A stretch of DNA of 64,000 nucleotides from Parabacteroides sp. PH5-46 (GTDB lineage Bacteria; Bacteroidota; Bacteroidia; Bacteroidales; Tannerellaceae), in assembly GCF_029892785.1 (NCBI RefSeq), contig NZ_JARXXA010000001.1, forward strand, positions 124,001 to 188,000. Reading direction: 5' to 3'. This document shows positions 1 to 64,000 of the stretch, piece after piece. A program made the translations under genes and the position numbers. The notes under the pieces are model-generated. The model had not been told where the DNA came from. It saw only the letters and a program-made list of their open reading frames with translations, and made no database searches. Numbering within the stretch: position 1 is the stretch's first letter; each line of letters starts with the position of its first letter.

Positions 1-360
1 GATGATGCAGAGCCCGAATATACCGTAACGGAAGAAATGTATGAGTCCGTACGAAACAAAATAGCTGATCTGTTGGGAGAACAAGATTCTTTTCTGGAAA
101 CATTTCATCCGGATATGCAATACAGTGACACCCCTATAGCTGCCTTTATTTCCGAAAATCTGGCAGACGTTTATCAGGATACCGGCAATTTCGTTTCTAT
201 GTTCAGGCAAGGAAATGAGGAAGTGATGCGCAATGCGATAGCCTTGTGCCAGATAAACTTTTGCGAGTATTGGGGACAACGACTGCTGAATGCCTTGAAA
301 GCGCTTCATGCAGTGCGTTATAGTGATGATAATCTGATGAAAATGAACGAAGAGGAATGA
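1..360 (+). CDS. DUF5063-family protein, 5' end cut by the window
   Basis: The frame is open from base 1, and the first ATG at 37 is only an internal methionine, so this is the C-terminal part of a longer protein. The visible 119 residues are mostly helical and acidic, with conserved-looking segments FCEYWGQRLLNALKALH near the end. This resembles the DUF5063 family, which in Bacteroidales commonly sits just before a 3'-5' exonuclease and an RlmI-like methyltransferase, as here. The stop overlaps the next start by four bases (ATGA), so the genes are translationally coupled. The function of DUF5063 is unknown. The family assignment rests partly on the neighbourhood. Confidence 0.7.
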   Translation, partial: DDAEPEYTVTEEMYESVRNKIADLLGEQDSFLETFHPDMQYSDTPIAAFISENLADVYQDTGNFVSMFRQGNEEVMRNAIALCQINFCEYWGQRLLNALKALHAVRYSDDNLMKMNEEE

Positions 361-938
361 TAGAATATTCACATTCGATAACAAAAGAGCAGATGGCTCT
401 TCTTCCCGTAGAAGAATACAAAGGACGTGTCATTGTAGTAGATACAAAAAAGGATGCCTCCCGTGCCGTTGAATACCTTTCGAAATTTACACAGGTAGGT
501 TTCGATACGGAAACCCGTCCCAGCTTCAAAAAAGGACAACGTTTTAAGATTGCCCTGATGCAGATATCAACCGATGAGGTTTGCTTCCTTTTTCGGCTGA
601 ACCGCATAGGCATTCCGGCAGACCTCGAAGCCTTTCTGTCTAATAAAGATATCTTGAAAATAGGCCTTTCACTGCGTGACGATTTTGGGGCAATAAAGAA
701 GCGTACAGATATTGAACCGGCTAACTTCCTGGACTTGCAGAACTATGTTAAACAGTTTGCTATAGAAGATGCTAGCCTGCAAAAGATTTATGCCATTTTG
801 TTTGGTAAGAAGATCTCGAAAGGGCAGCGCCTGACCAACTGGGAGGCTGATGCACTGTCGGATTCCCAGAAAAAATACGCAGCACTGGATGCCTGGGCAT
901 GCCTTAAGATATATAATCAATTGAATCAGAATAAATGA
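357..938 (+). CDS. 3'-5' exonuclease, RNase D/WRN-like (DEDDy)
   Basis: This 193-residue protein is a single DnaQ-fold exonuclease domain. Motif ExoI is seen as FDTE (D50, E52), an ExoII-type acidic residue lies in GLSLRDDF near residue 108, and ExoIII has the DEDDy form YAALD (Y174, D178). Such proteins remove nucleotides from 3' ends of RNA or DNA using two metal ions. It has no HRDC domain, so it is shorter than true RNase D (about 370 residues) and could act in RNA trimming or DNA repair. Its start overlaps the upstream stop and its stop overlaps the downstream start (ATGA at both ends), so it belongs to one operon with DUF5063 and the rRNA methyltransferase. Confidence 0.88.
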   Translation: MIEYSHSITKEQMALLPVEEYKGRVIVVDTKKDASRAVEYLSKFTQVGFDTETRPSFKKGQRFKIALMQISTDEVCFLFRLNRIGIPADLEAFLSNKDILKIGLSLRDDFGAIKKRTDIEPANFLDLQNYVKQFAIEDASLQKIYAILFGKKISKGQRLTNWEADALSDSQKKYAALDAWACLKIYNQLNQNK

Positions 939-2119
939 GTTATTATAAGGTTATTCTGAAACCTAAAAAGGAAGAATCCCTTTTACGTTTCCACCCCTGG
1001 ATATTTTCGGGAGCGATACAATCCATTGACGGAAAGCCTCAGGAGGGGGATGTGGTTGATGTATACAGTTCAGATAAACGTTTTTTGGCTACAGGCCATT
1101 ACCAGATAGGCAGTATTGCCGTAAGGGTACTCTCTTTCACGCAGATTGAGATAGATAATGCCTTTTGGCAGGAGCGTATACAGGCGGCTTATACGATGCG
1201 TTTAGCATTAAGGCTGGCCGGAACCGAGGAGAATAACACCTACCGGCTGATACACGGAGAAGGGGATAGCCTGCCCGGCTTAATCATTGATATATACGCC
1301 GGTACGGCGGTGATGCAGGCTCATTCGGTGGGTATGCACCATGCCCGGCATCAGATAGCCGACGCTTTGCGGGCTGTATTGGGCGATACGATACAAAACA
1401 TATACTACAAATCAGATACTACTTTACCCTTCAAAGCTAATCTGGACAACGAAGCCGGCTATTTATACGGCGGCGAAGCGGATGACACGGCTCTGGAAAA
1501 CGGCCTGAAGTTTCATGTAGACTGGCAGAAGGGGCAAAAGACCGGCTTTTTCGTAGATCAGCGGGACAATCGCTCCCTGCTGGAGCATTACGCCAAAGGC
1601 CGTTCAGTATTGAATATGTTCTGCTATACAGGCGGCTTTTCTTTCTACGCCATGCGTGGAGGAGCCAAGCTGGTTCATTCGGTAGATAGCTCATCCAAGG
1701 CTATTTACCTGACCAAGCAGAATGTAGAACTGAATTTTCCGGCCGATCCCCGGCATGAAGCCTTTGCCGAAGATGCCTTTAAATATTTAGACAAGATGGG
1801 GGATCAATACAACCTGATTGTCCTGGATCCTCCTGCTTTTGCCAAGCATAAGAATGTGCTTCGCAATGCCCTGCAAGGTTATCGCAAATTAAATGCCATC
1901 GCTTTTGAAAAGATACAACCCGGCGGTATTCTGTTTACCTTCTCCTGTTCGCAGGTAGTAAGCCGTGAAAACTTCCGCCTGGCAGTATTCAGCGCCGCTG
2001 CCCAGTCCGGCAGGAACGTTCGGATATTGCACCAGCTCACCCAACCGGCCGACCACCCGGTAAATATCTACCATCCAGAAGGAGAATACCTGAAAGGTTT
2101 GGTTCTATATGTAGAATAA
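935..2119 (+). CDS. rlmI: Class I SAM-dependent rRNA (cytosine-C5)-methyltransferase, RlmI-like
   Basis: The 394 residues have an N-terminal PUA-type RNA-binding domain (about 1-75), a middle linker domain, and a Rossmann methyltransferase. The QKTGFFVDQRDNR signature is at about 201-213, the SAM-binding motif LNMFCYTGGFS at about 226-236, the DPPAF motif at 298-302 and a cysteine motif FSCSQ near 338. The length and order match RlmI/YccW, which makes m5C1962 in 23S rRNA. A related RlmK-like or uncharacterised rRNA target is possible. The ATGA overlap with the exonuclease gene supports coupled translation, and the next gene follows after 6 bp. Confidence 0.9.
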   Translation: MSYYKVILKPKKEESLLRFHPWIFSGAIQSIDGKPQEGDVVDVYSSDKRFLATGHYQIGSIAVRVLSFTQIEIDNAFWQERIQAAYTMRLALRLAGTEENNTYRLIHGEGDSLPGLIIDIYAGTAVMQAHSVGMHHARHQIADALRAVLGDTIQNIYYKSDTTLPFKANLDNEAGYLYGGEADDTALENGLKFHVDWQKGQKTGFFVDQRDNRSLLEHYAKGRSVLNMFCYTGGFSFYAMRGGAKLVHSVDSSSKAIYLTKQNVELNFPADPRHEAFAEDAFKYLDKMGDQYNLIVLDPPAFAKHKNVLRNALQGYRKLNAIAFEKIQPGGILFTFSCSQVVSRENFRLAVFSAAAQSGRNVRILHQLTQPADHPVNIYHPEGEYLKGLVLYVE

Positions 2120-2125
2120 GATCCA

Positions 2126-3259
2126 ATGAATAATCAGATCTGGCTGATGACATCGGCCTTTAAACCCTATTCGCTTGATCAGATCATGGAGAAAGCTAAG
2201 GAGACCGGAGTACAGGGACTTGAGGTATGTGTGTTTCCGCGCGGTGGTTCCTGGAGCGACCATGTAGCAACTCATATTGATTATGAGAGCTTTGATGCCG
2301 AGCAGGCCAGGCGCTTGCTGGAATCTTTCAATAATGCCGGTCTGCGTTTTTCCATCGGATCTTACGAGAATCTTATAGGAGGTGATCCGGCAGAGCGTCT
2401 GGTGAATCAGAACCACCTGTTGAAGTTGATCCGCATTGCCCACCTCTGCGGAGGGGATGCTCAGGATATCAAGGTCGGGACGTTTGTAGGCTACAATGAC
2501 GAGCTCGGCGTACAGGATGGAGGTTTTGAAAAGAACTTGTATGAATATCAACGGGTTTTCAGCCCGATTATCAAATATGCCGAAGATCTGGGAGTTACTA
2601 TTATATATGAAAATTGCCCGATGGAAGGTTGGCGTTCAAAGACCTGGCCGTATACCTATAACAACCTGACGGGTACATTGGCAGCCCGCAAACTAATGTA
2701 CACTCTGATACCCAGTAGGTCGCATGGTGAAACCTATGATCCTTCACACGATATCTGGCAGCATATTAACCCGGCTGACGTGATCAAGGAAACCGATATG
2801 AGCCGTCTGCACCGGGTGCATGTAAAGGCTACCCGCAACCTGAGGAATAAAAGCAGTATCTATTGGGGAGCGATGTATCCCAAACAGTATGTAAACCCGG
2901 AACTGGCCGGAAGAGCCGGTGTGCCTATCGTAGAGCACGACTGGGACAGACATCCTTTCGAGGCCATGCTTCCCGGCTTTGGCGGCTACGACAGCATGGA
3001 TTGGCGCGATTTCCTGGAAACCTTGATGCATGCCGGTTACGATAAGCCGTTTGTTATTGAAAATGAAGCTGTTTTGTCCTCTCACACCGGCAATATCGGC
3101 GCGACGATGCAAGGCTTCAAAGCCGCTACATTATGCCTGGCACCCATCGTTTGGCCACTGAAGGAAAACGAAGGCTATACCTACCATGACGAGCGCCCGA
3201 ACTACCCTACAGACCCTATCAAAGACATCCCGGTAGTTAGCATGAAAGAACTGATGTAG
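2126..3259 (+). CDS. Sugar phosphate isomerase/epimerase family protein (TIM barrel)
   Basis: This 377-residue protein resembles the xylose-isomerase-like TIM-barrel family (AP_endonuc_2). Barrel strands end in likely metal ligands: IIYENCPMEGW near residue 160, RVHVKATR near 235, and PFVIENEAV near 308. There is no signal peptide, so it should be cytosolic. Family members isomerise or epimerise sugars or keto-sugars with a divalent metal. The exact substrate cannot be read from the sequence. It follows the RlmI-like gene by 6 bp and may be co-transcribed with it. It converges with the SusD gene, with only 6 bp between the stop codons and no visible hairpin terminator. Confidence 0.8.
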   Translation: MNNQIWLMTSAFKPYSLDQIMEKAKETGVQGLEVCVFPRGGSWSDHVATHIDYESFDAEQARRLLESFNNAGLRFSIGSYENLIGGDPAERLVNQNHLLKLIRIAHLCGGDAQDIKVGTFVGYNDELGVQDGGFEKNLYEYQRVFSPIIKYAEDLGVTIIYENCPMEGWRSKTWPYTYNNLTGTLAARKLMYTLIPSRSHGETYDPSHDIWQHINPADVIKETDMSRLHRVHVKATRNLRNKSSIYWGAMYPKQYVNPELAGRAGVPIVEHDWDRHPFEAMLPGFGGYDSMDWRDFLETLMHAGYDKPFVIENEAVLSSHTGNIGATMQGFKAATLCLAPIVWPLKENEGYTYHDERPNYPTDPIKDIPVVSMKELM

Positions 3260-3265
3260 TGCTTG

Positions 3266-4894
3266 TTAATATCCCGGATTTTGCGATAAGTTTTTATTCA
3301 GTGTAAGAATATTTTCAGGAATGGGGAAGACAGTGGTATAGCCGCTTTCCTCATTTGGTAATTGCGGACGGTTGCTGTAGGGGCGGGTAAACAGTCTAAA
3401 GCGGATCAAATCCTGTCTCCTCCAGCCTTCCCAGGCAAATTCGAGTTGCCTTTCACTCAGGATGTTTTCCAGAGTGGCTTTCCTTTGCGGAGAACCGGCT
3501 CGCAGGCGGACAAGGTTCAGTTCGTAGTCGCCATCCTCTCCGTTACGTACTTTTGCTTCGCATTTCATTAATAACACATCGGCATATCTGAATAGTACAA
3601 TGTCATTGTCTTGCAGTTTGCCATCTTTGGTGGCATTTTTGTCGATAGCGTATTTCTTCATGCGGGCTCCGGCTGTTTTTTCGCTTGCTGTTCCGGAGAT
3701 ATCTAGGCCGATCTCCCAAGGCAGGTATGCCAGTATGCTGCCGTTGTCCAGCCGGACTACATTTCCGTTTAAGTCATATACGATGCCGGCATAATAACAT
3801 TTGTCAAAGCGGGAGTCTACGCTATCGGTATCGTAAGCAAAGGTTTTAAGTGCCTCTATTGTTGCGCTGGAGCCATTTTCGCCGCCTAATCCATAAGCTT
3901 TGGCGTGATTGTAATGGCGAGAGCGGAATAGGTACATCATCTGATTGGTATAGAAGTGCTTATCCATAGGGATGGTGAAAATATTCTCTACGGATGTTTC
4001 GTTATATACGGAGAAATTGGCTTCGTAATCAGTGGCCAACTGATATCCGAGACTGCTAACGGAATCGCAATAGGCCTTTGTTGCTTCCCAGGTGTTATAG
4101 GTTTGATTATTAATGGTGAAGAGGATGTTTCTTCCATCCGGATGTGCCTGATCCGTCCAGTTATTATCTGTATAAACTTCGGCATTTAGCGCCAGTTTGG
4201 CCAATAGAAAATAGGCTACCGGACGGGTGATACGCCCGTAATAGTCGCCTAAGAAGTTACTGCGTGCCGTACTTAAGAAGGGGGTAGCAGCCTGTAGTTC
4301 TCCAACCACAAAGTTGAAAACCTCCTGTCGCTCGTTTTGCTTCACTTCGCTCATAGGAGTAGAGGAGGATAAGATCAAAGGAACCCTCCCGAATAAGTCG
4401 AGCAGGTAGTAATAATACATGGCGCGGAAAGCTCTTACTTCGGCTATATAGGCTTCAATGTTTTCTTTATTGGCCTCTGTTATGGCATTGTTTAGCTTTT
4501 CTAAGGAATTGTTGCTTAATACGATAACCTTATAGAGGTATTCCCAGGTGGCTTGCAGTGCATGGCTTTTAGTACCCCATTCGTGCAAGTATAAGCCTTG
4601 CCAGAAGCCACCATCGTACCAGTCGCCCCCTCTGGTAGGGATGATGGCCTCGTCGGTTGTAAAAGTATTCAGGTCGTATATGCCTCTGTATGTACCGGAT
4701 AAACCCTGATTATCACTATATCCCCCTACATAGTTGTATAAGGTGGCAACTGTGTTGAGGTATAGTTGGGATTCATTATCAAAAGCCTCCTCTTCAGGTA
4801 TTTGATCGAGCGGAGTTTCTTTCAGGAAATCCTGGCACGACAAACCTATCAGACTGCTAATGACACATATGATATAAATATGTTGTGCTTTCAT
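3266..4894 (-). CDS. SusD/RagB-family outer-membrane glycan-binding lipoprotein
   Basis: The 542-residue protein starts with a lipoprotein signal ending LIGLSC, so C20 would be acylated, followed by QDFLKETPLDQ, the usual start of mature SusD proteins. The body is TPR-like and helical (for example AEVRAFRAMYYYYLLDLFGRVPL), and the C-terminal region has RQLEFAWEGWRRQDLIRF, a SusD hallmark. SusD proteins cap the SusC barrel at the cell surface and bind the glycan or peptide to be imported. It lies 12 bp downstream of its SusC partner. No glycan-degrading enzyme or regulator sits directly beside the pair, so the substrate is unknown. Confidence 0.93.
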   Translation of the reverse strand: MKAQHIYIICVISSLIGLSCQDFLKETPLDQIPEEEAFDNESQLYLNTVATLYNYVGGYSDNQGLSGTYRGIYDLNTFTTDEAIIPTRGGDWYDGGFWQGLYLHEWGTKSHALQATWEYLYKVIVLSNNSLEKLNNAITEANKENIEAYIAEVRAFRAMYYYYLLDLFGRVPLILSSSTPMSEVKQNERQEVFNFVVGELQAATPFLSTARSNFLGDYYGRITRPVAYFLLAKLALNAEVYTDNNWTDQAHPDGRNILFTINNQTYNTWEATKAYCDSVSSLGYQLATDYEANFSVYNETSVENIFTIPMDKHFYTNQMMYLFRSRHYNHAKAYGLGGENGSSATIEALKTFAYDTDSVDSRFDKCYYAGIVYDLNGNVVRLDNGSILAYLPWEIGLDISGTASEKTAGARMKKYAIDKNATKDGKLQDNDIVLFRYADVLLMKCEAKVRNGEDGDYELNLVRLRAGSPQRKATLENILSERQLEFAWEGWRRQDLIRFRLFTRPYSNRPQLPNEESGYTTVFPIPENILTLNKNLSQNPGY

Positions 4895-4906
4895 ACGCTT
4901 TGCTGT

Positions 4907-7690
4907 TTAAAATCTTAGACTTAATCCTATTGAATAAGAGCGTGATACCGGATAATTTCGTTTGTCATCTGTTCCTAAGGTATTGTTTACGATATAGCTG
5001 TTTATCATAGGCGAAAAGCCCGAGTAGCCTGTGATGGTTGCTATATTATGCACAGAGCAGGAAAGGCGCAATGCCTGGATATATTTCTTTAGCTTGGAAA
5101 GCGGGACATTCCAGCCGATATTCAGGTAGTCGAAGTTCACATAATCGCCCTTTTCAAGCCAGTAATCTGTAGCCGTTTGATCCTGAATATTCTTCTCCGG
5201 AGCTCCCTTCATTACATTGTAGTCGGGGAATATATTCATGTTCATGTAGGTAAGCGCTGTTCCGTTGAATATCTTGTGTCCGAAGGCTCCGTTGATTTGA
5301 AGCGAGAGGTCGAATTGCTTGTAGCGGAAGCTGATGTTGGAACCTAAGAGTGTTTTGGGCATGGCTTGTCCGGCTATATACCTGTCTTCTCCATCTTCCA
5401 GGCTTACTCCCTTGCCGTTTAAGTCCGCAATGCCATAGGTATAGCCCCCTGTCTGATTGGGGACTAAGCCGGTACTTTTAGGCAGGTAGAATACTCCCAG
5501 AGGTTGTCCTACCATCTGATACACAATGTTATTGTAGCCTCCGTGGAATCCGGCTCCGTTTAATTCGGTGATGCTGATGTATTCGGGAGCCGACATTCTT
5601 TCGCCATTATACATTCCGCTCAAAGAGAGAAGTTTCGTCTTTTGAAATGCTACATTGACATTGATGTTCAGTTCTATATCCTTTGTCTGCAGGGGAGTGA
5701 TCCCGGCGGAGAGTTCGAAACCACTGTTGCGCATGGAGCCCAGGTTTGCCAGTAGTTTGTTGTAGGCAAAAGGAGGGACACTAACGTCGTACAAGTACAA
5801 CATATCCTTTGTTTTGGAGTGATAGTATTCTGCTTTCAGGATGATCCGGTTCAGCAACAGGCCGATATCGACCCCTGCATTGAAGGTATGCTTCACTTCC
5901 CAACGTAAATCGGGATTGGCATTCCGGACAACTCCCATGGTAACGGTAGGAGTTCCTCCGGCAGACACTACTCCGTTGGGCTTCATCAGTTTCATGGAGG
6001 TATAGGAGTTTATGGCATCCTGATTACCCGATAAGCCGTATCCTGCGCGTATTTTCAGATTGTTTACAGACTCTATACCTTTCATAAAGCCTTCTTCGCT
6101 GATTGTCCAGGCCACGGAAGCAGACGGGAAGAAGCCCCATTTGTCGTTCTTGCCTATCTTGGAGGAGGCATCAGCCCTTGCGTTGAAGGTGGCGATATAG
6201 CGTCCTCCGTAGACATAATTGATACGTCCGAGAAAGGATACCAGATGTGGATCGTCGTAAAAAGAGTTGGTGCCTTCCCATAAGCGTACAGCCCCTGCCT
6301 GCAGATTGTTATACCCGAACTTATCGGAACTGAAATTGGTGACAGTTGTATAAAAGCCGCTAGATGTATTTTTTTGAATCTCGCCCAAGCCCAGTATATC
6401 CAAGTGATGAGCCCCTATATCTGCTTTGTAGTTCAGCATCAGATTTCCTAAAAGTAACTCTGTTTTTTTCATACTTTTATACGCCTGACCATGCGCCCAG
6501 ACCGATGTAGGCAGGTATTGTGAATTTTCGACTACATTGTAGGTGTAGGAGCCAAAAGCTGTAAACTTGAAATTGCTTGTCAGGTTAACGATGAGCCGAA
6601 GGTGCGTATTAACATGCGCATTCGACTCATCGTCGTCTACTTCCAGCCAAGCCAGTGGATTGGTTATCTGGCTGGCGTTCGTAACCCCGTCCCAGCTACC
6701 TGTCATCGGATTTTTATGATTGGGAAACGTTGGATTAAAAGTTGCTCCCGAGTAAAATGTTTTCTGATAATCATTCAGATACTGATTATTCAGTAGTGAG
6801 CCGAAAGCGCCCAGGTCGAATATCAGATGATTGTTGAATGCTCGTTGAGTGATGTCTACTTTGGTGGTGAAGTTTCTGGAATTGTTGTTTTTTACAACCC
6901 CCTGGCGATCTACAAAGCCTAATGATGCTCTGTAGTTTGAGGTTTCCGATCCACCCCCGAACGAGATATGATGGTTTTGTAAGAATGCGGTACGCACCAT
7001 CTCCTTGGGGAAGTTGGTGTTGTTCCCCAAATCAAGGATTTTTATGTTTTTTTCCTTTGCTACCTGCCGGAACTCGTTTCCCGATAGCATCTCCATGTTT
7101 TTGTAGACTGTTTCAATGCCGAAATGCCCGTCATAACTGATACTAAATGCTCCCATTTTACCCTTCTTGGTAGTAACGTCAATCACTCCGGAAGCGCCGC
7201 GCGAGCCATATTGTGCCGTTTCGGAAGCATCTTTCAGGATTGTAAAACTCTCGATATCGGCCGGGTAGATGGCGTTCAGTATACCTAAGTCTCCGAACAC
7301 CCCGTCAATGATAACCAGCGGATCGTTTCCACCTGTTAAAGAGGTAGTTCCGCGTATACGGACAAAGGACATAGCAGCAGGTCCGTTATTGGCATACGGA
7401 ATATTTAGTCCGGCTACTTTTCCGCGCAGAGCGTCTAGGGGATTCGTATTTAGCCCCTTATTCATTTCATGTTCTTTTATTTTGGCAACAGAACCGGATA
7501 TGGTCCGTTCGCTTCCAGTGGCATACCCGATAACTGTAACCTCTTCAAGCCTTACAGTATCAGGCAAAATATAATATTTTACAGGTTCAGGTAATGGCTC
7601 TAATACTTGTGAAAACCCTTTCATTCCGGGAAAGAATAAAACGATAAACAGGAGAGTCGTTTGCAAACTCAAACAGGTTGGCGGTTTCAT
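4907..7690 (-). CDS. SusC/RagA-family TonB-dependent outer-membrane receptor (short type)
   Basis: The 927-residue protein has a signal peptide, then almost directly the TonB-box-like segment EEVTVIGYATGSER and a plug domain (PLDALRGKVAGLNI, RIRGTTSLTGGNDPLVIIDG), and then a beta barrel ending in the aromatic SYSIGLSLRF. It lacks the CarboxypepD_reg-like domain that usually precedes the SusC plug, which explains its short length against the usual 1000-1100 residues. It should import a ligand with the adjacent SusD, powered by TonB. The upstream region carries no clear TAnnTTTG promoter element, and the RAYT-like mobile element begins about 110 bp upstream of its start. Confidence 0.93.
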   Translation of the reverse strand: MKPPTCLSLQTTLLFIVLFFPGMKGFSQVLEPLPEPVKYYILPDTVRLEEVTVIGYATGSERTISGSVAKIKEHEMNKGLNTNPLDALRGKVAGLNIPYANNGPAAMSFVRIRGTTSLTGGNDPLVIIDGVFGDLGILNAIYPADIESFTILKDASETAQYGSRGASGVIDVTTKKGKMGAFSISYDGHFGIETVYKNMEMLSGNEFRQVAKEKNIKILDLGNNTNFPKEMVRTAFLQNHHISFGGGSETSNYRASLGFVDRQGVVKNNNSRNFTTKVDITQRAFNNHLIFDLGAFGSLLNNQYLNDYQKTFYSGATFNPTFPNHKNPMTGSWDGVTNASQITNPLAWLEVDDDESNAHVNTHLRLIVNLTSNFKFTAFGSYTYNVVENSQYLPTSVWAHGQAYKSMKKTELLLGNLMLNYKADIGAHHLDILGLGEIQKNTSSGFYTTVTNFSSDKFGYNNLQAGAVRLWEGTNSFYDDPHLVSFLGRINYVYGGRYIATFNARADASSKIGKNDKWGFFPSASVAWTISEEGFMKGIESVNNLKIRAGYGLSGNQDAINSYTSMKLMKPNGVVSAGGTPTVTMGVVRNANPDLRWEVKHTFNAGVDIGLLLNRIILKAEYYHSKTKDMLYLYDVSVPPFAYNKLLANLGSMRNSGFELSAGITPLQTKDIELNINVNVAFQKTKLLSLSGMYNGERMSAPEYISITELNGAGFHGGYNNIVYQMVGQPLGVFYLPKSTGLVPNQTGGYTYGIADLNGKGVSLEDGEDRYIAGQAMPKTLLGSNISFRYKQFDLSLQINGAFGHKIFNGTALTYMNMNIFPDYNVMKGAPEKNIQDQTATDYWLEKGDYVNFDYLNIGWNVPLSKLKKYIQALRLSCSVHNIATITGYSGFSPMINSYIVNNTLGTDDKRNYPVSRSYSIGLSLRF

Positions 7691-7801
7691 GTTATCAGTA
7701 TTTTAGATATAATCCTCTCTAATAATAAAACTAAAAAACAGCTCTATTTGTTTAGGTTATACTACTTTTTTAAACACCAATGAGTGCAATTTGAGATATT
7801 T

Positions 7802-7893
7802 GCGTCGCAGACGCATGACGTTGATTAACCCCATGTGTAGGCCAAAGGTCGGAACATGGGGTAGAAGAATACACTTTCCTTCTTGGCCTCGAA
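7802..7893. repeat. Left inverted-repeat arm of the RAYT-like element
   Basis: The arm holds a small hairpin (tgcgtc, loop gca, gacgca at 7801-7815) and a larger one with stem ccccatgt (7829-7836) and acatgggg (7854-7861). The latter's inner part ggcc-aaa-ggtc can pair further with one G-T pair. The whole arm matches the right arm at 8401-8490 in reverse complement with scattered mismatches. Confidence 0.8.
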
Positions 7894-7944
7894 AGAGGTC
7901 AAACACAAAAAGAATTGTTACCTTTGCCGTAAACCAACATAACT

Positions 7945-8391
7945 ATGTCGTATAATCAAAGTGTCTATCACATCATTATCAGGACTAAATACAGTCGCCG
8001 GGCTATTAGCCCGGAATACGCCCCTAAACTTTACGCTTATATCTGGGGCATCATAAAGAATCTCAATGGCGTATTGTATCGTATCAACGGAATAGAAGAC
8101 CATATACATATTGTGTCGAGTCTTCCTGCTACAATTGCCTTAGCTGATTATATAAGAAATATTAAATCAAGTAGTTCCTCTTGGATGAAGAAATCAAATT
8201 TCTTCCCTGAATTTGTTGGTTGGGGAAAGGAATATTGTAGTTTAACCTATTCATACAGAGATAAACAATCAATAATTGATTATGTCAAGAATCAACAAGT
8301 TCATCATCGAAAACTCTCATTCAAGGAAGAAATATATGCTTTGTTTGAAGAGACTGGAGTTGAGTTGGATGAACGGTTTTTTCTTAACTAA
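7945..8391 (+). CDS. tnpA: IS200/IS605-type Y1 HUH transposase (RAYT-like TnpA)
   Basis: The 148-residue protein carries the HUH metal-binding motif HIH (residues 53-55, in EDHIHIVSSL) and a catalytic-tyrosine segment DYVKNQQVHHRK with Y113. The Q-x-x-H-H pattern and the C-terminal segment FEETGVELDERF are typical of the IS200/TnpA superfamily. Such enzymes cut and rejoin single-stranded DNA at hairpins. The gene is full length and looks intact. No TnpB accessory gene is present. A TACCTTTG element at 7919-7926 lies 19 bp before the start and could serve as its -7 promoter box. The flanking inverted hairpins make a RAYT role likely. Confidence 0.88.
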   Translation: MSYNQSVYHIIIRTKYSRRAISPEYAPKLYAYIWGIIKNLNGVLYRINGIEDHIHIVSSLPATIALADYIRNIKSSSSSWMKKSNFFPEFVGWGKEYCSLTYSYRDKQSIIDYVKNQQVHHRKLSFKEEIYALFEETGVELDERFFLN

Positions 8392-8400
8392 TCCGGCCAC

Positions 8401-8490
8401 TTCGAGGCCAAAGAGATGTCTATTTTCCTACCCCATGTTCCGGCCTTTGGCCTCTACATGGGGTTAATCAACGTAACGCGTCTGCGACGC
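8401..8490. repeat. Right inverted-repeat arm of the RAYT-like element
   Basis: This arm contains ttcgaggccaa (8401-8411), the ccccatgt/acatgggg hairpin (8431-8438 with 8456-8463) and gcgtctgcgacgc (8478-8490), which together mirror the left arm in reverse order. Confidence 0.8.
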
Positions 8491-8579
8491 AAGCTCACTT
8501 TCATTTTCTCAACAAATAAAATTAGATACTTTGCTCTGAAAATATTTATGGAAAAATTTCTTTATTACGTAATAGATTG

Positions 8580-8587
8580 TACCTTTG
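8580..8587 (+). promoter_or_regulatory. Candidate Bacteroidales -7 box for mdh
   Basis: TACCTTTG matches the TAnnTTTG consensus and lies 60 bp before the mdh start. No good TTTG -33 box is seen at the usual distance. Confidence 0.5.
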
Positions 8588-8647
8588 CTTTCAATTTTGA
8601 TAGATTGGTTTTTCAATAAATAACACATAAACATAAAACGTATTATT

Positions 8648-9589
8648 ATGTCTAAAGTAACAGTCATTGGTGCCGGTAATGTAGGTGCTACTTGTGCAAA
8701 TGTTCTTGCCTTTAATGAAGTGGCAGACGAAGTTGTAATGCTTGATGTTAAAGAAGGCGTATCGGAAGGTAAAGCCATGGATATGATGCAGACTGCCCAA
8801 TTATTGGGATTTGACTCAACATTGGTAGGATGCACGAACGATTATGCTAAAACAGCCAATTCTGATGTTATTGTTATTACTTCCGGTATTCCACGTAAAC
8901 CGGGTATGACTCGTGAAGAGTTGATCGGTGTAAACGCCGGTATTGTAAAGAGCGTTGCTGAAAGCGCTTTGAAATATTCGCCAAACGCTATCGTTGTTGT
9001 TATTTCCAATCCGATGGATACTATGACGTATCTGGCACTTAAATCATTAGGTTTGCCTAAGAACCGTATTATCGGTATGGGTGGTGCTTTGGATAGCTCT
9101 CGTTTCAAATATTATTTGTCTCAGGCTTTGGGTTGCAATGCAAACGAAGTAGAAGGTATGGTTATTGGCGGACATGGTGACACTACAATGATTCCGTTGG
9201 CTCGCCTGGCTACCTACAAAGGTATTCCTGTAACACAGTTGCTCAGCAAAGAAAAACTGGAAGAAGTAGTAAAAGCTACTATGGTTGGAGGAGCTACATT
9301 GACAGGCTTGTTAGGTACTTCGGCATGGTATGCACCGGGTGCTGCAGGAGCTTTGGTAGTAGAGTCTATCATCCACAACCAAAAGAAAATGATCCCTTGC
9401 TCTGTAGCATTGGAAGGCGAATATGGCGAATCGGATATTTGTATCGGTGTTCCGGTAATCCTAGGAAAGAACGGAATTGAGAAGGTTGTAAGCCTTGAGC
9501 TGAACGCAGAAGAAAAAGAACTTTTTGCTAAGAGTGCTGCTGCAGTTCGCGGAACAAATGCCGTATTGAAAGAAATCAACGTCCTTTAA
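8648..9589 (+). CDS. mdh: Malate dehydrogenase (NAD-dependent)
   Basis: The 313-residue cytosolic enzyme interconverts malate and oxaloacetate with NAD. The Rossmann motif VIGAGNVGATCA is at residues 5-16 and the nucleotide-binding acidic D34 lies in MLDVKEG. Substrate-binding arginines are in GIPRKPGMTREE, and the catalytic histidine is in the GGHGDTTM segment. Length and motifs match the LDH-like malate dehydrogenases of Bacteroidetes and Chlorobi. It is transcribed alone, with a candidate promoter at 8580 and a strong hairpin terminator just downstream. In Bacteroidales it serves the reductive branch from oxaloacetate to succinate and propionate. Confidence 0.96.
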   Translation: MSKVTVIGAGNVGATCANVLAFNEVADEVVMLDVKEGVSEGKAMDMMQTAQLLGFDSTLVGCTNDYAKTANSDVIVITSGIPRKPGMTREELIGVNAGIVKSVAESALKYSPNAIVVVISNPMDTMTYLALKSLGLPKNRIIGMGGALDSSRFKYYLSQALGCNANEVEGMVIGGHGDTTMIPLARLATYKGIPVTQLLSKEKLEEVVKATMVGGATLTGLLGTSAWYAPGAAGALVVESIIHNQKKMIPCSVALEGEYGESDICIGVPVILGKNGIEKVVSLELNAEEKELFAKSAAAVRGTNAVLKEINVL

Positions 9590-9609
9590 TAATAAGGATA
9601 AACATCATT

Positions 9610-9641
9610 AAAAACCGGTACTGAAAAGTATCGGTTTTTTT
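9610..9641 (+). terminator. Rho-independent terminator after mdh
   Basis: The stem aaaaccggta / tatcggtttt (one G-T pair) is followed by a T run. Confidence 0.85.
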
Positions 9642-9672
9642 ATGTTTGCGAAAAACAAAACTATCATTCTGA

Positions 9673-9703
9673 ATTGTTTTCTTTGGAATTAATCATATAT
9701 TTG
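9673..9703 (+). promoter_or_regulatory. Promoter of the membrane-protein gene
   Basis: A TATATTTG -7 box (9696-9703) lies 19 bp after ATTG (9673-9676), a near-match to the TTTG -33 box. The gene starts 27 bp downstream. Confidence 0.65.
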
Positions 9704-9730
9704 TCAATATACTAATTAAAAAACTACTTT

Positions 9731-10369
9731 ATGGAAGCAAAATTTACTATTTCAGAAGTACTTAGAACTTCATGGGATGCCCTTAAATCACAATTCTGGA
9801 TACTCGTAGGATTACTGCTTGGGTTTACGATTTTAAATTTAATAATTAACCTGATTTTTGCTCCGATGGCAACTTCGTATACCGGCAAAATCCTTTCTAC
9901 ATTGATATCACTAATTATCTCTTTGATATTTAGCCTTGGGTACTTCAAAAACCTCTTTCAGGCTCTGGATGGCGATGAGCCGCAATTTTCAGCTTATGGG
10001 CAACAGGCTCGTAAAATTTTCACTTATCTCATAGCGCAGATCCTCTATTCTCTTATAGTCTTTGCTGGTTTTTGCCTTTTACTGATTCCGGGGTTTTATA
10101 TGGCATTACGCCTTCAGTTTTTTGCCGGATTTATTATAGAAGAAGATGCAGGTATTATTGAGTCTCTTCAAAGGAGTTGGGAAATTACCAGAGGACAGGC
10201 TTTGCCTTTGTTTTTTATCCTTTTGGTAATGATCGTAATTACGATATTGGGGATTATTCTGCTTGGAGTTGGTATTTTTGTGGCTATACCTCTGATGTAT
10301 ATGATGTATTGTTACATTTTCAGAAAACTAACTTCCCCTTTGCAGTCAATAGAAGAGGGTAGAATATAA
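9731..10369 (+). CDS. Multi-pass membrane protein, glycerophosphodiesterase membrane-domain/DUF975-like
   Basis: The 212-residue protein has about five or six hydrophobic segments (near 22-42, 54-74, 97-133, 156-182 and 184-198) and no signal peptide. The loop SLQRSWEITRGQALPLFFIL resembles the repeated W-x-I-T-x-G motif of the GlpQ-type membrane domain/DUF975 family. The function of that family is not established. The gene stands alone between mdh and the hexuronate operon, with its own promoter at 9673 and a hairpin at 10396-10419. The family call is tentative and the membrane topology is clear. Confidence 0.7.
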   Translation: MEAKFTISEVLRTSWDALKSQFWILVGLLLGFTILNLIINLIFAPMATSYTGKILSTLISLIISLIFSLGYFKNLFQALDGDEPQFSAYGQQARKIFTYLIAQILYSLIVFAGFCLLLIPGFYMALRLQFFAGFIIEEDAGIIESLQRSWEITRGQALPLFFILLVMIVITILGIILLGVGIFVAIPLMYMMYCYIFRKLTSPLQSIEEGRI

Positions 10370-10395
10370 TCTGTATATAATATAATAAAAGATAG

Positions 10396-10419
10396 TCCCG
10401 AAGGCTTTTGTCTTCGGGA
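10396..10419 (+). terminator. Hairpin, probable terminator
   Basis: The perfect stem tcccgaag / cttcggga has an 8-base loop. The T tract after it is weak, so termination may be incomplete. Confidence 0.55.
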
Positions 10420-10454
10420 TCATTGTTTCAGGGGGTGAAATTTGTTAGTAAACT

Positions 10455-10485
10455 TTTGCTTCCTTAAATTTTTACTCTATATTTG
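10455..10485 (+). promoter_or_regulatory. Consensus Bacteroidales promoter of the hexuronate operon
   Basis: TTTG (10455-10458), a 19 bp spacer and TATATTTG (10478-10485) form a full -33/-7 match. The palindrome at 10488-10505 covers the expected transcription start. Confidence 0.85.
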
Positions 10486-10487
10486 TC

Positions 10488-10505
10488 TATGTGCTCGAAC
10501 ACATA
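10488..10505. promoter_or_regulatory. LacI-type operator
   Basis: An 18 bp palindrome, tatgtgctcgaacacata, has a central CG and one mismatched pair (16 of 18 bases symmetric). A CG-centred palindrome of this size is typical for LacI-family regulators. It sits immediately after the -7 box and 18 bp before the LacI gene, so autorepression is the likely role. Confidence 0.7.
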
Positions 10506-10523
10506 TAAAACACATATGTTAGG

Positions 10524-11585
10524 ATGAATAAAACCTACAGAATTAAAGACATAGCTAAGTTGTCGGGAGTATCTACCGGGACGGTTGACCGGATTTTACA
10601 CAATAGAGGAAAGGTTTCACCGGAAGCACAGGCCAAGGTGGAAAAAGTGTTGAAAGAGATTAATTATCAGCCTAATCTGATAGCCCGTTCATTAGCGTTA
10701 AAGAAAAACTATCATCTCCTGATCATTATACCGCAATATGCCGAAGGAGAATACTGGGCCAAGATAGCCGAAGGGGTAAACAAAGCTCAGGAAGAACTAT
10801 TCAGCTATAATATCACGGTAGAGCATCTGTATTTCAACCAGTACGACAAGAGTAGCTTTGATGCATTAATCCCTAAGATTAAACAGATAGACTGCCAGGG
10901 GGTAGTTGTTTCCACTCTCTTTCAGGAGGGTGTGAAGGATCTGACCGTTTGCCTGGACGATCTGAAGATCCCCTATGTGTTGATTGATGCCTATATTGAA
11001 GGAACCAACGCGATTACCTATTATGGAACCCATTCGTATGATTCGGGCTATATTGCCGGGCGTTTGCTGTTGGAACAAATTAACCCTCAGGAAGATATTG
11101 TTGTTTTTCGTTTTATACGAAAAGGAGACCAAGCGTCTACTCAGGTGACGAAAAGAGAAGACGGTTTTCGGAATTATCTCTCCCAGAACGGATACCAGGG
11201 AAAAATACATCTGTTGCACATACATGGGGAGGAAACGGATTACAACAAAGAGCATCTAAGATCCTTTTTTACAGAGAACAAACAACTGAAAACAGGTATC
11301 ATCTTCAATTCAAGGGCTTCCATGCTGGGTGAGTATTTTGACGAGCTGAACATAACGAAGGAGTTTAAACTCATAGGGTATGATGTGCTGGAGGCAAATA
11401 TACATTATCTGAATAGCGGGCTGATTACACATTTGATCGCTCAGCGCCCGGAGGTACAGGGGCTTAATAGTGTAAAGGCATTGTTCCGCTACTTGATATT
11501 GAATGTAAAAGACGAAGCGGTCAACTATATGCCGATCGATATTCTGATAAAAGAAAATATATCATATTATAATAATTACATATAA
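10524..11585 (+). CDS. LacI-family transcriptional regulator of hexuronate genes
   Basis: The 353-residue protein has an N-terminal helix-turn-helix (YRIKDIAKLSGVSTGTVDRIL, residues 5-25), the hinge-helix region NYQPNLIARSLALKK, and a periplasmic-binding-protein-like sensor domain (about 62-345) of the Peripla_BP_4 type. It would bind a sugar or sugar acid and leave its operator. It is the first gene of an operon with an SDR oxidoreductase (5 bp downstream) and mannonate dehydratase, so the inducer is probably a hexuronate intermediate. The CG-centred palindrome at its promoter suggests autoregulation. Confidence 0.88.
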   Translation: MNKTYRIKDIAKLSGVSTGTVDRILHNRGKVSPEAQAKVEKVLKEINYQPNLIARSLALKKNYHLLIIIPQYAEGEYWAKIAEGVNKAQEELFSYNITVEHLYFNQYDKSSFDALIPKIKQIDCQGVVVSTLFQEGVKDLTVCLDDLKIPYVLIDAYIEGTNAITYYGTHSYDSGYIAGRLLLEQINPQEDIVVFRFIRKGDQASTQVTKREDGFRNYLSQNGYQGKIHLLHIHGEETDYNKEHLRSFFTENKQLKTGIIFNSRASMLGEYFDELNITKEFKLIGYDVLEANIHYLNSGLITHLIAQRPEVQGLNSVKALFRYLILNVKDEAVNYMPIDILIKENISYYNNYI

Positions 11586-11590
11586 ATAAG

Positions 11591-12403
11591 ATGAACGAAT
11601 TGTTTAGTGTAAAAGGGAAGGTAATATTGCTGACAGGAGGGAGTGGCATACTTGGCTCATGTATGGCAAAGCATCTGGCAAAGCAGGGTGCGCGTGTTGT
11701 AATCTTGGATCGCAACAAAGAATTAGGCGATCAGTTAATCGGAGAAATCAAAGCGGATGGGGGAGAGGCTCTGTTTTTGTTGTCGGATGTATTGAACAAG
11801 GATATACTGGAGCAAAACAAACAAGATATATTGGCCAAATACGGCAGCATCGATGTACTTGTAAACCTGGCAGGAGGCAATCAGGCCGGAGCAACAATCC
11901 CGCCGGATAAGACGATTTTCGACCTGAATCTGGATGCCTTTCGTGGTGTAGTGGAGCTGAACTTGTTCGGCACCGTATTACCTACCATCGTATTTGCCGA
12001 AGTAATGGTAAAACAAAAGAAGGGAAGTATCATCAATATCTCTTCGGAATCGGCTCTGCGCCCACTTACACGTGTGGTAGGTTATGGTTGTGCCAAGGCG
12101 GCGGTAAGTAATTTTACACAATATATGGCAGGCGAATTGGCACTTAAGTTTGGCGAAGGGCTTCGGGTAAATGCAATGGCTCCCGGCTTCTTCTTGACAG
12201 AGCAAAACCGGGCCTTGATGACAAATCTGGATGGTACGCCTTCCGATCGCTGCAAGACCGTAATGGCTCACACCCCATTCGGACGCTTAGGCCAGCCGGA
12301 AGAACTCTTAGGCACCCTCCAATGGCTCGCCAGCGACGCCTCAGCCTTCGTCACAGGAACAGTCATCCCCATAGACGGCGGTTTCGATGCCTTCTCCATC
12401 TAA
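11591..12403 (+). CDS. SDR oxidoreductase, probable D-fructuronate reductase (D-mannonate oxidoreductase)
   Basis: The 270-residue short-chain dehydrogenase has the coenzyme motif TGGSGILG (15-22), the NLAGG segment, a catalytic serine in NISSES, the YxxxK pair in VGYGCAKAA, and APGFFLTEQNR after the active site. It probably reduces D-fructuronate to D-mannonate with NAD(P)H, as SDR-type replacements of UxuB do in Bacteroidales. The evidence for that substrate is its place between a LacI regulator and uxuA. The gene is followed by a very stable C/G-rich hairpin before uxuA. A tagaturonate or other keto-sugar reductase is the alternative. Confidence 0.8.
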   Translation: MNELFSVKGKVILLTGGSGILGSCMAKHLAKQGARVVILDRNKELGDQLIGEIKADGGEALFLLSDVLNKDILEQNKQDILAKYGSIDVLVNLAGGNQAGATIPPDKTIFDLNLDAFRGVVELNLFGTVLPTIVFAEVMVKQKKGSIINISSESALRPLTRVVGYGCAKAAVSNFTQYMAGELALKFGEGLRVNAMAPGFFLTEQNRALMTNLDGTPSDRCKTVMAHTPFGRLGQPEELLGTLQWLASDASAFVTGTVIPIDGGFDAFSI

Positions 12404-12411
12404 AAAGAAAC

Positions 12412-12474
12412 ACCCCCCAACCCTCTAAAGGGGGGGATATATCACAAAGCCCCCCCTTTAGGGGGTTGGGGGGT
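12412..12474. repeat. Long C/G-rich inverted repeat between the SDR gene and uxuA
   Basis: Arms 12412-12436 and 12450-12474 are complementary over 25 bp with one mismatch and enclose a 13-base loop. The arms are built of runs such as accccccaaccc and ctttaggggg. Similar C-run/TTTAG/G-run hairpins recur between genes in many Bacteroidota genomes, so this is probably a dispersed intergenic repeat. In the mRNA it could stabilise ends or lower expression of uxuA relative to the SDR gene. Confidence 0.85.
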
Positions 12475-12490
12475 ATTAATCATTAAAGAT

Positions 12491-13663
12491 ATGTATTTAT
12501 GTGAGCAAACCTGGCGCTGGTATGGGCCGAATGATTCGGTAAGTTTGTGGGATATCAAACAGGCGGGGGCAACGGGAGTTGTTACTGCTTTGCACCATAT
12601 TCCGAATGGCGAAGTCTGGACAAAAGAAGAGATATTGAAACGAAAAGCTGAGGTTGAGTCTGTTGGCCTTCGTTGGAGTGTAGTAGAAAGTGTACCTGTG
12701 CATGAACATATCAAGACACAAACGGGTGACTTTAAACGCTATATCGAGAATTACAAAGAAAGTATCCGCAACCTGGGAGCCTGCGACATCCGGGTGGTGA
12801 CATATAACTTTATGCCTGTATTGGACTGGACACGAACCGATCTGGCTTACACACTGCCCGATGGTTCAAAAGCTTTGCGTTTCGAGAAAGCTGCCTTTAT
12901 GGCCTTTGACCTATTTATATTGAAGCGTCCGGCAGCCGAGCAGGAATATACAAATGCCGAGAAAGCAAAAGCCAAGGCACGTTACGACTCCATGACGGAT
13001 GCAGACCGGGAACTGCTTACCCGTAATATGATCGCCGGACTGCCCGGTTCGGAAGAGAGCTTCACCATCGAACAGTTCCGCAAAGAGTTGGATCGCTATA
13101 GCAACATAGATGAAGACAGGCTTCGCTCGAACCTGATCTACTTCCTTCGCGAGATAGCTCCTGTAGCTGATGAAGCAGGCGTTAGAATGGTGATCCACCC
13201 GGACGATCCTCCTTATTCCATCTTAGGACTGCCCCGCATTCTGAGCACGGAAGCCGACTTCCAAAAGCTGATCGATGCCGTTCCGAATCAAAGCAATGGC
13301 CTCTGCCTGTGTACCGGCTCTTTTGGCGTACGGAGCGATAATGATCTGGCAGGTATCATGCAGCGCTATGGCGACCGGATCGACTTTGTGCATTTCCGTA
13401 GCACACAGCGGGACGAAGAAGGTAACTTCTATGAAGCCAACCACCTGGAGGGCGATGTAGATATGTATGGCGTAATGAAAGCCTTGTTGGAACTTCAGCA
13501 AAGACGGGCTTGCTCCATCGCCATGCGTCCCGATCATGGACATCAGATGATTGACGACCTGAAGAAGAAAACAAATCCGGGCTATTCCTGTATAGGGCGT
13601 TTGCGTGGATTGGCTGAGCTTCGCGGTTTGGAATTGGGGATTGCCAAGTCATTATACAAATAA
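12491..13663 (+). CDS. uxuA: Mannonate dehydratase
   Basis: The 390-residue TIM-barrel enzyme dehydrates D-mannonate to 2-keto-3-deoxy-D-gluconate using Mn2+ or Fe2+. Family signatures are seen throughout: [11 protein letters not shown] at the start, [55 protein letters not shown] and the C-terminal RPDHGHQM. The length fits the E. coli UxuA type (394). It is the third gene of the LacI-SDR-uxuA operon, so the locus converts fructuronate to KDG. KDG kinase and aldolase genes are not in the window. A perfect hairpin follows at 13688. Confidence 0.95.
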
Positions 13664-13687
13664 CGCATTTTCTACTATTTCTGGTGT

Positions 13688-13721
13688 TAGTCTACAAAAT
13701 TATTCGTAATTTTGTAGACTA
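13688..13721. promoter_or_regulatory. Perfect 15 bp hairpin with TTCG loop overlapping a -7 box before the ECF sigma gene
   Basis: Arms 13688-13702 and 13707-13721 are perfectly complementary around a ttcg loop. The right arm contains TAATTTTG (13707-13714), a match to the -7 consensus, 19 bp before the GTG start of the sigma gene. No T run follows, so it is not a classical terminator, although it could still mark the uxuA 3' end. It may be a dyad operator or an RNA structure. Confidence 0.65.
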
Positions 13722-13732
13722 GATATTTTATT

Positions 13733-14293
13733 GTGCTTGTTGTTGACGAAAACATAATAAAACGAATAAATCGAGGAGATGCCAAAGCTTTTGAACAGTT
13801 ATATTCACTCTTCTATGTCTATTTATGTGCTATTGCCACAAAATTCATTTATGATGCCGAAGCAGCCAAAGAAATAGTGAACGATGTTTTTCTTAGCGTA
13901 TGGAATAACCGACAATCGCTTGCACCTCCTGTGAATTCTTATTTGATAAAATCCGTGCAGAATCGCTGTTTAAACCACTTACGTCAAAAACGCTTACAGC
14001 AGGTTCCGCTAACGGAGGTACAAGAGCATTTATTCGTTATGCAGGAACAATTAATAGCCCAGGATGCACACCCCCTGAAACAGTTGGAAAACAAAGAATT
14101 TGAGCAGCAACTACTGGCTGCCGTAAATAAATTACCCAAAAAATGTCGCGATATCTTCATCCAACATTTATATCACAACAAAACCTACGACGAAATAGCC
14201 CAAATTAACCAAATAGCCTCCAGCACAGTACGCGTACAAATAAAAATAGGTATAGCCAAACTAAAAGAACAACTCAGCCATATCATACTCTGA
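13733..14293 (+). CDS. ECF sigma factor, FecI/RpoE-like
   Basis: The protein is 186 residues from a GTG start at 13733. Region sigma-2 is seen at about 12-75 (GDAKAFEQLYSLFYVYLCAIA, IVNDVFLSVWNNR), and a helix-turn-helix sigma-4 near the C-terminus (CRDIFIQHLYHNKTYDEIAQI, TVRVQIKIGIAKL). Such factors direct RNA polymerase to the SusCD operon after release from the membrane anti-sigma factor. The partner FecR gene is 714 bp downstream, which is unusually far. GTG is chosen because no upstream in-frame ATG is seen and sigma-2 begins soon after. A start at a later codon cannot be excluded. Confidence 0.88.
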   Translation: MLVVDENIIKRINRGDAKAFEQLYSLFYVYLCAIATKFIYDAEAAKEIVNDVFLSVWNNRQSLAPPVNSYLIKSVQNRCLNHLRQKRLQQVPLTEVQEHLFVMQEQLIAQDAHPLKQLENKEFEQQLLAAVNKLPKKCRDIFIQHLYHNKTYDEIAQINQIASSTVRVQIKIGIAKLKEQLSHIIL

Positions 14294-15007
14294 CTCCTTA
14301 TCATTTTGATGTTATAATCCTCTATATTGTCTCATAATTTCAAAAATAAGCATTTCCCGTTAACGCAATTCTGCCCCTCTATACTCAAAAACGAAGCTTT
14401 TAAAAGCCAAATAAGCCATTCTACCTCCAAATGAGTACACTCACTCATTTTAATATCCACACAGAACCATTGAAACAACCGCAGCCCCTCCATCAAGCGA
14501 GCACACTCAAACAAGCTCTAAAAAACTTTCACCTCTCCATTCAACGATTTTCCCCACTATCCAACACCCCAAAAACAGCTGTTTTAACCAATCTTCACCC
14601 CAAAAAGACAGCAAACTTCGTTGCTTTTTAAAATATCAAAAAGACAAAGTTTTAATGAAGAATGTAGAATGATGAATGAAGAATATTTACAAACAAAATC
14701 TGTCTGTTTAATTTGAGCCACTATAGCCTTTCAATGCGATAAACCTTAAGTGTCAATTTAAGACCTTCCTAACAAGCATTTCCGTTTTTACTCCGAAATA
14801 CAGCCCGCAAACGATAGCTAAATTAACAATTTGACAAAATGAAAATTCAACCCTTCGGGCTGTTTATATACTATATATCCTAATACCTTATTTTAGCATA
14901 TTTTCAAGAAAAGCGAAAAAAATGTTTTTTTTCTTAAACGAAAAGAATGCTACTTGTGTATTTATGTGAAGGAGCATGTAAACATACGATTGAATTTATA
15001 AAAAGAG
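14294..15007. other. 714 bp intergenic region between the sigma and anti-sigma genes
   Basis: I find no convincing gene here. The first 350 bp of the plus strand are strikingly poor in G and rich in C and A. The region contains an 8 bp inverted repeat (aaatgagt 14429-14436 / actcattt 14443-14450) and a perfect palindrome aaaacagctgtttt (14572-14585). A stretch near 14653-14690 is built of atgaaga/atgaatga-like repeats. A 66-codon ORF at 14431-14631 has low-complexity content and no family likeness. The region could hold the fecR promoter, a small RNA or decayed sequence. Confidence 0.6.
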
Positions 15008-16021
15008 ATGAAAGACGAGAAAGTAGATGCGCTGCTCTTGGCGTACTTTTCCGGTCAACTTACGGATGCGGAAAGACAAGAGTTGGTGCAATGGCTGAAT
15101 GAAAATGAGGCAAACAAAGAAAGATTAACCGACATGGCTGACTGGTGGGCTATGGCACATGTGCCTTTTTATGAGTCTGGGGTAAAAACCGACTTTGAAA
15201 AGCATTTTGCCGATTTGCTTACGCCTGCAGGGGCAGTCAGGAAACAGGGAGTTTTTCGTAGAAGCCTTTGGGGTAAGATAGCAGCGGCTGTTTTACTGTT
15301 ATTGATGACAAGTGTTTCGTTTTATTATGTAGGAAAGGGGACGTCTGCGGCTTCTGACGAAATGGCTCATTTTGAAACAGAAGTACCTTATGGTTCGCAA
15401 GTGAAACTAACACTTCCGGATCATTCGATCGTATGGCTGAATGCAGGTTCTTCTCTTAAGTATAGAGAAAATAGGATTGAAAGCAGGAGAGAAGTTACTC
15501 TGAATGGTGAGGCTTATTTTGAGGTAGCAAGAGATACATTGAAGCCTTTTATTGTTTCATCGGGAAATTTGGATATAAAAGTACTGGGTACTTCGTTTAA
15601 TGTGAGAGCCTATGATAATGATGAATCGGTAGATGTTGCTTTAGTATCGGGACGAGTGAATGTGTTTTTAGAAAATACAGGAGAGAAATCAAACGAAAAC
15701 CTGTTGATACCCAATCAGATGCTGACGTATAATAAAACAACAAACGATATACAAATTGCAGAGGTTAAGAGTGAAGATTATAGCGCATGGAAAGATGGAA
15801 AAGTGCGTTTCACGGAAGAACCGTTTGCAAGAATTGCTAAAACGCTAGAACGAAAATATAATATTCAAATAATGATAGAGAGTGATTTTTTGAAAAAGGA
15901 AATCTTTTCCGGAAGTTTTACAAACAATTATTCATTCTATGATATTCTGAATGAAGTAGATGTGGATAAAAAGTATGTATGGCTTCAGAAAGGAAACAGT
16001 TTTATAATTAAAGATAAATAA
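15008..16021 (+). CDS. FecR-family anti-sigma factor
   Basis: The 337-residue inner-membrane protein has an N-terminal cytosolic anti-sigma domain (LLLAYFSGQLTDAERQELVQWLNENEANK, 9-37), one membrane helix (about 89-107, IAAAVLLLLMTSVSFYYVG), a periplasmic FecR domain (EVPYGSQVKLTLPDHSIVWLNAGSSLKY to VALVSGRVNVF) and a C-terminal DUF4974 domain (VRFTEEPFARIAKTLERKYNIQI). It holds the ECF sigma factor inactive until the STN domain of the cognate SusC signals ligand binding. It is followed by that STN-type SusC gene after 82 bp, and the order fits the standard transenvelope signalling cassette. Confidence 0.93.
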   Translation: MKDEKVDALLLAYFSGQLTDAERQELVQWLNENEANKERLTDMADWWAMAHVPFYESGVKTDFEKHFADLLTPAGAVRKQGVFRRSLWGKIAAAVLLLLMTSVSFYYVGKGTSAASDEMAHFETEVPYGSQVKLTLPDHSIVWLNAGSSLKYRENRIESRREVTLNGEAYFEVARDTLKPFIVSSGNLDIKVLGTSFNVRAYDNDESVDVALVSGRVNVFLENTGEKSNENLLIPNQMLTYNKTTNDIQIAEVKSEDYSAWKDGKVRFTEEPFARIAKTLERKYNIQIMIESDFLKKEIFSGSFTNNYSFYDILNEVDVDKKYVWLQKGNSFIIKDK

Positions 16022-16103
16022 GTTACATAAACGTATAATAGCAGAATACATTTTTTGACTTAAACGATAGAGGGACTTTAAATTATTTATTAAATCTAAT
16101 TTT

Positions 16104-19100
16104 ATGAATGTAAGAGATCTAAAGAAGACAGCTCGACTGTTGGCTGCCGGGATTTTAATGGCGACTATGCCATTTTCTCCCAATCAGGTTTTCGCATCCT
16201 CTCTTCAGACACATTATGTGTCGGTAGATATGACGAATGCGACATTAAAAGAACTTTTTGAGATGATTGAGCAAAAGTTCGACTACTCCTTCCTTATCCG
16301 GAATAACGACATCGATTTGAATGAGCGTATCACTGTTGATACCAAAGACAAATCGGTGGAAGAAATTCTGAAAAACGCCTTGAAAAATCAAAACGCCGAA
16401 TTTGTAGTAAATGATAACCGGATTATCGTTTATAAATCGGCAACAAAACCAGCTGAGAAATCAGTTGAAAAACAAATTGTACAGCAAACCACGAAAGTAT
16501 CGGGAACTGTTGTCGACGCTGTAACCGGTGAACCTGTTATCGGAGCAAATGTTGTTGTTAAAGGTACTACAAACGGCACAAGTACGGACTTTGACGGTAA
16601 CTTTTCTTTCGAAGCTCCTGCAGGTTCCATTCTGGTTGTATCGTATATCGGATACAATAGTCTGGAAGTTGCTGCTACAAACACTCCTATGACCATTCGT
16701 ATAAAAGAAGATAGTCAGGCATTAAGTGAAGTCGTAATTGTAGGATATGGCGTGCAAAAGCGCGAAAGTTTAACAGGTGCTTTGCAAACACTGAACAATG
16801 AAAAACTGACCAATATAACTACTCCCTCCGTTCAGAATATGATTGCCGGAAAATCTCCCGGTGTAATGGTTGCCCCTGGTGATGGCCGTCCCGGATCGGA
16901 AGGAAGTATTATCATTCGTGGTAAGGCATCGGTTAATGGTAATAATGATCCGCTATGGGTAGTAGACGGTGTAATCGTAGGATATAGAGCTAATCAGGCT
17001 TTGAACCCGAACGATATCGAAACCATGACGATTTTGAAAGATGCTGCATCTACAGCTATTTATGGTGCGCAGGGTTCAAATGGTGTTATTCTAGTTACTA
17101 CCAAGAAAGGACGTACGGATAAAATGAATATCAGCGCATCTGTAAAGCTGGGTGTAAATACACTGACAACCGGAAAAATGCAGGTTATGAACGGTGCTGA
17201 ACTATATGATCAATTCGCTGCATTTACAAACCAGGAAGAGGTTGTTTTCCCTCGCTGGAATCAGGAACTGCGTAACACGAATTTTGACTGGTGGGATTTT
17301 GCCACTCAAACAGGCTTTACACAGGATTATAACATATCTATTGCCGGAGGTACGGAAAAGCTCAGATCTTTCTTGTCTTTAAATCTTTATGATGAAGAAG
17401 GAGCTGTTAAAGGATATGATTTCAAACGTTATAACTTCCGCTTTAATGCCGAATACAAACCGTATGACTGGTTGTCTATCAAACCATCTATGAGTGGTTC
17501 GAGAAGAGAGATTATGAATAAGGAATACTCTGTTACAGCGATGTATAGTAATCTTCCATGGGATAGCCCTTATGATGAGGATGGAAATATTGTTCCACAT
17601 AAATCGTCACTTTGGGTGAATAGCAATTCAACCAATTATCTATATGATTTACAGTGGAATAATTCGCAATCGCTTACGCATACATTTATGGGTAATTTTG
17701 ACTTTGATGTTCGTATTACCGATTGGCTGACATTCTCTTCAATCAATAGTTATAGCTTTAACGAGTATGACTATAAGAATTACACCGATCCTCGTTCCAA
17801 TGCAGGTAGTGGCGTAGACGGACGTATGGAAGAGCAAAGACAGGAAACTATCCGCCGCTATACAAACCAACTGTTGCGTTTCAATAAGTCATTCGATAAG
17901 CACTCGGTTAACGGTGTTCTTGGTTATGAATTTAATGATTATAAATTTCAGTACTTGCAAGCAATTGGTACAGGATTTGTACCGGGATTTGAAGTGTTGA
18001 ATGTAGCTGCTATTCCTGAAAAAACTGCCGGTTATATCTATGAGAACGCAGTTCAATCTTATATCTTTAATGTGAATTATAGCTACGATAATAAATACTT
18101 GGCACAGTTCTCTTTCCGTCGTGACGGTTCATCCAAATTAGGCAAAGATGTTAGATATGGAAACCTGTTCTCTATCAGTGGCGGTTGGAATATCCACCGG
18201 GAGAGCTTTATGGAATATGACTGGCTGGATCAATTGAAACTTCGTGCTTCGTATGGTTCAACCGGTAACTTACCCGGAAAAGATTATCCGCAATACGATT
18301 TATATGCTGCCAATGCCAAATATAAAGGAGTGCCGGGTACTTTGATTTATCAAATCGGGAATAAAGACCTGACATGGGAAAAGACCTACACCTTGGGTAT
18401 CGGTCTGGATATAGCTGTATTTGATCGTGTACGTGCTACTATTGATTATTATAACAGATATACAAGCAATGTATTGTTTGAGGTACCTATTGCCAGTGTA
18501 ACGGGAGTTGATAAGAGGGTATGGCAAAATATTGGTGAAGTAGAAAATAAAGGATTTGAATTTACCATAGGTGCTGATATATTGAAAAACAAAGATTTCT
18601 ATTGGGGAGTTGATTTCAATATCGGTGTAAACCGTAATAAAGTGAAAAAACTGTATGGAGAAGCCAATCAAAACGGTATTGTAGAACAAGGATTCGGAGG
18701 ACCGGCCGGTAGTGTAGACCGTTTGATTAAAATAGGCGAGGATATCGATACATTCTATGGATATGAATGGGCAGGTGTAAATCCTGAAAACGGAGCTCCT
18801 CAATGGTATAAGACTGCAGAAGACGGAGTTACCCGCGAAATTACTTCTAAATACGCAGATGCAGACCGGGTTATTCTGGGTACATTGAATCCGGACTTCT
18901 TCGGTGGATTTTCTACTGATTTTGCATGGAAGAAATTTGATCTGAATGCTGTATTCTCTTATTCTGTAGGCGGACAGCTTTACAACTATGCACGTCAGGA
19001 ATATGACTCGGACGGAGCGTATGTAGACAGAAACCAGATGAAACTGAAAAAAGGCTGGAGCCGTTGGGAAAAGCCAGGCGATATTGCAACTCACCCGGTT

Positions 19101-19397
19101 GCTTCTTATAATAACAAATCCGAATCGCAGAAAATGTCGTCACGTTATCTGGAAGATGGAGATTTCTTGAAATTGCGTAGCTTGTCATTAGGATATAACT
19201 TTGATTTGACTCAATGGTCTATCTCTAATCTTCGCTTGTTCTTTACAGCTGAAAACCTGTTTACTATTACAGAATATTCAGGTGTTGACCCCGAATTACC
19301 GGTTAAGTCAAGCGACAATGCTGTAGTAAACGTAGCTGGACCTGCTGTTTATCCTACTACACGTAAATTTATGTTTGGTATCAACATTACTTTATAA
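16104..19397 (+). CDS. SusC/RagA-family TonB-dependent transducer with STN domain
   Basis: The 1097-residue protein has a signal peptide ending near FPNQVFAS-type residues, then an STN (secretin/TonB short N-terminal) domain at about 35-115 (NATLKELFEMIEQKFDYSFLI, EILKNALKNQNAEF). A CarboxypepD_reg-like domain follows at about 132-205 (VSGTVVDAVTGEPVIGANV), then a TonB box SEVVIVGYGVQKRESL, a plug (IIIRGKASVNGNNDPLWVVDG) and a barrel. The STN domain marks a receptor that both imports ligand and signals to FecR. With SusD, 13 bp downstream, it forms the import complex of the locus. All expected domains are present. Confidence 0.95.
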   Translation: MNVRDLKKTARLLAAGILMATMPFSPNQVFASSLQTHYVSVDMTNATLKELFEMIEQKFDYSFLIRNNDIDLNERITVDTKDKSVEEILKNALKNQNAEFVVNDNRIIVYKSATKPAEKSVEKQIVQQTTKVSGTVVDAVTGEPVIGANVVVKGTTNGTSTDFDGNFSFEAPAGSILVVSYIGYNSLEVAATNTPMTIRIKEDSQALSEVVIVGYGVQKRESLTGALQTLNNEKLTNITTPSVQNMIAGKSPGVMVAPGDGRPGSEGSIIIRGKASVNGNNDPLWVVDGVIVGYRANQALNPNDIETMTILKDAASTAIYGAQGSNGVILVTTKKGRTDKMNISASVKLGVNTLTTGKMQVMNGAELYDQFAAFTNQEEVVFPRWNQELRNTNFDWWDFATQTGFTQDYNISIAGGTEKLRSFLSLNLYDEEGAVKGYDFKRYNFRFNAEYKPYDWLSIKPSMSGSRREIMNKEYSVTAMYSNLPWDSPYDEDGNIVPHKSSLWVNSNSTNYLYDLQWNNSQSLTHTFMGNFDFDVRITDWLTFSSINSYSFNEYDYKNYTDPRSNAGSGVDGRMEEQRQETIRRYTNQLLRFNKSFDKHSVNGVLGYEFNDYKFQYLQAIGTGFVPGFEVLNVAAIPEKTAGYIYENAVQSYIFNVNYSYDNKYLAQFSFRRDGSSKLGKDVRYGNLFSISGGWNIHRESFMEYDWLDQLKLRASYGSTGNLPGKDYPQYDLYAANAKYKGVPGTLIYQIGNKDLTWEKTYTLGIGLDIAVFDRVRATIDYYNRYTSNVLFEVPIASVTGVDKRVWQNIGEVENKGFEFTIGADILKNKDFYWGVDFNIGVNRNKVKKLYGEANQNGIVEQGFGGPAGSVDRLIKIGEDIDTFYGYEWAGVNPENGAPQWYKTAEDGVTREITSKYADADRVILGTLNPDFFGGFSTDFAWKKFDLNAVFSYSVGGQLYNYARQEYDSDGAYVDRNQMKLKKGWSRWEKPGDIATHPVASYNNKSESQKMSSRYLEDGDFLKLRSLSLGYNFDLTQWSISNLRLFFTAENLFTITEYSGVDPELPVKSSDNAVVNVAGPAVYPTTRKFMFGINITL

Positions 19398-19410
19398 GAC
19401 ACTTTAAGAC

Positions 19411-21129
19411 ATGAAAAGAATAATATCAATTATATTGGTTGCATTTATCTGTACATTTACAGCTTGCGATCTGGAACGTCTGCCTTATACAGACCTCCCT
19501 GCCGAATCAATTGCAAATGACCCGGATGGCTCTTTTGAGCCTCTGATGAATGGTGTTTACTCCCAAATGAAAAACTGGTCTGATGCGATGCATCGTTGCG
19601 GCGAATATGCAGGTGATAATATAACCATTCGCGGAACATCAACGGATGCCTTTTTCGATTTTATTTCGTATTCAAGAAGCCCGGTTAATTATCGTTTGAA
19701 CAACTTCTGGAACTATAGCTATAAAGTAATTGCTCAAACCTCCAATATCATCAAATTAGTGGATGAAGGAAAGAGCACCTATATTGATAACAAACTGGGC
19801 GAATGTTATTTCATGCGCGGCTTGTCTTATTTCTACCTGGTGCGTGCTTTTGGCCGTCCCTTCTACCAGAGTCCGGAAACAAATCTGGGGGTACCTATTG
19901 TAAACGGAACTCCGGATGATGTATTTGGCGACTTGCCCGACCGCTCAAACGTAAGAGAAACCTACGAACAAGCTATCAGGGATTTGGAAAAAGGCGCTGA
20001 GATGATGACTGAAAACAACGGGCCTATCTTTGGATCCAGAGAAGCTGCCTGGGCAATACTTTCTAAGGTGTATTTGTTCATGAGTGGTACTTATGATCTG
20101 CCGAATCAGGAATATGCTCGTAAATCCATTGAATATGCCGACAAAGTGATAAACTCGGGTACATATAGCTTATTGGATCGTGAGACGTTTATGAAGTATA
20201 ATACATTTACTCCGGAGAATAACAAGGAAACTATTTTTGCCGTAAAACGTGTAGCTTCTGAGTTTTCAGGATACGATCATTACTACAACTTCAATGGTAT
20301 GTATGCTGTTGTAGGCGGTATGGGATGGGGCGAAATGTATGCCAGTGCCAAATACCTTGCTTTGTTGGATGAAACAGGCCGCAATGATTGGCGCAATGGT
20401 AAGATTGTTGATGCCCGCGCAAACTTCATCGCACCTCAGTATGAGACGAAAGATTCATTGGTTTTCCGTTTTATTTCGGATTTATACAATGATGGCGGAA
20501 CTCAGACAGGTTTTCTTTATACTCAGTTACCGGTAAAAGTAACTGGCAATACAGCTACTTGTGCTGACAGTGAAAACACGTACACATTAACTCCGATAGA
20601 TGTAGAACAGGGTAGTTGGAGTATTAAATATAAAGATGGCAAAACCTATCAGGGATATGTAGATCAATTCATTAAACTGAATCGTGCGATACTGATGTTT
20701 TATGTGTTGAAATGTTCACGTGAAGGAGAAGAGTCTCACCTGCATTCACCGGTTATTTCCCGTTTAGCTGAAATGTATCTGAACAAAGCGGAAGCTGCTG
20801 CCAAAATAGGTGATTATGCTACTGCTCTGGCAGCACTGAACACTATACGTGAACGCTCATTGCCGGGAGAAGGATATACATCTTTGAATGCAAGTAATGC
20901 AGAAGAAAGAATAGACAAGGAACGTACCTTGGAGTTGGCTTTCCAAGCAGAACGTAGTTATGATGTTTATCGCAATGGCAGGGCTTTGACACGCTACTAT
21001 CCGGGAGCTCACAACGCTATGGATGTTATCCAGCCAACGGATTACCGCTCAATCTACTTTATTCCTCAACAGGCTATTGATTCATATCCTGAAGGAAGTA
21101 CGTTGACGCAAAATCCGACTTCAAATTAA
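19411..21129 (+). CDS. SusD/RagB-family outer-membrane glycan-binding lipoprotein
   Basis: The 572-residue protein has a lipoprotein signal with acylation site near C19 (FTACDLERLP). TPR-like helices include KLGECYFMRGLSYFYLVRAFGRPFY, a segment repeated in SusD families, and a C-terminal part includes KERTLELAFQAERSYDVYRNGRALTRYY. It should bind the glycan on the cell surface and form the lid of the upstream SusC barrel. It is followed by a perfect 16 bp hairpin, and then by the GH109-type enzyme gene 83 bp away. Confidence 0.94.
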   Translation: MKRIISIILVAFICTFTACDLERLPYTDLPAESIANDPDGSFEPLMNGVYSQMKNWSDAMHRCGEYAGDNITIRGTSTDAFFDFISYSRSPVNYRLNNFWNYSYKVIAQTSNIIKLVDEGKSTYIDNKLGECYFMRGLSYFYLVRAFGRPFYQSPETNLGVPIVNGTPDDVFGDLPDRSNVRETYEQAIRDLEKGAEMMTENNGPIFGSREAAWAILSKVYLFMSGTYDLPNQEYARKSIEYADKVINSGTYSLLDRETFMKYNTFTPENNKETIFAVKRVASEFSGYDHYYNFNGMYAVVGGMGWGEMYASAKYLALLDETGRNDWRNGKIVDARANFIAPQYETKDSLVFRFISDLYNDGGTQTGFLYTQLPVKVTGNTATCADSENTYTLTPIDVEQGSWSIKYKDGKTYQGYVDQFIKLNRAILMFYVLKCSREGEESHLHSPVISRLAEMYLNKAEAAAKIGDYATALAALNTIRERSLPGEGYTSLNASNAEERIDKERTLELAFQAERSYDVYRNGRALTRYYPGAHNAMDVIQPTDYRSIYFIPQQAIDSYPEGSTLTQNPTSN

Positions 21130-21146
21130 CTATTTTAAATTATATA

Positions 21147-21189
21147 ATGCTCAGTTATCAAATATATTATACCTTTGATAACTGAGCAT
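21147..21189 (+). terminator. Perfect 16 bp hairpin between susD and the GH109-like gene
   Basis: Arms 21147-21162 and 21174-21189 pair fully, followed by aattttta. It may end most transcripts from the SusCD pair. The loop and right arm include TACCTTTG (21170-21177), a -7 consensus that could drive the downstream enzyme gene, so the site may be terminator and promoter at once. Confidence 0.65.
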
Positions 21190-21212
21190 AATTTTTAAAA
21201 CACACATAAAAG

Positions 21213-22607
21213 ATGGAAAACACTCGTCGTTCATTTATTAAAAAGATGACTGCTGCCGGTATAGGGACAGCCGGTCTTACACTAAGTAATAGTGCTACTG
21301 CTGCTCTGGCAGGAGAACCTCAGAAGAAGAAAACAACCGGAAAAGATGATGGCAAACTTCGTTTTGGTTTTATAGGAACAGGCTCCAGATGCAAGGAACA
21401 TATCAATAATGTATTGGCTATTCCAGACAATAAAATAGTGGCTATCTGTGATATACAAAAAGGCCCGCTGGAAAGTACCTTGAAGCATATTTCAAAGTTT
21501 AATGTTGCAGAGCCTAAAGTTTACACAGGCAGCGAACGTGCATACGAGCAAATGCTCAACAACGAAGAGTTTGATTGTGTAATTATCGCCAGCCCTTGGG
21601 AGTGGCACGTACCCATGTCGGTAGCTGCCATGAAAGCAGGCGTTCCTTACGTTGGCGTAGAGGTATCTGCCGCCAATACAGTAGAAGAATGCTGGGACTT
21701 GGTGAATGTTTCTGAAGCTACAGGTAGTCACCTGAACATCATGGAAAACGTATGCTATCGCCGCGATGTGATGGCTGCTTTGCGGATGGCTCGCGAAGGA
21801 CTTTTCGGAGAACTGCTACATGGTACTTGCGGCTATCAGCATGACTTACGCGATGTAAAGTTCAACGATGGAAAGAAATATACTTACCAAAAAGGTGGCG
21901 AATTACGTATGGGGCCAACTGCTTATGCCGAAGCTCAATGGCGTACGCAGCATTCCATCACTCGCAATGGGGATGTATATCCTACTCACGGCATAGGACC
22001 GGTTGCCAACTGCATGGATATCAACAGAGGAAACCGCTTCCTTTCTTTATCAGCCATGGCTACTCAAGCTCGTGGATTGCATAAGTTTGTTGTTGATAAT
22101 GGCGGCCCAAATCATGAATATGCAAAGATTAACTTCAACTTGGGAGATATCGTAACATCCATGATTAAATGTGCAAACGGACAGACTATTATCGTAACGC
22201 ACGATACCAATTCTCCACGTCCTTATTCCTTAGGTTTCCGTGTACAGGGAACAGAAGGGCTTTGGATGAATGATGGCAATCATGTATATGTAGAAGGACA
22301 GTCTAAACCTCACCGTTGGGATGAATCAGATGAGTGGTTCAAGAAATACGACCATAAGTTGTGGAGTTCTTTGGAAGCAAAAGCAAAAGAAGCCGGACAT
22401 GGCGGTATGGACTTCATCATGATGTATGATTTGATAGATGCTATCCGCAATAAGAAACCAGCCCCAATGGACTGCTACGATGCAGCTGCCTGGAGCGCCA
22501 TTTCAGGGCTTTCTGAAATGTCAATAGCCCGTGGCGGTGCTCTGGTTGATTTCCCGGACTTTACTCGTGGACAATGGATTCACCGTAAACCGGCATTTGC
22601 GCTGTAA
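21213..22607 (+). CDS. Tat-exported Gfo/Idh/MocA-fold glycosidase, GH109-like alpha-N-acetylgalactosaminidase
   Basis: The 464-residue protein begins with a twin-arginine signal (RRSFIKK at residues 5-11, then a hydrophobic stretch). A Rossmann NAD-binding segment RFGFIGTGSR follows, and then segments characteristic of GH109: ASPWEWHVPMSVAAMKAG, VGVEVSAANTVEECWDLV, NVCYRRDVMAALRMAREGLFGE, YPTHGIGPVANCMDINRGNRF and HEYAKINF. GH109 enzymes cleave terminal alpha-GalNAc by a redox mechanism with tightly bound NAD. Export by Tat fits a cofactor-loaded enzyme. As the last gene of an ECF-regulated SusCD locus it points to mucin-type or other GalNAc-bearing glycans as the substrate. A plain sugar dehydrogenase is the alternative. 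Confidence 0.87.
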   Translation: MENTRRSFIKKMTAAGIGTAGLTLSNSATAALAGEPQKKKTTGKDDGKLRFGFIGTGSRCKEHINNVLAIPDNKIVAICDIQKGPLESTLKHISKFNVAEPKVYTGSERAYEQMLNNEEFDCVIIASPWEWHVPMSVAAMKAGVPYVGVEVSAANTVEECWDLVNVSEATGSHLNIMENVCYRRDVMAALRMAREGLFGELLHGTCGYQHDLRDVKFNDGKKYTYQKGGELRMGPTAYAEAQWRTQHSITRNGDVYPTHGIGPVANCMDINRGNRFLSLSAMATQARGLHKFVVDNGGPNHEYAKINFNLGDIVTSMIKCANGQTIIVTHDTNSPRPYSLGFRVQGTEGLWMNDGNHVYVEGQSKPHRWDESDEWFKKYDHKLWSSLEAKAKEAGHGGMDFIMMYDLIDAIRNKKPAPMDCYDAAAWSAISGLSEMSIARGGALVDFPDFTRGQWIHRKPAFAL

Positions 22608-22615
22608 CAAGTGAC

Positions 22616-22639
22616 TTAGCAGGACTCACGTCCTGCTAA
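22616..22639. other. Small hairpin after the GH109-like gene
   Basis: A perfect 10 bp stem, ttagcaggac / gtcctgctaa, has a 4-base loop directly after the stop codon. It precedes the larger terminator. Confidence 0.55.
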
Positions 22640-22645
22640 AAATAA

Positions 22646-22703
22646 AACGTGTGCGAAAATAATTAGGATGCTTCCTATTCATTTTCGCACACGTTGTTTT
22701 TTT
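22646..22703. terminator. Bidirectional terminator between the GH109-like gene and the tRNA cluster
   Basis: A perfect 15 bp stem, aacgtgtgcgaaaat / attttcgcacacgtt (22646-22660 with 22681-22695), is followed on the plus strand by a run of T. On the minus strand it is followed by ttttattttt, so it can serve both converging units. Confidence 0.85.
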
Positions 22704-22710
22704 AGACACG

Positions 22711-22794
22711 TACGCAGGATGAGACTTGAACTCACACGCCGTAACCGGCACTACCCCCTCAAAGTAGCGTGTCTACCAATTCCACCACCTGCGC
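22711..22794 (-). tRNA. tRNA-Leu (GAG)
   Basis: This 84-base tRNA is encoded on the minus strand with a 7 bp acceptor stem GCGCAGG / CCUGCGU. The anticodon loop UUGAGGG has anticodon GAG, and there are a long variable arm as in class II tRNAs and a T loop UUCAAGU. The 3' CCA is not encoded. It is the last of three tRNAs read in the same direction. Confidence 0.93.
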
Positions 22795-22819
22795 ATAGTT
22801 TTGTGATAATAATGAGGTG

Positions 22820-22903
22820 TGCCCGGAACAGGACTCGAACCTGCACGTCCGCAAAGACACTCGCACCTGAAACGAGCGCGTCTACCAATTCCGCCACCCG
22901 GGC
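22820..22903 (-). tRNA. tRNA-Leu (CAG)
   Basis: This 84-base class II tRNA has acceptor stem GCCCGGG / UCCGGGC, anticodon loop UUCAGGU (anticodon CAG), a long variable arm and T loop UUCGAGU. CCA is not encoded. Confidence 0.93.
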
Positions 22904-22919
22904 ATCTAAGAAGTCAAAG

Positions 22920-22992
22920 AGCGAAAGACGGGACTCGAACCCGCGACCCTAACCTTGGCAAGGTTATGCTCTACCAACTGAGCTACTTTCGC
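22920..22992 (-). tRNA. tRNA-Gly (GCC)
   Basis: This 73-base tRNA has acceptor stem GCGAAAG / CUUUCGC, D arm with AGCUCAGUUGGUAGAGC, anticodon loop UUGCCAA (anticodon GCC) and T loop UUCGAGU. It is the first gene of the tRNA cluster, just downstream of a TATCTTTG box. Confidence 0.95.
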
Positions 22993-23004
22993 GTTATTGC
23001 GGTG

Positions 23005-23012
23005 CAAAGATA
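23005..23012 (-). promoter_or_regulatory. -7 box of the tRNA cluster
   Basis: The minus-strand TATCTTTG matches the Bacteroidales -7 consensus and ends 12 bp before the first base of tRNA-Gly. The -33 region falls in the TTGAAAA repeat. Confidence 0.75.
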
Positions 23013-23020
23013 GACAATTA

Positions 23021-23050
23021 ATTGAAAATTGAAAATTGAAAGGTGAAAAT
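23021..23050. repeat. Heptamer microsatellite (TTGAAAA)n
   Basis: About three copies of a 7 bp unit ttgaaaa are followed by a diverged copy. The same unit in the other orientation occurs at 51101-51130. Confidence 0.8.
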
Positions 23051-23081
23051 TTTCAGTATATATCTGAATAATTTTCACCTT
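23040..23081 (-). terminator. Hairpin downstream of rho
   Basis: Arms aaggtgaaaatt (23040-23051) and aattttcacctt (23070-23081) pair fully, and inner ttcag/ctgaa extends the stem. On the minus strand it follows the rho stop by 22 bp. Confidence 0.65.
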
Positions 23082-23103
23082 CCCATTTGAAATATCTAAG
23101 TGT

Positions 23104-25134
23104 TTAGCCGTTCATAGAGGCTAGAAACTCCATATTATCATACGTTTGCTCCATCCGTTTCTTTACGAATTCCATTGCTTCAATAGAGTTCATATCAGAT
23201 AGGTATTTACGTAATATCCACATGCGGTTTACGGTTGCATCGTCTTGCAGCAAGTCGTCGCGACGGGTACTTGAGGCAATGATGTCTACAGCCGGATAAA
23301 TACGCTTGTTAGACAACTTACGATCCAACTGAAGCTCCATATTACCTGTACCTTTAAACTCTTCAAAGATAACATCGTCCATTTTAGAGCCGGTATCTGT
23401 AAGAGCTGTCGCCAGAATGGTGAGGCTACCGCCATTTTCAATGTTACGGGCAGCACCAAAGAAGCGCTTAGGCTTTTGCAAGGCGTTGGCATCCACACCT
23501 CCGGAAAGAACCTTACCGGATGCCGGTTGAACGGTGTTGTATGCACGAGCCAGACGGGTAATAGAGTCTAACAGGATTACCACATCGTGTCCGCATTCCA
23601 CCATACGTTTAGCTTTATTCAGCACGATCTCGGCAATTTTTACGTGGCGCTCTGCCGGTTCGTCAAATGTTGAAGCAATAACTTCTGCATCTACACTGCG
23701 AGCCATATCGGTTACCTCTTCAGGACGTTCGTCAATCAGAAGGATAATCATATATACTTCCGGATGATTGGCGGCAATAGCATTTGCAATATCTTTCAGC
23801 AACATTGTTTTACCGGTCTTTGGCTGAGCTACGATCAATCCGCGCTGTCCTTTACCGATAGGAGAGAAGAGGTCTACTACGCGTACGGCGATGTTATCAT
23901 GTACTTTCGGAGCTTTCCGGGCAGTAAGCATGAACTTTTCGTCCGGGAAGAGGGGAGTCAGGTGGTCAAAAGGCACCCGGTCGCGTACTTCTTCTGGAGT
24001 ACGTCCGTTGATAAGATCTACTTTTACTAAGGGGAAATATTTTTCGCCTTCTTTGGGCGGACGTATCGGGCCGTCTACTACGTCACCAGTCCGTAGTCCG
24101 AATAGCTTTATCTGAGATTGAGATACATATATATCGTCGGGAGAAGTCAGATAGTTATAATCTGAAGAGCGAAGGAATCCGTATCCATCCTGCATAATCT
24201 CAAGTACCCCTGTTCCAGTCAGTATACCATCAAACTCATACTGTTTTTCCTGTTGTGCAGGAGGAGTATTATTCGTTTGTTGTTGTGATTGTTGCTGTTG
24301 TTGGGGCTGATTGACTTGTTTCTTTTCCGGTTGTTCCTTTTGTTCTTTCTGAGCCTTTTTAGGTTCGGGCTTAGACGGACTTAAAGGGAATAACTGATCC
24401 AGTAAAGAATTAGCACTTGGATGTTTAAATACGATACGTTTCTTTTCTTCTGCTGTTTGAGCCGAAGTTTCTGCGATCTCTTCTTTTACTTCCGCTTCTG
24501 TTTCCGGTACGATCTCTTCTTCGTACTCAGCTACTACCGGAGGAAGTAAAGGCTTCTCTACCTGTTTTACTATTTTAGGTTGTTCAGCCGCCTTTGCCAC
24601 AGGTTTTTCTTCTGCTGGCTTTGGCTCTTTTGAAACTATAACTTCTTCGTTTTTAGCAGTTGGCAATGCGGCTGCAGCTACCTTTTCATTCTTTTCAATA
24701 CGATTCCTTTTTTTGCGTTCCGGCTGTTCTTTCTGTTCTGTTTCAGGATTTGCCACTTGGGTAGCTTCGGCCGGTTCCGCTTTTACCGTTTCCGGTTTAG
24801 GCGTTTCTTTCTTGCTTACTGCTTTTTTTTGCGGAGAATTGTTCGTTACTGTTGTTTCTTCTTTTTTAGATGTTTCTTTTGCCGTTTTAGGAGTGCTGGC
24901 TTTGGTGGTTTTTTTAGCCTTGGCTTCAGCCTTTTGGGCTTCTTTCTTTGCTTCCTTCTCCTTTGCTTTCTCGGCTTGAATACCGGCTATAGAAATAGCT
25001 TGTTCATCAAGGATTCTATATACCAGTTCTTCTTTTTTAAAGGAACTAATCTTCTTTATTCCTAACTCACCCGCAATCTTTTGTAGTTCGGGTAAAAGTT
25101 TTTCATTTAGCTCTAAAATGTTATATTTCTGCAT
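23104..25134 (-). CDS. rho: Transcription termination factor Rho with long disordered N-terminal insertion
   Basis: The 676-residue protein has a Rho_N helical domain (1-45). A low-complexity stretch of about 250 residues (about 50-300) follows, first rich in K, A, E and T, later with Q runs. Then come the RNA-binding cold-shock-like domain ([20 protein letters not shown]) and the RecA-type ATPase with Walker [11 protein letters not shown] and Walker [18 protein letters not shown]. coli Rho has 419 residues, so about 250 are extra. A long disordered region is known for Bacteroidota Rho, and in Bacteroides thetaiotaomicron Rho it is reported to drive phase separation. Monocistronic transcription is likely, with a candidate promoter at 25308. 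Confidence 0.96.
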
Positions 25135-25307
25135 ATGTAAGAAATGTGTAAATCAATTTGTACATATTTAGGTCTAGGTACCTTTATTTTGTACAATGCA
25201 ATCAATGTGTTATCTTAAAAATTAATAGGTAAATATATTTTCATGTAATAACCGGATAGTTTAACTAATTTGAATATTAGCAACACCAATGCGGAAGTAA
25301 TTTTGTG

Positions 25308-25315
25308 CAAAGGTA
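25308..25315 (-). promoter_or_regulatory. Candidate -7 box for rho
   Basis: The minus-strand TACCTTTG lies about 175 bp upstream of the rho start, implying a long leader. Rho leaders are known sites of autoregulation in other bacteria. No clear -33 box is seen. Confidence 0.45.
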
Positions 25316-25332
25316 TAATTTTTTTTAGAATA

Positions 25333-26613
25333 TCACTGTTTTCCTACTGAAAAATTCACAATCAATATACTTTTAGTTGTTTTATCGATACGAAAGCGGT
25401 TGTCGGTTCGTTCACCTATAATCCAAATAATATCCTCTCCGCTGCAGAGTAGCCAGGCTTGTTCTTTTTCCGGCAGGCTGTATTTTTGATCTGAAAAGAA
25501 ATCGCTTAATTTTTTACGGCCTTTCATTCCAAATGGGACAAACCAGTCGCCTGGTTGCCAGTTTCGTACACTAAGGGGGAATGTAAGTTTATCATAATCG
25601 AAGTAAGCGATATTTTTATCCTTTTCAATAGTGAACTCTTCCTTTAAAACAACTTTCCGGTAAGAAAGTTCAATGGGGATTTCCTTTTTTTCAATAGGGG
25701 AGAGCAACAGGTGTTTTCTGTCTTTTACTAAGCGGTGAGAGGATGAAAAAAACGTTTTGCCGGATTCCTTATCCAATGCTTCAAAGATACTTTCACTTAG
25801 CGTTCGTGTAAAATTATAAGGTGTCAGTATTTCGTACAGAATGGTTTCCGGTGCCGGATAGGCCAATAATTTTTCTATGCAAATCCGGTTGTCTTTTAAT
25901 ACAGACGATCTGGCTTCTTCTATAACCGATTGATAAATAAGCTCTACGGAAGCTAGATGCTCTGCTGTGCGAAAGATTGTTTCTCTGGCAGCCGGGTTGA
26001 TTTCTTCCAGCAAGGGAATTACTCGTAAACGAACAAAGTTACGTGTATAAGCATCGGACAGATTCGTGCTGTCTGTTACATAATTAAGGCCTTCTTTTTC
26101 GAGCCATGATAGAATCTCCTTCCGGCTAGCAGACAGCAGAGGGCGGATAATATACCCATTTGTCGGTAGCATGCCTCGTACCCCTCGTATCCCTGTTCCG
26201 CGTATAAGATTCATCAATACGGTTTCTACCTGATCGTCCTTGTGATGGGCTACGGCAATGGCTTGTGCATCAGTTTGCTGACGTAGTTCTTCAAACCATC
26301 GGTAGCGTAACTCGCGTGCCGCCATCTCAATGGAAACCCCTTCTTTCTCTGCATATTGATGTGTATCAAAATCCTTTTTATGAAAGGGTACATGGAGCTT
26401 TTTTGCAAAATTCGTGGCGAAAATTTCATCCCTGTCTGATTCTTTTCCCCGTAAATGAAAATTACAATGAGCCGCTATACACGGATAGCCCAATTGCACC
26501 AATATAGCCAGTAGAACTACGGAGTCGGCACCTCCGCTCAGACCTACAACTACCGGTTTACCGTCCACCAATAAGCTATATTTATGTATAAAGGTATGTA
26601 CCGTATGAATCAT
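25333..26613 (-). CDS. tilS: tRNA(Ile)-lysidine synthetase
   Basis: The 426-residue enzyme attaches lysine to C34 of the CAU-anticodon tRNA-Ile using ATP, so that it reads AUA. The PP-loop motif LSGGADS lies at about 25-31, followed by AHCNFHLRG, the AVAHHKDDQVETVLMNLIRGTG segment and a C-terminal TilS substrate-binding domain (LSVRNWQPGDWFVPFGMKGRKKLSDFF). Domain order and length are standard. A minus-strand TATATTTG box (26618-26625) lies only 4 bp before the ATG, so transcripts may be nearly leaderless. Rho lies downstream in the same orientation with about 200 bp between. Confidence 0.95.
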   Translation of the reverse strand: MIHTVHTFIHKYSLLVDGKPVVVGLSGGADSVVLLAILVQLGYPCIAAHCNFHLRGKESDRDEIFATNFAKKLHVPFHKKDFDTHQYAEKEGVSIEMAARELRYRWFEELRQQTDAQAIAVAHHKDDQVETVLMNLIRGTGIRGVRGMLPTNGYIIRPLLSASRKEILSWLEKEGLNYVTDSTNLSDAYTRNFVRLRVIPLLEEINPAARETIFRTAEHLASVELIYQSVIEEARSSVLKDNRICIEKLLAYPAPETILYEILTPYNFTRTLSESIFEALDKESGKTFFSSSHRLVKDRKHLLLSPIEKKEIPIELSYRKVVLKEEFTIEKDKNIAYFDYDKLTFPLSVRNWQPGDWFVPFGMKGRKKLSDFFSDQKYSLPEKEQAWLLCSGEDIIWIIGERTDNRFRIDKTTKSILIVNFSVGKQ

Positions 26614-26617
26614 TAGG

Positions 26618-26625
26618 CAAATATA
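26618..26625 (-). promoter_or_regulatory. Candidate -7 box for tilS
   Basis: The minus-strand TATATTTG lies immediately upstream of the start codon, which would give a nearly leaderless mRNA. Confidence 0.45.
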
Positions 26626-26661
26626 TAGAATAGGAAGTACACCGGGAACACTTTATTTCTT

Positions 26662-26669
26662 TATTTTTG
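26662..26669 (+). promoter_or_regulatory. Candidate -7 box for the SLC12-like transporter
   Basis: TATTTTTG fits the -7 consensus 33 bp before the gene. A matching -33 box is not evident. Confidence 0.5.
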
Positions 26670-26702
26670 TAGAAAGAAAAAGCAGCGAAAAACGAAACAA
26701 GA

Positions 26703-28946
26703 ATGAAACAAGAAAAAAAACAGGAATTAAATAGTAGCGGATTTGGAACTTTACCCGTTTACTTTACCGCCATTTCTACAATATTAGGAGCCATCTTGTT
26801 TCTTCGTTTTGGAGTTGCAGTGGGTACCTTGGGTTTCTGGGGAGCTATCGGTATCATACTACTGGGACATCTTATCACGATACCAACGGCTCTGGCTATT
26901 TCGGAAATAGCCACCAATACACGCGTAGAAGGGGGAGGGGAGTATTTTATTATATCCCGTTCTTTCGGGTTAAAGATTGGTTCAACCATCGGTATTACGT
27001 TGTTTTTTTCCCAGGTTATTAGTGTCGCATTTTACATTATAGCTTTTACGGAGGCATTTGTTCCTTTTTTTGACTGGTGGCAGAATCGCTTTGGTTATGA
27101 ACTTCCCCGTCAGGTTATTAGTGTTCCGTCTTTAGTGATACTGGCTTTATTGATCCTGAAAAAAGGAGCCGGTGTAGGAATGAAGATGCTATATATCGTA
27201 AATATTATGTTGTTCCTGGCCTTGTTGCTTTTCTTTATGGGGAGTCCTATTGATCCGGGTGAAGATCTAACTCGCCTGCCGGGTAATAATTTTGGCTTCT
27301 TCAACCGGGAACACTTCTTTATTTTGTTTGCCATTTGTTTCCCGGCTTTTACCGGAATGACAGCAGGAGTAGGCTTAAGCGGCGACCTGAAGAACCCTGG
27401 TAAATCCATCCCTTTGGGTACGATGGGGGCAACGATTACCGGTCTGATAGTCTATATATTAGTGGTTTGGAAACTGTCCGTTTCTTCGTCGCAGGCAGAC
27501 CTGCTTGAAGATCAGCTGATCATGGCACGGATTGCTATATTCGGAAGCTTGGTTATTCCTCTGGGGCTTGCCGCCTGTACCTCTTCTTCGGCGCTGAGTT
27601 CTATACTGGTAGCTCCCCGTACCTTGCAAGCTTTGGCTATGGATAATAGTTTTCCTATCAGGCGGCTTAATCTTTTTCTTTCGCGAGGGAAAGGGAAAAG
27701 CAATGAGCCATACAATGCTACTCTTGTTTCATTCCTGATAGCTTTGGGCTTTGTGATGCTTGGTAGTATCAATATGGTGGCGGAAATTATCTCTATGTTC
27801 TTTTTAATTACATACGGGGTTTTGTGTCTGATCTCGTTTTTGAACCATTTCGGTTCTCCGCCTTCCTACCGTCCCCGCTTTAAATCTAAATGGTTCTTCT
27901 CCTTAGGAGGTTTCCTTTTGTCCGTTTGGGTGATGTTTATGATCAATCCTTTTTATACTATATTGTCTTATGTCTTGCTTATCATTATATACATTATTAT
28001 AGAGCATTATAATAAGGCGGAAAAAGGGCTTGTCGATATTTTTGAAGGTGCCTTGTTTCAGCTCAACAGGCGTTTGAGAGTCTTCATGCAGAAGCATCAA
28101 TCCTCTATTGAGAATGAGGAATGGAGGCCTTCGGCTATCTGTATTTCGCCCAATTCCTTTGAACGGGATAAGGTATTGGAGCTAATGAAATGGATTAGTC
28201 ATCAACATGGTTTCGGAACCTACTTCCACTATATTGAAGGCTATTATAGTAAGCAAACATATACCGAATCACAAGAAATCTTACGACAGCTTGTCGAGCT
28301 GCAAAAGGAGAATGAAAGTGCCTTGTATATTGATACGATGATCTCGCCCTCGTATACATCGGCGATTGCGCAGGTGATACAAACGCCCTCTATCTCAGGG
28401 ATGGAGAATAACATGGTAATTTTTGAGTTCGACAAGAACCATCCCGAAGAACTAAACCGTATCCTGGATAATATCAACCTGGCCCGGGCCGGGAACTTTG
28501 ATGTCTGTATTTTTGCGTCTTCTACTTATCCTATCCGCAATAAGAATGGCATCCATGTCTGGATACGGGATACCGACGAAAAGAATACAAATCTGATGAT
28601 CTTGCTCGGATATATTATCCTGGCGCACCACGATTGGCGGAAAAGCAAGATCAAAATATTCATAACCAGTTCAAAAGCCAATGTAGAGCTGGCGAAAGAA
28701 GAACTGCAGGAGCGCATAGCGAATGGACGTTTGCCTATAACGTTGGCCAATATCGAAATCGTAATGCTTTCCGAACATCAGACTGTAAGCGAGGCTATCA
28801 GAGATCATTCCAAACACGCGGGATTAACCCTCATTGGTTTTAGGGAAGAAATGATTAAGCATAATGCCGGAGAATTCTTTACCGATTTCCAGGACATAGG
28901 GGATGTCCTGTTTGTGAATGCATCCCAATCGAAAGAGATAAACTAA
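26703..28946 (+). CDS. APC-superfamily transporter, cation-chloride cotransporter (SLC12)-like
   Basis: The 747-residue protein has about 12 membrane helices in the first 430 residues. It begins with the APC-type segment GFGTLPVYFTAISTILGAILFLRFGVAVG, then TRVEGGGEYFIISRSFG and FAICFPAFTGMTAGVGLSGDLKNPGKSIP, which resemble SLC12 cotransporters. A soluble C-terminal domain of about 300 residues (440-747) follows, also as in SLC12 proteins. Bacterial homologues probably move K+, Cl- or amino acids with a co-ion, but the substrate is not known. The gene is divergent from tilS and ends at a strong bidirectional terminator. Confidence 0.85.
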   Translation: MKQEKKQELNSSGFGTLPVYFTAISTILGAILFLRFGVAVGTLGFWGAIGIILLGHLITIPTALAISEIATNTRVEGGGEYFIISRSFGLKIGSTIGITLFFSQVISVAFYIIAFTEAFVPFFDWWQNRFGYELPRQVISVPSLVILALLILKKGAGVGMKMLYIVNIMLFLALLLFFMGSPIDPGEDLTRLPGNNFGFFNREHFFILFAICFPAFTGMTAGVGLSGDLKNPGKSIPLGTMGATITGLIVYILVVWKLSVSSSQADLLEDQLIMARIAIFGSLVIPLGLAACTSSSALSSILVAPRTLQALAMDNSFPIRRLNLFLSRGKGKSNEPYNATLVSFLIALGFVMLGSINMVAEIISMFFLITYGVLCLISFLNHFGSPPSYRPRFKSKWFFSLGGFLLSVWVMFMINPFYTILSYVLLIIIYIIIEHYNKAEKGLVDIFEGALFQLNRRLRVFMQKHQSSIENEEWRPSAICISPNSFERDKVLELMKWISHQHGFGTYFHYIEGYYSKQTYTESQEILRQLVELQKENESALYIDTMISPSYTSAIAQVIQTPSISGMENNMVIFEFDKNHPEELNRILDNINLARAGNFDVCIFASSTYPIRNKNGIHVWIRDTDEKNTNLMILLGYIILAHHDWRKSKIKIFITSSKANVELAKEELQERIANGRLPITLANIEIVMLSEHQTVSEAIRDHSKHAGLTLIGFREEMIKHNAGEFFTDFQDIGDVLFVNASQSKEIN

Positions 28947-28953
28947 AGGTCAT

Positions 28954-28986
28954 AAAAAAAGCAAGGCGCTGTGCCTTGCTTTTTTT
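28954..28986. terminator. Bidirectional terminator
   Basis: The stem aaaaaaagcaaggc / gccttgcttttttt with a 5-base loop has T runs on both strands. It serves the SLC12-like gene and the converging aspS operon. Confidence 0.92.
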
Positions 28987-28987
28987 G

Positions 28988-29749
28988 TTATTCTTCTATG
29001 CCCGCCAGTTCCGGGTCTATCATGATACGTCCGCAGTATTCGCAAACGATAATCTTTTTGCGTAGTTTGATATCCATTTGTTTTTGAGGCGGAATCTTGT
29101 TAAAGCAACCACCGCAGGCATCACGTTGGATATAAACAACGGCCAAACCGTTACGTGCTCCTTTGCGGATACGCTTAAATGCAGTAAGCAGACGGGGTTC
29201 TATGCTTGCTTCCAGCTTTTTTGCTTTTTCGCGAAGCTTTTCTTCTTCCTGCTTGGTTTCGGAAACGATTTCTTCCAGTTCGCCACGCTTTTGTGTCAGG
29301 TCGGCTTTTCTTCCTTCCAGCGTTTCACTAAGCGTTTTTATTTCTTCTTTCTTATTATTAATGGCTTCACCGAATTCACGGATTTTCTTTTCTGAGAATT
29401 CGATTTCAAGTCCCTGGAATTCAATTTCCTTTGAAAGGTTGTCAAATTCGCGGTTGTTGCGTACGTTGTCCAACTGCGATTTATACTTTTCGATCAATGC
29501 AGTGGAATCTACGATTTTATTTTTCTGATCCGTTACCGAATTATCAAACTCCTTTATCTCGGATTGATAATTATGTAGACGTGTTTCCAGACCGGCAATT
29601 TCGTCCTCTAAATCCTGTACTTCCAAAGGAAGTTCGCCGCGTAGGGTTTTGATTTTATCTATTTCAGTCACCAAGGTCTGAAGTTCATACATCTTGGAGA
29701 GTTTATCTTCAACTGTATATTCTTTTTCAGCTGATGTTTTCTTTGCCAT
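28988..29749 (-). CDS. Coiled-coil protein with C4 zinc ribbon (DUF164/CT398-like)
   Basis: The 253-residue cytosolic protein is a long coiled coil (about 15-185, heptads rich in E, K and L) ending in a zinc ribbon with CGGC and CEYC pairs (about residues 212-241). This matches the C4-type zinc-ribbon family represented by Chlamydia CT398 and Helicobacter HP0958, linked in those organisms to sigma-54, flagella or secretion. Its role in Bacteroidota is unknown. It follows the Nif3 gene by 1 bp, in the operon aspS-nif3-this gene, and may also have its own internal promoter (TACCTTTG, minus strand, 29798-29805). Confidence 0.88.
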   Translation of the reverse strand: MAKKTSAEKEYTVEDKLSKMYELQTLVTEIDKIKTLRGELPLEVQDLEDEIAGLETRLHNYQSEIKEFDNSVTDQKNKIVDSTALIEKYKSQLDNVRNNREFDNLSKEIEFQGLEIEFSEKKIREFGEAINNKKEEIKTLSETLEGRKADLTQKRGELEEIVSETKQEEEKLREKAKKLEASIEPRLLTAFKRIRKGARNGLAVVYIQRDACGGCFNKIPPQKQMDIKLRKKIIVCEYCGRIMIDPELAGIEE

Positions 29750-29750
29750 T

Positions 29751-30845
29751 CTATAAATATTTTACAGGGTTTGAATTAACATTTGAAAAATGCAACGCAA
29801 AGGTAGGGAATTTTTTCGATAAAATATTATAAAAGATATCTTTTGTACATACTTCAGACTCGTAATGTCCGATTACAGCCAGGAGTATTTTATCCTCTAC
29901 ATCATAAAAATCGTTGTATTTTGCTTCTCCGGTAATAAAGACGTCGGCTCCGAAAGCGATGGCTTCCGGTATCAGGAAAGCGCCACTACCGCCGCATACG
30001 GCTACTTCGCGGATCAATTTTCCTGTCAAAGGCGAATATTTTACACAGCCTACGTTAAAGATATCTTTAATACGTGACAGGAAACTGTATTCGTCTTCAC
30101 TTTCAGGTAGTTCACCTACAATGCCCGAGCCTGCCATGTTCCAGGTATTCTCCAGCGGATAAAAATCGAAAACAGGTTCTTCATATGGATGTACGGATAG
30201 CAAGGCTCGCATAACAGAACTTTTGCGGAAGGAGGGCAGGATGATTTCTATACGTTCTTCGTTTTCGTAATGTACCGAACCTATCTCGCCCACAAAGGGT
30301 TTGCTCCCTTCATTGGCTCGGAAAGTACCTTCACCTTTCAGGTTGAAACTGCATGAATCGTAGTTGCCGATACTTCCAGCTCCTGCGTTAAAGAGGGCAT
30401 TTCGTACCGTTTCTGCATAGTCTTCGGGTACGAAAGTAACCAGTTTCAGCAAGGCATTTTTCTGGGGACTAAGGATGCGGATATTCTGAAGACCGATCAG
30501 CTCTGCAATCCGGAAGTTCACACCTCCGGCTACATTGTCCATATTAGTATGCGCTGCGTAAATCACCAGATCGTGCTTGCAGGCTTTCATGATGCAACGC
30601 TCTACGTATGTACGTCCGGTCAACGATTTGAAAGGCTTGAAAGCCAATGGATGATGTGAGATAATCAGGTTATACCCCTTATCTAATGCTTCATCAACTA
30701 CCTCTTCGGTAACATCCAGACACAATACCGCCCCGGTAGCCAACTGATTCACATCACCCACCTGTACTCCCGCATTATCAAATCCTTCCTGCAAAGGCAG
30801 CGGTGCATACGCCTCAATCTCTTTTATTACATCCTTAATCTTCAT
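29751..30845 (-). CDS. Nif3-like dinuclear metal center protein (GTP cyclohydrolase 1 type 2/YbgI family)
   Basis: The 364-residue protein contains the N-terminal metal-binding segment [25 protein letters not shown], an inserted PII/CutA-like middle domain of about 120 residues (about 130-250), and the C-terminal [10 protein letters not shown]...VIGHYESE segment with further ligands. Nif3 proteins form hexameric rings with two metals per subunit, and their reaction is uncertain. The gene overlaps the 3' end of aspS by 11 bp, so translation is coupled. Confidence 0.92.
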
Positions 30846-32589
30846 TAATCGTTAATAGTAATTCATCAAGCTGAGCTTGTGCAATAACCGAAGGGGCATC
30901 GAGCATTACATCGCGTCCGGAATTGTTTTTCGGGAAGGCGATGCAGTCGCGGATAGAGTCGAGACCTGCGAAGAGGGATACCCAGCGGTCTAATCCATAA
31001 GCGATACCTCCGTGAGGGGGAGCACCATACTTAAAGGCATTCATCAGGAATCCGAATTGAGCATCGGCTTGTTCTTCGGTAAAGCCTAACAGTTTGAACA
31101 TTTTGTTTTGTAATCCGCTGTCGTGGATACGGATGGAGCCACCGCCTACTTCCACACCGTTGATTACCATATCGTAGGCATTAGCGCGTATAGCGCCCGG
31201 GTCGCTATCCAGCAAGTGGATGTCTTCCGGTTTGGGCGAGGTAAACGGATGGTGCATGGCGTAGAATCTATTGTCTTCTTCGCTCCACTCCAATAGCGGG
31301 AAGTCTACTACCCACAGGCAGACGAATTTATTTTTGTCGCGAAGTCCTAACTGGCTACCCATTTCCAGGCGTAACTCGTTGAGCTGCTTGCGTGTTTTCA
31401 TTACATCTTCTCCGGAAAGTATCAGAATCAAATCGCCTGCTTCAGCTCCGAATACTTCTTTCATTTGTTGCAATACTTCCTGCGTATAGAACTTGTCTAC
31501 GCTTGATTTCACGTTGCCGTCTTCTTCCACACGGGCATATACCATGCCTTTGGCGCCGATTTGCGGACGTTTCACAAAGTCTGTCAGGGCATCTAGTTGC
31601 TTGCGGGTATAATGAGCGGCTCCTTTAGCACAGATACCACCTACATATGCCGCATTGTCGAATACGGAGAATCCGTGTCCTTTCAAAATATCATCCAACT
31701 CCACAAAACGCATATCAAAGCGAAGGTCTGGCTTATCCGAACCATAATATTTCATAGCGTCGTGCCAAGACATACGCTGGAACGGTTCGTTTATCTCAAT
31801 ACCTCGTATCGTCTTGAACAGGTATTTGGAGAGTCCCTCAAACATGTTCAGAATATCGTCTTGTTCTACGAAACTCATTTCGCAGTCTATCTGTGTAAAT
31901 TCAGGCTGACGGTCGGCTCGCAAGTCTTCGTCGCGGAAACATTTCACAATCTGGAAATAGCGGTCGAAGCCCGACACCATCAATAACTGTTTAAGTGTTT
32001 GCGGAGATTGTGGAAGCGCATAAAACTGTCCGGGATTCATGCGGGAAGGAACCACAAAGTCGCGTGCCCCTTCGGGAGTTGAGCTAACCAATACCGGCGT
32101 TTCCACCTCCATAAAGTCCTGGCTATCCATGTAGCGACGTACTTCAATGCTCATCTTGTGGCGCAGTTCCATATTGGCACGAACCGTATTGCGACGCAAA
32201 TCCAGATAGCGGTATTTCATCCGGAGGTCGTCGCCCCCGTCTGTTTCATCCTCTATTGTAAACGGAGGCGTAATAGACTGATTCAATACATTCAACTCAG
32301 AAACAATCAGTTCCACCTCACCGGTAGGGATATTCATATTCTTGTTGGAACGTTCTTTTACAACGCCCGTAACCTGGATAACAAATTCGCGTCCCAGTTT
32401 ATTCGCCTTTTCACAAAGGGCAGCATCCACATCCTGGTTGAAAACCAACTGTGTAATACCATACCGGTCGCGGAGGTCAACAAACGTCATCCCCCCCATT
32501 TTACGTGTTTTCTGTACCCATCCGGCCAATGTAACCGTTTCATTTACGTTTAAAGCGCGCAATTCGCCGCAAGTCTTAGTCCTGTACAT
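30835..32589 (-). CDS. aspS: Aspartyl-tRNA synthetase
   Basis: The 584-residue class II synthetase charges tRNA-Asp. It has an N-terminal OB-fold anticodon-binding domain ([22 protein letters not shown]) and class II motif 2 ([19 protein letters not shown]). A bacterial GAD insertion domain occupies about 280-420, and motif 3 is [13 protein letters not shown]. All expected domains are present and the length is normal for the bacterial type. It is the first gene of an operon with nif3 and the zinc-ribbon gene. The minus-strand TATTTTTG at 32644-32651 is a plausible -7 box. Confidence 0.97.
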
Positions 32590-32643
32590 ACGTTGTTATA
32601 TTGTATAAAAGTTTTCAAATCTCTATGATGCTGCGAATTTACG

Positions 32644-32651
32644 CAAAAATA
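32644..32651 (-). promoter_or_regulatory. Candidate -7 box for aspS
   Basis: The minus-strand TATTTTTG lies 54 bp upstream of the start codon, with no clear -33 box. Confidence 0.5.
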
Positions 32652-32709
32652 TGGAATCAATTAGGGTCTGATGTGTAGATAAATTGAATGATGCTATGAA
32701 AGATGAGTA

Positions 32710-33051
32710 TTAGACTATTTCCAATAATCCATATTCAGAGGAGTTGATGAAGTCTTCTATTTGTTTTTTTGCGTCTATCAATAACTTTTCTGTTCTATCT
32801 CGACGTTGATTTCCTGTTTTTAACAAGATTATTTTTGGAGGAAAGCCTTTTATTAGCAGCAGATTGAGGAAGTCCTCATCATTAGACACAATTACCATAT
32901 CGTGTTTTCTGGCGTATTCCCAAATGTCTTTATCCTTGGCCGGAACTTTTAATCCTATACTGTCTACATGAGAACAGCCATCAAATGATTGTTGCAGTAT
33001 TGATACAGAGCGCCATGAAATATTTGCATCAAGTAATAAATGAATATTCAT
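32710..33051 (-). CDS. DUF5615 PIN-like toxin component
   Basis: The 113-residue protein has the compact PIN-like/Mut7-C pattern: LLLDANIS at 5-12 with acidic D8, then a helix and KDIWEYARKHDMVIVSNDEDFLNLL with the S-N-D-E-D-F motif. Such proteins are predicted ribonucleases. Its start overlaps the stop of the DUF433 gene by 4 bp, the usual order of DUF433/DUF5615 toxin-antitoxin pairs. It reads toward the aspS operon promoter region, with 120 bp between. Confidence 0.87.
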   Translation of the reverse strand: MNIHLLLDANISWRSVSILQQSFDGCSHVDSIGLKVPAKDKDIWEYARKHDMVIVSNDEDFLNLLLIKGFPPKIILLKTGNQRRDRTEKLLIDAKKQIEDFINSSEYGLLEIV

Positions 33052-33278
33052 GCTGCAGTGATGATCTTGATTAGTGCTTCCCTATTAGCTGCAAAGTACA
33101 AAGCCGCACGAATGTGTACATCTTGTAATGAAGGATAATCTTCTATAATTTCTTCAGGAGTCATACCGGAAGCCAACCATTCTAAAATATCGCTCACAGT
33201 AATCCGTGTACCCTTAATACAAGGTTTTCCAAATCGTATGTCCGGATCTATTGATATATATGAAATCAGATTTCCCAT
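33048..33278 (-). CDS. DUF433 antitoxin
   Basis: The 76-residue protein shows the DUF433 signature: PDIRFGKPCIKGTRI, then VSDILEWLASGMTPEEIIEDYPSLQDVHIRAALYFAA, a small winged or helix-turn-helix-like DNA-binding fold. It should neutralise the downstream DUF5615 protein and repress the operon. A complete promoter lies just upstream (33299-33329). Confidence 0.9.
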   Translation of the reverse strand: MGNLISYISIDPDIRFGKPCIKGTRITVSDILEWLASGMTPEEIIEDYPSLQDVHIRAALYFAANREALIKIITAA

Positions 33279-33298
33279 ATTGCATGTATTTACTCTTA

Positions 33299-33329
33299 CA
33301 AAGATAACTTATCTCTTCTAATTACCAAA
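33299..33329 (-). promoter_or_regulatory. Full promoter of the DUF433/DUF5615 pair
   Basis: On the minus strand TTTG (33326-33329), a 19 bp spacer and TATCTTTG (33299-33306) match both consensus boxes. Transcription would start about 15 bp upstream of the DUF433 start. Confidence 0.8.
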
Positions 33330-33364
33330 CAGAGACCGCCGAAAGTAAAATGCCTTTTCCCTGA

Positions 33365-34708
<1,344 letters not shown>

Positions 34709-34837
34709 ATTCTTATTGAATTTGGTCTACAATTTAGTGTTTTTCTCGGTCTTTCGCTATGCGGAATGGGATTTCTTGTGTAAGTTTGCGGGTGAATCAA
34801 AACTATTTATTTACTAATTTAAATAATTAAAAACACA

Positions 34838-36373
34838 ATGAAATTTAGATTACTACTCTTAATTCCAATCTATCTTATTGCATCAATATCAGTGTCTTTT
34901 GCGCAGAAGAAGCCGCGCGTTGCTATTGCGGGGATTGCTATAGAATGTAGCACGTTTTCTCCAGCACGGACGGCAGAAGAGGCTTTTCGCAAGAGGACAG
35001 GGGAGGCTTTGCTGAACTCGTATCCTTTCCTGCGCGAAGGGGCTCCCATGCGGGAAAAAGCGGAATGGTTTCCGGCTATGGTGGCCAGTGCCACTCCTGG
35101 TGGAGCGCTTACTATGGAAACGTATGAATCGCTTACCGGACAGATACTTGAGCTACTGAAAGCCAATGCGCCTTATGATGCTCTTTTCTTTGATATTCAC
35201 GGGGCGATGAGTGTTGTAGGGATGGATGATCCGGAGGGTGATTTTATCCTGAAAGTACGTGAAGTGGTAGGTAAAGACGCCTTGATTTCTACCTGTATGG
35301 ACTTGCACGGGAATGTAACCGAACGCTTGGCTGAGAATACAGACCTGATCACTTGCTACCGACTAGCTCCCCATGAAGATTCGATGGACTCTAGAGAGAG
35401 AACAGTTGTAAACCTGATAGAGCGCCTGGAGTCCGGAAAGGGACGCCCTGCCTACAAAGCCTGGGTACCTGTACCTATCTTATTACCAGGCGAACAGACC
35501 AGTACGCGCGTAGAACCCGGAAAGTCGCTGTATGCTTCTATCGACCCGGCTACCAAACAGGTAGGGGTGATTGATGCTGCTATCTGGATTGGCTATGCCT
35601 GGGCTGATGAACCGCGTAACCATGCTGTAGTGATGGCTTATGGAGACGATAAAGATATGGTGGTGCGTACGGCTGAGTATTTGGCTCACCACTTCTGGAG
35701 TGTCAGACATCAGTTTGAGTTTGTGGCTCCTACGGCAACCCTCGAAGAGTGTCTGGCAAATGCTATCGCAAGCACCAAAAAGCCTTATTTCATCAGTGAT
35801 ATGGGTGATAACCCTACAGCCGGTGGAGCGGGTGACGTTACATGGACGATCACCGAACTTTTGAAACGTCCGGAATTTAAGTCCGATAAAGGTAAAACGC
35901 TGGTATATGCTTCTATCCCGGGGCCTGAGTTTGTGGCCAAAGCCATCAAAGCCGGAGTAGGTAATAAAGTGAAAGGAACTGCCGGAGCTGCCGTTGACAA
36001 CCGCTATGCACCCCCCGTACCCTTGGAAGGAACGGTTACCTCTATCTACTTAGATAATCCTGATAATAAGGAAGTTGTTGTCAAGATAGGAAGCATCTAT
36101 GTGATTGTTACAGAGAAGCGGAAAGGCTTCCATTATGTAAAGGAATTTACCAAACATAATATAGACCTCAAGCAGGCCGACATCGTAGTAGTAAAACTAG
36201 GCTATTTAGTGCCCGAACTATATGATATACAGGCCGACTGGATGATGGCGCTTACCTTGGGAGGTGTAAATCAGGATTTACCCAATTTGCCCTACAAACG
36301 CATCAGGCGCCCCATGTTCCCCTTGGACAAAGACATGCCCATGCCCAACCTGAAGGCCAAGCTTATTAAATAA
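34838..36373 (+). CDS. M81-family metallopeptidase, microcystinase C (MlrC)-like
   Basis: The 511-residue protein has a signal peptide (MKFRLLLLIPIYLIASISVSFAQ) and the MlrC N-terminal domain with likely zinc ligands: FFDIHGAMSV (D and H), TCMDLHGNVTERL (D-x-H), and YRLAPHEDSMDSRERTV. The C-terminal domain contains DMGDNPTAGGAGDVTW. M81 proteins hydrolyse small peptides, and the natural substrate in gut bacteria is unknown. It is exported here. A TAAGTTTG box at 34781-34788 could be its -7 element. A strong hairpin terminator follows 22 bp after the stop. Confidence 0.88.
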   Translation: MKFRLLLLIPIYLIASISVSFAQKKPRVAIAGIAIECSTFSPARTAEEAFRKRTGEALLNSYPFLREGAPMREKAEWFPAMVASATPGGALTMETYESLTGQILELLKANAPYDALFFDIHGAMSVVGMDDPEGDFILKVREVVGKDALISTCMDLHGNVTERLAENTDLITCYRLAPHEDSMDSRERTVVNLIERLESGKGRPAYKAWVPVPILLPGEQTSTRVEPGKSLYASIDPATKQVGVIDAAIWIGYAWADEPRNHAVVMAYGDDKDMVVRTAEYLAHHFWSVRHQFEFVAPTATLEECLANAIASTKKPYFISDMGDNPTAGGAGDVTWTITELLKRPEFKSDKGKTLVYASIPGPEFVAKAIKAGVGNKVKGTAGAAVDNRYAPPVPLEGTVTSIYLDNPDNKEVVVKIGSIYVIVTEKRKGFHYVKEFTKHNIDLKQADIVVVKLGYLVPELYDIQADWMMALTLGGVNQDLPNLPYKRIRRPMFPLDKDMPMPNLKAKLIK

Positions 36374-36395
36374 GGTTACATACTCCTTACCATAT

Positions 36396-36424
36396 AAAAA
36401 AGCTGTCTCAATGACAGCTTTTTT
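36396..36424. terminator. Bidirectional terminator
   Basis: Stem aaaaaagctgtc / gacagctttttt with a 5-base loop lies between the converging MlrC-like and HU-like genes and touches the HU-like stop codon. Confidence 0.9.
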
Positions 36425-36843
36425 TATTCCTCATCTATTCCGTTAAATATTCGGTTGAAGTCGCGTAAACGCATGAATTTGGCTGTTCTCATGATCTTTT
36501 TCAAGCGAACCGAGGGCAGGTAAGTAATTGTTTTTACCCTTACCTTTTTGGGTTTCAGATCATCCTTATTATCAACTATTTTACTTGTAATAGAAGCCGA
36601 GAAATAGCCTAAATCTCCCACCTGAATATTACTTCCCGAAAGAAGTTCCAGTTCCATCTCTTTGATAAGTGCCTCAACCACTCCCATGACGTCGGCAGCA
36701 GTAATCGAGCATTTATCCGAGATTCGTTTGCATAAATCGTTGGTATCAATAGTATTACCGGTTACTTTTCCGGCAAAATACCCTGTTTTTTTCTTTCCCG
36801 GTATGGCGCATACCATTTTGCGGGGTTTATAAAGAATCGCCAT
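36424..36843 (-). CDS. HU-family (DNABII-like) DNA-binding protein
   Basis: The 139-residue protein resembles the Bacteroidales HU-related family. It has an N-terminal extension (MAILYKPRKMVCAIPGKKKTG), helices DTNDLCKRISDKCSITAADVMGVVEALIKEMELELLSG, and beta-arm strands NIQVGDLGYFSASITS...KVRVKTITYLPSVRLKK. A basic C-terminal tail follows. Such proteins probably bind and bend DNA, and many copies occur in Bacteroidales genomes. A four-unit 22 bp repeat array lies about 100 bp upstream of its start. Confidence 0.85.
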   Translation of the reverse strand: MAILYKPRKMVCAIPGKKKTGYFAGKVTGNTIDTNDLCKRISDKCSITAADVMGVVEALIKEMELELLSGSNIQVGDLGYFSASITSKIVDNKDDLKPKKVRVKTITYLPSVRLKKIMRTAKFMRLRDFNRIFNGIDEE

Positions 36844-36946
36844 AGTACAATAAATCTAATAGGTTAAAAATCCGTTTTCGCTACAATGTAGTGATTTTCC
36901 AGCACTTATCCAATACTTTGTAGCAGAAATATGCCCGGAAATAATT
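36844..36946. other. Divergent intergenic region before the HU-like gene
   Basis: Together with 37035-37159 this makes a 316 bp gap. Apart from the repeat array at 36947-37034 and a TATTTTTG box at 37148-37155 I see no gene or strong hairpin in it. Confidence 0.5.
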
Positions 36947-37034
36947 TACACGTACCTCTAAATTAATTTATACCTACCTCTAAATCATTTTACAGGTAGG
37001 TGTAATCCGATTTAGAGGTAGGTGTAAATAAAAA
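36947..37034. repeat. Four tandem 22 bp repeat units with C-to-G alternation
   Basis: Units begin at 36947, 36969, 36991 and 37013. All share a scaffold TAnAnnTAnnTnTAAAT (one base shorter in unit 3), followed by about six A/T-rich bases. Units 1 and 2 carry C at the variable places (TACCTCTAAAT) and units 3 and 4 carry G (TAGGTGTAA). Units 2 and 4 can also pair as a hairpin (36969-36986 with 37009-37026, one mismatch). Confidence 0.8.
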
Positions 37035-37159
37035 CAGAGATACTTTCAACACAAATCTGAAACTTCCTCTCTCAAAAGTGCTCAAGGCTGCTGGGAAAAT
37101 GTATCGTACGTTACAGGATAATGTGTCGTATTATCTGTGGAATGTTGTATTTTTGTGAA

Positions 37160-38041
37160 ATGGGGTTGGAGGTGAAATATGTTGAGGCGAAGAGTATCTT
37201 GTCTAAGTTGAAGGGGGCGGATACTTTTTTTGGTATTGCCTATAATATGAATTTGTATAGGGGCTGTCAGCATGGATGTATCTATTGTGATACCAGGAGT
37301 GAATGTTATGGGATACATGATATTTCGACTGTTTCGGTAAAGAAGAATGCCTTGAAGTTGCTGGCAAAAGAGCTGCCTCCGAAGAGGAAAAACAGAGCTA
37401 CGATAGGTACCGGTTCTATGAACGATCCGTATATGCCGCTGGAGAAAGAGATAGGATTGGTTCGTAGTGCGTTACAATTGATTGCTCGTGAGCGGTTTCC
37501 GGTGCACATTATAACTAAAAGTAATCTGGTGGAGCGGGATGCGGATATTTTACAGGATATTGCCAAGGTGTATGCGGCTGTTAGCTTTACCATTACTTCG
37601 GCTGATGATTCCCTTTCGCAGCAGATAGAGCCTTTGGCGCCGCCTTCTTCCAAACGTTTTAAGGCAATGGAGGAATTGGCTAAAAAGGGGATTTATACAG
37701 GTGTTACGCTTATGCCGCTGCTTCCGTTTATCAATGATACGGTAGAAAATATAACGCATATTGTTCAACAGGCGAAGGATGCGGGGGCTTCTTATATTAT
37801 ACCTATGTTTGGGGTGACCTTGCGTAAAGGGTCGCGTGAGTATTTTTATCAGGCATTAGACGAGCGTTTTGCCGGATGTAAAGAGAGGTATCAGTCTTAT
37901 TTTGGCGATCAGTATATGTGTAATTCTCCTCAGTATAAGGTGCTAACGGATATGTTTATGAATTTGACAGCTAAGCTGGGTTTGGATATGGGGATGCGTT
38001 TTTATGAGCCGCCGGTATATAAACAGCAAACGCTTTTCTGA
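37160..38041 (+). CDS. SPL-family radical SAM protein (SplB-like)
   Basis: From the ATG at 37160 the protein has 293 residues. It starts with GLEVKYVEAKSILSKLKG, a typical opening of this family, while the frame upstream to 37121 overlaps a TATTTTTG promoter-like box. The radical SAM cluster motif CxxxCxxC is C36, C40, C43 (YRGCQHGCIYCDTR). Further family segments are GTGSMNDPYMPLE and HIITKSNLVERD. The family is related to spore photoproduct lyase, but the reaction in non-spore-formers is unknown and may concern DNA or nucleotide repair. It is divergent from the HU-like gene. Confidence 0.88.
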   Translation: MGLEVKYVEAKSILSKLKGADTFFGIAYNMNLYRGCQHGCIYCDTRSECYGIHDISTVSVKKNALKLLAKELPPKRKNRATIGTGSMNDPYMPLEKEIGLVRSALQLIARERFPVHIITKSNLVERDADILQDIAKVYAAVSFTITSADDSLSQQIEPLAPPSSKRFKAMEELAKKGIYTGVTLMPLLPFINDTVENITHIVQQAKDAGASYIIPMFGVTLRKGSREYFYQALDERFAGCKERYQSYFGDQYMCNSPQYKVLTDMFMNLTAKLGLDMGMRFYEPPVYKQQTLF

Positions 38042-38116
38042 ATAGACTAAACCTTCTGCTTTCCTTGTAGTCTAAACAAGTAACAAAGGAGGTTTAACTT
38101 TAAAAACTTAGAAGTC

Positions 38117-38536
38117 ATGAAAGCAAAAGTTATATTTCTGTTGGTTGCCGTATTAGCATTGCCTATTGGGATGCAGGCTCAGAATTGGAAGAAGAACAAA
38201 AATAAAAACCGTCAGCCGGTTACTGTAGAAAAAAGATATAATAACAGAGCACCTGCTCACAGATACGAAAGGACAGTAACGGTATTACCTCACGGATATC
38301 GTCAGATACGTCATAATAACGGGGTTTACTATTATGCTCAGGGGAATTACTACAGAGCCCTTCCGAACAGATACTACGAAGTGATCCGGCCGCAAATCGG
38401 GATGATTATCCCCGACCTGCCGCATTACCGGAAAGTAATCTACAAGGGCAGAGCATACTACGCCTATCAAGACTATCTGTATAGCCGCGTCAGAACCCCG
38501 GGCGGAATCAGCTTCCGTTTAGATATTCGCTTATAA
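38117..38536 (+). CDS. Secreted YY-rich protein, DUF6515-like
   Basis: The 139-residue protein has a clear signal peptide (MKAKVIFLLVAVLALPIGMQAQ) and a basic, Tyr- and Arg-rich mature part (PAHRYERTVTVLPHGYRQIRHNNGVYYYAQGNYYRAL). The repeated pattern PxGYRxIxxNGxxYYxxxGxYY recalls DUF6515 and related periplasmic or surface proteins of unknown function. It stands alone downstream of the SPL gene and converges with the NmrA-like gene. The family name is tentative, and secretion is well supported. Confidence 0.72.
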   Translation: MKAKVIFLLVAVLALPIGMQAQNWKKNKNKNRQPVTVEKRYNNRAPAHRYERTVTVLPHGYRQIRHNNGVYYYAQGNYYRALPNRYYEVIRPQIGMIIPDLPHYRKVIYKGRAYYAYQDYLYSRVRTPGGISFRLDIRL

Positions 38537-38547
38537 AACCTTCTGTT

Positions 38548-39198
38548 TTAATAGCCGATAGTGAAACGCTCCTGATGATGTAGGGGCGTTTCTGCTTCAT
38601 CCAGCATAGCTACTGCGTAGTCTTCTACTGATATGTTGCTGTTTCCTTCGGCATCGATGATCAGGTCGTCTTTCCCCAGGCGGAATTTTCCGGTTCTTTT
38701 GCCCGGAGCGATGGTTCTGGCGGGTGAGAAGAATACCCAGTCTATTTCTTTTTCTTTCATCAGGATATTCAGGTAAAATTCGCCTAAAGACTTTACGCCC
38801 GGCATGATTGATTCGGGGATGGCGCCTGAGTCGATAACGCGCAGGCCGGGAGCAACAAATAGGGTTCCGGCTCCGCCAACAATCAATAGGCGTTTAACTC
38901 CGGCTTCTTTTACTCCCCGCAGGATGGTAGGGTATATCTTGAGCGTTTCTTCGTAGATATTTGGATTTGTCCATCCGGGGCTATAGGCGCTGATTACGGT
39001 ATCGAAGCCTTTGCATATTCCGGCAACGGTTTCCTGGCTGGATACATCTGCCTCTATTACTTTCAACCGGGGATTTTTGATACTTATTTTTCCTGCATTA
39101 CGCACTATGGCAGTTACTTTATGACCTTTGTTCAATGCTTCCTCAGTAATTGCTTTTCCTACAAAGCCACTGGCACCGATAATTGCTATTTCTTTCAT
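38548..39198 (-). CDS. NAD(P)H-binding oxidoreductase (NmrA/atypical SDR)
   Basis: The 216-residue protein has an N-terminal Rossmann motif IAIIGASGFVGKAITEEALNKGHKVTAIVRN, followed by VIEADVSSQETVAG and DTVISAYSP. It lacks the classical YxxxK catalytic pair, which fits atypical SDRs of the NmrA or flavin-reductase-like type. It would bind NADP and act as a reductase or redox sensor. The substrate is unknown. It is transcribed alone, divergently from the fimbrillin-like cluster. Confidence 0.85.
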   Translation of the reverse strand: MKEIAIIGASGFVGKAITEEALNKGHKVTAIVRNAGKISIKNPRLKVIEADVSSQETVAGICKGFDTVISAYSPGWTNPNIYEETLKIYPTILRGVKEAGVKRLLIVGGAGTLFVAPGLRVIDSGAIPESIMPGVKSLGEFYLNILMKEKEIDWVFFSPARTIAPGKRTGKFRLGKDDLIIDAEGNSNISVEDYAVAMLDEAETPLHHQERFTIGY

Positions 39199-39349
39199 TG
39201 TTTTATATTTATTTTTTGATTCTATATTTATGTATACCTATAAATATAAAACAATTCGGGTAGGGAATGGTTGCAAAATATCTGCTGCTTGTTTCTGCCT
39301 ACTTAAACAATCGGACGATTTTGTTAATAATCGTATAAGCGGAAAAGAG

Positions 39350-39357
39350 TACGTTTG
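39350..39357 (+). promoter_or_regulatory. Candidate -7 box for the fimbrillin-like cluster
   Basis: TACGTTTG lies 90 bp before the first gene and inside a short inverted repeat (atctgctgc 39280-39288, gcagcagat 39357-39365). The nearest upstream TTTG is 26 bp away, too far for a standard -33 box. Confidence 0.4.
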
Positions 39358-39447
39358 CAGCAGATTAGGGAATGTTCCCGCATCACCTGCCATCACTGCC
39401 AAGTGGGGGTATGGGTTGTGAATTATTAACCATTAACATTAACGTGT

Positions 39448-41460
39448 ATGATAAAACAGACCGTTTTTTTATGCCTGCTGTTTGGTCTTTTACTAATGTC
39501 GGCCTGCAGCAATGAAACTGAGTTTTCCTCTCCCATTGAACAATCGGGTGAAGGAATAGTGACCTTCACATTGCCCTCGCTTCGTCGAGGTGTAGTGTCT
39601 TATGCTTCTATAGCCGATAATAGCGAAAATTTCCTCGACAACTTTAGCATCTATATGTTTAACGACGCGTCTAAAAAGCTGGAAAAGGTATTCCACACGC
39701 CCGATGACATAGAGTTTGGTGATGATGCTGGAGCCCAGACAGCCAAGATCAACGTAACGGGTAAGAGCGGAACAAAGATCTTTTACTTTGTTGGTAACGG
39801 CAAAGATCGCCTGGCTGATATGGAGCGCCTCAATGTAGGTGCTACGCTGGAATCTGACTTTATCGAGACGATTACCAACAAGCATACCAAACCTTTAGCT
39901 ACGCCGCTCTTGATGTCGGGCAAAACGACTATTACGGAAGTTAGCACCCCTGGCGATAAGCCATTGGAACTGAAAGTGCAGTTGAAGCGCCGCATGGCAC
40001 GTATGGATATCGATAACGACCCTTCGGTGTCTAATTTCGACGTAAAGAAGATATTAGTATCTAAAACCAAGCTACGTGGGTATGTCTTCGAAAATGTGAA
40101 CAGAACCTCTGAAAAGTCTTTCGAGGAAGGTAATTACGATGAAATCGAGATCAAACCAAAGGATGAGACTGCCCCTGTACGCTTGGATAGTGTCTTCTAC
40201 CTGTATCCAACGATCATCGGTGAGGGCAAAACTGAAATCGCCCTGGAAGGTATCTTCAATGGCGAAACAAAGGTATACAATCTCAAAATAGACACGGATG
40301 TCTCCGCTGAGGCCAACAAGCGCTATGTCCTGAAAGTAAAGAAGGTAGACCTGAACAAGGTAGATATGGAGATCAAAGTTGCAGACTGGGAAGACGAAGG
40401 CGAGAAGACAGCTAATCCTGAAACAGACCTGGTAACCTTCTCTGCCATCAACCACTCCGCAGTAAAAGGCATCGTCTCGAAAGGGAACGATACCTACGAC
40501 CTGACAGGTGTAACCGAAGCCGGAAAACTAACCTTTACAGCTACCTCCTTCAATGAGAAGGGCTCTACGGCAGAAGTAAAGTACAACTGGGGAAACGCCT
40601 CTTCCTATAGCGATTTGAAGATAAATACCCCAGCACCTGTATTAACCTACAGCAGCGCCTCATACAACCAGGAATACGAGATAGACATTCCGAACATAGA
40701 CGGTAGCAATGTCCCTGTAGAAATGGAGATAACCCTCCGTAATGCAGCCAATCCGGATCAGAAGAAAGTGATTATTCTGTATGCCAACCGCTATGCAGAT
40801 ACGAAGCTGTATCCGATATTGGTAGGTGATATATATTGGGCTCCTGTGAATGCAGGCGTAAGTGGCCCGGATGCTAAGGTGACTGATCATGGTTTGTTGT
40901 ATCAATGGGGACGTAATGTTGGATTTGCTTATGAAGCCGGTTTAAAGCCTGTTAATGATACGATAATGGGGCCAATGAGTGCCGAGGAAGCCGAAACAGG
41001 TAAAGGGAAAAATAAGTTTATCCTGGCTTCCAAAACTCCTTGGGACTGGTTAGATATCCAAGACGAAAATCGTTGGAATGAAGAAAATGCACAAGAACCT
41101 TGTCCTCCAGGTTGGCGTGTTCCTACAATGGCGGAACTTAATTTGTTGATAGTGGCCTATGGTATTGGTTATTCTGATACGGGTAAGGTTAATTGGAATG
41201 CTGTGGAAAAACGGGTAGAAATCAAAGGAAATAATGATGAGGAAGTACTTTATCTTCCGGCTGCCGGATTTCGGCACTGGGAAACGGGTCTTACAAGCAA
41301 TCGATATGCGAGTGGCCTCTATTGGTCATCAACTAAAAATACTAAAAATACCCTAATGATAGATATGATGGAGTTTTCCTCTTCGGCGTTTAAATTTGGA
41401 GTAGGTTATCGTGCACGTGCTTATTCTTTACGTTGTGTGCAAAGTGCTCCAACCCCTTGA
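39448..41460 (+). CDS. Fimbrillin-like lipoprotein with C-terminal FISUMP domain, paralog 1
   Basis: The 670-residue protein has a lipoprotein signal (LLMSACSNE). An Mfa/FimA-like N-terminal region follows (about 35-330: FLDNFSIYMFNDASKKLEKVFHT, KIFYFVGNGKDRL, KRYVLKVKKVDL), then a middle beta region, and a C-terminal FISUMP/lectin-like domain (about 440-665: GDIYWAPVNAG, YQWGRNVGF, CPPGWRVPTMAEL, LRCVQ). It is probably a surface adhesin or pilus subunit exported as a lipoprotein. It is the first of three tandem paralogs, 28 bp before the next. It differs most from the other two and ends with SAPTP instead of CVQD. Confidence 0.83.
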   Translation: MIKQTVFLCLLFGLLLMSACSNETEFSSPIEQSGEGIVTFTLPSLRRGVVSYASIADNSENFLDNFSIYMFNDASKKLEKVFHTPDDIEFGDDAGAQTAKINVTGKSGTKIFYFVGNGKDRLADMERLNVGATLESDFIETITNKHTKPLATPLLMSGKTTITEVSTPGDKPLELKVQLKRRMARMDIDNDPSVSNFDVKKILVSKTKLRGYVFENVNRTSEKSFEEGNYDEIEIKPKDETAPVRLDSVFYLYPTIIGEGKTEIALEGIFNGETKVYNLKIDTDVSAEANKRYVLKVKKVDLNKVDMEIKVADWEDEGEKTANPETDLVTFSAINHSAVKGIVSKGNDTYDLTGVTEAGKLTFTATSFNEKGSTAEVKYNWGNASSYSDLKINTPAPVLTYSSASYNQEYEIDIPNIDGSNVPVEMEITLRNAANPDQKKVIILYANRYADTKLYPILVGDIYWAPVNAGVSGPDAKVTDHGLLYQWGRNVGFAYEAGLKPVNDTIMGPMSAEEAETGKGKNKFILASKTPWDWLDIQDENRWNEENAQEPCPPGWRVPTMAELNLLIVAYGIGYSDTGKVNWNAVEKRVEIKGNNDEEVLYLPAAGFRHWETGLTSNRYASGLYWSSTKNTKNTLMIDMMEFSSSAFKFGVGYRARAYSLRCVQSAPTP

Positions 41461-41488
41461 TACAAAATAAACTTAGAACATTTATAAA

Positions 41489-43486
41489 ATGAAAACAAAA
41501 TATACAAAACTAATAATGATACTGGTTGCTCTGGTGCTGATGTTGGCGCCTTCCTGCAGCAATGAGGAGGAGTATGTGGATACTCCTGCCACTCCGGCTC
41601 GTGAAGGCTTTATTACCTTCCGGCTTCAGGGAAAGAAACAGCCTGTGAGCTATGCAACAATAGCTACTGCCAATGAAAATGCAGTAGATTCTATTGAAAT
41701 ATATATGTTTAACGATCGCTCGGCCGATAGTCAGCCCAACTTGCTGCAGAAGGTCTTCCGCGTAGGAGGTACCGATCTTAACCAGCAGGGTACCGATCTG
41801 GAAACTACAGTAGATGTAACCGGACGTACGGGTAAACATATCTTCTATTTTGTGGCTAATGGCAAGGATAATGCTTCGTCTCTGACAAATATCAATGCCG
41901 GGGCTACTACGGAAGCAGACTTCCTGGAACGTTTGTCGGATGTACAAAGCGGCCTGTTGAAAACACCGCTTCTGATGACTGCCCGTAAGATAATAGCCGA
42001 CGTGGAAAATGCTCAGGGCGATGACTTGAAAGTAAAGCTGATGCGTCGTGTAGCCCGCTTTGATGTAGCGAATAATGCGGCTCAAACCAACTTTACGGTA
42101 GAAAATATCATCATCGAAAACGTCAAGCTGCAAGGCTATGCCTTTGAGGATGCTACCGGTATTTCTGCACCAAGCTTGGCTACAGGCACCCTTCCCTTGA
42201 TCAACTATGCCGGCGAGACAAATGCCAATACAGCTACCCCTATCGAAAGTCTTTTCTACCTGTATCCCACAGAGATAGGTGACGGAAAATCGATAATATC
42301 CTTTGAAGGTATCTTTATGGGCGAACGTCGTATCTATAGTCTGAAAAGTGACCAGGTAATCGAAGCGAACAAACGCTACACCTTGAGGGTAAAGACGGTA
42401 GACGTTAACACCCCCTCTGTGATCTTGGAAAAAGAGGATTGGGGCGAAGACAATGGCGAATACATAACAGAAGCCGAAGCCAGGGCTATGCTTGTTGGTG
42501 CAGCCGAATTAACAGGCGGTAACGACATTGTAGAAGCAGGCCGTACCTACGATATAACCAACGCTACAAGCACCGGAGTAGTCACTATCCCTGTAACAAG
42601 CTATACAAAATCGGGTACCCGTATGGAAGTTACCTATTTACACGGTACAGGCAACAGCGACAGCAAGGTAACCTTCAACAACCCCAAACCTGTCCTGACG
42701 TATGCTGCCGGATACTTCCAAGAGTATAAGGTGAACCTCCCTAAGCCGGGCAAAACCCCTATGCACGCACGAGTAGAAATCATCAACAACTCCCGCCCGG
42801 AGATACGTGATACTATCTACGTTAAGAGTGTTCCCAACTACGACACGACGAATGAAAAACCCGTTCTGTTTGGAGGTATCTATTGGGCCCCCCTAAATGT
42901 AGGAGCTACGGAAATTGGTAATAGCGTAGAACTGAAACACACGGGTTACTATTACCAATGGGGACGTAACACTGGTTTTGTGTATAATGGTGAGAAGGTT
43001 AGCACATCGGATGTGTACGCCACAGTAGGTCCTGTGAGTTGGGAAGTCGCCACAGAAGGTGATGCTGCAGGTTTATTTGTTATTAGTACAAGGGATATAT
43101 CTGACTGGTTAAGCCCTAAAGATGACAGTCTTTGGAGTAATGACAATCGGCAGGGTCCCTGTCCGGATGGCTGGCGTGTTCCGAACTTGAATGAAATAAT
43201 ACTAATTGAGTCTGCCTATGGAAGTGGTGATATTGTAACATGGGATGAAACTGAAAATAGTATACAAATCAAAGGTGATAACGAAACAGATATCCTCTAT
43301 TTCCCTGCTGCAGGGCTCCGGAACTACAGCAATGGTATTTCGTATTTCCAAGGATCGAAAGGTCGTTATTGGTCATACAGTACTAATAAGACGCTTGCAA
43401 TCTGTTTGGATTTCAATTCTTCGGTAGTGAAGGGGGCTAATGACTTCCGTGCGAATGGTCTCTCTGTCCGCTGTGTACAAGATTAA
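41489..43486 (+). CDS. Fimbrillin-like lipoprotein with C-terminal FISUMP domain, paralog 2
   Basis: The 665-residue paralog has lipoprotein signal LMLAPSCSNEEE and the fimbrillin-type region NAVDSIEIYMFNDRSADSQPNLLQKVFRVGG ... VTGRTGKHIFYFVANGK, nearly the same as in paralog 3. The FISUMP end contains GGIYWAPLNVGATEIGNSV, YYQWGRNTGFVY, GPCPDGWRVPNLNEI and the terminal RANGLSVRCVQD. Residues around the predicted lectin loops (after AAGLRN and before RCVQD) differ strongly between paralogs while the scaffold is kept. Spacing of 24 bp to the third gene supports one operon. Confidence 0.85.
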   Translation: MKTKYTKLIMILVALVLMLAPSCSNEEEYVDTPATPAREGFITFRLQGKKQPVSYATIATANENAVDSIEIYMFNDRSADSQPNLLQKVFRVGGTDLNQQGTDLETTVDVTGRTGKHIFYFVANGKDNASSLTNINAGATTEADFLERLSDVQSGLLKTPLLMTARKIIADVENAQGDDLKVKLMRRVARFDVANNAAQTNFTVENIIIENVKLQGYAFEDATGISAPSLATGTLPLINYAGETNANTATPIESLFYLYPTEIGDGKSIISFEGIFMGERRIYSLKSDQVIEANKRYTLRVKTVDVNTPSVILEKEDWGEDNGEYITEAEARAMLVGAAELTGGNDIVEAGRTYDITNATSTGVVTIPVTSYTKSGTRMEVTYLHGTGNSDSKVTFNNPKPVLTYAAGYFQEYKVNLPKPGKTPMHARVEIINNSRPEIRDTIYVKSVPNYDTTNEKPVLFGGIYWAPLNVGATEIGNSVELKHTGYYYQWGRNTGFVYNGEKVSTSDVYATVGPVSWEVATEGDAAGLFVISTRDISDWLSPKDDSLWSNDNRQGPCPDGWRVPNLNEIILIESAYGSGDIVTWDETENSIQIKGDNETDILYFPAAGLRNYSNGISYFQGSKGRYWSYSTNKTLAICLDFNSSVVKGANDFRANGLSVRCVQD

Positions 43487-43510
43487 TAAATTGAAATAAA
43501 GATCAAAAGA

Positions 43511-45529
43511 ATGAAATATAAGATAGTAAAACTAAATATATTACTGGCTGCTTGGGTGCTGATGTTGGCACCTTCCTGCAGCCAGGAAGAACTTCCCTCC
43601 CTTCAGGGGGGCGGAGGGGTGAGTAGCGAAGGGGCTATTACCTTCCGGTTTCAGGGAAAGAAGCAGATCAAGAGCTATTCCACACCGATAGCTTCAGAGA
43701 ACGAAAACGCCATCGATTCGTTGGAGATATACATGTTTAACGACCGCTCGGCTATAGGTGAATCCAACATATTGCAAAAGGTCTTTCGCGTAGGTAGTAC
43801 GGATCTTAGCCAGCAGGATACAGACTTGACGGCTACGATAGATGTAACTGGTCGTACGGGTAAACATATCTTCTATTTCGTAGCGAATGGTAAAGGTAAC
43901 GCCTCTTCATTAGAGAGTGCTGATGCCGGATCTACTACGGAAGCAGACTTTCTGGAACGTCTGTCGGATGTGCAAAGCGGACTTCTTGAAACCCCGCTTC
44001 TGATGACAGCCTGTCATAAAATAGAAAATGTAGAAACGCCTAAAGAAGAAGATAAAAAGGTGACGCTCTTACGCCGTGTGGCTCGTTTCGACATCGTAAA
44101 TGATGCGACACATACGAACTTCACGATAGACCGGATTTTCATCCGGAAAGCAAACCTGCAAGGCTATATCTTTGGTGATGCTACAGGCATACCTGTTCAG
44201 AAGCTTCTAACAGACAACCTGCCGGAAATAGAATATGGCAAGATGGAAGATGCTAATACAGCCGTATCGTTTGAGAGCCTGTTCTACCTGTACCCTACGG
44301 AAATGGCTGAAGGCAAGTCTATGATCTCGTTTGAAGGTACCTTTATGGGCGAACGCCGCATCTACAACCTGAAGAACGACCAGCAGATCGAAGCCAACAA
44401 ACGCTATGTATTGAAGGTGAAGAAAGTAGACGAGAACAAGATAGATCTGGAGATCTCTGTAGACGACTGGACTGACGGTAGCAGTACCTCTCCCGCCGAG
44501 CCGGAAACGGATGATATGGCCATAGGTACCATCTCGCTGACAGGTGGCGCAGGTATCCAGGTAACAGACAAGAGCTACGATGTCACTAATGCTACAACCG
44601 CAGGCACTATAAGGATACCGGTAACGACCTTCAACAAGGTAGGCACGCGTATTGATGTCACTTACCTACACGGTACAGGGCAGGGAAGCAGCAAATTAAC
44701 AGTCACCTCCCCTAAACCTAAGCTGACATACTCGGCAAGCTACGTACAAGAGCACCGTATAAGCATCCCAGTATTGAAGGCACCTCTCCATGCACGGGTA
44801 GAACTGGTTAACAACTCAAAACCAGAGGAAAGAGATACCCTCTATATCAACGGTATCCCGAACTATGACACCACAAATGAGAAGCCCGTCTTGTTTGGTG
44901 ATATTTATTGGGCACCTGTAAACGTAGGAGCTACAGAGATCGGTACAACAATGGATGTTATTCATCATGGATTATTCTTCCAATGGGGTCGTAATGTAGG
45001 TTTTGTCTATGGCGGAGAGAACGCCAATCCTTCAGATATCTATCCTACACCCGGTCCATTGGATTGGGAAACAGCCACAACAGGAGATGCCAAGGATAAG
45101 TATATTAAAGGTGTAAGTGAGGTAAAATATAACTGGTTGAGCCCCGCTAAGGAAGACCTTTGGTTGGGCGTTAATAAACAGGGTCCTTGCCCGGAGGGCT
45201 GGCGTGTACCTACAAGAACAGAGTTGAGGCTCATTGCAACTGCCAATGGTAGTGGCTATGGCAGTGAGGATAGTAAAGTTATGTGGAATGCCGTAGATAA
45301 ACGCTTGGAAATTCAAGGTGATAATCCCTCGGAAACACTTTATATTCCTGCAGCCGGGGATCGTAACCATGGAAGTGGTAGTTCAAAACTTCAAGGTTCG
45401 ATAGGTCGCTGTTGGGGAGCAGACCCGGGTGATAAGTATGCTGTGCGATTAGCCTTCGATACATCTAGTCTAAAAGTAGATAATGTTGGTAGGTCGTTCG
45501 GCTATCCCGTACGCTGCGTACAAGATTAA
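43511..45529 (+). CDS. Fimbrillin-like lipoprotein with C-terminal FISUMP domain, paralog 3
   Basis: The 672-residue paralog has signal LMLAPSCSQEELPS, the same fimbrillin-type N-terminal half as paralog 2 (VTGRTGKHIFYFVANGKGN, ERLSDVQSGLLETPLLMTA), and a FISUMP end with GDIYWAPVNVGATEIGTTM, FFQWGRNVGFVYGG, GPCPEGWRVPTRTEL and terminal PVRCVQD. It lies last in the operon and is followed by a terminator. The three genes probably arose by tandem duplication. They may be alternative tips or adhesins, but no separate major-pilin or assembly gene is visible nearby. Confidence 0.85.
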   Translation: MKYKIVKLNILLAAWVLMLAPSCSQEELPSLQGGGGVSSEGAITFRFQGKKQIKSYSTPIASENENAIDSLEIYMFNDRSAIGESNILQKVFRVGSTDLSQQDTDLTATIDVTGRTGKHIFYFVANGKGNASSLESADAGSTTEADFLERLSDVQSGLLETPLLMTACHKIENVETPKEEDKKVTLLRRVARFDIVNDATHTNFTIDRIFIRKANLQGYIFGDATGIPVQKLLTDNLPEIEYGKMEDANTAVSFESLFYLYPTEMAEGKSMISFEGTFMGERRIYNLKNDQQIEANKRYVLKVKKVDENKIDLEISVDDWTDGSSTSPAEPETDDMAIGTISLTGGAGIQVTDKSYDVTNATTAGTIRIPVTTFNKVGTRIDVTYLHGTGQGSSKLTVTSPKPKLTYSASYVQEHRISIPVLKAPLHARVELVNNSKPEERDTLYINGIPNYDTTNEKPVLFGDIYWAPVNVGATEIGTTMDVIHHGLFFQWGRNVGFVYGGENANPSDIYPTPGPLDWETATTGDAKDKYIKGVSEVKYNWLSPAKEDLWLGVNKQGPCPEGWRVPTRTELRLIATANGSGYGSEDSKVMWNAVDKRLEIQGDNPSETLYIPAAGDRNHGSGSSKLQGSIGRCWGADPGDKYAVRLAFDTSSLKVDNVGRSFGYPVRCVQD

Positions 45530-45560
45530 TTTTTTTTTCATAATTATTGTTTTTGGTTAG

Positions 45561-45596
45561 GCTATGCGGACAGTGATTGTTCGCATAGCTTTTTTT
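45561..45596 (+). terminator. Terminator after the fimbrillin-like cluster
   Basis: Stem gctatgcgga / ttcgcatagc (one G-T pair) is followed by ttttttta. It lies between converging genes. Confidence 0.88.
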
Positions 45597-46308
45597 ATTT
45601 TTCCGGATCGCCGATAACAAAGGTATGTTTGCCTTTGTCTGCAATTTTGGTGATGGTTTCCATCCATTGAATGAATTTGATATTTTCGTCGCCTTTCATC
45701 AATTCTGAAGCGTTTTTCAATGCTCTGGCAGTTGCAACTGTTGTACGGGCATTCTCTAGCTCGGCTTTAGCTCTGATCTTAGCTTCAAGATGTTTGGCAA
45801 ACAAATCCTGTATCGATTTAGGGAATGTAATATCTTTTAGCAGTGCCTGTTCTATCTCAACACCAAACACGGCGACCTGCTTATCCATTTCTTCGCTTTT
45901 GAAATTTGCTATTTCGTTTCTTTTTTCATTGAGCGTTTCACTGTCCATGCCAGCAATGATCTGACGAATCTGCTGTTGCATGATATTTGATAGAATTACC
46001 TCTGCTTCGTTTATGATATAAGGTGTTTTTCTGTCGAGCGAAAAATTACTCAGAAACTTTTCTCCGTCTACTATCTTGTAGAAATAATAGAAAGAAAAAC
46101 GGAATGCAATATTGTCTTTGGATAATACTTCCTGATTGGTTACAGTTACCAGTTTAGCTGTTTCAGGCAGACAGAATAATTCGGTTGTATCATTCCAATC
46201 TCTGATTTTATAAACCCCGGGAGATAGTTTTTCTTCAAAAGTATTATTTCTATACAAAAAACCAATCATATTGGGTTTTACGCTGTGTTTTTTCTTAAAT
46301 AAAATCAT
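45595..46308 (-). CDS. SPFH/band 7-like protein without membrane segment
   Basis: The 237-residue protein has an SPFH/prohibitin-like domain: PGVYKIRDWNDTTELFCLPETAKLVTVTNQEVLSKDNIAFRFSFYYFYKIVD, then ILSNIMQQQIRQIIAGM and FGVEIEQALLKDITFP, then a helical stretch FAKHLEAKIRAKAELENARTTVATARAL typical after the SPFH domain. No N-terminal membrane helix is seen, unlike most slipins and flotillins, so it may be a soluble scaffold or bind membranes peripherally. Its function is unknown. A TAAGTTTG box on the minus strand at 46418-46425 could be its promoter. Confidence 0.83.
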   Translation of the reverse strand: MILFKKKHSVKPNMIGFLYRNNTFEEKLSPGVYKIRDWNDTTELFCLPETAKLVTVTNQEVLSKDNIAFRFSFYYFYKIVDGEKFLSNFSLDRKTPYIINEAEVILSNIMQQQIRQIIAGMDSETLNEKRNEIANFKSEEMDKQVAVFGVEIEQALLKDITFPKSIQDLFAKHLEAKIRAKAELENARTTVATARALKNASELMKGDENIKFIQWMETITKIADKGKHTFVIGDPEK

Positions 46309-46688
46309 ACTTATATTTAATTAAATTCATATTCAATCTGAAAAGATGAAAAACACAAAAAAGAAGGGAAACCCGGTTCAGTCGAAACAAATAGTTCCGA
46401 CGGTATCTCCAGGTTTGCAAACTTATATTTTGTCTGAATTTTTCATTCTGTTTTTCATCTTTTCTTTTTGTTAAACAGATTGTGAGCCTGTTTGCATCTA
46501 CCATGACTTGCCTTATCCAAAGCACCGAGGAATCGAACCCCTGAGGAAAAACCCTGCAATACCCTGTTTGTTTATTTTTCCTCATTTATAACAGGTGGCA
46601 GTTTATTTTCCAAAAGTAATAAATAGAATGTGATTTCCTCTTTTTTTCCACCAATTTGTAAAGTAAAAGTTCTCTGCTTACTAAAAAG
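46309..46688. other. Intergenic region upstream of the SPFH gene
   Basis: This AT-rich stretch has no convincing gene. A 96-codon minus-strand ORF (46295-46585) overlaps the SPFH start and has no family likeness. It contains a candidate -7 box (46418-46425), a 10 bp palindrome gtttgcaaac (46413-46422) and a tRNA T-arm-like stretch near 46520-46550 without the rest of a tRNA. Confidence 0.5.
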
Positions 46689-46728
46689 AAACAGAGGAGA
46701 AATGGCTTGATGCCTTTCTCCTCTGTTT
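46689..46728 (-). terminator. Terminator after the CSD-RRM operon
   Basis: A perfect 14 bp stem, aaacagaggagaaa / tttctcctctgttt, has loop tggcttgatgcc and is followed on the minus strand by a T-rich run. Confidence 0.85.
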
Positions 46729-46755
46729 TATATACGAGAGATAAGAAGTCTGTTC

Positions 46756-47079
46756 TTAATATCTTCTGGAATTGTAGCCGCCACCGCCGCCTCTGTTGTT
46801 GTTGCGGTTTCTGTTGAAGCCGCCACCACTTCTTTCTTCGCGTGGTTTAGCTACGTTTACGGTAATGGTTTTGCCATCGTAATCAACGCCATCCAGTTTA
46901 TCAATTGCATTTTGTCCCTCTTCATCGTTAGCCATTTCAACAAAACCAAATCCTCTGGATCTGCCTGTTTCTCTGTCGGTAATAACTTTAGCAGAAGTTA
47001 CTTCGCCGTACTCACTAAATAAATCGCCTAAGTCGGCATCAGTTACACCGAAACTTAAATTTGAAATGTAAATGTTCAT
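46756..47079 (-). CDS. RNA-binding protein with one RRM and a Gly/Arg/Asn-rich tail
   Basis: The 107-residue protein has an RRM with RNP2 IYISNLSF (3-10) and RNP1 RGFGFVEM (43-50), then an RGG-like low-complexity tail (SGGGFNRNRNNNRGGGGGYNSRRY). Bacteroidota encode several such small RRM proteins, which bind single-stranded RNA with U-rich preference and act as global RNA regulators. It lies 23 bp downstream of the cold-shock-domain gene and ends at a strong terminator, so the two form an operon. Confidence 0.93.
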   Translation of the reverse strand: MNIYISNLSFGVTDADLGDLFSEYGEVTSAKVITDRETGRSRGFGFVEMANDEEGQNAIDKLDGVDYDGKTITVNVAKPREERSGGGFNRNRNNNRGGGGGYNSRRY

Positions 47080-47102
47080 TTTTTAATTATTAATTATTTA
47101 AA

Positions 47103-47573
47103 TTAGGAGGATTCCCCCTCGTTGTATTGTATATTCACGGCATTATAATCACGTGTTCCGCGTTCAAGTTCAAAGCTCACGAAATTGCCTTCTTTTATGT
47201 CTTTAGGCGCAGCACTGATGTGGAAGAAATATTTTTTCACACTGTCAAGGTCTTTTATAAAGCCGTATCCTTTTGAATCATTGAAGAATTCTACTCTTCC
47301 TTTACGTCTGGCGTCTTCTTCTGTAGCTGTCTTTTTAGGGGTGGATATCATAATATGGTCCAAGCCCATGTCTTCATTTTCATCTTCTACTTTAGCTTCT
47401 TGTGGAGTAGATGTGATCATGCCATTCTCATCCACGTAAGCGAACATATCCTCCAGAGTAGCTCCTTTGTTATTATTCGTTTTTCTGTCTTCTTTGCGTC
47501 TTTGTTTCTCCAGACGCTTTGACTGTTTCTTCTTTTCGTTATCTCGTTTGCTTGTTGAAGCGGGTCTTGCCAT
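47103..47573 (-). CDS. Cold-shock-domain protein with basic N-terminal extension
   Basis: From the ATG at 47573 the protein has 156 residues. A longer frame to 47609 is less likely, because MARPASTSKRDNEKKKQSKR is the usual start of this Bacteroidota family. The basic N-terminal region (1-35) and an acidic linker precede a C-terminal cold-shock domain (about 90-150) with the RNA-binding motif KGYGFIKD and KYFFHIS. It probably binds single-stranded RNA and melts structure. It is co-transcribed with the RRM gene from a promoter at 47708, with a leader of about 130 bases, as is common for cold-shock mRNAs. Confidence 0.92.
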   Translation of the reverse strand: MARPASTSKRDNEKKKQSKRLEKQRRKEDRKTNNNKGATLEDMFAYVDENGMITSTPQEAKVEDENEDMGLDHIMISTPKKTATEEDARRKGRVEFFNDSKGYGFIKDLDSVKKYFFHISAAPKDIKEGNFVSFELERGTRDYNAVNIQYNEGESS

Positions 47574-47707
47574 TTGAATTTTATTAGTTAATATATATAA
47601 GCCGGACAAAGAAGTTAAAAATGTCGATATCTGCGTTGGAATGTCCGGTATGCATACAGGAATATTGCAAAGGAGAGAAAGATCAAAATGAACTTAGTTG
47701 TTTTCTA

Positions 47708-47740
47708 CAAAGATAGGTATTTTATTTATACGTTAGCAAA
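47708..47740 (-). promoter_or_regulatory. Full promoter of the CSD-RRM operon
   Basis: On the minus strand TTTG (47737-47740), a 21 bp spacer and TATCTTTG (47708-47715) match the consensus. The leader to the start at 47573 is about 130 bases. The 21 bp repeat array begins 8 bp upstream of the -33 box. Confidence 0.75.
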
Positions 47741-47748
47741 TAAAAATG

Positions 47749-47811
47749 GCCCACGAGCTATTTTTATTTCTTCGTGAGCTAAAATAAATGACGTGTGAGC
47801 TATTTCTATTT
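47749..47811. repeat. Three tandem 21 bp repeat units with GAGCTA core
   Basis: GAGCTA occurs at 47755, 47776 and 47797, exactly 21 bp apart. Flanks are similar: units 1 and 3 continue with a T-rich tatt-type tail, and unit 2 carries an A-rich one. The array sits directly upstream of the CSD promoter in a divergent intergenic region. Confidence 0.8.
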
Positions 47812-47910
47812 GTTAGGTAAAGATCTTGTATTTTTTTTCATCTATATATCAGTATCCGTAAGGGTCTGTCATTTGTTTGCATATCAATCAATTACAATGG
47901 TCTGCAAAAA

Positions 47911-47998
47911 GCACCCATCCGTTTTAAAAATCGCATGCATACGTTTTCAAAAAAGCACCCATGCGATTAGAAAAACATATGCATGCTATTTAATATGT
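47911..47998. repeat. Four tandem 22 bp repeat units with GCAnnCATnCG core
   Basis: Units start at 47911, 47933, 47955 and 47977. The first three begin GCACCCATCCG, GCATGCATACG and GCACCCATGCG, followed by T- then A-rich bases. The fourth is diverged (ATATGCATGCT). The array lies between the CSD promoter and the radA promoter. Confidence 0.8.
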
Positions 47999-48040
47999 AA
48001 TCTTTAGATTTCCGCATAACATACTTTAAACAAAGATAAT

Positions 48041-48048
48041 TACTTTTG
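48041..48048 (+). promoter_or_regulatory. Candidate -7 box for radA
   Basis: TACTTTTG lies 38 bp before the radA start. No clear -33 box is seen. Confidence 0.5.
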
Positions 48049-48086
48049 TAGGAAATATGATCGGAATAGGCAACAAAGTTTGAATA

Positions 48087-49457
48087 ATGGCTAAAGCAAA
48101 AACTGTATACGTTTGCTCTAATTGTGGAGCTGACTCCCCCAAGTGGATTGGTAAATGCCCGAATTGTGGCGAATGGAATACTTATGTAGAAGAGCTGATC
48201 GCAAAGGAACCGACGGCTAAGCGGGTGATTCCGGGGCTTGCGGATCGGGAAAAGGTGCGTCCGGTGTTGCTGCGGGATATTACGGCTACGGAAGAAACAC
48301 GTATCGACTTGCAAGACGAGGAGCTAAACCGTGTATTGGGTGGGGGACTGGTAAAGGGTTCGCTGGTATTGATTGGCGGTGAGCCGGGTATCGGGAAGTC
48401 TACGTTGGTGTTGCAAACGGTATTGGGACTGAAGGGCTTGAAGACGCTTTATGTCTCCGGCGAAGAGAGTACCCAGCAGCTCAAACTACGTGCCGACAGG
48501 ATTGAGCATAACAACCCTGATTGCTATATTCTGAGTGAGACGAATCTGGAACAGATCTTTGTGCAGGCGCAGAATGTACAGCCCGATTTGTTGATTGTCG
48601 ACTCTATTCAAACTATACATACAGAGATGGTAGAATCCTCTCCCGGAAGCGTTACGCAAGTACGTGAATGCAGCGCTTCCATCCTTAAATATGCGAAAGA
48701 AAGCGGTGTGCCGGTCTTGCTGATAGGCCATATAAATAAAGAAGGAAGTATTGCGGGGCCTAAGGTGCTGGAACATATTGTAGATACCGTCCTTCAGTTT
48801 GAGGGGGATCAACATTATATGTACCGTATACTGAGAAGCATTAAAAACCGCTTTGGAAGTACGGCAGAATTAGGTATTTACGAGATGAGGCAGAATGGCC
48901 TGCGGAAAGTAAGCAACCCTTCGGAACTTTTGCTGACACAAAACCATGAAGGCCTGAGCGGGGTAGCTATTGCCGCTGCCATAGAAGGCGTTCGCCCTTT
49001 CTTGATTGAAACGCAGGCGTTGGTTAGTTCGGCTGTCTACGGGACGCCACAACGGAGTGCTACGGGCTTTGATATCCGGCGAATGAACATGCTTCTGGCC
49101 GTTTTGGAGAAAAGAGCCGGTTTCAAGCTCATTCAGAAAGATGTATTCCTCAATATTGCCGGAGGATTAAAGGTGAACGACCCGGCGATAGACCTGGCTG
49201 TTATCAGTGCCGTATTGTCTTCCAGCCTGGATATCACGATAGAGAGTGGTACTTGTCTGGCAGGCGAAGTTGGGCTGTCGGGAGAAATACGTCCGGTAAA
49301 CCGTATCGAACAACGCATACTGGAGGCCGAGAAGTTAGGCTTCAGCCGCATCCTAATCCCTTATAGTAACCTGAAAGGATTCGACACTTCCAAGTGTAGT
49401 ATACAGATTATTCAAGTAAGAAAAGTAGAAGAGGCTTTCCGACAGTTATTTGGTTAG
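48087..49457 (+). CDS. radA: DNA repair protein RadA
   Basis: The 456-residue protein has an N-terminal C4 zinc finger (CSNCGADSPKWIGKCPNCGEW), a RecA-like ATPase with Walker A GGEPGIGKST (about 93-102), the RadA-specific KNRFG motif, and a C-terminal Lon-like (LonC) domain (GGLKVNDPAIDLAVISAVLSS, GEVGLSGEIRPV). RadA drives branch migration during homologous recombination. All domains are present and the length is typical. The flavoprotein gene follows after 23 bp. Confidence 0.97.
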   Translation: MAKAKTVYVCSNCGADSPKWIGKCPNCGEWNTYVEELIAKEPTAKRVIPGLADREKVRPVLLRDITATEETRIDLQDEELNRVLGGGLVKGSLVLIGGEPGIGKSTLVLQTVLGLKGLKTLYVSGEESTQQLKLRADRIEHNNPDCYILSETNLEQIFVQAQNVQPDLLIVDSIQTIHTEMVESSPGSVTQVRECSASILKYAKESGVPVLLIGHINKEGSIAGPKVLEHIVDTVLQFEGDQHYMYRILRSIKNRFGSTAELGIYEMRQNGLRKVSNPSELLLTQNHEGLSGVAIAAAIEGVRPFLIETQALVSSAVYGTPQRSATGFDIRRMNMLLAVLEKRAGFKLIQKDVFLNIAGGLKVNDPAIDLAVISAVLSSSLDITIESGTCLAGEVGLSGEIRPVNRIEQRILEAEKLGFSRILIPYSNLKGFDTSKCSIQIIQVRKVEEAFRQLFG

Positions 49458-49480
49458 AAAAAAGAGTGATCTTACAATAA

Positions 49481-51037
49481 ATGATAAAAGAACTACAATT
49501 ACGGATTCTGCCCGAGCAGGCAGCCAATGAACAGTCACTGAAAGAAGTGATTCAACGGGAAACCGGGACATCTCTTTCGGAGATTAAAGCCATCCGGGTA
49601 TTAAAACGCTCTATAGACGCGCGCCAACGGACGGTATTTGTCAATCTGAAAGTCCGCGTCTTTATCAACGAAGAGCCGGATGAGCAGGAGTATCAAACGG
49701 TTGACTACAAGGATGTATCCGGTGGAAAAGCGGTAATTATCGTAGGAGCCGGTCCGGGAGGGCTTTTTGCCGCGCTACGCCTGATTGAGCTGGGCTTTCG
49801 CCCTATCGTGATCGAACGGGGCAAAAACGTGCGCGAGCGAAAGAAAGATATTGCCCTTATCAGCCGGGAACACATGGTAAACAGCGAATCAAACTATAGT
49901 TTTGGCGAAGGAGGAGCCGGAGCATATTCGGACGGAAAGCTCTATACACGAAGCAAAAAGCGGGGCTCTGTTGAGAAGATACTGAATGTATTTTGTCAAC
50001 ATGGAGCCAGCCCTATGATCCTTTCAGACGCACATCCGCATATCGGGACAGACAAGTTGCCGGCCGTGATTGAGAATATGCGCAACCGTATTATCCAATG
50101 CGGCGGCGAGGTTCATTTTGAAACCCGGATGGATACTTTCATCCTGAAGGGAGATGAGATAAAAGGGGTTGAAACCAACATAGGAAAGTCCTTTCACGGA
50201 CCGGTTATCCTGGCTACCGGACATTCGGCACGAGACGTTTACTACTACCTGCATCAACAACAGATACCCATTGAGGCAAAGGGTATAGCAGTGGGCGTTC
50301 GTTTGGAGCATCCGCAGGAGTTGATAGACCAAATTCAGTATCATTCTAAAGAAGGGAGAGGGGAATTCCTTCCCGCTGCCGAGTATAGTTTTGCTACACA
50401 GGTGAATGGGAGAGGGGTTTACTCCTTTTGTATGTGTCCGGGAGGCTTTGTTGTTCCGGCTGCAAGCGCTCCTAAACAAGTGGTGGTGAATGGTATGTCG
50501 CCTGCCAACCGAAATTCGCGCTGGGCCAACTCAGGTATGGTAGTTGAGGTGCATCCCGAAGATTTTCCTGAGTTTGCTCCGCATAAAGAATTAGCACTGA
50601 TGAAGTTTCAGGAGCAGATGGAAGAACAAGCCTGGCTGAATGGCGGTATGAAGCAAACTGCTCCGGCACAGCGGATGGACGATTTTGTAAACCGGAAAAA
50701 CTCTTTCGACCTGCCGGAATCTTCTTATACGCCGGGGCTATTGGCTGCTCCTCTGCACTTCTGCTTACCGGAGTTTATCAGTAGCCGCCTGAAAGAAGGC
50801 TTTCGACACTTCGGAAAGACCTCCCGAGGCTTCCTGACGCGTGAGGCCGTCCTGATAGGTGTAGAAACACGCACCTCTTCCCCCGTCCGCATACTACGCG
50901 ACCGCGAAACCTATCAGCATATTACACTAAAAGGCCTCTTCCCTTGCGGCGAAGGAGCCGGATACGCCGGAGGCATTGTCTCCGCAGCTATAGACGGAGA
51001 GCGATGTGCAGAGGCGGTAGCAAGTTTAATGGCTTAA
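49481..51037 (+). CDS. NAD(P)/FAD-dependent oxidoreductase
   Basis: The 518-residue flavoprotein has an N-terminal region of about 80 residues (LRILPEQAANEQSLKEVIQRETG), then a dinucleotide-binding motif AVIIVGAGPGGLFAALRLIELGFRPIVIERG (about 86-116), FGEGGAGAYSDGKL, the VILATGHSARD segment and a C-terminal FAD-contact GEGAGYAGGIVSAAIDG. The family is widespread and conserved in Bacteroidota and Firmicutes. The substrate is unknown. It is probably co-transcribed with radA. There is no signal peptide, so it is cytosolic. Confidence 0.9.
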   Translation: MIKELQLRILPEQAANEQSLKEVIQRETGTSLSEIKAIRVLKRSIDARQRTVFVNLKVRVFINEEPDEQEYQTVDYKDVSGGKAVIIVGAGPGGLFAALRLIELGFRPIVIERGKNVRERKKDIALISREHMVNSESNYSFGEGGAGAYSDGKLYTRSKKRGSVEKILNVFCQHGASPMILSDAHPHIGTDKLPAVIENMRNRIIQCGGEVHFETRMDTFILKGDEIKGVETNIGKSFHGPVILATGHSARDVYYYLHQQQIPIEAKGIAVGVRLEHPQELIDQIQYHSKEGRGEFLPAAEYSFATQVNGRGVYSFCMCPGGFVVPAASAPKQVVVNGMSPANRNSRWANSGMVVEVHPEDFPEFAPHKELALMKFQEQMEEQAWLNGGMKQTAPAQRMDDFVNRKNSFDLPESSYTPGLLAAPLHFCLPEFISSRLKEGFRHFGKTSRGFLTREAVLIGVETRTSSPVRILRDRETYQHITLKGLFPCGEGAGYAGGIVSAAIDGERCAEAVASLMA

Positions 51038-51086
51038 TGGACTTAATAGACTCAATGACTGAACAACTGAATAATAGGTGAAGTAG

Positions 51087-51734
51087 ATGGAAGAGATTAG
51101 TTTTCAATTTTCAATTTTCAATTTTCAATTAATCGCCAGCTTCTTGATGCTGGCGATTGCTCTGACGCTTATGCCGGGGCCTGATATCTTATTTGTTATT
51201 ACGCAAAGTATCCGTCAGGGCAAGAAGGCGGGGATTGTTTTTGCTTTGGGCTTGTGTGCGGGTTTGATCTTTCATATTGCAGCTATTACCTTAGGGGTGT
51301 CTGCTCTGATCAAGAGTTCGCCAACGGCCTTTCTTGTGTTGAAGGTAGCGGGGGCAACTTACCTTTTCTATCTGGGGATAAAGGTCTTCCTTAGCCGGAA
51401 CGAATCGTCCTTTGTCATAGAAGAAGGCAAGAAGGAAGAAGGCAATTTGTTCCGTAAAGGTGTTCTGATGAATATACTGAATCCGAAAGTGATCCTCTTT
51501 TTTCTGTCTTTCTTCCCGAGTTTTGTAAAGGTTGAGGCGGGGTATCCGGCTTTGCAGATGTGTTTTCTGGGATTGCTGTTTATTATCCAGGCATTTGTTA
51601 TATTCTCGCTTGTGGCTGTTCTGGCTTCGCGGCTGACTAATCTATTGATGAAGAACCCTAAGTCAGCCTTTTGGGTGAATATCATTACTGCTATTATCTA
51701 TTTTATAATAGGAATTAGCATTCTGTTTGTGTAG
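51087..51734 (+). CDS. LysE-family amino-acid exporter
   Basis: The protein has 215 residues from the ATG at 51087, with about six membrane helices and the family motif LTLMPGPDILFVITQSIRQGKKAG near the first helix, plus FLVLKVAGATYLFYLGIKVF and LMNILNPKVILFFLSFFPSF. LysE/RhtB proteins export amino acids or homoserine lactones. The first 15 codons are read from the heptamer microsatellite TTTTCAA and give the odd sequence FQFSIFNFQ. The next ATG, at 51147, would cut into the first membrane helix, so the true start is uncertain. Confidence 0.88.
   Translation: MEEISFQFSIFNFQLIASFLMLAIALTLMPGPDILFVITQSIRQGKKAGIVFALGLCAGLIFHIAAITLGVSALIKSSPTAFLVLKVAGATYLFYLGIKVFLSRNESSFVIEEGKKEEGNLFRKGVLMNILNPKVILFFLSFFPSFVKVEAGYPALQMCFLGLLFIIQAFVIFSLVAVLASRLTNLLMKNPKSAFWVNIITAIIYFIIGISILFV
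51101..51130. repeat. Heptamer microsatellite (TTTTCAA)n within the LysE coding start
   Basis: About 4.3 copies of a 7 bp unit are present, the complement of the TTGAAAA repeat at 23021-23050. A 7 bp unit is not a multiple of three, so gain or loss of one copy would shift the reading frame. Confidence 0.85.
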
Positions 51735-51784
51735 TATCCGCTTTTTTCTATCTTTACGGCGAAGAACAATTAAATACATTCATT

Positions 51785-51991
51785 ATGAGATTTTTCCTGG
51801 GCGTTTTGGTGACTGCTATTGTGTTGACAGGAGCTATCCTAACGGTATTAGCTTTATGGGGAATCCAACCGATCTCCTGGACGATTGTCTGGAAATCGGG
51901 CATGACTATTCTGATCGTATTCGGAACCTTTATTCTGGCTTATCTGTGTTATATTATATTCTTTAAAAACTACAGAAGGAAAGATAAATAG
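51785..51991 (+). CDS. Small two-helix membrane protein
   Basis: The 68-residue protein has two hydrophobic helices (about 4-25 and 36-60) and a basic tail NYRRKDK, so both ends probably face the cytosol. I do not recognise a family. It starts 50 bp after the LysE gene, with TATCTTTA, one base off the -7 consensus, between them. It converges with the next gene with no room for a terminator (1 bp between stops). Confidence 0.65.
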   Translation: MRFFLGVLVTAIVLTGAILTVLALWGIQPISWTIVWKSGMTILIVFGTFILAYLCYIIFFKNYRRKDK

Positions 51992-51992
51992 T

Positions 51993-52385
51993 TTAGCCTT
52001 CCAGTTGCAGCTTTAGTTCTTCCAGCATCTGAATGCGTTCGAGGGAGAATGTGATGTCGTGCAACTGGATATACTCCAACATCTCTTTCGCTTTCGTCCG
52101 TATATCCCTTTGCTTATCAGGGTAAAGGTAAGCTTCTTCTACCAGAAGCTTAGCAGTAATCTCCATACGCTGCAATCCTCCACTATCTTCCTCGTCCAAA
52201 GCCTGGCGAATATCCTTTAGAGAAGCCTCCATAATAAACTCCCGGTCAATCTTCAGCGAGTTATACACCCCTTGCACCAATTGCGGAATCTTACGCGCCG
52301 CATCCGTATTCCGCTGACTGATAATCTGAGTAATTACCTTCGCCAGCTCCTCTATCTGCACTAATATAAAGTCTCTTTTTAGCAT
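51993..52385 (-). CDS. Conserved helical protein, possibly DUF6483-like
   Basis: From the ATG at 52385 the protein has 130 residues. A longer frame to 52424 would overlap the upstream gene. It is fully helical and starts MLKRDFILVQIEELAKVITQI, which recalls the start of DUF6483 proteins, and it ends ITFSLERIQMLEELKLQLEG. The function is unknown. It lies 10 bp downstream of the TPR-MORN gene, so it may be read through from the GTPase operon. Its codon use and base content look more like the core genes, which suggests it is an older neighbour rather than part of that system. Confidence 0.65.
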   Translation of the reverse strand: MLKRDFILVQIEELAKVITQIISQRNTDAARKIPQLVQGVYNSLKIDREFIMEASLKDIRQALDEEDSGGLQRMEITAKLLVEEAYLYPDKQRDIRTKAKEMLEYIQLHDITFSLERIQMLEELKLQLEG

Positions 52386-52395
52386 ATATTGGGTG

Positions 52396-53547
52396 TTATT
52401 TCCTCTTACTATAACTATCTCCAATCCAATAACCCGTTATTATACTTCCGTCTGATTTTATCTCCATTCCATGTCCGGCTCTTTTACCATCTTCCCATTG
52501 CCCGTACCACATATTTTCTTTACTCCAGAAATAAAGACCTTTGCCGTGAGCTTTACCATCTTTTGTTTGGCCAAGATACGTATCATCGCCATATTTTATT
52601 ATTTCAAACTTGTGAGAGGAAATATTACTTGTAGAAGGGTAATCATCAAGAGGCATACTATTCGCAAAACTTCCATAATAAATCACTTTTCCCGTTTCAT
52701 CATAACAAAAACCAGCACCTTTTCTTCTGTCATTACTCCATCCACCGACATAAAATTTACAATCTATACAATTTGGAATGAAGTATCCATCCGGCACTAT
52801 ATAAATGCCAGTTTCAGATCTATGGTTATTTCGGAATTCTCCTACATAAATACTTCCGTCTGCCCAAGTGTAAATACCCATGCCATTACGTTGCGTACTA
52901 AGTACTTCTCCTAAATAATCTCCGTTATCAAAAGATTGGGTCGGATATAAATTTGTTTTCCGGTTTATTAAACGTCTCACATCTGTCAGGTCTAAGGGGA
53001 AGGTTATATGTCTCTTGCATCTTTGTATCCAGACATCAGCACCAGAACAGTCGTTGTTTGCTGCATATTCAAAATAGGTTAATGCTATACTATATTCTCC
53101 TCTGTCGTAGTGAAACCCTCCTTTATGCATTGCGTTTTCACATAGCATTTCATTTTCTTTTTTTTCTATTCTTTTTATCCAATCGTCAGCTTCAGTGCAA
53201 CCTGACTCACTGGCACTTTTAAAAAATGCTTTAGCCTCTTCATAATTACTTGAATTATATTTTTCCTCTCCCTTTTGCATTAAGATAGTACAAGGAGATG
53301 ATACAGTTGGTGGATTGGGTATTACTACTTTAGTTTCCTTTATGCGTTTATCACATGCGTTTACCCATGATTGAAAATCAATATCATTACAGTTTTTAGT
53401 TCCTTCAATAAAAAAATCTCTTGCTTTTGAATAATTACCTGTATTATAAGCTTTCTTTCCATCCTCAAGCAGGCGTTCGCAAACCTGTGAAAAAGCATAG
53501 TTTTCTATTGATAAAAAAACTGCAAATATTAAAAATATTCTTTTCAT
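52396..53547 (-). CDS. Exported TPR-like and MORN-repeat protein (last gene of the GTPase operon)
   Basis: The 383-residue protein has a signal peptide (about 1-20, ending YAFSQ). Three TPR-like repeats follow at about 22-68, 86-132 and 135-181. Each has the pattern C...G...Y..G/S.Y..A..FF/Y followed by C and a final D/Q-x-W, so each repeat carries paired cysteines that could form disulfides in the periplasm. The C-terminal half has MORN-type repeats (GDYLGEVLSTQRNGMGIYTW, YVGEFRNN, TYLGQTKDGKAHGKGLYFW, WYGQWEDGKRAGHG). MORN repeats often bind lipids or proteins. It ends the operon of eight closely spaced genes, and its role there is probably structural. Confidence 0.78.
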   Translation of the reverse strand: MKRIFLIFAVFLSIENYAFSQVCERLLEDGKKAYNTGNYSKARDFFIEGTKNCNDIDFQSWVNACDKRIKETKVVIPNPPTVSSPCTILMQKGEEKYNSSNYEEAKAFFKSASESGCTEADDWIKRIEKKENEMLCENAMHKGGFHYDRGEYSIALTYFEYAANNDCSGADVWIQRCKRHITFPLDLTDVRRLINRKTNLYPTQSFDNGDYLGEVLSTQRNGMGIYTWADGSIYVGEFRNNHRSETGIYIVPDGYFIPNCIDCKFYVGGWSNDRRKGAGFCYDETGKVIYYGSFANSMPLDDYPSTSNISSHKFEIIKYGDDTYLGQTKDGKAHGKGLYFWSKENMWYGQWEDGKRAGHGMEIKSDGSIITGYWIGDSYSKRK

Positions 53548-53554
53548 AAGAAAT

Positions 53555-54673
53555 CTATTTTTTCAATTCTATATCTTGTTTTCTTTTTAACATGTTCTGA
53601 TCATCCGGACGCATTGCTAATGCTTTATTGCAATAGCCCAAAGCTTCATTGAAATATTCCTTGTTTTGCAGGTTTATGGCTGCGTTATAAAAATCTTGTG
53701 TGTTCTTTCGATATGTTTTATACTCTACTACTTTATTTACACATTCTTGACAAAGATGCTTTTTGTTGTTCTTAAATGCCCGCTCAACACTTCCTTCATG
53801 AACGTTACTATTATTATCACTCAATCTGTTGCAATTATGGAATAAATGATAATCCGATATAGGGTGATTCCAATATATATTTTCCAGAGCAATCGAATCT
53901 CTTACTAGGTTGGTATGTGTCAGAATTTCTTTCTGTAAAGTGACCCGTTTGTTAAAGGCGAACAAACCAATAGTACAACCAAACACAACAAGGCATAAAA
54001 ACAAGACAACTTTATATTGTTTCTTTTGGGCTACAAGTTTACGGTATTTTTTCTGTAACTCTTGTTTTTCTGCGTACAACTCAGTAAGTAATTTGTGCGT
54101 ACGTTCTAATTCAGACAATGTTTTTTCATTATTAGAAATATGCACAATATCATATTCAGCCATTGCTGCAAGAATATCGCTACCTGTTTCTTTTACCGAA
54201 ATAGTTTTTATACCATTACCAATTTTAAATGAGGGGGAGATAGCTATAAAATCACGATTGAATTCAGTATCAATATTGCTCTTGAAAAATAATTTGATAT
54301 ACTCAATTTCAGCCTGTTTTTCGGAAAATTTATTTATAGTATATAAGCACTTTCCTTTATCAAACCTTAATAATTCACCTTTCATTAAAACATCGTCAAA
54401 GGCTTTATCAAAGAGTGAAAATAGCTTTTGAGGATTCTGACAATAAACACCATTGAATACTAAACAAAAGCCAAGATAATAGTTTGTTTTTTCCTGCAAT
54501 CTACGCATATAGGCATAAAAAATCAACTGCCCCTTACGACAAATGGAAAGTTGCGATTCGGCTGTGTTATTTAGTGCGAACTCTTTCCATTCAACACTGT
54601 TGCTGTCGGCTGGGTATTGATTGTAGCCGTTAGGTGTACCGTATATGTAAAAGCTGAAGTTCATATTGGTCAA
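53555..54673 (-). CDS. Single-pass membrane protein with shared N-terminal adaptor-like domain (paralog C)
   Basis: The protein has 372 residues, or 369 from the second ATG at 54664 (MNFSFYIYGTPNG). The N-terminal 175 residues resemble those of the genes at 56301 and 58715: MNFxFxIxGxP start, YxYxR, then FCLVFNGVYCQNPQKLFSLFDKAFDDVL. A coiled coil (about 184-218) is followed by one membrane helix (222-241). The C-terminal part, predicted periplasmic, has a possible zinc site (HNC ... HLCQEC) and a TPR-like end (EYFNEALGYCNKALAMRPDD). No known family is recognised. Gaps to neighbours are 7 and 11 bp. Confidence 0.7.
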   Translation of the reverse strand: MTNMNFSFYIYGTPNGYNQYPADSNSVEWKEFALNNTAESQLSICRKGQLIFYAYMRRLQEKTNYYLGFCLVFNGVYCQNPQKLFSLFDKAFDDVLMKGELLRFDKGKCLYTINKFSEKQAEIEYIKLFFKSNIDTEFNRDFIAISPSFKIGNGIKTISVKETGSDILAAMAEYDIVHISNNEKTLSELERTHKLLTELYAEKQELQKKYRKLVAQKKQYKVVLFLCLVVFGCTIGLFAFNKRVTLQKEILTHTNLVRDSIALENIYWNHPISDYHLFHNCNRLSDNNSNVHEGSVERAFKNNKKHLCQECVNKVVEYKTYRKNTQDFYNAAINLQNKEYFNEALGYCNKALAMRPDDQNMLKRKQDIELKK

Positions 54674-54684
54674 TTAGATAAAAC

Positions 54685-56295
54685 TCAATTAATTTTAAGG
54701 TATTCCTTTTTATTACCAAGAAAATCCATCACAAGAAGTGTGTTGTTTTCAATAGTGAGAATATAATAATTCCCCATTTTATATGCAAGTTCTCGTTCTT
54801 CACTTTCGCTCATTTTTAATACGTCATTTACACTATTTGTTAAATACATTTTCCAATTATTTACTTGTGTATCATAAAAATACTTATACATATAATTGAT
54901 TTCACTGCTTCCCATTCCAAAATAATTGACAATCTTTACTTGATTATCAATTTGAAATTCCCATATTGTTTTTGCAACACAGATATCACAAGCATTTGCA
55001 TTCTCAATTTTCCATTTTGTACCAACCAACTCATTTGTCTGTATGGATTTTTCTTCTTCTTTTCGTAGGCATAGTCTCTGTGCTTCACGTATCATGTCAA
55101 AATAATCTAATGACTGAATTACTGGTTGAAAAGAATTAACAGGTGTAGTGTTTCTGATTATTTGTAATATATCTTGAGCGTTTAAACAATCATATTCAGT
55201 TGTGAGTTTATCAATCCAACCGAGGAGTTTAGGGGCAGCAAAAGAGGTTCCGGGATGATCACAATCAGAGATGTCTATGGTAGTGGAAATGGTATTTTTT
55301 CTTATTGTATTATTGCTATATCTTATGGAGGTATTGAGATCAAGAGCATTTACCAAAACTAAATGTCGTTTCAATACTTTCATACTCTGATTATCTAATT
55401 TATTCAAAATAAGTTCATCTAAATTATGAACACCTTCATTGCCGGATGCCTGAGTAAGAATGAAGTTATATTTCCCACTATTTTCTATTTTTTTAATGCA
55501 AGTAGCAAGAGATGTTAAATTCTTAAAATATTCTTTTGCATACGATTTTTGTTTTCGATTTCCGACATTCACATACTGAATAGTCTCACAATATTTATCA
55601 CGTCCTAAACTAGCCATACTTATCGACCTATTTATGAGCACTAACTCATCGTTATCTACACTTTCCATAACCTGTTGAATTCTTTTACATAAAATATTTG
55701 TAAATAACTCTCCCCAAGATGGTCCACCGTCAATATTATATATAGATTGCGTATATTGTGATGACGAAAACTTTTCAAAGGTCTTTCTAACCTCTTCTCC
55801 ATGATTTCCTTTGAAACATTTCTGTTCGTAGAATCCGTCTATTATATAAACCGAAGCCTCATAGTTTCGAGTATTTAAAAATACATATTCAACCATTGAA
55901 TTAGTTCTCATTTTTTTGATAAAACTATTTTCACTTCCGACTTCAACTTCTATCAAATAATAGTCAAATTTTGGCATTTGCTCGATAATCCTACCGCCGT
56001 GTTCTTCTATTATATAAGTTGCTTCGCTAGTTGAAGTGCCGTCTTTAAAATACATCAACACATGTCCTTCTACAGCTTCAATATCATAGCTCTCGTAGTT
56101 TTCGGTATAGATGATGTTTCTTACAGTTGGATAATTTTCTTCGAAAAAGATATTTTCGTATTCTTCTTTCTCCATATACCCCGCATCTACATAGTCAGCC
56201 CACGAAATATCTGCCTGTTTTGATGAGCAACTGTTACAGCCAGTCAAAGAAAAGCAAGCTAATGCAATAGTGATTATATACAGGATTTTTTTCAT
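54685..56295 (-). CDS. Subtilisin-like (S8) lipoprotein protease
   Basis: The 536-residue protein has a lipoprotein signal (FSLTGC, acylation at C20). An I9-propeptide-like domain lies at about 77-140 (GHVLMYFKDGTS, IIEEHGGRIIEQMPKFDYYLIEV). The S8 core follows: D153 in YIIDGF, H165 in GNHGEEV, N286 in QASGNEG and S351 in PGTSFAAPKLLGW. These match the catalytic Asp, His, oxyanion Asn and Ser, so it may be active despite low overall similarity. A C-terminal beta domain (from about 430, LVGTKWKIE) is lipocalin-like. It should sit in the periplasm or on the outer membrane. It lies between two adaptor-like genes. Confidence 0.82.
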   Translation of the reverse strand: MKKILYIITIALACFSLTGCNSCSSKQADISWADYVDAGYMEKEEYENIFFEENYPTVRNIIYTENYESYDIEAVEGHVLMYFKDGTSTSEATYIIEEHGGRIIEQMPKFDYYLIEVEVGSENSFIKKMRTNSMVEYVFLNTRNYEASVYIIDGFYEQKCFKGNHGEEVRKTFEKFSSSQYTQSIYNIDGGPSWGELFTNILCKRIQQVMESVDNDELVLINRSISMASLGRDKYCETIQYVNVGNRKQKSYAKEYFKNLTSLATCIKKIENSGKYNFILTQASGNEGVHNLDELILNKLDNQSMKVLKRHLVLVNALDLNTSIRYSNNTIRKNTISTTIDISDCDHPGTSFAAPKLLGWIDKLTTEYDCLNAQDILQIIRNTTPVNSFQPVIQSLDYFDMIREAQRLCLRKEEEKSIQTNELVGTKWKIENANACDICVAKTIWEFQIDNQVKIVNYFGMGSSEINYMYKYFYDTQVNNWKMYLTNSVNDVLKMSESEERELAYKMGNYYILTIENNTLLVMDFLGNKKEYLKIN

Positions 56296-56300
56296 GAGAT

Positions 56301-57944
56301 TTATCGAATACTTGGCTCTATATTTCTAGGCTCTTTTTCTTTTAATTCCTTTGCTTTGTGTTTTTGACTATAAGAAACCGGACAGCCAACCTTATTGTTT
56401 ATAATCATATCACAAAACACGCGCAATGTCTGAAGTTCATTTAAACTAATTCTTCTTTTGGTAGTTAAATCATATTCAAGCGTTTGCAACAACTCATCTA
56501 CTGTTCTTTTTGCACCATACCCCGGTATATTAACATAGCATCTTTGTGTTATTTCCCTTTTAGAAGTACTATCATTTTTTTTATTAAATTCATGTTTTTT
56601 TTCATCTAATACCATTTTATATAGTGCCATTTTATTACTCGGGTCTAATTCTAAGATATATTCCAAATATTTCTTTTTATTTTCAATAGGTATATCTTTG
56701 TCTACTTCTTCAAAATAATAGTCGATGGTTCCCTGTTTGTATTCCTCAATAATATTGCTATAGTCATCCGCATTACCATATCCCTTTTCTGAAATAAGGA
56801 GTAATTGCTTGACAGCCTCATCATAGCCGGCTATTTTGGGGGTATTTCCAATACCGCCTTTGTTAAACTCTGTTCCGGCTTTTGTTTTCAGCATATCAAT
56901 GGCTGTTTGTTTCGCATGCCGGATTTTATCTTGAGCATTATTAGCAGCTACGTCTAATGTTGTGGCTATTTCGTATAGCTTTATTGCTTCATCAATATTG
57001 TTTAATCCTAGTGGATTAGCTGATAGCAACGAATCGCTACGTTTTAATAAAGTAGTGTATTGTTTGTGATTTTTGTCTTGCCAAGGCTGAAAAATAAAAA
57101 ATCCGCTCATAAGTAGTACCAATACTGTTGCCAATCCAATGATTTTTAATTTATGCTTATGCCAAAGAAGGATAGATATAGGCGGAGGATTTACAGTAGG
57201 TGGGGAAACTGTAACGCTTTTTGAAGCATTTAATTCTTTTCGAATATCCCAAAGAGCATCATTCAGTTTACTTAACTGCGTTTGAATATTATTCAGCTTT
57301 TTATTTTTTTCTATTAGATTATCCAATTCAGCTATTGCTTCAGGAGAGAAAATAATTTCTTCACTGTTTTTATATTCGGGAGAAATAGAAACATGCGAAT
57401 ATTCACGCAGTGCCTCTAAAAACGCAGTGTTTCCTACTTTGCTATTCAGTTTTATACTGGCATAGCTCGGTGTAAAAGAAGAATTCAATGGCAAAATATC
57501 ATCCGCAAAATATTTTTTCAGATTGTTAATTATGTTACTTTCGATAAGTTTTACTTCACCATTTGCTTCTGCAAAAGTACGTACAAGGTATTTTGCCTGT
57601 GCTTTCGGATCATCACTAATTGTTGTAAGCAATTTTCCGTTTTTCAAGATGACATCTTTATAAACCGTATCGAAAAGTTCAAAAAGGTTTTCTATATCTC
57701 GACAATATGCATTTTCGAACATAACAGACATTCCAAACCAAGAGTTATCGTGTCCATCAGATGTTATAAAATTATATCGCAGATACGAATACGAAACCCA
57801 ACCATTCTCCATACGATGAATAACCAATTTCGTATTTTCCCTACTTCCGTTGTCGAATGTTAGAAAATGTTTTTTTTCATCTTCATTCCCCTGATGTAAA
57901 TCAAACACATGAGGGATACCAAAAATTTTAAACACAAAATTCAT
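56301..57944 (-). CDS. Single-pass membrane protein with shared N-terminal domain and TPR-like C-terminus (paralog B)
   Basis: The 547-residue protein has no signal peptide. The N-terminal domain of about 190 residues begins MNFVFKIFGIPHVFDLHQG and contains YSYLRYNF, DNSWFGMSVMFENAYCRDIENLFELFD and FLEALREYSHVSISPEYK. A coiled coil (about 205-240), a Pro-rich linker, a membrane helix (about 266-286) and a TPR-like C-terminal domain follow. It is a clear paralog of the gene at 58715, and a 125 bp stretch is identical in both (56644-56768). Topology suggests the N-terminal domain is cytosolic and the C-terminal domain periplasmic. Its function is unknown. Confidence 0.75.
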   Translation of the reverse strand: MNFVFKIFGIPHVFDLHQGNEDEKKHFLTFDNGSRENTKLVIHRMENGWVSYSYLRYNFITSDGHDNSWFGMSVMFENAYCRDIENLFELFDTVYKDVILKNGKLLTTISDDPKAQAKYLVRTFAEANGEVKLIESNIINNLKKYFADDILPLNSSFTPSYASIKLNSKVGNTAFLEALREYSHVSISPEYKNSEEIIFSPEAIAELDNLIEKNKKLNNIQTQLSKLNDALWDIRKELNASKSVTVSPPTVNPPPISILLWHKHKLKIIGLATVLVLLMSGFFIFQPWQDKNHKQYTTLLKRSDSLLSANPLGLNNIDEAIKLYEIATTLDVAANNAQDKIRHAKQTAIDMLKTKAGTEFNKGGIGNTPKIAGYDEAVKQLLLISEKGYGNADDYSNIIEEYKQGTIDYYFEEVDKDIPIENKKKYLEYILELDPSNKMALYKMVLDEKKHEFNKKNDSTSKREITQRCYVNIPGYGAKRTVDELLQTLEYDLTTKRRISLNELQTLRVFCDMIINNKVGCPVSYSQKHKAKELKEKEPRNIEPSIR

Positions 57945-57975
57945 TATTCATTGTTGTTTTTCAATGCTTATTCGT

Positions 57976-58704
57976 TTACTCGTCGCTTATTTCATTAGGA
58001 TAAATTTGATTATAAATAGTCCTATACTTATTTGTTAGGGTTTGTTCGTAGAATTGTTGTTGTTCAGGTGACAAAATGGATTTATCCATTTCGTCAATTT
58101 CAATCATTATTTTATCTGCATTAAGTAAATCTTTTTTTGCTGATTGAATTAAAAAATCCTTTGTTTCCTCCGTTTTAGTTGAAGAATTTTGTACAATATT
58201 AGATATATTTTCTTTTGAAATTTTAATTTCTATTTGTGATAAAATATTGTTGACAGACTGAATATTTTTGATTAAAAAATAGTGGTTTTGGTGACATAAG
58301 GATGTTTTCCCTATTTCAAATATTTTAAAATCTTCAATGAAAATAAAAACATCACGTCTGCCTAAAAATTCATAAATTTCGAGTGAAGCAAGACGTTTTT
58401 TTAAAGTTTCATTATCTGTATACTTAGATAACAATTCCTCTTTTAGATGAAAAATGATATTATCCTGCTCTGCTATTGACAACTCTAAAGAATCAACTCG
58501 TTGTTTATCTTTGAACCTTGTATTTTCCTCTAGCGCATTTCTACGTTGTATAATAGATTGTTCTAACGATTCGATTTTTCTAAAAACAGCCACCAAAGAA
58601 GTATCAACCGTATTAATGGGTGGAAGTTGACCCTTGGCTCCAACAATTGAAACAAAGAGAGCCAACAAACATAAGATGTTTTTTTTTGAGTTATTTATAT
58701 TCAT
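57976..58704 (-). CDS. Exported coiled-coil protein of the GTPase operon
   Basis: The 242-residue protein has a signal peptide (about 1-26, NILCLLALFVSIVGAKGQ). A coiled coil follows at about 40-110 (RKIESLEQSIIQRRNALEENTRF, SIAEQDNIIFHLKEELLSKY), and then a mixed C-terminal part. I recognise no domain. It sits between the two long paralogs (gaps of 10 and 31 bp) and probably acts in the periplasm as a partner of their C-terminal domains. Confidence 0.65.
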   Translation of the reverse strand: MNINNSKKNILCLLALFVSIVGAKGQLPPINTVDTSLVAVFRKIESLEQSIIQRRNALEENTRFKDKQRVDSLELSIAEQDNIIFHLKEELLSKYTDNETLKKRLASLEIYEFLGRRDVFIFIEDFKIFEIGKTSLCHQNHYFLIKNIQSVNNILSQIEIKISKENISNIVQNSSTKTEETKDFLIQSAKKDLLNADKIMIEIDEMDKSILSPEQQQFYEQTLTNKYRTIYNQIYPNEISDE

Positions 58705-58714
58705 TTTTTGGAAT

Positions 58715-60532
58715 TTATCGAGTAGTTGGTATTTTTGCTTTTAAATTCGTTGCTGTTGTTTTTTGATTTTCAGAAACCGTACAGCCAACCCTATTGTCTA
58801 TAATCATTTGACAATACGAACGTAATGTTTCAAGTTCTTTTGAAGTAACATTTCTTTTAGTAGTTAAATCATCCTCAATCGTTTTCAAAAATTCATCTAC
58901 TGTTTTTTTTGCACTATATCCCAATATTTTAACATAGCATTCATTTGTCGTCTTAGAACGATTGTTGGTAGTGTGCGAAGAAAGAGAGGAGTTTAAATTG
59001 TTCAACTTATTCTTTGCTTTTTCATTAGTTGAATCTAATTCTAAGATATATTCCAAATATTTCTTTTTATTTTCAATAGGTATATCTTTGTCTACTTCTT
59101 CAAAATAATAGTCGATGGTTCCCTGTTTGTATTCCTCAATAATATTGCTATAGTCATCTGTGTCACTATAACCCTTTTTTGAGATAATCTGCAATTGCTT
59201 TACAGCCTCATTATAACCATCTATTTTGGGGGTACTCCCAATGCCGCCTTTACAGAACTCCCTTTCTGCTACTGTTTTTAATGTATCAATAGCCGTCTGC
59301 TTTGCGTGCTTTATTCTACTATTGGCTTTACTATTGTTTATATTTAGCGCAACGGCACTATCATACTTAACTATTGCATTATCAATATTTTTCAAATTAA
59401 ATGGTACAGATTGCAATAAATCATCACCTGCTTTTAACAATCCTTCATATTGTGCGTTTGAATGAGGATAAAGCCACCACAGCAAGCCCGCTAAAAACAT
59501 AATGCCTGCAACACTCCAAATCTTTTTTTTATGTTTGCCATATATGTCTTTCCAGCATGGGAATGGTATAGTTTCGTTTCTAGTTTCAGTAATTTCCTCA
59601 TCACCTATTTCTTTCTCTCCACTATTATTCGTATCCAAATCTTCTATTGGTGGTGTGGCACTAGTTGAGTTCTCTCTTTCTGACTTATAAACAGCTTTAA
59701 TCAATGTATCTACTCGTTCTTTGAGTGCAAATAAAGCATCGTTTTGCTCATGCAATTCAAGTTGAAGTTGCAAATAAGGTTTTATGCTATCTATACCATT
59801 TTTTATTTGATTAGAGACACCTTCAACATCTCTTTTAATATCACTGCCTCCAACTGCATCAGCAAACAAAGTGTCAATTTTTTTTCCTGCCGCTGCTATT
59901 GTTTCATTTAATTCTGTTATTGCTTCCTGTGAGAGACTTTCAGTATCATTCTCTTTATACTCAGGTGAAATGGAAATCCATGAATATTCACGTAATGCCT
60001 TCAAAAAAGCAGGATTCCCCTGTTTATTATTCAATCTAAGAAGCAGATTGGGATTCCCCTGTTTGAAAGAACTGTCTATTGTGTGAATATCGTCAACAAA
60101 TTGAGATAATAGATTTTTGCATATAACATTTTCTATACGCTTTACTTCACTTTCAGCATCCGCAAACTTTTGAATAAGATATTTTGCCTGTATATTGAGA
60201 TTGTCGTTAACTTCTTCAAGCAAAATTTTGTTTTGCAGAATGGTTACGTATGCCGATTCAAAAAGGTGGTATAAACTTTCTACATCATTGCAATACTCTT
60301 TATCGAATATGATGGACATTCCAAAGAAAGAATTATCCCGCCCACCACTCGTTTTAAAGTTATATCGAAGATAAGAATATGAAACTTTCCCACTCGCCAT
60401 ACGATGAATAGTAAACTTTGTATTTTCCTTACTTCCGTTGTAAAATGATTGGAAGTAATTTATGTCATGTTCACTACCTTGATATAAGTCAAATATATAA
60501 GGTGTCCCGAAAATTTTAAATACGAAATTCAT
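58715..60532 (-). CDS. Single-pass membrane protein with shared N-terminal domain and TPR-like C-terminus (paralog A)
   Basis: This is the longest paralog, with 605 residues. The N-terminal domain (1-190) begins MNFVFKIFGTPYIFDLYQG and has YSYLRYNF, GRDNSFFGMSIIFDKEYCNDVESLYHLFESAY and FLKALREYSWISISPEYK. A longer central coiled coil (about 205-285), an acidic low-complexity linker (285-322), a membrane helix (about 338-355) and a C-terminal TPR-like domain follow (QYEGLLKAGDDLLQ, IDNAIVKYDSAVALNINN). It shares an identical 125 bp tract with paralog B (59034-59158 here). It lies 23 bp downstream of the GTPase gene, so the N-terminal domain is a plausible GTPase partner. Confidence 0.75.
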   Translation of the reverse strand: MNFVFKIFGTPYIFDLYQGSEHDINYFQSFYNGSKENTKFTIHRMASGKVSYSYLRYNFKTSGGRDNSFFGMSIIFDKEYCNDVESLYHLFESAYVTILQNKILLEEVNDNLNIQAKYLIQKFADAESEVKRIENVICKNLLSQFVDDIHTIDSSFKQGNPNLLLRLNNKQGNPAFLKALREYSWISISPEYKENDTESLSQEAITELNETIAAAGKKIDTLFADAVGGSDIKRDVEGVSNQIKNGIDSIKPYLQLQLELHEQNDALFALKERVDTLIKAVYKSERENSTSATPPIEDLDTNNSGEKEIGDEEITETRNETIPFPCWKDIYGKHKKKIWSVAGIMFLAGLLWWLYPHSNAQYEGLLKAGDDLLQSVPFNLKNIDNAIVKYDSAVALNINNSKANSRIKHAKQTAIDTLKTVAEREFCKGGIGSTPKIDGYNEAVKQLQIISKKGYSDTDDYSNIIEEYKQGTIDYYFEEVDKDIPIENKKKYLEYILELDSTNEKAKNKLNNLNSSLSSHTTNNRSKTTNECYVKILGYSAKKTVDEFLKTIEDDLTTKRNVTSKELETLRSYCQMIIDNRVGCTVSENQKTTATNLKAKIPTTR

Positions 60533-60555
60533 TTTTCACATTTAATTTTTATCAA

Positions 60556-61470
60556 TCACCACCCACCTTTTACCGTCTTTATAATAGCCTTCCATAATTC
60601 GGCAGGGTACCTATCATTGCTTGGCGTATATGACTGTCCACTACCATCGGCAGTATCGTTGAACAATCCGGCAGAGAAAATAACAAAATCAAAATTGTAT
60701 TTACGCCATAATTTTGTTATCGGATTTTGATTCATATATTTTGAAAAAATCCCTTGGTATTGATTTTTTATGTTTTTGAAGAACTGTTCTTTATTGGGGC
60801 GACCAGCATCAAACAATGCAGGGTGCATATCAGCCTTATGACAGGTAAAGATAACCCTATCTTTGGGTTCTATCTGACTTTGCATCTTGATAATTTTATT
60901 AGCATAGTTCAATCTATCTTGCAAATCCTCCCAATTACTTTCTACAATAAACATCCAAGTTTTGGGATTATCAATTGTGCAAATAGTATTGATATAACGC
61001 GGAAAAGGCTCATTGGGAAATTGACGACTAAAATAATGCTCACCGGGTGCTTCTAAAATTTGACAAATCGGTTCCCCGTATTTATTCATTACTTTTATAA
61101 GCATAAAATTTAATATGCTTGTAGCACCTGCAGAATAATCACTATTAACAGCCTCGTCAAACGTATCACACATCTCTTTATAATGCCCCGAATTACTCGG
61201 GCGAAAACTCCTATCCGGTTCAACTTTATAACCATTTTTTCTTAACCAGCGAGTAAGGCGTATCAAAGTCATTGTTTTACCTGATGAACCCGCCCCAAAT
61301 AGAATTATTACAGGTGCAGGATCAGAAATTACTACATTTATTTTATTAGGATCTCGTTCTTCTTCTACGGTTAAGCCCGTATTTTGAAAAGAGGAAACAG
61401 CAGACGGCAAAGTAGCTATATCTAAATCCTCGTTAGTGTTATCTGTTAAATCAAATGTTTTTTTAGCCAT
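60556..61470 (-). CDS. P-loop GTPase, TRAFAC-like, of the envelope system
   Basis: The 304-residue protein has no signal peptide. G1/Walker A is GAGSSGKT (59-66). G3 appears as EAPG (140-143) in place of DxxG, G4 as HKAD (211-214) in place of NKxD, and G5 as SAG (266-268). These motifs in this order indicate a small regulatory GTPase with unusual G3 and G4, so GTP specificity is inferred, not certain. The first 45 residues look disordered and acidic. The closest idea is a member of the conflict-system GTPase families (such as double-GTPase types), but I cannot assign one. It lies between the four-helix protein and adaptor paralog A. Confidence 0.75.
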   Translation of the reverse strand: MAKKTFDLTDNTNEDLDIATLPSAVSSFQNTGLTVEEERDPNKINVVISDPAPVIILFGAGSSGKTMTLIRLTRWLRKNGYKVEPDRSFRPSNSGHYKEMCDTFDEAVNSDYSAGATSILNFMLIKVMNKYGEPICQILEAPGEHYFSRQFPNEPFPRYINTICTIDNPKTWMFIVESNWEDLQDRLNYANKIIKMQSQIEPKDRVIFTCHKADMHPALFDAGRPNKEQFFKNIKNQYQGIFSKYMNQNPITKLWRKYNFDFVIFSAGLFNDTADGSGQSYTPSNDRYPAELWKAIIKTVKGGW

Positions 61471-61499
61471 GATAAATTTTAATTTATAAATAGAATTAA

Positions 61500-62576
61500 T
61501 TACTGTTCCCTTTTTGCAAATGCAATATCAAAGAATATAAATCCTGCAATATCAACAAGTGCGCCAAGCATTACCCAAAAGATAAATCCTCTGCCTGCAT
61601 ATTTTCCAGAAAAAAAATCTTTCCAAACATCAACAACACTGCGCATACGTTCTGTTTCAGAAATTCCAGAAAAATGTTTTTTATCTTCTTGTGATAATTT
61701 AATTTTGTCAGGGTGGGATTTTTCAAATTCCTTTATCAAAATATCACTGTAATTATTGATAATTTTATATGCTTGCGATAATATAATACTTGTTCTAGCA
61801 GTTGGTTCTTCGTTATTGTTTGGGTCTGCATGCATTTTATTCTGAACTCTTTGAATTTCAGTTATTAATTTTCTAATATCATCTTGATTTAATCCTTTGT
61901 TTATATTTTCTAATCTTGTATCATAAACAGTTATCGAGTGGGAAAGTTGCTTGTCATCTACTATACTTCTCATTGCTTTAATAAGCTCTTGCCGACCGCT
62001 GTGTGTATTGTTACGCAACTGCAGGCGTTGCAGCGGCCCTAATTCTCTTTCAATGTCAATAATACGTGCTTCAGCACGATCCGCCCAACCTTCTAATCCG
62101 GGATTATTAATTTCTCCGGCGAAATTTGCAAAAAGCCCATTAATTTTATTCTTAAAATCTGCTTTTTCTTGTTCTATAATGCTTTTAGCTATTCCTCCAT
62201 TCGAAAGGCTTTGCAATTTGTCTTTCGTGTCAGTTAAATCTTGTACCAAAACGTCTTTTATTGCCGAACGATAAAAAAACGTATGCGTATTGGTTGGTAA
62301 ACTAAAACATAACCAAAATATAAGCAAGAGAATAATCCCACCAATTAATCGCCAACCGCGATTGTCAACCCTTATTCGTTGATTAAAACTATCCACAATC
62401 AATTTTGTACCGATTGATGAAACTACAAAGAATATAACAGTTACAGCCCAAAAGAAAACAACAGGCCATGAGGGTAATAACAAATGTAAAGATTCAACTG
62501 TAGCCCAGCAACTCACACCCATTAATATTACAAATGCAGAAAATGCAAAGATTTTTAGAAATTTGTTCTGTTCCAT
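61500..62576 (-). CDS. Four-helix membrane protein with large periplasmic helical domain (first gene of the operon)
   Basis: The 358-residue protein has membrane helices at about 8-28, 36-58, 77-95 and 330-352. The loop NQRIRVDNRGWR after helix 2 and the tail KREQ are basic, so both ends should be cytosolic. The 230-residue middle region (100-325, helical, acidic and lysine-rich, with PLQRLQLRNNTHSGRQELIKAMRSIV) should then be periplasmic. No known family is recognised. It heads an operon of eight genes and may act as the sensor or channel-like component. Confidence 0.7.
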   Translation of the reverse strand: MEQNKFLKIFAFSAFVILMGVSCWATVESLHLLLPSWPVVFFWAVTVIFFVVSSIGTKLIVDSFNQRIRVDNRGWRLIGGIILLLIFWLCFSLPTNTHTFFYRSAIKDVLVQDLTDTKDKLQSLSNGGIAKSIIEQEKADFKNKINGLFANFAGEINNPGLEGWADRAEARIIDIERELGPLQRLQLRNNTHSGRQELIKAMRSIVDDKQLSHSITVYDTRLENINKGLNQDDIRKLITEIQRVQNKMHADPNNNEEPTARTSIILSQAYKIINNYSDILIKEFEKSHPDKIKLSQEDKKHFSGISETERMRSVVDVWKDFFSGKYAGRGFIFWVMLGALVDIAGFIFFDIAFAKREQ

Positions 62577-62920
62577 AAAGTATTTAGGTTTAATATTTGT
62601 TTTACTCCCACTCTTATGAAAGGGTCAATGTAATTTTCTATATACTTATCAAAATCTCGATTTATTACACATCAGTTCAGTTTCTATTGCTTCGAGATAC
62701 TGTAATGTTAAAATTACTAATTCGCAAATATACAAAAGTATTTGTAATATGAAAATCTTAATATAAAATAAAAATAAAATTTACATTTTACGTTATTTGT
62801 GTGAAAAATCAATGATGTTTTCCTATTTGTATAAACAATAAAAAGATTTTGTGAAGTTTATTGATCTCTATTATGATTATGGTTTAATTTATAGTATTAT
62901 GTAGAATAAAACTAGTTTTT
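62577..62920. other. AT-rich region upstream of the GTPase operon
   Basis: No gene is seen in these 344 bases, which are very AT-rich from about 62640 to 62920. The promoter candidate for the operon is at 62725-62732. The region separates the operon from the more GC-rich PPIase gene, and the base composition changes sharply at about 62930, which may mark one edge of an acquired segment. No direct repeats, integrase or tRNA lie at the boundary. Confidence 0.6.
62725..62732 (-). promoter_or_regulatory. Candidate -7 box for the GTPase operon
   Basis: The minus-strand TATATTTG matches the consensus and would give a leader of about 140 bases. A second match, TACTTTTG, lies directly upstream at 62733-62740. 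Neither has a convincing -33 box. Confidence 0.55.
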
Positions 62921-63730
62921 TTATTCTACAGTTACACTAATAATACGGATATCTTTTTTCGGGCGATCGTAGGTGTCTTTGGGTTGGGAGGCGATCTTGT
63001 CTAATATGTCGAAGCCTTCGGTTAGTTCGCCGAAGATGGTGTATTGGGCGTCTAAGTGGTGGGTGCCTCCGATGGTGGTGTAGGCTTCGCGTTGCTCATC
63101 GGTGAAGAGGAGGTGTCCGGGGGTGTTGCGGATCACGGAGTCTACCTTTGCGTTGATGTCTACTACGTATTTGTTGTATTCGGCCGGGGCGGCTGTTTTG
63201 AGGGAGTCCATCAGTTCTTTAACAGGCGTGTAGTATTGGGCCATGGCTTTCCGCTTGATGGGGAGGTTGGCGGCCAGTTGCAAGGTATCTAACTCTCCGG
63301 GGCGATACACCTTGCCTTGTACGATGTAGAACTGAGACATATCTGATTTCTTCTGTGGGTTGATGTCATCTCCCTGACGAGGAGCGGCTAGTGTCCCTTT
63401 CTTATGGAAATACTGTTCACGGAATTCGGGCATGATTTCGGCGCTTCTGTCTCCCGATCCTACACGAGCCCCTTCCGGTGCATTTCGCGAATCGGGAGCT
63501 CCTCCCTGTATCATGAAGTTTTTGATCACCCGGGTGAAGAGTGTCCCGTTAAATTCACCTTTGGTTGCCCTATTGATGAAGGTTTTCGTATGGTTCGGCA
63601 CATCCGGATACAGGCGGGCTTTCATCGTCCCCACATTGGTCGTGATCACAACGATTTTATCCTGTGCTTTAGCAGATAAGCAAAGCATACACCCCAGCAA
63701 TATAATAGCAAAACGATACATATTCTTCAT
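62921..63730 (-). CDS. Exported cyclophilin-type peptidylprolyl isomerase
   Basis: The 269-residue protein has a signal peptide (about 1-22, ending LSAKAQ) and a cyclophilin domain with TNVGTMKARLYPDVPNHTKTFI, the core FTRVIKNFMIQGGAPDSR, SQFYIVQGK and HLDAQYTIFGELTEGFDILDKIA. It catalyses cis-trans proline isomerisation in the periplasm. An insertion of about 70 residues (YRPGELDTLQLAAN to YTTIGGTH) splits the usual domain, a form common in Bacteroidales. Its start overlaps the stop of the upstream phosphatase-family gene by 4 bp. Confidence 0.93.
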   Translation of the reverse strand: MKNMYRFAIILLGCMLCLSAKAQDKIVVITTNVGTMKARLYPDVPNHTKTFINRATKGEFNGTLFTRVIKNFMIQGGAPDSRNAPEGARVGSGDRSAEIMPEFREQYFHKKGTLAAPRQGDDINPQKKSDMSQFYIVQGKVYRPGELDTLQLAANLPIKRKAMAQYYTPVKELMDSLKTAAPAEYNKYVVDINAKVDSVIRNTPGHLLFTDEQREAYTTIGGTHHLDAQYTIFGELTEGFDILDKIASQPKDTYDRPKKDIRIISVTVE

Positions 63731-64000
63731 TTAAAAACAATGTCGGCTACTACCGGTTGATGATCAGAGGGGTAGTAGGGAGTATTATTCCTTTGGTCGG
63801 TCAATACACCATATTTGTTTACTTCAATTGAGCTACTTACGAAAATGTAATCGATCCGGTATTTATTCGAGATCGGATGGGTAAACCTAGAGTTGAAAGT
63901 ACCTTCCGGACCGTAGGGGGGCAACTTGGATATCTTTCGTGAGTCTTGCAAGAAGGAAGAAAGTGTTTTGATTTGCTCGGTATCGGGCGTAGAGTTGAAA
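63727..64000 (-). CDS. Endonuclease/exonuclease/phosphatase-family protein, 5' end cut by the window
   Basis: The frame is open to the window edge (the apparent start at 63951 is an internal TTG), so only the last 90 residues are seen. They include FNSTPDTEQIKTL, GPEGTFNSRF, YRIDYIFVS and the terminal SDHQPVVADIVF, which are the C-terminal motifs of the EEP fold: Asn of FNxxP, RIDYIF, and the catalytic D-H of SDHQP. This type includes exonuclease III-like and secreted phosphodiesterase proteins. It overlaps the PPIase start by 4 bp. Confidence 0.87.
   Translation of the reverse strand, partial: FNSTPDTEQIKTLSSFLQDSRKISKLPPYGPEGTFNSRFTHPISNKYRIDYIFVSSSIEVNKYGVLTDQRNNTPYYPSDHQPVVADIVFK

What the first reader, a model, noticed from the sequence alone, without database searches (positions are those of the whole stretch)
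52396..62576. Undescribed-looking eight-gene GTPase/transmembrane-adaptor/protease operon
Seen: eight same-strand genes with 5-31 bp gaps. They encode a four-helix membrane protein, a P-loop GTPase, three single-pass proteins sharing one N-terminal domain, an exported coiled-coil protein, a lipoprotein subtilase and an exported TPR-MORN protein. The block is AT-rich against its flanks. Known: GTPases placed next to adaptor domains, TPR proteins and proteases are typical of bacterial conflict and signalling islands. Inferred: a cytosolic GTPase switch acts through membrane adaptors on a periplasmic protease module, as an envelope-stress or defence (phage/bacteriocin) system.
Basis: partly seen in the sequence, partly recalled or inferred. 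Interest (0 to 1): 0.9.

Follow-up and report, generated by a model that had tools for sequence, protein, structure and literature searches.

The report
Membrane GTPase–longin–protease operon
A bacterium carries an inserted eight-gene island that seems to wire a switch protein, shaped like our cells' Rag and Arf GTPases, through membrane-anchored partners with a predicted "longin" domain to a protein-cutting enzyme outside the inner membrane; its purpose is not yet shown.

Summary
In detail: eight same-strand genes (52396-62576), short gaps, GC 0.328 against 0.430 for the rest of the window. It is an accessory insertion: in 3 genomes of the genus the two flanking genes adjoin. The same core, in the same order (four-helix membrane protein, GTPase, adaptor A, protease slot, adaptor B), recurs in 7 other loci, GTPases 32-42% identical to the window's. 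The protease is swapped: subtilase here, a retropepsin-like lipoprotein in 6, none in 1. New here: the shared adaptor N-domain is predicted (pLDDT 85.6) to be a longin domain, nearest to a Lokiarchaeal longin, Lst4 and the folliculin, C9orf72 and GATOR1 complexes. The GTPase model has a Rag/Arf/G-alpha-like fold. A remote tie to DO-GTPases rests on a bridging lineage and a shared motif; GAP1 and GASH, which define DO systems, were not found. Best reading: an inner-membrane G-protein signalling module in which a longin pair couples a periplasmic sensor to a variable envelope protease, probably for conflict or defence. Parts and layout are well supported; pairing, signalling and role are inferred.

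The parts
61500..62576 (-). Four-helix membrane protein; 235-aa charged loop between TM3 and TM4 (207-236 aa in the eight), invariant PTNTHT at the end of TM3; candidate periplasmic sensor
   Evidence: topology in 8 of 8 homologues; alignment A5
60556..61470 (-). Ras-like (TRAFAC-type) GTPase with Rag/Arf-like predicted fold; P-loop FGAGSSGKT, switch motif LEAPGE, HKAD where the other 7 of 8 have NKxD
58715..60532 (-). Adaptor A1: N-terminal longin-type domain, linker, one weakly scoring TM helix (about 338-356), C-terminal tail
   Evidence: model of residues 1-200
57976..58704 (-). Exported coiled-coil protein; homologue in the corresponding place in L008 (24% identity, E 3e-10)
56301..57944 (-). 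Adaptor A2: tandem duplicate of A1 (DNA stretches 72-83% identical), TM 266-284
54685..56295 (-). Lipoprotein subtilase: lipobox LTGC at 17-20, fervidolysin-type prodomain, motifs giving D153, H165, N286, S351; stands where relatives have a retropepsin-like protease
53555..54664 (-). Adaptor B: longin-type N-domain, TM 219-237 with more basic residues on the N side, C-tail
52396..53547 (-). Exported MORN protein with TPR-like N half (accessory)
62577..62920 (-). Leader of the operon; TATATTTG at 62732-62725 fits a Bacteroidetes-type -7 box (motif recalled, not tested)
62901..62929 (-). Palindrome overlapping the stop codon of the upstream peptidyl-prolyl isomerase gene: possible terminator before the island (read by eye; not listed by the terminator scan)

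Best explanation
An accessory inner-membrane G-protein signalling module. Shown or well predicted: a 4TM protein with a large loop on the side opposite its basic loop; a Ras-like GTPase; two kinds of single-pass proteins (A and B) with a longin-type N-domain before the TM helix; and an exported lipoprotein protease of exchangeable family. Inferred: A and B pair through cytosolic longin domains, as eukaryotic longin pairs do, and form the platform that binds the GTPase and sets its nucleotide state; the 4TM protein senses a periplasmic event; the change passes through the adaptor TM helices to their periplasmic tails, which dock, restrain or release the protease; the protease then cuts an envelope or incoming target. 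The most likely role is conflict or defence, with envelope surveillance next.
For: 4TM-GTPase-A-B in the same order in 8 of 8 loci (L005's adaptor B frame is cut short). The GTPase query and the 4TM profile hit the same 4 of 123 family genomes. Adaptor N-domain model pLDDT 85.6, pTM 0.85; VIA-align Z 10.1 to a Lokiarchaeal longin, 10.0 to Lst4 longin, 8.6 FLCN complex, 8.3 C9orf72-SMCR8, 8.1 GATOR1; of the first 36 rows, 33 are entries of longin-type proteins or complexes, judged from titles and recall, and 3 are TagF. GTPase model: Z 14.1 RagD, 13.8 RagC, 12.6 an Asgard Arf. Topology: 8 of 8 4TM proteins have a 207-236 aa loop after TM3 and a short basic loop before it. Protease place: retropepsin-like lipoprotein in 6 of 8, D[TS]G[CA]S in 6 of 6 (PF13975 5.7e-11 for the one scanned, L006); subtilase in the window; none in L007. 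Island lies between two genes that adjoin in 3 of 3 same-genus genomes with the close PPIase orthologue. Neighbour genes: I scanned 8 hand-picked non-core genes from 4 relatives against PADLOC; HEC-01A and HEC-01B lie next to L019's module (0.3 kb) and a PDC-S04 Fic gene 2.9 kb from L018's adaptor B. Two adaptor-only loci carry a GH25 lysozyme gene next door, which points to the envelope.
Against: No interaction, GTP binding or proteolysis is shown; A-B pairing and GTPase contact were not modelled. The longin assignment is structural only: Foldseek gave no hit below 1e-3 and sequence searches found no longin family (best Pfam hint C9orf72-like, E 0.025, in 1 of 17). The GTPase model is middling (pLDDT 60.5, two sequences) and its best Foldseek hits are atlastin, GPN-loop Npa3 and a tubulin-cofactor chain, before Gtr. 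The window's GTPase has HKAD. Two of 7 adaptor B proteins (L018, L019) have more basic residues after the TM helix, against an N-in orientation. L007 lacks a protease gene. The PADLOC neighbours come from a hand-picked sample without a background rate; the operon itself matched nothing in PADLOC better than E 0.02. The GTPase was not found in phage or plasmid collections or IMG/VR.
Confidence: 0.55

Rival explanations
1. It is a derived branch of the DO-GTPase/GAP1 conflict systems: adaptors A and B are GAP1 counterparts (GAP1-N itself longin-like), and the proteases are its variable effectors, as caspases are in plasmid-borne DO systems.
For: The bridging GTPase L036, beside a 4TM gene homologous to ours, passes the DO-GTPase1 cut-off (34.8 bits against 27). 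The pattern [DE]x[APSG]GE is in 14 of 14 DO-GTPases and 8 of 8 module GTPases, but 1 of 3 bridging ones. An HMM of the three bridging GTPases puts 3 DO-GTPase1s, 1 DO-GTPase2 and 5 of 8 module GTPases ahead of every other ORF of 397. Variable peptidase effectors are typical of DO systems (passages of PMC7159879; caspase genes in plasmid loci).
Against: In that same HMM ranking L005 and L018 come after unrelated ORFs and the window's own GTPase is 44th (E 7.9). HMMs of DO-GTPase1 and of the module GTPases rank SRP GTPases or other P-loop proteins above most of the other set. Window GTPase: no DO-GTPase match at E<=1; 1 of 8 members at 0.13. hhalign with DO1 (84%) is beaten by the control Ffh (95%). 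Adaptor N against GAP1-N1: 0.7%. No GASH, no second GTPase.
Confidence: 0.28
2. An envelope-maintenance or surface-remodelling regulator without a conflict role: the GTPase gates maturation or turnover of surface proteins or peptidoglycan.
For: The exported proteins face the envelope; adaptor-only relatives pair with a GH25 lysozyme; L019's adaptor B tail carries BACON domains; no match of the GTPase in phages or plasmids.
Against: Patchy (4 of 123 family genomes), inserted and AT-rich, protease swapped between unrelated families.
Confidence: 0.3
3. A secretion-system regulator related to type VI TagF, whose fold the adaptor N-domain also matches.
For: TagF is the first Foldseek hit (E 2.4e-3) and aligns over the most residues of the rows shown (158, Z 7.7).
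Against: Longins score higher (Z 10.1 and 10.0). I noticed no type VI gene in the eight loci but did not search for any.
Confidence: 0.07

Closest known systems
DO-GTPase/GAP1 GTPase-centric conflict systems (Kaur et al. 2020, PMC7159879)
   Same: GTPase-centred operon with membrane parts and variable peptidase effectors; (D/E)xxGE switch pattern; a bridging GTPase passes Pfam DO-GTPase1
   Different: One GTPase; no GAP1, GASH or FNIII protein found; longin-type single-pass adaptors, a 4TM protein and lipoprotein proteases instead; the window GTPase does not match the DO models
Eukaryotic and Asgard longin proteins that act with Rag, Rab or Arf GTPases (FLCN-FNIP, GATOR1, C9orf72-SMCR8, TRAPP; Lokiarchaeal roadblock-longin)
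   Same: Longin fold (Z 8-10), two kinds of longin protein, partner GTPase with Rag/Arf-like fold
   Different: Bacterial; longin joined to a TM helix; encoded in one operon with the GTPase; paired with an exported protease; no DENN match in Pfam
MglA-MglB roadblock polarity switch
   Same: Bacterial Ras-like GTPase with a regulator of the roadblock/longin class (passages of PMC3521125 and PMC10933270)
   Different: MglB is a roadblock homodimer; no TM adaptors or protease (recalled)
T6SS accessory protein TagF
   Same: Fold match across 158 residues
   Different: A cytoplasmic T6SS repressor acting with Fha (abstract start, PMC5995506); not known with such a GTPase or protease (recalled)
APRc-type bacterial retropepsins
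   Same: Six relatives carry a retropepsin-like protease; its profile matches the ApRick protease 5c9b (E 0.0025), L006's matches PF13975
   Different: Here a lipoprotein encoded between two longin-type adaptors; in the window it is replaced by a subtilase

Membership tests
DO-GTPase/GAP1 system | GTPase matches Pfam DO-GTPase1 or DO-GTPase2 | tested here: not met
   Window GTPase no match at E<=1; 1 of 8 members reaches 0.13. The bridging relative L036 does pass.
DO-GTPase/GAP1 system | Conserved glutamate in the Walker B region | tested here: met
   LExPGE in 8 of 8; (D/E)xxGE pattern in 14 of 14 DO-GTPases compared; feature quoted from PMC7159879. Which glutamate the authors mean was not checked.
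DO-GTPase/GAP1 system | GAP1 protein (GAP1-N/M/C) | tested here: not met
   No GAP1 match for the eight proteins at E<=1; PF20012 not found in G000; adaptor N vs GAP1-N1 hhalign 0.7%. A fold-level relation was not tested.
DO-GTPase/GAP1 system | GASH or FNIII companion | tested here: not met
   No such Pfam match in the eight proteins
Longin domain | Longin fold | tested here: met
   AF2 model pLDDT 85.6; Z 10.1 and 10.0 to longins, 33 of the first 36 rows longin-type by title. A prediction, not a solved structure; Foldseek alone gave nothing below 1e-3.
Longin domain | Sequence membership in a longin family | tested here: not met
   No Pfam longin match; best hint C9orf72-like E 0.025 in 1 of 17; no PDB longin by profile search
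Longin domain | Binds a small GTPase as a dimer | not testable with these tools
   No complex prediction available
Ras-like (TRAFAC) GTPase | P-loop, switch motif, NKxD and fold | tested here: met
   P-loop and LExPGE in 8 of 8, NKxD in 7 of 8 (HKAD in the window); fold Z 14.1 RagD, model pLDDT 60.5
Subtilase (S8) | Catalytic D, H, S with oxyanion N | tested here: met
   D153, H165, N286, S351 in subtilase-like motifs and in order, prodomain 7.9e-8. Pfam S8 domain itself did not match.
Known anti-phage system (PADLOC) | Match to a PADLOC model | tested here: not met
   Only the GTPase matched, at E 0.02 and 0.04

The most novel reading that the evidence does not exclude
A hitherto undescribed class of bacterial transmembrane G-protein signalling: a Rag/Arf-like GTPase and a membrane-anchored longin heterodimer, the same device eukaryotes use at the lysosome and Golgi, encoded as one horizontally spreading operon and controlling exchangeable envelope proteases. 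If GAP1-N of the DO-GTPase systems also proves to be a longin, GTPase-longin pairing would be an old bacterial conflict device.
Probability: 0.35. Interest if true: 0.9.

Novelty: new variant of a known kind. Interest (0 to 1): 0.76.

Why it matters
The passages seen (PMC10933270, PMC3521125) place longin domains in eukaryotes and Asgard archaea and give bacteria roadblock proteins such as MglB. A bacterial operon with two kinds of membrane-anchored longin protein and a Rag/Arf-like GTPase bears on where longin-GTPase signalling came from, offers a small genetic system in which to test it, and would be a route by which a cytosolic GTPase governs a protease outside the inner membrane.

Tried and rejected
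Direct DO-GTPase membership by sequence: hhalign of the module GTPases with DO1 gave 84%, but the Ffh control gave 95% over the P-loop, and the HMM rankings do not separate the sets cleanly; I use only the bridging lineage and the switch pattern. On rechecking the bridging HMM ranked the window's own GTPase 44th, so I lowered the DO-GTPase rival from 0.35 to 0.28. Adaptor N as GAP1-N by sequence: no support (0.7%), although the order of motifs looks alike to my eye; left as a lead. Adaptor of the bridging lineage as a homologue of A/B: not supported by sequence (2.2%), only by position. The GTPase in phage, plasmid and viral-contig collections: not found. Island ends: no tRNA within 29 kb, no clear flanking repeat, no integrase noticed by eye among the ORFs. 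Rfam: nothing in 51000-64000. Sigma-70 promoter and terminator scans: counts close to shuffles. PDB sequence search for the subtilase: none at E<=0.01.

Rows dropped before counting: G412 and G475, short P-loop matches (45 and 31 residues) to another P-loop protein, G867, G737, G794 and G576 (SRP GTPases) and G655 (AAA), judged by eye from the encoded proteins. G719 was kept because of its neighbours. L005's adaptor B frame is short (128 aa). One search counts one TAA in the G069 match; the frame that I used has no inner stop.

Literature: searches for longin with GTPase, roadblock, operon, Bacteroidetes, bacterial defence or TagF, and for GTPase with retropepsin listed no bacterial longin operon; the hits looked like chance word matches. 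The library holds only open-licence PMC papers. Of papers I saw passages of PMC7159879, PMC11237479, PMC3521125 and PMC10933270, otherwise listings.

Limits: structure jobs were restricted to window and L005 sequences, so the GTPase model rests on two sequences and the adaptor model on five. VIA-align re-ranks Foldseek's own candidates; a family not listed is not excluded.
Full report
Observation. The window is 64 kb of a 4.42-Mb, 39-contig genome. GC is 0.328 in the block and 0.430 in the rest of the window; each gene of the block lies between 0.281 and 0.361 while its two neighbours have 0.453 and 0.495.

It is a discrete insertion. Of 18 genomes of the genus searched, 15 have a match to the PPIase that lies upstream of the block; three besides the window's own are close (76-77%). 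In all three the next gene is the orthologue of the small gene at 51993-52385, 11-34 bp on, and two of them then show the LysE-type gene further along. In the window the whole block lies between the PPIase and that small gene. I saw no tRNA, integrase or clear repeat at the ends.

It is a conserved module. A GTPase search hit 4 of 123 family genomes, window included. A profile hit 6 of 393 genomes of the order; two are short P-loop matches that I dropped, leaving the window and three more. A sample of 395 genomes of the phylum gave 7, of which I keep the window and G719. A named Bacteroidales MAG gave one locus, L005. In the 8 module loci the order is 4TM, GTPase, adaptor A, then adaptor B; L005's adaptor B frame is short. 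Pairwise identities within the eight are 30-53% for the GTPase, 24-68% for the 4TM protein, 16-57% for the A-type and 17-44% for the B-type N-domain. The 4TM profile hit the same 4 of 123 family genomes as the GTPase. The adaptor profile hit 6 of 393 order genomes: the 4 GTPase-positive ones plus G331 and G475, which carry a lone adaptor B next to a GH25 lysozyme gene; one of those two lysozymes also has a MORN match below the cut-off (E 3.7e-4), and both show a TM-like stretch by eye.

The protease varies. Between adaptors A and B, 6 of 8 loci have a lipoprotein of the retropepsin-like family with D[TS]G[CA]S in 6 of 6. L006's, the one scanned, matches Pfam gag-asp_proteas at 5.7e-11, and the profile matches the ApRick protease (E 0.0025). 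The window has a lipoprotein subtilase there. L007 has none. The window and L008 also carry a homologous exported coiled-coil gene (24% identity, E 3e-10).

The adaptor N-domain is predicted to be a longin. Sequence searches did not say so, apart from a weak Pfam hint to C9orf72-like proteins (E 0.025, 1 of 17). The AlphaFold2 model of residues 1-200 of adaptor A1, from five sequences, has pLDDT 85.6 and pTM 0.85. VIA-align puts a Lokiarchaeal longin first (Z 10.1, 132 residues, 3.4 A), then Lst4 longin (10.0), the FLCN complex (8.6), a Vamp7 longin entry (8.4), C9orf72-SMCR8 (8.3) and GATOR1 (8.1). Of the first 36 rows 33 are longin-type entries, judged from titles and recall, and 3 are TagF; row 37 is a PAS-type kinase. 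Foldseek alone was weaker (none below 1e-3; TagF 2.4e-3, FLCN complex 6.8e-3, Lst4 1.2e-2 with probability 0.98). The tool's note says unmatched models typically reach a best Z of 7-8, so 10 with so uniform a list is above that level but not overwhelming. A- and B-type N-domains are one family (hhalign 98.7%).

The GTPase. The model is middling (pLDDT 60.5, two sequences). VIA-align gives a tubulin-cofactor chain 14.5, RagD 14.1, RagC 13.8, Gtr 13.3, G-alpha 13.1, an Asgard Arf 12.6; Foldseek's first hits are atlastin, GPN-loop Npa3 and the tubulin-cofactor chain, then Gtr. So a Ras-like GTPase fold is supported, the particular branch is not. P-loop and LExPGE are in 8 of 8; NKxD in 7 of 8, HKAD in the window.

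Tie to DO-GTPases. In a family outside the class, 3 of 86 genomes have the relative found through G719, each with an RHS/YD-repeat gene (named by eye), a 4TM gene, a GTPase and an adaptor-like gene with one TM helix. Their 4TM proteins are homologous to ours (HMM E 5e-9 to 2e-7, next unrelated ORF 0.07; hhalign 92%). One of their GTPases, the one scanned, passes the DO-GTPase1 cut-off (34.8 bits). Their GTPase HMM puts 3 DO-GTPase1s, 1 DO-GTPase2 and 5 of 8 module GTPases before any other of 397 ORFs, but the window's own comes 44th, and HMMs of DO1 or of the module GTPases rank SRP and other P-loop proteins among or above the other set. The tie is therefore suggestive: position, 4TM homology, and the (D/E)xxGE pattern.

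Topology and mechanism. The 4TM proteins have a short basic loop between TM2 and TM3 and a 207-236 aa loop after TM3 (8 of 8), so the large loop should be periplasmic. Of 7 adaptor B proteins measured, 5 have more basic residues before the TM helix than after it, 2 (L018, L019) the reverse; of 8 adaptor A proteins with a called helix, 6 have more before and 2 tie. On balance the longin is inside and the tail outside. From this I infer: 4TM sensor, GTPase switch set by an A-B longin pair, periplasmic tails acting on a lipoprotein protease. Pairing, GTPase contact and signal direction are inferences.

Role. For conflict or defence: patchy, inserted, AT-rich, protease swapping, the possible kinship with DO-GTPase systems (called conflict systems in PMC7159879, passages), HEC-01A/B genes next to L019's module and a PDC-S04 gene near L018's (8 hand-picked neighbour genes from 4 relatives, of which L008's matched a PrimPol model and L017's three matched nothing), and RHS genes beside the bridging version. 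Against: no operon protein has a good PADLOC match, the GTPase was in no phage, plasmid or viral contig searched, and I have no background rate. An envelope role without conflict stays possible; the lysozyme link fits both.

Known or new. The literature searches listed no bacterial longin operon. PMC3521125 and PMC10933270 (passages only) describe longins in eukaryotes and Asgards and roadblock domains in bacteria. I file the system as a new variant of GTPase-centred systems, not a member of the DO-GTPase/GAP1 class, because its defining partners were tested and not found.

Noticed in passing
L036, L042, L043 (genomes G719, G671, G827): A related 4TM-GTPase-adaptor set directly downstream of an RHS/YD-repeat gene (named by eye), 3 of 3 loci, in one genus of another family of the phylum; the RHS C-termini look alike rather than varied.
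   Followed up: partly
L090:8186-10632, L091:5216-7678: Lone adaptor B gene followed by a GH25 lysozyme gene, in two genomes of one genus in which the GTPase profile found no real match.
   Followed up: partly
L037:3497-9685: A canonical DO-GTPase system (GASH, DO-GTPase2, DO-GTPase1, GAP1-N1) whose GAP1 protein also has a phosphorylase-superfamily (PNP_UDP_1) domain.
   Followed up: no
L019:6741-8587; L018:5879-6748: HEC-01A/B candidate defence pair (AAA ATPase and DUF4276) 0.3 kb from L019's adaptor B; a PDC-S04 Fic/Bro-N gene 2.9 kb from L018's adaptor B.
   Followed up: partly
window:39448-45529: Three tandem genes of 665-672 codons with fimbrillin-like or Fib_succ_major matches, some below the cut-offs.
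   Followed up: no
window:23104-25134: Rho factor of 676 aa, with about 260 residues between its N-terminal and RNA-binding domains; strong AT skew (-0.41) at 24001-25000.
   Followed up: no
window:60556-61470 and 56301-60532: The window's GTPase has HKAD where the other seven have NKxD, and among the eight loci only this one has two A-type adaptors.
   Followed up: partly
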